16,908 nucleotides of DNA from an uncultured Paracoccaceae bacterium (GTDB lineage Bacteria > Pseudomonadota > Alphaproteobacteria > Rhodobacterales > Rhodobacteraceae). The notes below the pieces were generated by a model. The model saw nothing but the letters and a program-made list of their open reading frames with translations. It did not search any database and had not been told where the DNA came from. The stretch spans positions 1-16,908 of the forward strand of contig CAJXHQ010000015.1 in assembly GCA_913054485.1 (NCBI GenBank), in the 5' to 3' direction. This document shows, in pieces, positions 1-16,908 of the stretch (positions are counted from its first letter, which is position 1; each line of letters begins with the position of its first letter). A program made the position numbers and the translations under genes.

Positions 1-360
1 TGCCGGGATGAGGCCGAAGCGGCTCACCAGCCAGCCGGCCGACGGGTAGGCGATCAGCCAGCAGAGGTGCGAGAGAGTGAACTGGGCTGCGAAAATGGCC
101 GGGCGGTCGGCGGGCCGGCAGGAGCGGGTCAGCAGACGGCCCGCAGGAGTTAAAACGGCGGAATAGCCCGCGCCGGCACAGGCCCAGGCGATCAGGATTG
201 GTGTGAGCGCCGGGCCGGAGAGGCTGGCCGCAGCCGCCGCCAGCAGGGCCGCCGCAGAGATGCCGGCGCCTCACATCATCACCGGGCGGTCGCTACCTGC
301 CGCGGCAGCAGCAGCGCAGCCGCCATGGACAATCCCAGCCACCCGCGCAGGCGGGGTGTT
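1..360 (-). pseudogene. MFS transporter remnant (truncated, frameshifted; runs off the window start)
   Basis: Reading the minus strand, the frame open from 270 to 1 gives a transmembrane-rich stretch containing PAGRLLTRS, DRPAIFAAQFTLSH and AYPSAGWLVSRFG. This resembles the later helices of MFS efflux proteins found beside FrmR/RcnR-type sensors. The frame is blocked by a TGA at 271-273. Just upstream, a different frame encodes TPRLRGWLG and AALLLPRQV, which look like the middle of the same kind of transporter. Only about 90 bp separate the upstream repressor remnant from this C-terminal half, so the N-terminal helices appear deleted. The gene therefore has a large deletion, a frameshift and a stop. 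The remaining 3' end lies outside the window. The substrate is unknown; nickel or cobalt efflux is a guess from the neighbour. Confidence 0.6.
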
Positions 361-361
361 C

Positions 362-596
362 TCAGGTAGATCTCGATCCCGCAGCGTCCGCCTGGGATTG
401 CGTGTCGAGGCAGTGATCAATGTGATCGTGGATCGGCCTGCGTCACGGCCTTTTCAACGGCATGCAGCTGCTGGGCAATTTCCGCACAGGAGCGGCTGTC
501 TTCGATCATTGCAATGACCGAGGCGCGGTGCCCCTTGGCCCGGTTCAGCCGGGCGGAGATCTTCGGGTGAGAGCTATGGCTATGCGAGGCGATCAT
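362..596 (-). pseudogene. FrmR/RcnR-family metal- or formaldehyde-sensing repressor, frameshifted
   Basis: The frame starting at ATG 596 encodes 59 residues with family hallmarks: an N-terminal His-rich SHSSHPKISARLNRAKGH, then IAMIEDSRSCAEIAQQLHAV with the sensor cysteine at residue 37. It stops at 417-419. The expected end of the family, IHDHIDHCLD, lies in another frame directly downstream and runs to a stop at 362-364. The junction (around 430-437) also lacks a few residues relative to the usual 'AK..LI' segment, so a small out-of-frame deletion is likely. Intact members are about 90 residues, form tetramers, bind DNA without ligand and release it on metal or formaldehyde. The neighbouring transporter remnant is also broken, so the pair was probably one resistance module that decayed together. 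A G-rich Shine-Dalgarno-like stretch precedes the start. Confidence 0.75.
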
Positions 597-863
597 GGTG
601 GAATTATCCCCCGGGGGAGGGTGAATTCAAGAGGGTTGGCATGATTGTCCAGGAGAAGCCGCCAATGAGAAATTCCCATGCGGTTCAGGCAAATCAATAA
701 GGCCCGGGGCTGGCCGGTATTGTAGCCCGCGTTGAACGCACCGGGATTAAGCAGGTTTTGTCCCCCCCGGGGTGTGCGGGGGTTGGCTGGAGGCGCTCCG
801 GGACTGCTTTGAGCCCTGCCACCCTCCTATATCCGGCCAGCCGGAATTCGCAAAGACTGTGTT

Positions 864-881
864 TTCAAGCTGCAACTTGAA
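864..881. promoter_or_regulatory. Operator-like inverted repeat TTCAAG-N6-CTTGAA
   Basis: The 6-bp arms are perfect and the centre contains TGCA, so 16 of 18 positions are symmetric. The shape resembles dyads bound by MerR- or SoxR-type regulators, which sit between -35 and -10 elements, but the central spacing is not that of a classical SoxR box. No intact gene lies next to it, so it could be a relic of the decayed metal-response module. Function is not shown by the sequence. Confidence 0.25.
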
Positions 882-965
882 GGCCAATGATCTGGTTGCG
901 GCAATGCTGCCGCCAGACACTAAGACACACGCCTCGGGCGGGTGGGCCGGTTCCGCTGCTCGCAA

Positions 966-983
966 CGGGAGGGGCCGCTCCCG
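966..983 (-). terminator. Weak stem-loop behind bhcR
   Basis: On the minus strand, CGGGAG and CTCCCG form a 6-bp GC-rich stem with a 6-nt loop, 18 nt beyond the bhcR stop. There is no proper U-tract, so it is at best a weak or Rho-assisted terminator. Confidence 0.3.
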
Positions 984-1000
984 GCCTGAAACCGAAGTGC

Positions 1001-1810
1001 TTAGCCGCCAAGTGCGGCAGTGATTTCTCCTGCCGCCCGCGCGGTGGCGAGCCCCAATTCTTCCAAGCGGCTGCCCTGGAAGCGGCTGGAGGGGCCAGAG
1101 ACGGATATACCGGCAACCGGATGGCCTGCGGCATCCAGGATGGCGGCACCGATGCAGGACATGCCATCGTAATGTTCTTCGTGATCGACCGACCAGCCGC
1201 GGATGCGGATGCGGTCCAGATCGTCCATCAGGGATTCCGGTGTGGCCAGCGTCTGCGGCGTGAAGGAGGGCAGGCCGGATTTCACCAGCAGCTCCTGCAC
1301 TTCGGTCTTGTCCATCGCGGCCAGAATGGCCTTGCCGCTGCCCGAGGCATTCATCGGACAGCGTGAGCCGGCGGTGAACATCGCGCGCAGGGGGCTTTTG
1401 CTTTCCACCTGGCCGATGAAAACCACCTCGCCGCCATCCGCAATCGACAGGTTTGCGGTCTCGCCGGTGTCTTCCATAAGGCGTCGCATCACCGGCTGGG
1501 CGGCGTCCAGCAGGCTGGTGCGGCGCAGGAAGCCCGCGCCGGTGCGATAGGCTTCGATGCCGATGGCCCAGGTCTGATCACCCTCGTTGAAATCAGCAAA
1601 CCGGTGCTTCTGCAGCGTTGTAAGAATGCGGTGCGTGGTCGCTGTCGGGATGCCTGCAGTCATCGACAGATCCGTCAGCGTGGTCGCGCCGCCGCGCCCC
1701 AGCGCTGTCAGCAGCGACAAAGCCCGGTCCAGCGATTGCATTAGCGGTGCGCTGGTTTCGGTGAACTGGGACTTCGGGCGGCCCCTCTGGCGTTTCTGGT
1801 CCTGCGGCAT
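1001..1810 (-). CDS. bhcR: IclR-family regulator of the beta-hydroxyaspartate cycle
   Basis: The 269-residue protein has the IclR layout. A winged helix-turn-helix spans roughly residues 25-85 (TTLTDLSMTAGIPTATTHRI is the recognition region), followed by an effector-binding domain containing SRCPMNASGSGKAILA and the C-terminal GAAILDAAGHPVAGISVSGP. In Paracoccus denitrificans, BhcR binds the bhc promoter and its binding is modulated by glyoxylate; the same role is inferred from the divergent position next to bhcA. The start at 1810 is preceded by AGGAGG at 1822-1827. The N-terminus contains RQRGRPK, an AT-hook-like motif, ahead of the HTH; this fits the A/T-tract operators in the intergenic region. 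The gene probably controls itself as well, because one candidate operator overlaps its own -35. Confidence 0.9.
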   Translation of the reverse strand: MPQDQKRQRGRPKSQFTETSAPLMQSLDRALSLLTALGRGGATTLTDLSMTAGIPTATTHRILTTLQKHRFADFNEGDQTWAIGIEAYRTGAGFLRRTSLLDAAQPVMRRLMEDTGETANLSIADGGEVVFIGQVESKSPLRAMFTAGSRCPMNASGSGKAILAAMDKTEVQELLVKSGLPSFTPQTLATPESLMDDLDRIRIRGWSVDHEEHYDGMSCIGAAILDAAGHPVAGISVSGPSSRFQGSRLEELGLATARAAGEITAALGG

Positions 1811-1840
1811 GAGCGGATATCCCTCCTGATCGGCGACTCC

Positions 1841-1869
1841 CTGCTAACAGGAATGAAAAAAGTTTTCAA
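1841..1869 (-). promoter_or_regulatory. Candidate bhcR promoter
   Basis: On the minus strand, TTGAAA (1869-1864) is a 5/6 match to the -35 consensus. It is followed after 17 bp by TAGCAG (1846-1841), a poor 3/6 match to the -10. The -35 lies inside the left A/T-tract operator, so a bound regulator would cover it. Assigned by eye. Confidence 0.35.
1854..1868. promoter_or_regulatory. Candidate BhcR operator, left site
   Basis: TGAAAA-AAG-TTTTCA is a perfect inverted repeat with a 3-bp spacer. Over 17 bp it matches the right site (1943-1959) at 14 positions, with the same TGAAAAA-x-GTTTT core. It overlaps the proposed bhcR -35, so it is a reasonable autoregulatory site. Size and symmetry fit the short palindromes bound by IclR dimers. 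Confidence 0.5.
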
Positions 1870-1942
1870 ACCTTGAGGCTGGTGCGGAAATGAGAAATGG
1901 ATGCGCCAGCAAAACAAAGGGTTTCGGAATTTTCCGCATAAG

Positions 1943-1959
1943 TGAAAAACGTTTTTGAA
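1943..1959. promoter_or_regulatory. Candidate BhcR operator, right site
   Basis: TGAAAAACGTTTTTGAA contains the perfect palindrome AAAAACGTTTTT (1945-1956). It lies just upstream of the proposed bhcA -35 at 1964, where a regulator could activate or repress. The left copy starts 89 bp away, close to 8.5 helical turns. Confidence 0.5.
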
Positions 1960-1963
1960 AAAA

Positions 1964-1992
1964 TTGCCAAATCTCTGACGCCGGGCAAAGAT
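1964..1992 (+). promoter_or_regulatory. Candidate bhcABCD promoter
   Basis: TTGCCA (1964-1969, 5/6 match to -35) is followed after 17 bp by AAAGAT (1987-1992, 3/6 match to -10). This would start transcription about 20 nt before the bhcA Shine-Dalgarno sequence. The poor -10 is consistent with a promoter needing an activator, but that is inference. Confidence 0.4.
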
Positions 1993-2021
1993 AAGGGACC
2001 AAGACAACAGGAGCTGGTGAC

Positions 2022-3188
2022 ATGACAGATCAGAACCCGGTTTTCATTCCCGGACCTACGAATATGCCCGACCGCCTGCGCCGGGCTATCCAGGTGCAGA
2101 CCAGCGACCACCGTGCGCCGGATTTTGTGGAGATCTTTGCACCGGTACTGGAAGACACCAAAAAGGTCTTCGGCACCAAGGACGGCAAGGTCATCACGTT
2201 CCCTGCCAGCGGCACCGGCGGCTGGGAGGCTGCGATCACCAACACGCTCTGCCCCGGCGACAAGGTGCTGATTGCACGCTACGGCGTCTTCTCGCACCGC
2301 TGGATCGATATGTGCCAGCGCCATGGTCTGGACGTGCAGGTCATTGAATGCGACTGGGGCACCGGCGCGCCGGCCGATAAATTCGGCGAGGTGCTGGGCG
2401 CGGACACGGCCAAGGACATCAAGGCCGTTCTGGTCACGCACAATGAAACCGCCACCGGCGTGCTGTCTGACGTGGGCGCGGTGCGCAAGGCGATGGACGG
2501 CGCGGACCACCCGGCGCTGCTGCTGGTCGATTGCGTCAGCTCGCTTGGCTCGATGGCTTTCGACATGGATGGCTGGGGCGTTGATATCGCGGTCTCCGGG
2601 TCGCAGAAGGGCTTCATGCTGCCCACCGGCATGGCGATCCTCGGCGTCAGCCAGAAAGCACTGGCTGCGATCGAAGGCGCCACCCTGCCGCGCACTTTCT
2701 TTGATTTCCGCGACATGATGGCAGCAAATGCCAATGGCGGCTTCCCCTATACGCCGCCGTTGCAGCTGATCCACGGCCTGTCTGAATCGCTGAAGATGCT
2801 GTTCGAAGAAGGCTTGGATAATGTCTACGCCCGCCACTTCCGCCTCGCCGAAGGCGTGCGCAAGGCGGTGGAGGCCTGGGGGCTGAAACTGGTCGCTAAA
2901 TCGCCCGATCTGTACTCGGACTCGGTCAGCGCCATCTATGTGCCCGAGGGCTTTGACAGCAACGCGCTGGCCCAGCACGCCTTTGATGCCTACGGGGTCT
3001 CCTTCGGGATCGGCCTCGGCCAGCTGGACGGCAAAGCCTTCCGCATCGGCCACCTTGGGTCGCTGACCGACGTGATGGTTCTGTCCGGTCTCGCCACCAT
3101 CGAGATGGCGATGAAGGACCTGGATTACCCGATTGAACTGGGCAGCGGCGTTGCCGCGGCGCAGGACTATTTCCGCAACTCCCGATAA
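2022..3188 (+). CDS. bhcA: Aspartate--glyoxylate aminotransferase
   Basis: BhcA moves the amino group of L-aspartate to glyoxylate, giving oxaloacetate and glycine. This is the entry and product-forming step of the beta-hydroxyaspartate cycle. The 388-residue protein is a fold-type I, class V PLP enzyme close to serine:glyoxylate aminotransferases. FIPGPTNMP near the N-terminus and SDHRAPDF (residues 28-35) are family marks. D170 in LVDCVSSLGS should contact the PLP pyridine, and K196 in SGSQKGFMLP should form the Schiff base. AGGAG at 2009-2013 supports the start. Taken alone it would be called a serine--glyoxylate aminotransferase; the specific name rests on the bhcR-bhcA-bhcB-bhcC-bhcD order. 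It is the first gene of the operon, with bhcB starting 13 nt after its stop. Confidence 0.93.
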   Translation: MTDQNPVFIPGPTNMPDRLRRAIQVQTSDHRAPDFVEIFAPVLEDTKKVFGTKDGKVITFPASGTGGWEAAITNTLCPGDKVLIARYGVFSHRWIDMCQRHGLDVQVIECDWGTGAPADKFGEVLGADTAKDIKAVLVTHNETATGVLSDVGAVRKAMDGADHPALLLVDCVSSLGSMAFDMDGWGVDIAVSGSQKGFMLPTGMAILGVSQKALAAIEGATLPRTFFDFRDMMAANANGGFPYTPPLQLIHGLSESLKMLFEEGLDNVYARHFRLAEGVRKAVEAWGLKLVAKSPDLYSDSVSAIYVPEGFDSNALAQHAFDAYGVSFGIGLGQLDGKAFRIGHLGSLTDVMVLSGLATIEMAMKDLDYPIELGSGVAAAQDYFRNSR

Positions 3189-3201
3189 GAAGGGTCAAGC
3201 C

Positions 3202-4155
3202 ATGAGTTTTCCGACGTTCGACGATGTGGTGGAGGCGCACGAACGGATTGCGCCTTACATCCATAAGACCCCGGTTCTGACATCCTCGTTCATTAACGAA
3301 CTGACCGGGGCCGAGCTGTTCTTTAAGTGCGAGAACTTTCAGAAAGCCGGCGCCTTCAAGGTGCGCGGCGCGTCGAACGCGGTCTTTGGCCTGAGCGAGG
3401 AAATGGCCGCCAAAGGCGTCGCCACGCACTCCTCCGGCAACCACGCGCTGAGCCTGTCTTATGCGGCCGGCCGGCGCGGCATTCCCTGCCATGTGGTCAT
3501 GCCCCGCACCGCACCGCAGGCCAAGAAGGACGCGGTGAAGGGCTATGGCGGCATCATCACCGAATGTGAGCCTTCGACCACCAGCCGTGAAGAGACCTTT
3601 GCCAAGGTGGAGGCCGAAACCGGCGCGGAATTTGTGCACCCCTATAATGACCTGCGGGTCATCACCGGCCAGGCCACCTGCTCGCGCGAGCTGGTGGGCC
3701 AGGTCGAAGGCCTGGACGCGGTCGTGGCCCCGATTGGCGGCGGCGGCATGGTGTCGGGCACCTGCCTGACGCTGAGCAACATCGCACCGGATGTGAAAAT
3801 CTACGCCGCTGAGCCGGAACAGGCCGATGATGCCTACCGCAGCTTCAAGGCTGGACACATCATCGCCGATGACGCCCCGGTCACCGTTGCCGACGGCCTG
3901 AAAGTCCCGCTGAAGGACAACACCTGGCACTACGTTTCCAACCACGTGACCGACATCCTGACGGCCAGCGAAGACGAGATCGTCGAGGCGATGAAGCTGA
4001 TCTGGAAGCGCATGAAGATCGTGATGGAACCCTCGTCCGCGGTGCCGCTGGCGACCATTCTGAAGAACCCCGATGTTTTCAAAGGTAAGCGCGTAGGCGT
4101 GATTATTACCGGCGGCAATGTCGACTTGGACAATCTGCCCTGGATGCAGGGCTAA
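3202..4155 (+). CDS. bhcB: Beta-hydroxyaspartate dehydratase
   Basis: BhcB removes water from (2R,3S)-beta-hydroxyaspartate to give iminosuccinate, which BhcD reduces. The 317-residue protein is a fold-type II PLP enzyme of the threonine dehydratase/serine racemase family. K53 in GAFKVRGA is the expected Schiff-base lysine, SSGNHA (77-82) binds the cofactor or substrate carboxylate, and the GGGG loop at about 179-182 holds the PLP phosphate. There is no C-terminal ACT regulatory domain, which fits a catabolic dehydratase. I chose ATG 3202 over an upstream in-frame ATG at 3133 because it starts the conserved MSFPTFDDVV and has AAGGG at 3190-3194; the longer form would overlap bhcA. A generic tool would call it threonine dehydratase; context argues against that. 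Confidence 0.92.
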   Translation: MSFPTFDDVVEAHERIAPYIHKTPVLTSSFINELTGAELFFKCENFQKAGAFKVRGASNAVFGLSEEMAAKGVATHSSGNHALSLSYAAGRRGIPCHVVMPRTAPQAKKDAVKGYGGIITECEPSTTSREETFAKVEAETGAEFVHPYNDLRVITGQATCSRELVGQVEGLDAVVAPIGGGGMVSGTCLTLSNIAPDVKIYAAEPEQADDAYRSFKAGHIIADDAPVTVADGLKVPLKDNTWHYVSNHVTDILTASEDEIVEAMKLIWKRMKIVMEPSSAVPLATILKNPDVFKGKRVGVIITGGNVDLDNLPWMQG

Positions 4156-4167
4156 GGAGTTAGAGCC

Positions 4168-5334
4168 ATGAACAAATCTGTGAATTTCGACGACTTCGAA
4201 GTGGGTTATGACATCCCGGCGGTTCCGGGCATGGATGCTGCTGACATCCAGACCCCGGCGTTGGTGCTGGATCTCGATGCGCTGGAGCGCAACATCGTGA
4301 AGATGGGCGATTACGCCAAGGCCCACGGCATGCGCCACCGGGTGCACGGCAAAATGCACAAGTCGGTTGATGTGGCGCTGCTGCAGGAAAAACTGGGCGG
4401 CGCGATTGGCGTCTGCTGCCAGAAAGTGTCGGAGGCCGAGGTCTTTGTGCGCGGCGGCATCAAGGATGTGCTGGTGTCCAACCAGGTGCGTGAAGCGGCC
4501 AAGATCGACCGTCTGGCGCGCCTGCCCAAGCGCGGCTCGCGCATCATTGTCTGTGTGGACGATCTGGCCAATGTCGCCGACCTGTCGGCAGCGGCCCAGA
4601 AGCACGGCACCCAGCTGGAATGCTTCATCGAGATTGACTGCGGCGCGGGCCGCTGCGGTGTGAACTCCACTGGCGCGGTGGTGGAAATTGCCAAGGCGAT
4701 TGAAGCGGCAGAAAATCTCAAGTTCACTGGCATTCAGGCCTATCAGGGCGCGATGCAGCACATGGACTCCTACGAGGACCGCAAAGCGAAGCTGGACGTG
4801 GCCATCGCCATGGTGAAGGACGCGGTTGAGGGCCTGAAGGGTGAAGGCATTGAGTGCGAGCTGGTCTCCGGCGGCGGCACCGGCTCCTACTACTTCGAGT
4901 CCAATTCGGGCGTTTATAACGAGCTGCAGTGCGGCTCTTATGCCTTCATGGATGCCGATTATGGCCGCATCCTCGACAAGGACGGCAAGCGCATCGACCA
5001 GGGCGAATGGGAGAACGCGCTGTTCCTCCTGACTTCGGTCATGAGCCACACCAAGGCCGACAAAGCCATCGTGGATGCCGGCCTGAAAGCCCAGTCCGTG
5101 GACAGCGGGTTGCCGACTGTCTTTGGCCGCGACGACGCAGTTGAATACCTCAAATGCTCGGACGAGCATGGCGTGGTCGGTGACCCCGAGGGCGTGCTGA
5201 AAGTGAACGACAAGCTGCACCTGGTGCCTGGCCACTGCGATCCGACCTGCAACGTGCACGACTGGTACGTCGGCGTGCGCGGCGGCAAGGTTGAAACCGT
5301 CTGGCCTGTCTCGGCGCGCGGAAAAGCATACTAA
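4168..5334 (+). CDS. bhcC: Beta-hydroxyaspartate aldolase
   Basis: BhcC condenses glycine with a second glyoxylate to form beta-hydroxyaspartate, the carbon-carbon bond-forming step of the cycle. The 388-residue protein belongs to the D-threonine aldolase/DSD1-like fold-type III PLP family. It has an alanine-racemase-like barrel, with TPALVLDLDALERNI near the start, and a C-terminal beta domain. K62 in HRVHGKMHKS corresponds to the PLP lysine of D-threonine aldolases. VPGHCDPTCN near the C-terminus is the expected divalent-metal site. The start has AAGGAG (4154-4159) in front, overlapping the bhcB stop, so the two genes are likely translationally coupled. The specific role is assigned from operon context and family. 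Confidence 0.92.
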   Translation: MNKSVNFDDFEVGYDIPAVPGMDAADIQTPALVLDLDALERNIVKMGDYAKAHGMRHRVHGKMHKSVDVALLQEKLGGAIGVCCQKVSEAEVFVRGGIKDVLVSNQVREAAKIDRLARLPKRGSRIIVCVDDLANVADLSAAAQKHGTQLECFIEIDCGAGRCGVNSTGAVVEIAKAIEAAENLKFTGIQAYQGAMQHMDSYEDRKAKLDVAIAMVKDAVEGLKGEGIECELVSGGGTGSYYFESNSGVYNELQCGSYAFMDADYGRILDKDGKRIDQGEWENALFLLTSVMSHTKADKAIVDAGLKAQSVDSGLPTVFGRDDAVEYLKCSDEHGVVGDPEGVLKVNDKLHLVPGHCDPTCNVHDWYVGVRGGKVETVWPVSARGKAY

Positions 5335-5357
5335 GGCCACCACTCACATTGGCCCGT

Positions 5358-5394
5358 GGCTGCGCGCCTGCAAAATCAGGTGCCGCGCGCAGCC
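5358..5394 (+). promoter_or_regulatory. Hairpin in the bhcC-bhcD spacer
   Basis: GGCTGCGCGC (5358-5367) pairs perfectly with GCGCGCAGCC (5385-5394). The 17-nt interior can pair a little further. It lies between the bhcC stop and the bhcD Shine-Dalgarno sequence (AAGGAA, 5413-5418). A short AT-rich stretch follows but no clean U-tract. It could be an RNA-processing or stability element, or a leaky attenuator lowering bhcD relative to bhcABC. Confidence 0.5.
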
Positions 5395-5425
5395 CGTCAT
5401 TTAATTAGATACAAGGAACACGGAC

Positions 5426-6403
5426 ATGAGCGACGGTCTGCTGATTGTTTCCGAAGAGGTCTGCGAGAAAGTCGTGGACCGCGCCAGCGCATTTACGGCG
5501 GTGGAGAACGTCTTTGCCGCCATGGCGCGCGGCGATGCTTATAACTTCCCGGTGATCCGCGAGGCGATCGGCTATGCCGATGCGCTCTACGGCTTCAAAT
5601 CCGGTTTCGACAAGGCGGGCAAAGCGCTGGGCGTGAAGTCCGGCGGCTACTGGCCGGGCAATATGGACAAGGGGCTGACCAACCACCAGTCCACCGTCTT
5701 CCTGTTCAACCCCGACACCGGGCAGTTGCAGGCACTGGTGGGCGGCAACTACCTGACGGCTGTGCGCACCGCTGCGTCCTCGTCTGTGTCGATTGCGCAT
5801 CTGGCGCGCAAGGATTCCAAGGTTTTGGGCATGGTCGGGGCCGGTCACCAATCGCAGTTCCAGCTGCGCGCCGCCGCCGAACAGCGCGATTTTGAGAAGG
5901 TCGTCGCCTGGAACCCGCACCCCGAGATGCTGCCGCGCCTCGGCGCTGTCGCCGAAGAACTGGGCCTCCCATTCGAGGCGGTGGAGCGCGAACAGCTGGG
6001 GGCAGAGGCAGATGTGATCATCACAATCACCTCCGCCTTCGAGCCGCTGCTGAAAAAGGAATGGATCAAGCCGGGTACGCATATTGCCTGCATGGGTACC
6101 GACACCAAGGGCAAGCAGGAGGTTGCAGCCGAACTGGTTGCCTCGGCCACGGTGTTCACTGACGAGGTGGCGCAATCTATTACCATTGGTGAAGCCCAGC
6201 ATGCTGTCGGATCCGGCGCGCTGGCCGAGGCGGCAATCATTCCGATCGGGGCGGTGATCAACGGCGATCACGCCGGCCGGAGCTCGGCAGAGGAAATCAC
6301 CCTGTTTGACGGCACCGGTGTAGGCCTGCAGGATCTGGCCGTGGCAGCCGTTGCGGCGCGGCTTGCGGAAGAACAGGGGCTGGCTGGCACTGCCACGCTC
6401 TGA
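5426..6403 (+). CDS. bhcD: Iminosuccinate reductase
   Basis: BhcD reduces iminosuccinate with NAD(P)H to L-aspartate. This regenerates the amino donor for BhcA and closes the beta-hydroxyaspartate cycle. The 325-residue protein belongs to the ornithine cyclodeaminase/mu-crystallin family. K71 in LGVKSGGYWPGN is the usual substrate-contacting lysine. NYLTAVRTAASS (residues 108-119) is the family segment before the Rossmann domain, whose nucleotide-binding turn is LGMVGAGHQSQ (134-144). The C-terminal part returns to the substrate domain with GVGLQDLAVA. AAGGAA at 5413-5418 supports the start. It is the last gene of the cluster, separated from bhcC by a 91-bp spacer with a hairpin and followed by a strong stem-loop. 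Alone it would be annotated ornithine cyclodeaminase. Confidence 0.92.
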   Translation: MSDGLLIVSEEVCEKVVDRASAFTAVENVFAAMARGDAYNFPVIREAIGYADALYGFKSGFDKAGKALGVKSGGYWPGNMDKGLTNHQSTVFLFNPDTGQLQALVGGNYLTAVRTAASSSVSIAHLARKDSKVLGMVGAGHQSQFQLRAAAEQRDFEKVVAWNPHPEMLPRLGAVAEELGLPFEAVEREQLGAEADVIITITSAFEPLLKKEWIKPGTHIACMGTDTKGKQEVAAELVASATVFTDEVAQSITIGEAQHAVGSGALAEAAIIPIGAVINGDHAGRSSAEEITLFDGTGVGLQDLAVAAVAARLAEEQGLAGTATL

Positions 6404-6424
6404 CACGGCGGCCCTGAAACAGCT

Positions 6425-6451
6425 CCGCCGCCGGATGGGATCCGGCGGCGG
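6425..6451. terminator. Strong stem-loop between converging bhcD and OmpA-family gene
   Basis: CCGCCGCCGGA and TCCGGCGGCGG form a perfect 11-bp stem with the 5-nt loop TGGGA, 22 nt after bhcD and about 20 nt from the end of the minus-strand gene. Only a short TATT follows on the plus strand. It is placed to act in both directions. Confidence 0.7.
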
Positions 6452-6472
6452 TATTGGCATTTGACGATTTGT

Positions 6473-7012
6473 TTAAAGCCCGGGCTGAATTGATCCCTGC
6501 AAAAACGGGCAGGTGCGGGCTTGGATTTCAACCCGCCGGTTCACGGCGGCTGCCCCGGGCTGGCCATCCAATGGCCGGGCTTCACCCTCGCTGAAAACCG
6601 CCTCAATCCGGTTTGCGCCGCTGAGCTGCCCGCGCAAGAATTCCGCTACCGTATCTGCGCGGCGCTGGGCCAGCCGCAGGTTCGCGCCTTCATCCCCGAC
6701 GGTGTCGGAATGACCGACCAGCTGCAGGCAGGCCCTGTCCATCGGCGGGGTCTGCAAGACGGCTGCCAGCACCTCCAGCTGAGCCTTGGCTGCAGGGTTC
6801 AGCCTGCTGCCGCCTTGTGTGAAAAATATATGACTTTCAATGGCTTCTGCGGGAATGGCGCGCAATCTCGCGTCGATTGGCTGCGCGCCTGCACAGGCGG
6901 GAGAAGCCACGCCGTATTTTTGCTGAAGGGTTGTGCAAAGCTCATCCGCCTGGCTGGCCTGCACTGCAGGAGCCGCGAGGCAGAAGAGGAGGAAAAGGAC
7001 ATACCGCGCCAT
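6473..7012 (-). CDS. Exported OmpA-domain protein
   Basis: I place the start at ATG 7012, giving 179 residues with a clear signal peptide (MARYVLFLLFCLAAPAVQA, cut before SQADE). A longer frame from 7084 adds 24 residues without signal character. The C-terminal OmpA-like domain (about 58-166) contains LVGHSDTVG, the NLRLAQRRADTV helix and VNRRVEIQA. D103 and the arginines at 117-118 are placed to grip diaminopimelate in peptidoglycan. There is no beta-barrel, so it is a periplasmic wall-binding protein. Four cysteines (26, 40, 95, 168) suggest disulfides. The same cysteine plan is found in the OmpA-like protein at 15300-15893, so the two look like paralogues flanking the polysaccharide operon. 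The role is unknown; an envelope anchor for the polymer machinery is a guess. Shine-Dalgarno is weak. Confidence 0.8.
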   Translation of the reverse strand: MARYVLFLLFCLAAPAVQASQADELCTTLQQKYGVASPACAGAQPIDARLRAIPAEAIESHIFFTQGGSRLNPAAKAQLEVLAAVLQTPPMDRACLQLVGHSDTVGDEGANLRLAQRRADTVAEFLRGQLSGANRIEAVFSEGEARPLDGQPGAAAVNRRVEIQARTCPFLQGSIQPGL

Positions 7013-7084
7013 ACTTTTATTCCGGTTTGAACTGCGAATGGCTGCTATTGTTATTTCGCAGGCGCTAATATCCGGTAAATGCAA

Positions 7085-7112
7085 TTTGGAGCATATTTTC
7101 CTCCGATTTAAT
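7085..7112 (+). promoter_or_regulatory. Possible promoter of the polysaccharide operon
   Basis: The spacer between the divergent OmpA-family and acyltransferase genes (7013-7175) is clearly more AT-rich than its surroundings. TTTAAT (7107-7112) matches the -10 consensus at 5 of 6 positions and has a weak TTTGGA (7085-7090) 16 bp upstream. Assigned by eye; the region could hold promoters for both directions. Confidence 0.25.
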
Positions 7113-7175
7113 TCATCAAATATTCAGGTCCGTCCGTCATCCGTAATTGCGTTACGAGTTTTTGTGAGTCTGTAA

Positions 7176-8306
7176 ATGGTGAACCCTGGTACCCGGCTGA
7201 TCTGGCTGGACGCCCTGCGCCTTTGCGCCGGCCTTTCGATGGTAGGGCTGCACGCCTCTGCCGATCCGGCGGGCCAGCCCTGGGCAGCCTACGTGGAGGT
7301 TGAGCGCATCGCGCCGATGCTGCTGCGTGCGGTCCTATATGTGGCCCGGACCGAGCTGTTCCTGATCATTTCTGTCTTTTTGCTGATCCTGGCGCTGGAG
7401 AAGCGCCCGCGCAGCTACGGCCAGGTGATCTGTCAGCAATCGCGCCGCCTGCTGGTTCCCTTTACCTTCTGGACGCTGTTTTATGCTTTTTACAGCCTGA
7501 ACAAGGCCCATGCCTTCGGATATGCCGAAAGCGCTTGGGCGGCGCTGGCTTCGCCGCGCGAATGGCCGGGGTTCCTGCTGCTCGGCAGCATAAAGTACCA
7601 CATGCATTTTATCCCGACGCTCTTCGGGATGCTCCTGCTCCTGCCGCTATATCGCACCGCCGCCCGGTTCCCGGTGCTGGGTCTGGGGCTGCTGCCTCTC
7701 CTTCTGATACGGCGCGAGCTGGACGGCGTCCTGTATGCGGAGCTTTGGGGGGCAGATATCCTTCCCTATCTCGCCCGCACAGTGAAGATCCTGACCTATG
7801 CGGGCTACGGTATGGCGGCGGCGGCCTTTTATACGGTCTGGACGCGCATGGGCCGCCGCGACCTGGCGCAATGGGCCGGGCCAGTGCTGCTGGCAGGCGG
7901 GCTGATGTTTGCAATGAAACTGGCCGCGGCTTGGAAAACCGTGGAGGCCGGCCAGTGGCCTTTCTCCTTCGCGCCGGGCTACTGGGCCGACTATCTGATG
8001 CCGGTGCTGCTTTTTGCGCTTTGCATGTGCCTGGGCCGCCGGCAATGGCCGCCGCTTCTGTCGCAGCTGGCGCCGTTTTCCTTCGGCATCTACCTTTGCC
8101 ATCCGATCTTTCTAGACCTCGGGGAAATCTGGTTGCGCGGTACAGACTGGGCTCCCATCTGGCAGATTCTGGCCAAGATCGCCTTTGCCCTTCCGGCCAC
8201 GGTGTTGCTGGTCTGGCTGATCTCCAGAACTCATGTGCTGGCCTGGACCATCGGGTTAGGGGATCTGCCGCGCCTGCGCCGGCGGCGGCCCTCGCAATCC
8301 GTTTGA
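7176..8306 (+). CDS. Acyltransferase family 3 (OafA-like) integral membrane protein
   Basis: This 376-residue protein has about ten hydrophobic helices and the marks of membrane O-acyltransferases. These are LIWLDALRLCAGLSMVGLHA in the first helix with the family histidine at 26, the cytoplasmic arginine pair followed by Pro in QSRRLLVPFTFW (88-99), and FSFGIYLCHPIFL in a late helix. Such enzymes move acetyl or similar groups from cytoplasmic acyl-CoA to a sugar at the outer face. As first gene of the run ending at 13743, it likely decorates the polymer made by the glycosyltransferase. The start has only a weak GTGAG at 7164-7168, and a GTG directly follows the ATG, so initiation may be inefficient. 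Donor and acceptor are not predictable from sequence. Confidence 0.85.
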   Translation: MVNPGTRLIWLDALRLCAGLSMVGLHASADPAGQPWAAYVEVERIAPMLLRAVLYVARTELFLIISVFLLILALEKRPRSYGQVICQQSRRLLVPFTFWTLFYAFYSLNKAHAFGYAESAWAALASPREWPGFLLLGSIKYHMHFIPTLFGMLLLLPLYRTAARFPVLGLGLLPLLLIRRELDGVLYAELWGADILPYLARTVKILTYAGYGMAAAAFYTVWTRMGRRDLAQWAGPVLLAGGLMFAMKLAAAWKTVEAGQWPFSFAPGYWADYLMPVLLFALCMCLGRRQWPPLLSQLAPFSFGIYLCHPIFLDLGEIWLRGTDWAPIWQILAKIAFALPATVLLVWLISRTHVLAWTIGLGDLPRLRRRRPSQSV

Positions 8307-8353
8307 TGACGACCTGTAAGACAACGTTTGAGTATCGAGTGAAGAGGTGAAAC

Positions 8354-8638
8354 ATGCTGCTGCGTGTCGATTACGTCAATGAAACCGCCATTTTACGCCT
8401 GGGTGCGTCGCGTCTGGGCGCCAATTTCTCCCGGCCCTTGCAGCGCTGTTTCTCGGGGCTCAGGTCCGAAGGCTGTGTAGCAGCCCTGGTTGACCTGTCG
8501 GGTGTAAAGGTGCTGACGGCCGCTGGTCTCGCCGCGCTCTACGAAGCTTACGGGACCTATTGCGAAGTGATGCAGATCGGCTTTTTCGGGGCTTCGGCCA
8601 AGGTGTTGAAGGTGATCGAGCGGCACGGGCTCGCCGGG
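8354..8638 (+). CDS. STAS domain, probable N-terminal part of a STAS-nucleotidyltransferase (frame breaks at about 8638)
   Basis: From ATG 8354, with GAGGTG in front, 95 codons encode a STAS (anti-sigma-factor-antagonist type) domain: LLRVDYVNETAILRLGA, then AALVDLSGVKVLTAAGLAAL and IERHGLAG. The last helix of the fold, VLPQFADIGRAMAE, lies in the next frame (reading GTG at 8638-8640) and leads without a stop into the nucleotidyltransferase. The nominal frame stays open to 9064, but after 8638 it encodes only Arg/Ser/Cys-rich shadow sequence. One extra G in the run at 8636-8638 would give a single fused protein. The usual phospho-acceptor motif D-S-S-G is T-A-A-G here, so the domain cannot be switched by SpoIIAB-type serine kinases. 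Its partner is unknown. Confidence 0.75.
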
Positions 8639-8670
8639 TGCTGCCGCAGTTTGCCGACATCGGGCGGGCC

Positions 8671-9840
8671 ATGGCGGAACCGCAGTTCCGCCGCCGCCAG
8701 CTGGCAGGGACAAAGGCGGTTGTGCTCTGCGCCGGAGAAGGCCGACGGATGCGCCCGCTCAGCACCGCAACACCGAAGCCGATGCTGGACCTGCTCGGCG
8801 TGCCGGTGGTGGAACGGCTGCTGGATCACCTCGGCAGTTTCGGGGTGCGGGATTTTTACCTCAACCCCGGCTATCTCGGTGATCAGCTGCACCGTCACTT
8901 CCGCAGCCGCGCCGCCCGCAGCATCTTCTTTGCCAATGAGGGCGGTTACGCGGAGGGCCGCTGGGACGGGGCCCCGATCGGGTCCGCCAGCACGCTGGCG
9001 CGGCTGCAGCGCCGGCACTCAGCATTTGACGGCGACTTCTTCGTGCTCTGCGGCGATGCGCTGATCGATCTGGATATGGCCGGCCTGATGCGTGCGCATA
9101 AGGACAGCGGTGCCGAGGTCACCATCTCGGCGGCCAAGGTGCCGCGTCAGGATATTCCGAAATACGGCATCCTGGATGTAAACCCGCAAGGCCGGGTGAT
9201 TTCTTTCCAGGAAAAACCCGCGGTGGAGGAGGCCCGGTCCTGCCTCGCCAGCACCGGTATCTACGTGTTCAGCCCGGCGGCTCTGCACCGGCTGCAGGAT
9301 GAGGAGGGTCTGGATATCGCCATCGACCTGCTGCCGCGCATCCTGGCGCGCGGCGGCCGCATCCAGGCGCACAGCCCGGAGTTCATCTGGGCCGACATCG
9401 GCAACCCGGCTGATTACTTTGCGGCTCTCCAACGGGGGCTCAGCGGCACTTTGCCCGGGGTAATGCCGGCCGGAGAAGAGGCCGCGCCGGGCGTCTGGCT
9501 GGCGCCGGGGGCAGAAGTTTCGCCGCGCGCGCGCATCTTGGGGCCCTGTTATGCCGGGCCGGGCGCGCGCATCCTTGCGGGGGCCGAGCTGCAGGGAAGC
9601 TGCGTGATCGGAGCGGACTGTGTGGTCGAGGGCAAGACACTGCTGCGTGACAGCATGCTGATGCCCGGCACGCAAGTATCCAGCGGGGTGTGGCTTGAAG
9701 CGCAGATCGCAGCTCCCGATTGGTCGCTCAGCTATGGTCAGCCGGTCTTCGGCGTGCCGAAGGCACCGCCAGTTACCGGCCTTGTCCCGGCGTCTGCCGC
9801 GGCAACGGGCAGCTGGGGCCGGATCTTTCAGGCGGGGTAG
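8671..9840 (+). CDS. Sugar-1-phosphate nucleotidyltransferase with left-handed beta-helix tail
   Basis: The protein carries the nucleotidyltransferase signature KAVVLCAGEGRRMRPLSTAT followed by PKPML, the metal-binding LCGDALIDLD, and PKYGILDVN with ISFQEKP. The C-terminus has hexapeptide-like turns (LAPGAEVSPRARILGPCYAG and following). This is the layout of mannose-1-phosphate guanylyltransferase/GCD1-type and glucose-1-phosphate uridylyltransferase relatives, so it should make an NDP-sugar for the downstream glycosyltransferase. Whether this is UDP-glucose or GDP-mannose cannot be told by eye. ATG 8671 is the best independent start (389 residues) but has only a poor GGGCGGG in front. Upstream in the same frame the sequence completes the STAS fold, so the native form was probably a fusion starting at 8354. 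An ATG at 8560 lies inside STAS coding in another frame. The next gene starts 4 nt after the stop. Confidence 0.85.
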   Translation: MAEPQFRRRQLAGTKAVVLCAGEGRRMRPLSTATPKPMLDLLGVPVVERLLDHLGSFGVRDFYLNPGYLGDQLHRHFRSRAARSIFFANEGGYAEGRWDGAPIGSASTLARLQRRHSAFDGDFFVLCGDALIDLDMAGLMRAHKDSGAEVTISAAKVPRQDIPKYGILDVNPQGRVISFQEKPAVEEARSCLASTGIYVFSPAALHRLQDEEGLDIAIDLLPRILARGGRIQAHSPEFIWADIGNPADYFAALQRGLSGTLPGVMPAGEEAAPGVWLAPGAEVSPRARILGPCYAGPGARILAGAELQGSCVIGADCVVEGKTLLRDSMLMPGTQVSSGVWLEAQIAAPDWSLSYGQPVFGVPKAPPVTGLVPASAAATGSWGRIFQAG

Positions 9841-9844
9841 GGCG

Positions 9845-10603
9845 ATGCGTGTTGCAGTTCTCGGATGTCTGGCCGGAGCATTCCTCGCCGCCAGCCCGGT
9901 ATCGGCGCAGGAGGAGAACCGGTTCTGGATTCTATGGGAGCGGGTGGAGCGGGCCGGCACCGGCTGCCCGGACAACCCGCTGTGCCTGACCCGGCGCAAC
10001 TACACCAGCCGCCTGTTCGAAAACGCGGATCTGGAGACCATGTACCGGCTGTTCGGGATGATGGACGGCTCGGCCCTGGCCAAGGGGCGGCTGGCCGAAC
10101 ATCCCGACGCACCGCGCATCTGCCAGCACAATGATGCCGAAGTGCTTTTGGGCTTTGATCCCGAACGCCTGCCCAAGGTGGAAAAGATCGAGGTGCTGCG
10201 CGGGCTTGCGGGCATCAGCTTCAACCTGCGCAGCCTGAAACCGCCTCCGGGCCATTCCAGCGACTTCGGCCGCAAGCTGCATTTGCGGTTTGAGCAGAAG
10301 ATCAAAGCCGCGGGCATCCCGGTCATCCCGGAGCATCAGCTGAGCGCTACGCCGGGCCAACCGGTGCTGAACATCTTCTTTTCACACAACGATTTTAACG
10401 GCGACTGCGAGTATGAATACTCTGTCTTTGCCAGCCTCAGCCAGACGGTGCTTCTGTCGCGCGACCTGCGCATCAAAGTGAGCGCGGGCGTCTGGTCGTT
10501 CTCCACCGGCTCGAAATCTGATGGCCACCGCGGCAATGAGGCGGATGCGATCCTCAGTGTGGCGGACCGGTTCATCGAAGACTTCCGCCTCGTGAACCCC
10601 TGA
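9845..10603 (+). CDS. Exported protein of unknown function in polysaccharide operon
   Basis: I do not recognise this family. From ATG 9845 it encodes 252 residues with a signal peptide (MRVAVLGCLAGAFLAASPVSA, cut before QEENR). The mature protein begins with FWILWERVERAGTGCPDNPLC, a possible disulfide loop. The second half (about residues 120-252) has alternating hydrophobic patterns such as LHLRFEQKIKAAGIPVI, PVLNIFFSHNDFN and ADRFIEDFRLVN. These suggest a small alpha/beta periplasmic domain, somewhat like LptE- or DUF4136-type folds, but the resemblance is weak. It lies 4 nt after the nucleotidyltransferase and 10 nt before the glycosyltransferase, so it is surely co-translated with them. 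A periplasmic helper of polymer export is the simplest guess. The longer frame from 9695 lies inside the previous gene. Confidence 0.75.
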   Translation: MRVAVLGCLAGAFLAASPVSAQEENRFWILWERVERAGTGCPDNPLCLTRRNYTSRLFENADLETMYRLFGMMDGSALAKGRLAEHPDAPRICQHNDAEVLLGFDPERLPKVEKIEVLRGLAGISFNLRSLKPPPGHSSDFGRKLHLRFEQKIKAAGIPVIPEHQLSATPGQPVLNIFFSHNDFNGDCEYEYSVFASLSQTVLLSRDLRIKVSAGVWSFSTGSKSDGHRGNEADAILSVADRFIEDFRLVNP

Positions 10604-10613
10604 GAACGGCCCT

Positions 10614-12452
10614 TTGAAGAAAGCTGATCTGACCATGGCGCAGCCCTATTTCACCCGTTTTGAGCACCGCCGCCCGCCCGGTTTTCCGCCGCTGGGCCGC
10701 CGCCGGGCAGCGCTTTGGCATTTCCTCGCCGGGGTCACAATTGCGCTGGGCGCATGGTATCTGCACTGGCGCTGGACCGGGTCACTCAACCCCGATGCCC
10801 CGGTGTTTTCCGCCGTCATCGCCGCGGCCGAGACCCTGTGCTTCATCGGCACGCTGATTTTCTTCCATGACATCTGGGACGAAGGGGACACGCCGCCAAC
10901 GGCCCCGCCTGCCACCCGGGCAGAGGCGGGGCTGGACCCGGGCGGCGGGCGGGAGGAAATCCTGACCGACATTTTCATCACCACTTTTGATGAGGACATT
11001 AGCACTGTTGCGCCTTCGGTACGCGATGCGCAGGCGGTGCGGGCGCCCAAAGGGGTGCGTAAGGCGGTCTATATTCTGGATGATGGCAACAGGCCTGAAT
11101 TTGCGGCGCTCGCCCGGCAGCTGGGTGCGGGCTATCTGTCCCGGACGACCAATGAGGGCTTCAAGGCCGGCAATCTGCGCAACGCGCTCTTTGCCACCAA
11201 TGGTGATTTCGTGGTGATCTGCGATGCGGACACCCGGCTGTTTCCGGCCTTCCTGGAGAATACCCTGGGCTATTTCCGCGACCCGAAGGTGGCCTGGGTT
11301 CAGACCCCTCATTGGTTCTACGACATTCCCGGGGGTGTGCCCTGGCAGGACTGGCTGCCCCGCCGCCTTGGCGGCCGTGCCGCCGCGTGGGCGGGCGGCC
11401 CATTGGCATGGCTGACAGGCCGGCAGCGTGTCGGGGCGGATCCGTTTCTTTCGGACCCGGCGCTGTTCTTCGACGTGATCCAGCGCCGCCGCAACCGCCA
11501 CGGGGCCTCCTTTTGCTGCGGGGCGGGCTCCGTTCACCGGCGCGAAGCGGTTTTTGGCGCGGCGCTGAAGCGCAAGTCCGCCGCAGTATATGCGCAGTGC
11601 AAGCGGCTGGGCAGCAGCCGGCCTGCGCCATTGATGAAACTGGTAGAGCTGGAGCCGTACAAGTTCCATGTCTCTGAAGACATCTATACGTCGATCCTGT
11701 TGCAATCGGATGCGCAGGAGGGCTGGATCTCGGTCTATCATCCGCAGGTCGAAAGCCGCATGCTGTCCCCCTGGGGCATGCACGCCTGGGCGGCGCAGAA
11801 GCTGAAATATGCGGGCGGCACCTTTGACATCATGCTCAACGACAACCCGCTGCGCCGCAAGGGGCTGCCGTCTGCGGCCAAGCTGCACTACCTTGCAACC
11901 TTCTGGTCCTATCTTACAGTTTTCTGGACGTCGGTTCTGCTGATGGCGCCGGTCTTTTCTCTGTTGACCGGCCTGGCGCCGGTGGAGGCCTATTCGCGCG
12001 AATTTTTCGCCCGCTTCCTGCCGGTTATCCTGGCCAATGAGCTGGCCGTGATGGCAGGCTGCAAGGGACATGCGGTGCAGCCTGGGCGCATTCTCAGCGT
12101 GGCAACCCTGCATATCCAGCTGCGGGCCTTCTGGCTGGTGCTGCGCGGCCGCCGCCCGTCCTTTCCGCCCACGCCCAAGACGCCGCTGCTGAACGGAGGC
12201 ATGCGCTACGCCGGGGCCAGCCTGGCGATGCTGGCGGTCATGGCGGCTGCGGCAGTGTGGGGCGGGGTGCAGTCCTGGCTGGGCACGCCCGGCTACGGGC
12301 TGCCCTTCCTGACAGTCAATCTGTTCTGGCTCGGCTGGAACATGTTCGCCGTGGGCCGTGTGGTGCGCGCGGCCCTCTGGCGTCCGCCGTTGGATGCCAC
12401 ACCCGGAACCCAGACCAAGGAGGCCGCCGATGCAGCCCTTGCAAAAGCCTGA
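10614..12452 (+). CDS. Processive family 2 glycosyltransferase, cellulose-synthase-like
   Basis: The 612-residue inner-membrane protein should polymerise an NDP-sugar into a beta-linked glycan and thread it through the membrane. Two N-terminal helices (about 34-52 and 66-84) precede a GT-A catalytic domain with DDG (156-158), DAD (204-206), SED (354-356, in place of TED) and QKLKY (395-399, in place of Q(Q/R)xRW). Hydrophobic helices follow at about 428-455, 470-480, 533-552 and 562-582. There is no PilZ domain, so direct c-di-GMP activation as in BcsA is not expected. The TTG at 10614 is the first start; ATG 10635 (605 residues) is equally plausible because neither has a strong Shine-Dalgarno sequence. 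The product could be cellulose, curdlan-like or mixed-linkage glucan; the GH16 gene nearby favours a beta-1,3-containing glucan. It overlaps the next gene by 23 nt. Confidence 0.88.
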   Translation: MKKADLTMAQPYFTRFEHRRPPGFPPLGRRRAALWHFLAGVTIALGAWYLHWRWTGSLNPDAPVFSAVIAAAETLCFIGTLIFFHDIWDEGDTPPTAPPATRAEAGLDPGGGREEILTDIFITTFDEDISTVAPSVRDAQAVRAPKGVRKAVYILDDGNRPEFAALARQLGAGYLSRTTNEGFKAGNLRNALFATNGDFVVICDADTRLFPAFLENTLGYFRDPKVAWVQTPHWFYDIPGGVPWQDWLPRRLGGRAAAWAGGPLAWLTGRQRVGADPFLSDPALFFDVIQRRRNRHGASFCCGAGSVHRREAVFGAALKRKSAAVYAQCKRLGSSRPAPLMKLVELEPYKFHVSEDIYTSILLQSDAQEGWISVYHPQVESRMLSPWGMHAWAAQKLKYAGGTFDIMLNDNPLRRKGLPSAAKLHYLATFWSYLTVFWTSVLLMAPVFSLLTGLAPVEAYSREFFARFLPVILANELAVMAGCKGHAVQPGRILSVATLHIQLRAFWLVLRGRRPSFPPTPKTPLLNGGMRYAGASLAMLAVMAAAAVWGGVQSWLGTPGYGLPFLTVNLFWLGWNMFAVGRVVRAALWRPPLDATPGTQTKEAADAALAKA

Positions 12453-13743
12453 CCGCAACAACCGCTCCAGCGTGATCTTCCTGGCTGGTCTTTTTGCTGC
12501 CGCCGCCGCGGCGGTATCGCTTGACGGGGCCGGGGCGTTCCTGTCGTCGGCTTCGCGTGCGCAGGTGGATTATGAAACCGCATTGCAGCCTGCCGCACCT
12601 GCCGCACTCAGCGCGGCGGATTGGCACGCGGCCCGCGTTGCCTGGCGCTACTTCGAACAGAATTACCAGCCCGCCTCGGGCCTGGTGGATTCCGTGGCCG
12701 GTTTCCCCTCGGGCACGCTATGGGATCAGGGATCATACCTGCACGCGCTCAATGCCGCGGCCGGTATCGGGCTGATACCGGATGAGGTCTTTGGGGCCCG
12801 CGTCGAGGCTCTGCTGGGCGGTCTGTCACGGCTGGAGCTTTTCGAGGGCATGCTGCCCAATAAGGTCTATCATTCTCAGACGCTGAAGATGGTGGACTAT
12901 CAGAACAATGAAACGCCCGAAGGCGTTGGCTGGTCGGCATTGGACATTGCCCGGATGCTGCTTGCGCTGCGGGTGCTGGAGTACCGCCACCCGCGTTACG
13001 GCGCCAAGGTGCGCGAGGTGATCTCGGGCTGGCAGCTGGTGGCCATGGCCGACCGCGGCGAGCTGTTCGGCGCGGCCCGCGAAGGCGGAGAGACGGAATA
13101 TCTGCAGGAAGGCCGGATCGGCTATGAGCAATACGGCGCCCGGGCCGCCGTCCTCTGGGGGCTGGACGCGCTGGATGCGGCTTCGGCGAGCCGGATCCTG
13201 CGCTGGGAAAACGTCTCTGGCGTGGACATTGCGGCTGACCGGCGCACCAGCAGCGCTTTCCAAGCCGTCACCCCGGCCCTGAGCGAGCCCTATTTCCTGC
13301 ACGGGCTGGAAATGGGTCTCAGCGGTGAGACCCGTGTGCTTGCAGGGAGGATCTACGAGGCCCAGGAGAACCGTTACCGCCGGGAAGGCCAGCTTACCAT
13401 GGTGAGCGAGGATAATATCGATCAGGCACCCTATTTCCTTTACTCTTCGGTCTTCGCCAACGGCACCGATTGGGCAGTGGTGAACGAGGACGGCAAGCAG
13501 TTTCCCGAATTGCGCACCGTCAGCCTGAAGGCGGCCTATGCCTGGGATGCGCTGTACCGGACAGAGTACACCCAGACCGTTCGCAACGCGCTGGCTGGTC
13601 TGGAGACTGCAGGCGGCTGGGCGGCCGGGCAGTATGAGGCAACCGGCGAGGTGAACTCTGCACTCACGCTAAACACCAACGCGGTGGTGCTGGAGGCGGT
13701 GCATTACATGGCAAACGGGCCGCTTTGGTCTTACCGGGGCTGA
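12430..13743 (+). CDS. Membrane-anchored DUF3131 protein (alpha/alpha-barrel glucoamylase-like)
   Basis: ATG 12430 has a strong AAGGAGG at 12418-12424 and lies inside the end of the glycosyltransferase gene. The 437-residue product has one N-terminal helix (about 13-31), an uncleaved anchor or signal peptide, and then an exported domain. AWRYFEQNYQ, GLVDSVAGFPSGTLWDQGSY and LNAAAGIGLI are typical of DUF3131. Repeated helical pairs such as VGWSALDIARMLLALRVLEY and LTLNTNAVVLEAVHYMANG suggest an (alpha/alpha)6 barrel. Fixed pairing with the synthase suggests the role that the glucanase BcsZ plays in cellulose operons: trimming or guiding the nascent chain in the periplasm. Catalytic residues are not established. 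It is the last gene of the plus-strand operon. Confidence 0.82.
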   Translation: MQPLQKPDRNNRSSVIFLAGLFAAAAAAVSLDGAGAFLSSASRAQVDYETALQPAAPAALSAADWHAARVAWRYFEQNYQPASGLVDSVAGFPSGTLWDQGSYLHALNAAAGIGLIPDEVFGARVEALLGGLSRLELFEGMLPNKVYHSQTLKMVDYQNNETPEGVGWSALDIARMLLALRVLEYRHPRYGAKVREVISGWQLVAMADRGELFGAAREGGETEYLQEGRIGYEQYGARAAVLWGLDALDAASASRILRWENVSGVDIAADRRTSSAFQAVTPALSEPYFLHGLEMGLSGETRVLAGRIYEAQENRYRREGQLTMVSEDNIDQAPYFLYSSVFANGTDWAVVNEDGKQFPELRTVSLKAAYAWDALYRTEYTQTVRNALAGLETAGGWAAGQYEATGEVNSALTLNTNAVVLEAVHYMANGPLWSYRG

Positions 13744-13744
13744 G

Positions 13745-13775
13745 ACCGCAAGAAAAGTGGCAGGCGATTCCTGCC
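13745..13775 (-). terminator. Intrinsic terminator between converging operons
   Basis: On the minus strand, GGCAGG-AATCG-CCTGCC forms a 6-bp stem with a 5-nt loop (13775-13759), followed by ACTTTTCTT. It fits a Rho-independent terminator for the CsgG-like gene's transcript, about 85 bp after its stop. Read the other way it could also slow transcripts from the DUF3131 side. The rest of the 116-bp gap is GC-rich and holds no gene. Confidence 0.5.
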
Positions 13776-13859
13776 GGCGGGGACATAAACCCGGCCGCCC
13801 CGGGGCAGCCTGTTCTCGATGAGTGCGGCCGCTTCAGCCCAGCTGTTCCTGGATGAGGT

Positions 13860-14585
13860 CTAAAGGTTCTGATAGTTGTCATCACAGGTGCCCAGCTGCT
13901 TGCAGGTCGGCATCGGCGATCCAGAGGGCTGCGGCTCGCGGGCCGGTGCCGCAGCAGGCGCAGGTGCCGGAAACGCGGGAGCAGATGAAGCCGGAGCGGA
14001 GGTGGCCGCAGCCGGAGCAGCGGCGGCTGGTGCCGCTGCCGGGGCCGATTGCATCAGTGCGGGGCCGGACGGGATACCGCCAGTCTGCTCTTTCAGGCGG
14101 CGGATCAAATCATAATCGACGGTGCCGGAAGGCAGTATGTTCTGCTCCGCCTGAAAGGTGCTGATGGCGCGCCGGGTTGCCGCATCCAGTTCGCCGGTTG
14201 GTGTGCCGGACAGCCGGCCGAGCGCGATCAGCATCACCTGCGCCTGATGAGTGGCCTGTTTGGGATTGCTGCGGACAAGTGCCCGTTCAGCCTTCTCTTC
14301 GGTCTTTGCATCGGTGGCCGGGTGCTCAAGGCAGGTCCAATAAGGGACTCCGGCATGCCTGCCCAGTAGCTCGATCACCCCCAGTTCCACCAGATTGCGG
14401 ACCGCCTGGCTTTCGCTCTCCACACGTTCGATCGTCAGCGGGATGGTCAGCGCGGCGTTGTCAATAATGCCGATTGCCGTTCCCTTGATGCCGCGCTGCA
14501 CCACCACCATGGAATTGGCGACCGATGCACCGGGCAAAACCCGGCGGCTGGGGTATTGCACCAGATGCAAATCGAGGGAGATCAC
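13860..14585 (-). CDS. Downstream fragment: end of CsgG-like domain plus peptidoglycan-binding domain
   Basis: This open frame starts at GTG 14585, whose GTGA overlaps the TGA of the upstream fragment, and encodes 241 residues. Residues 1-85 (SLDLHLVQYPSRRVLPGAS, then ESQAVRNLVELGVIELLG) are the second half of a CsgG/HfaB-like domain, not a natural protein start. Residues about 113-166 match the peptidoglycan-binding-1 pattern: QAQVMLIALGRLSGTPTGEL, DAATRRAISTFQAEQNILPS, then GTVDYDLI. An Ala/Pro-rich linker covers about 180-217, and the end contains CKQLGTCDDNYQNL. If translated alone by stop-start coupling it would have no signal peptide and stay in the cytoplasm, which makes little sense for a wall-binding domain. 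I therefore favour a broken or recoded single gene. Confidence 0.6.
   Translation of the reverse strand: MISLDLHLVQYPSRRVLPGASVANSMVVVQRGIKGTAIGIIDNAALTIPLTIERVESESQAVRNLVELGVIELLGRHAGVPYWTCLEHPATDAKTEEKAERALVRSNPKQATHQAQVMLIALGRLSGTPTGELDAATRRAISTFQAEQNILPSGTVDYDLIRRLKEQTGGIPSGPALMQSAPAAAPAAAAPAAATSAPASSAPAFPAPAPAAAPAREPQPSGSPMPTCKQLGTCDDNYQNL
13935..14048 (-). repeat. Ala/Pro-rich low-complexity linker coding region
   Basis: About 38 codons encode almost only Ala, Pro and Ser (APAAAPAAAAPAAATSAPAS and onward), seen as imperfect GCAGCCGGxGC-type repeats. Such linkers often span the periplasm between a wall-binding domain and a membrane-anchored part. It is a place where slippage could occur. 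Confidence 0.7.
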
Positions 14586-15043
14586 TGACAGTTTGCGGTA
14601 GCCCCGGAAAAACCGCCGGTGATGGCATTGCTGGATTTGCTTTCACGGCCGTAGTTGGCTGAAACTTCATTCTCCGCCGCATTCGCGTCGCGCTGGCTGA
14701 TGGAGCCGCGGATATAAAGCTGCGGGTGGATCTCCTTCTTCTTGCGGGTGGTTACGATCTCCAACTGGCCGAAGCCTGAAATCCTGGCCTGATCGAGGAA
14801 CACGTAGCGGCCGTTCGTGCGGTTCATTTGGTTGATCGCATTGATCAGCATGTCATCCGCCCCAACGTCGATGTCCTTGGTCCGGTCGGGAATATCAGAG
14901 GAGGAGATCAGATAGCTGCGCTTTGGAAGCCGGCCCATCATCTGGTCCATGCAGCGCAACGGTTCGCTGAAGGAGGTGAAGGCGCGCGCAGGCCTGGTGT
15001 TCGGCTGCGCTATGCTTGGCGTTGCGGGCGGATAGCGGCCCGC
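14582..15043 (-). CDS. Upstream fragment of the CsgG-like lipoprotein (after the in-frame TGA)
   Basis: The frame is open from just after the TGA at 15046-15044 to the TGA at 14584-14582. Its first in-frame ATG is at 14959 (MRCMDQMMGR), but conserved-looking sequence (ARAFTSFSEPLRC) begins before that ATG, so it is unlikely to be the true start. Residues such as VGADDMLINAINQMNRTNGR, YVFLDQARISGFGQ and HPQLYIRGSISQRDANAA follow the CsgG/HfaB order: cofactor-free alpha/beta domain, then a 'llrGsI' strand. The fragment ends in FSGATANCQ, and the next strand is in the other frame. On its own it has no signal sequence and only half a domain. Confidence 0.5.
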   Translation of the reverse strand, partial: AGRYPPATPSIAQPNTRPARAFTSFSEPLRCMDQMMGRLPKRSYLISSSDIPDRTKDIDVGADDMLINAINQMNRTNGRYVFLDQARISGFGQLEIVTTRKKKEIHPQLYIRGSISQRDANAAENEVSANYGRESKSSNAITGGFSGATANCQ

Positions 15044-15112
15044 TCAGGCAGTAAGGGTTGCGAGGGCGCAGATCAGCGCGCTGGCAGAGACAGTTCTGGT
15101 CAAGGATTTCAC

Positions 15113-15299
15113 GGGCAAACACCTGCAGTAAACAGGTGCTCAATTTGCCACCCTCAACTTTCCTCCCGTTTAAGCGGAGCGTAATCCGAGCGTGAATAAC
15201 CTGTTGAATTTCAAGTAAAGAAGAGCTGATTTCCTAACCCGGGATTTACCGGGTTCTGTCATGCTGCAGCCCGTTGTTTATGAGTAACGGGGTCCTGGC
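15113..15299. promoter_or_regulatory. Divergent intergenic region with two inverted repeats
   Basis: This 187-bp gap lies between the CsgG-like gene (minus) and the OmpA-like gene (plus). It holds TTGAA-T-TTCAA (15204-15214) and a hairpin AACCCGG-GATTTA-CCGGGTT (15236-15255) inside the likely 5' leader of the OmpA-like gene. I could not assign convincing -35/-10 pairs. The region must contain promoters for at least one direction. Confidence 0.4.
15236..15255 (+). promoter_or_regulatory. Leader hairpin upstream of OmpA-like gene
   Basis: A perfect 7-bp stem (AACCCGG/CCGGGTT) with a 6-nt AT-rich loop ends 44 nt before the start codon. It could be an operator in DNA form or a small mRNA-stability hairpin. 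No U-tract follows, so it is not a convincing terminator. Confidence 0.35.
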
Positions 15300-15893
15300 A
15301 TGAACAGGGGTTATCTGCTGGCCGCGGGCATTGCAGCGGCCGCCATGAGCGGCTCTGCCGCGGCACAATTGAAAGAGCTTCCGGTATCGGCGGACAGCTG
15401 CGCCATCTATCATGCGCTGACCGGGAGGACGCGGGCCGGCTGTGCGCCGCCTGATGCAACGGGTCTGGGGCAGACCCGCAGTGCCGTCTCTGGCCCGGAT
15501 GCACGCAGCGCCGCGCCAATTGGCAGCGACCCGGTCAACCAAGGGTACTACGTCCGTTTCGCCTTCAACTCCGACGCGCTGACACCGGAATATCTGGCAC
15601 ATCTTGGCCGCTTGGCCGCAGTTTTGCGGTCGCCGCAGCTGGCTGGCGCCTGCGTCCGGCTGACCGGCCATACCGACAACGTCGGCAGCGCGGCCTATAA
15701 TATGTCCTTGTCCAGAAAACGCGCCAAGACCGTGGCCCGCTTCCTGACCGGCAACGGCGGTCTGGCTGCTGGCCGGGTAGAGGCGGTCGGTGCCGGCAAG
15801 ATGGCTCACTTGCCGGGATACCCCGGTACACATGCACTGCAGCGCCGGGTCGAGATCCTTGCACGTCCGGGCGGCGATGCGCCCTGCAGTTAA
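15300..15893 (+). CDS. Exported OmpA-domain protein
   Basis: The 197-residue protein has a signal peptide (MNRGYLLAAGIAAAAMSGSA, cleaved near AAAQ) and a C-terminal OmpA-like domain (about 80-190) with LTGHTDNVG, the SLSRKRAKTVARFL helix and ALQRRVEILA, which should bind peptidoglycan. Four cysteines (34, 48, 118, 196) follow the same plan as the OmpA-family protein at 6473-7012, including an identical C-x13-C at the mature N-terminus. Both share the phrase LAAVL followed by a Cys, then (L/V)xLxGHxDxVG, so they look like paralogues. It overlaps the start of the caspase-like gene by 17 nt, so the two are translationally coupled. The role is probably structural in the envelope part of the polysaccharide system. 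Confidence 0.85.
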   Translation: MNRGYLLAAGIAAAAMSGSAAAQLKELPVSADSCAIYHALTGRTRAGCAPPDATGLGQTRSAVSGPDARSAAPIGSDPVNQGYYVRFAFNSDALTPEYLAHLGRLAAVLRSPQLAGACVRLTGHTDNVGSAAYNMSLSRKRAKTVARFLTGNGGLAAGRVEAVGAGKMAHLPGYPGTHALQRRVEILARPGGDAPCS

Positions 15894-16662
15894 GTGGCTT
15901 CGCCGGGCGGCTGCCGCGGCTTTCCTCCTGTCCACGCCGGCGGGGCAGGCGCTGGCAGGCCCTTCTCATCTCGCGGTGATCATTTCTGCGGACCGGTATG
16001 AGCAGCTTCCGGACCTGCCCAATGCGGCCGCAGATGCCGCACTGGTGGCTGCGGCGCTGCGCAAAACTGGCTACCGGACTGTGGAGCTGGCACCCGGCAG
16101 CCGCAGCGGCCTGCTGCGTCAGCTGGCCCGATGGCGCATAGCAGCTTCAGATGCAAGTCAGGTGGTGGTCTATTATGCGGGTCACGGATTGCAATCCGGG
16201 GGGCGCAGTTTCCTGCTATTGCCTGGAGTGCAGCCAACGGAGGGAAGGTGGCAGCAGGAATCGCTGTCGCTGGACGTGGTCCTGCGCGCATTCTCAGACA
16301 AGCCGCGCCAGAAAATCATACTGTTTGATGCCTGCCGGACCCTTCCGGAACTGGCCTTGCTGCCGGTCCCTGCGACTGCAGGGAACCCGCTGCCGGCTGG
16401 GGTGCTTCTGGCCTATGCGTCCCAGGCCGGGGCACCTGCCTGGGACGGGGGGGGCAGTAACGGGCCCTTCGCGGCAGCCTTTGCTGCCGGCCTTCAGCGG
16501 GGACATACCGCGTTTGTCCCGCTGCTGCGGCATGTCAGGGTCAAAGTTGTGGCGAAGACCGCCGGGTTGCAGGTCCCCTGGAGCCGCAGCGCGCTTCTGC
16601 GCGCGGCCCGGTTCCCGGCTATTCCGAAAATTGCGCCAGCTGGTTCTCCGCCAGAGGGGTGA
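15877..16662 (+). CDS. Exported caspase-fold peptidase (C14 family)
   Basis: From ATG 15877 the product has 261 residues with a signal peptide (RRAAAAAFLLSTPAGQALAG, about residues 9-28). The caspase-hemoglobinase fold follows: HLAVIISADRYEQLPDLPNA, AADAALVAAALRKTGY, then VVVYYAGHG with catalytic H103, and IILFDACR with catalytic C153. Both catalytic residues are present, so it is probably an active cysteine peptidase in the periplasm or at the surface, with preference after basic or acidic residues unknown. It is short, with no extra C-terminal domains. It starts inside the OmpA-like gene and overlaps the GH16 gene end-to-end by 44 nt on the opposite strand. A longer frame from 15790 lies inside the OmpA gene and lacks the signal peptide at its N-terminus. 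Possible targets are the co-encoded envelope proteins. Confidence 0.82.
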   Translation: MRPAVKWLRRAAAAAFLLSTPAGQALAGPSHLAVIISADRYEQLPDLPNAAADAALVAAALRKTGYRTVELAPGSRSGLLRQLARWRIAASDASQVVVYYAGHGLQSGGRSFLLLPGVQPTEGRWQQESLSLDVVLRAFSDKPRQKIILFDACRTLPELALLPVPATAGNPLPAGVLLAYASQAGAPAWDGGGSNGPFAAAFAAGLQRGHTAFVPLLRHVRVKVVAKTAGLQVPWSRSALLRAARFPAIPKIAPAGSPPEG

Positions 16663-16906
16663 AAGCTGCTTCCTGCAGCAGTGCGCGTGTGTTCAGATTG
16701 TCATCTGCAGCCCCGGCCCAATCCGCCAAGGCGAGACTTGCGGCCCAGATATTGAAAAACAGCCGTCCTGGCACGCTCGGCAGGTGCCCGGCGGAGCTGA
16801 GTTCCCGGTGCAGCAGCCTGCCGTCTGCGTACCAGCGGATTTCGTTCGGATGCCAGTCAAAGGCGTAATGCCTGGGGGCATCCGCGGCATCATAGCCATG
16901 CGCGAC
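16619..16906 (-). CDS. GH16 family beta-glucanase, C-terminal part (start beyond window)
   Basis: On the minus strand, 95 codons run from the window edge to TAG at 16621-16619. HYAFDWHPNEIRWYADGRLL, followed by LPSVPGRLFFNIWAAS and ADWAG, is the C-terminal half of the GH16 beta-jelly roll (compare 'Y-F-W-P-I-Y-DG' and 'NLW...W-G' in licheninases, laminarinases and ExoK/ExsH-type enzymes). The catalytic ExDxxE segment lies outside the window. Such enzymes cut beta-1,3/1,4-glucans and control chain length of exopolysaccharides. Beside a cellulose-synthase-like gene it supports a beta-glucan product. Its end overlaps the end of the caspase-like gene by 44 nt. There is no room for a terminator between them, so antisense overlap of transcripts is likely. 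The exact substrate class within GH16 cannot be told from this part. Confidence 0.75.
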   Translation of the reverse strand, partial: VAHGYDAADAPRHYAFDWHPNEIRWYADGRLLHRELSSAGHLPSVPGRLFFNIWAASLALADWAGAADDNLNTRALLQEAAFTPLAENQLAQFSE

Positions 16907-16908
16907 CC

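Follow-up and report, generated by a model that had tools for sequence, protein, structure and literature searches.

A conserved synthase-dependent polysaccharide locus with a cellulose-synthase-like GT2 and DUF3131 proteins in Rhodobacteraceae

What kind of polymer system is specified by a locus that has a cellulose-synthase-like glycosyltransferase (GT2) and few of the usual companions of cellulose synthase? An earlier note on this DNA had proposed a cellulose-like exopolysaccharide, with a CsgG-like ring substituting for BcsC in its export and DUF3131 for BcsZ. We analyzed the whole stretch, here called the window, which is contig C15, bases 1–16,908, of a 692-contig draft genome that is 75% complete. 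The locus starts at position 6473 and comprises the following features.

6473..7084, minus strand: OmpA1, an OmpA C-terminal-domain protein, divergent from the operon (PF00691, 1.6e-13)
7176..8306, plus strand: multi-membrane-span O-acyltransferase (PF01757, 2.8e-26)
8354..8641, plus strand: STAS part of a STAS–nucleotidyltransferase gene whose reading frame breaks off, in this assembly, where this part ends
8638..9840, plus strand: remainder of that broken gene, for the sugar nucleotidyltransferase (PF00483, 7.9e-32), catalytic signature intact
9845..10603, plus strand: UNK, an exported protein of unknown fold
10614..12452, plus strand: GT2, cellulose-synthase-like, without PilZ and with QxxKY for QxxRW (PF13632/PF00535)
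12430..13743, plus strand: DUF3131a, an (alpha/alpha)6 protein with a membrane anchor, placed by its fold in the beta-1,2-glucanase/GH189 superfamily
13860..14642, minus strand: CsgG-like lipoprotein, C-terminal part with peptidoglycan-binding domain (PF01471), frame lost before it
14582..15043, minus strand: CsgG-like lipoprotein, N-terminal part after the lipobox, from alignment with relatives
15044..15112, minus strand: CsgG-like lipoprotein, signal peptide, closed by TGA (15044–15046) at the position of the lipobox Cys codon in relatives
15300..15893, plus strand: OmpA2, a second OmpA C-terminal-domain protein (PF00691, 2.3e-18)
15877..16662, plus strand: short exported caspase-fold peptidase (PF00656, 2.5e-24), with YYAGHG and DACR motifs, start read from sequence
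16619..16906, minus strand: GH16 glycosidase, C-terminal piece cut by the window end (PF00722, 8.7e-8)

Pfam recovered the gene families named in the earlier note: OmpA (twice), acyltransferase, nucleotidyltransferase, PilZ-less GT2, DUF3131, the peptidoglycan-binding domain, caspase and the GH16 end. UNK matched no Pfam or NCBIfam family, and its best PDB profile match had E = 2. Additional to that note are the two broken genes, the STAS–nucleotidyltransferase fusion and the GT2 motif change. The left half of the window (1001–6403) lies outside the polysaccharide locus; besides an IclR regulator it encodes four enzymes, namely a class-V aminotransferase, a PLP-dependent enzyme and two that are like D-serine dehydratase and ornithine cyclodeaminase, and we take this set to be a beta-hydroxyaspartate (bhc) cluster.

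To assess conservation of the gene set, we searched named genomes with the GT2, obtained 58 loci, and clustered the open frames of the neighbours. We called a locus a type locus if it had the acyltransferase or a member of the nucleotidyltransferase cluster (n = 41); the remaining 17 of 58, Microvirga and others, showed a different neighbourhood. The acyltransferase, the nucleotidyltransferase cluster, DUF3131a and the OmpA-cluster protein were each present in 39 of the 41 type loci. Flanks were fetched for 10 kb or to the contig end, which makes the accessory counts lower bounds: DUF3131b in at least 31 of 41, the exported protein c6 in at least 28, an ABC-like protein in at least 27, UNK in at least 22, GH16 and HlyD in at least 19 each, the CsgG-like protein in at least 14, c16 in at least 10 and the caspase in at least 9.

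We then used whole genomes, 296 from the family, all at least 90% complete except the window's own (75%). Because the best few first-look candidates were scored per genome, absences in this test are not certain, and bit-score thresholds were set after seeing the gaps. Some GT2 match was found in 76 genomes, and 30 reached at least 100 bits (hereafter, carriers; G127 and G252 are partial, and four are in two pieces). PF11329, the DUF3131 family, gave any match in 70 genomes. At 380 bits or more it was found in all carriers except G252 and G258, and in 2 of the 266 other genomes (G142 and G268, both fragmented assemblies with one b-type DUF3131 copy each). Fisher p-values, which ignore relatedness, were 1e-34 for PF11329, 1e-17 for the ABC-like protein, 2.5e-10 for the CsgG-like protein and 5.5e-8 for the caspase. 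The sole other genome of the same genus in the sample had no GT2 and no DUF3131 match. With the order OmpA(–) ... acyltransferase(+) ... GT2(+) DUF3131a(+) kept in 37 of 41 type loci (exceptions L007, L016, L033 and L048), and GT2 and DUF3131 co-occurring in 28 of 30 carriers, these data uphold the view that the genes form one conserved, synthase-dependent polysaccharide locus.

Is the product cellulose? BcsA is the best solved relative of the GT2 (7.5e-31), and the two systems share a BcsA-type GT2 core and an adjoining gene for an (alpha/alpha)6 protein. Yet against the CelA model the GT2 scores 171 bits, where 699 are required. The alignment shows the first D and the DAD and SED motifs intact; QxxKY replaces QxxRW in 59 of 59 GT2 sequences and in the four plasmid relatives read, at a position where E. 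coli BcsA has QRIRW. Pfam found no PilZ in the GT2 and, in contrast to the Bcs operon, none of the scanned window proteins is a BcsB, a BcsC or a PilZ protein, as had been claimed before. The BcsB family was also not found in the window's own genome (75% complete), with a positive E. coli control. A further difference from the Bcs operon is that DUF3131 is nearer to GH189 than to GH8.

This last point was pursued by structure comparison. The closest solved relatives of DUF3131a are the GH189 cyclisation domain, which is the best match, and beta-1,2-glucanases, and the (alpha/alpha)6 barrel superposes on GH144, GH162 and GH189. BcsZ is also among the Foldseek matches (7.6e-5), so that a GH8/BcsZ identity is compatible with the fold list, but the beta-1,2-glucanase superfamily matches better. 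The idea of DUF3131 as a plain BcsZ replacement is therefore not sustained; the modelled fold points to a putative beta-1,2-glucan-type processing enzyme. A shared fold is no proof of linkage, since the substrates of (alpha/alpha)6 enzymes include many different glycans and BcsZ was matched too. Alignment of DUF3131 with GH189 by hhalign was confident for the N-terminal part and doubtful for the C-terminal columns. E327 fell opposite the GH189 nucleophile with middling confidence, and the acid/base residue was not alignable, although four acidic positions are near-invariant in DUF3131. The beta-1,2-glucanase clan is defined, in the part of the source available to us, by conserved Glu, Phe and Tyr (PMC12102758). 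The available portions of PMC12974863 and PMC8371737 give DUF3131 no function, and a limited literature search returned neither a printed link between DUF3131 and the beta-1,2-glucanase superfamily, nor any mention of PF11329, nor a publication that we took to concern this locus.

We put at roughly 55% the probability that the locus belongs to a widespread but unnamed type of synthase-dependent glucan system, closer to a split cyclic or periplasmic glucan synthase than to a cellulose operon. From what is known of these families, the GT2 would join glucose units from UDP-glucose into a chain and push it across the inner membrane. Nucleotidyltransferases that retain the signature would provide the donor, and the acyltransferase would decorate the chain. 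In the periplasm, DUF3131a and its partner DUF3131b may cut, transfer or close the nascent chain, and the locus would thus work as a cyclic or periplasmic glucan synthase divided among separate proteins; GT2 (612 aa) and DUF3131 (437 aa) are separate genes in the window. The OmpA proteins and the peptidoglycan-binding CsgG-like lipoprotein would anchor the machine to the wall and the outer membrane.

Comparison with known glucan systems shows both sides of this resemblance. Cgs, the cyclic glucan synthase, likewise pairs a GT2-like membrane synthase with an (alpha/alpha)6 domain of GH189 type. Unlike Cgs, the present locus has separate proteins, two DUF3131 types, an acyltransferase and a STAS–nucleotidyltransferase; its GT2 is BcsA-like with QxxKY, whereas Cgs has an RW motif according to the available part of PMC10901819. 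No GH94-type match was found among the window proteins scanned. The Opg/Mdo systems also combine a membrane GT2, a membrane acyltransferase and a periplasmic glucan enzyme, and a gene named OpgC adjoins the GT2 in Pantoea and, in the portion of the report available, in Klebsiella. They differ in that no OpgG/MdoG family member was found in the window's own genome (75% complete; E. coli control positive) and that the acyltransferase is weakly MdoC-like: its match to the NCBIfam MdoC/OpgC model (8e-4) reached 18.6 of 338 bits. BLASTP gave no significant match to Pantoea OpgC. On these two results we dropped the OpgC identity and kept the name acyltransferase; the protein is 37% identical to the GT2-adjoining acyltransferase of Pseudooceanicola p202.

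Several observations run counter to the split glucan synthase reading, the weak acyltransferase–OpgC link among them. GH16 in the window and in at least 19 of 41 type loci (EIDxE is kept in 19/19 relatives of its cluster) fits an exported 1,3- or 1,4-linked polymer better. The same holds for the Microvirga GT2 relatives, which adjoin a TPR protein with PgaA-barrel similarity and a GH10, with no DUF3131 in the flanks examined, and for Sphingobium, with BcsS and GH16 near the GT2. The Microvirga neighbourhood suggests that different export designs may make use of this GT2 family. In the 296-genome test, moreover, carrier G258 showed no DUF3131, G112, which showed no GT2, gave a 301-bit DUF3131 match in pieces, and some genomes that lack this GT2 have a DUF3131 of a third type.

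One candidate for the step across the outer membrane is the CsgG-like lipoprotein. CsgG is the best fold match of a CsgG-like relative (L004), with PelC lower in the same list, and three of four relatives gave weak HfaB matches. The Pfam CsgG model matched neither L004 nor L013, where only PG_binding models appeared at E 0.01, and a PDB profile search of the CsgG-like protein returned the peptidoglycan-binding domain only. We retained the assignment, despite these null searches, because of the fold and the weak HfaB matches. Unlike the CsgG, HfaB and PelC rings, the lipoprotein here carries a C-terminal peptidoglycan-binding domain, and the two parts lie in one open frame in 14/14 relatives. 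The window copy has a frameshift, plus TGA where 14/14 relatives have the lipobox-position cysteine. Its nearest intact relative is 77% identical, and the only near-identical sequence was the window's own piece.

The CsgG-like profile matched 292 of 296 genomes, nearly all via the common peptidoglycan-binding domain; we counted matches of at least 290 bits, of which there were 11, the next being at 46 bits. Ten of these 11 genomes carry the GT2, and the 11th (G268) has DUF3131b. The lipoprotein thus belongs with the system, as the earlier note had it. As an export pore, however, the ring is doubtful as a general rule, because 20 of 30 carriers showed no CsgG-like gene. We consider it unlikely that the locus makes a cellulose-like exopolysaccharide for which a CsgG-like ring takes over export from BcsC and DUF3131 acts as BcsZ. 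That earlier reading is only partly right: the conserved locus, the lack of Bcs partners among the scanned window proteins and the membership of the CsgG-like gene are supported, the plain BcsZ substitute is not, and a general CsgG pore is doubtful. We likewise give little credence to two unrelated neighbours, a GT2 locus making a glucan beside a curli- or holdfast-anchor-like protein secretion unit of CsgG-like protein, OmpA2 and caspase. CsgG and HfaB are the lipoprotein's named relatives, and the CsgG-like gene and the GT2 lie on different contigs in G002, G203, G239 and the fragmented G127. But in our sample the CsgG-like family is confined to genomes with the GT2/DUF3131 system (11/11), including those where the genes lie apart, and this speaks for a shared function.

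A second module, consisting of the ABC-like protein, HlyD, DUF3131b and c6, is the basis of another rival, in which the HlyD/ABC pair takes the polymer over the outer membrane in a type I-like manner and the CsgG-like lipoprotein is an anchor only. The ABC-like protein is a more frequent accessory than the CsgG-like one: it was found in 19 of 296 genomes, namely 17 of the 30 carriers plus G142 and G268, both with DUF3131b, and within the fetched flanks of 27 type loci. In the window's own genome, ABC-like protein, HlyD and DUF3131b lie together on contig C111, where they adjoin a Rep3 plasmid initiator and ParA; hence this second half of the system appears to be plasmid-borne there. We nonetheless judge the route improbable: 13 of 30 carriers showed no ABC-like protein (four first-look candidates scored per genome), and its ABC signature and Walker B read as unusual.

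The caspase and OmpA2, which the earlier note had counted as parts of the system, are present in the window but are minor accessories overall (caspase in at least 9 of 41 type loci). Of the 296 genomes, seven, all carriers, had a caspase match of at least 133 bits; 79 genomes had some match, generic caspases being common. This association is weak because the threshold sits at a small gap (next match 127.6). In the caspase cluster, the Cys pattern is present in 10/10 members and the narrow His pattern in 2/10. A defence-system reading of caspase, OmpA and ABC-like proteins was rejected, as PADLOC matches were weak and partial.

The STAS–nucleotidyltransferase is split by a frameshift in the window, yet both parts lie in one open frame in 18/18 relatives where both were found. 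An intact 495-residue STAS–nucleotidyltransferase (P0121; two contigs, at most 7,925 bases) is 98% identical to the window's nucleotidyltransferase part, and its N-terminus is identical to the window's STAS part over 95 aa. With a near-identical intact protein in the database, the break is local to this assembly or strain. Relative L017 has a STAS domain (6e-7), and its best PDB match is UTP-glucose-1-phosphate uridylyltransferase (1.8e-52). Among 40 members of the nucleotidyltransferase cluster (including L048, without STAS), the pyrophosphorylase signature is kept in 23, the window's included; it is lost together with the GD motif in 12, and alone in five, two of them by about one position. 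Loss of this signature while GT2 motifs stay intact points to a role that persists after catalysis is lost. The DS[ST] motif of STAS, presumably the phosphorylated site, is found in 5/5 stand-alone STAS rows and 0/12 fused rows aligned. Stand-alone STAS, beside a phosphatase and an ATP-binding protein, was seen in the Pantoea, Paracoccus and Pseudooceanicola members read. Vibrio fischeri SypA, a STAS protein controlling a polysaccharide locus, is a precedent in the portion of the source available.

The pairing extends beyond this family. The GT2 was found on 17 plasmid records, 16 of which also have a DUF3131 match (the exception being Sphingobium), in Pantoea, Salmonella, Chimaeribacter, Vibrio, Paracoccus and other Rhodobacterales. 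In Pantoea agglomerans p33.1_1, one strand encodes SpoIIE, STAS, an ATP-binding protein and OpgC; the GT2 and three DUF3131 genes lie on the opposite strand. Block 3b of Klebsiella pneumoniae, in the available part of PMC12974863, similarly has a cellulose-synthase-like GT2, three DUF3131 genes and OpgC. As far as those sources go, both differ from the window's group in having a separate sensor kinase and anti-sigma/STAS regulators, whereas ours has the STAS–nucleotidyltransferase fusion and the OmpA, CsgG-like and caspase additions.

A more specific proposal is tentative, and we think it rather less probable than the general one. DUF3131 would be an unrecognised beta-1,2-glucanase/cyclase branch, and the locus would represent a novel glucan synthase class, with a QxxKY GT2 and two separately encoded, membrane-anchored DUF3131 transglycosylases that together produce an acylated glucan and either close or trim it. 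A STAS regulator would, in Rhodobacteraceae, have been captured by a UDP-glucose-forming enzyme whose active site has since been lost in several lineages and which would now be a regulatory subunit of the synthase. In this analysis DUF3131 was found beside a gene that is commonly annotated as cellulose synthase, in marine and soil bacteria as well as in enteric ones. If it is a relative of beta-1,2-glucanases or cyclases, many such annotations would be wrong, and a single enzyme assay could directly test for a new glucan pathway.

Several loci with relatives of the cellulose-synthase-like enzyme (GT2) retain the nucleotidyltransferase gene in place, yet its product lacks both the pyrophosphorylase signature and the GD motif (L007, L010, L011, L016, L023, L024, L030, L033, L035, L037, L038 and L047). 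In the window's CsgG-like gene, the position of the lipobox cysteine codon is occupied exactly by TGA (15044-15046). Immediately adjoining the polysaccharide locus, an IclR regulator and four enzymes are encoded at 1001-6403, genes which we take to resemble a beta-hydroxyaspartate (bhc) cluster.

In Microvirga, GT2 relatives (L039-L046, L049-L051, L057) are accompanied by a divergent TPR protein, with similarity to the PgaA barrel seen in the single member scanned. Genes for GH10, SpoIIE, STAS and HATPase are present in most of these loci. A search for DUF3131 in their flanks (10 kb or to the contig end) gave no match.

DUF3131 of a third type (~147-256 bits) occurs in family genomes such as G051, G260 and G114, including genomes without the locus GT2; the open frames that hold it are mostly ~820-1160 residues. 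DUF3131b often adjoins genes of two uncharacterised protein families:

L003:15146-16561, c6 (example)
L020:4768-5469, c16 (example)

Compared by eye, the two families seem to share a cysteine-containing stretch, and the members scanned with Pfam gave no match.

One stretch of the own genome (G000) carries the second half of the system:

L072 (G000:C111), 3-8217, Rep3 plasmid initiator, ParA, HlyD, ABC-like protein, DUF3131b

Thus, in this genome, the half comprising HlyD, the ABC-like protein and DUF3131b appears to be plasmid-borne, beside the Rep3 initiator and ParA.
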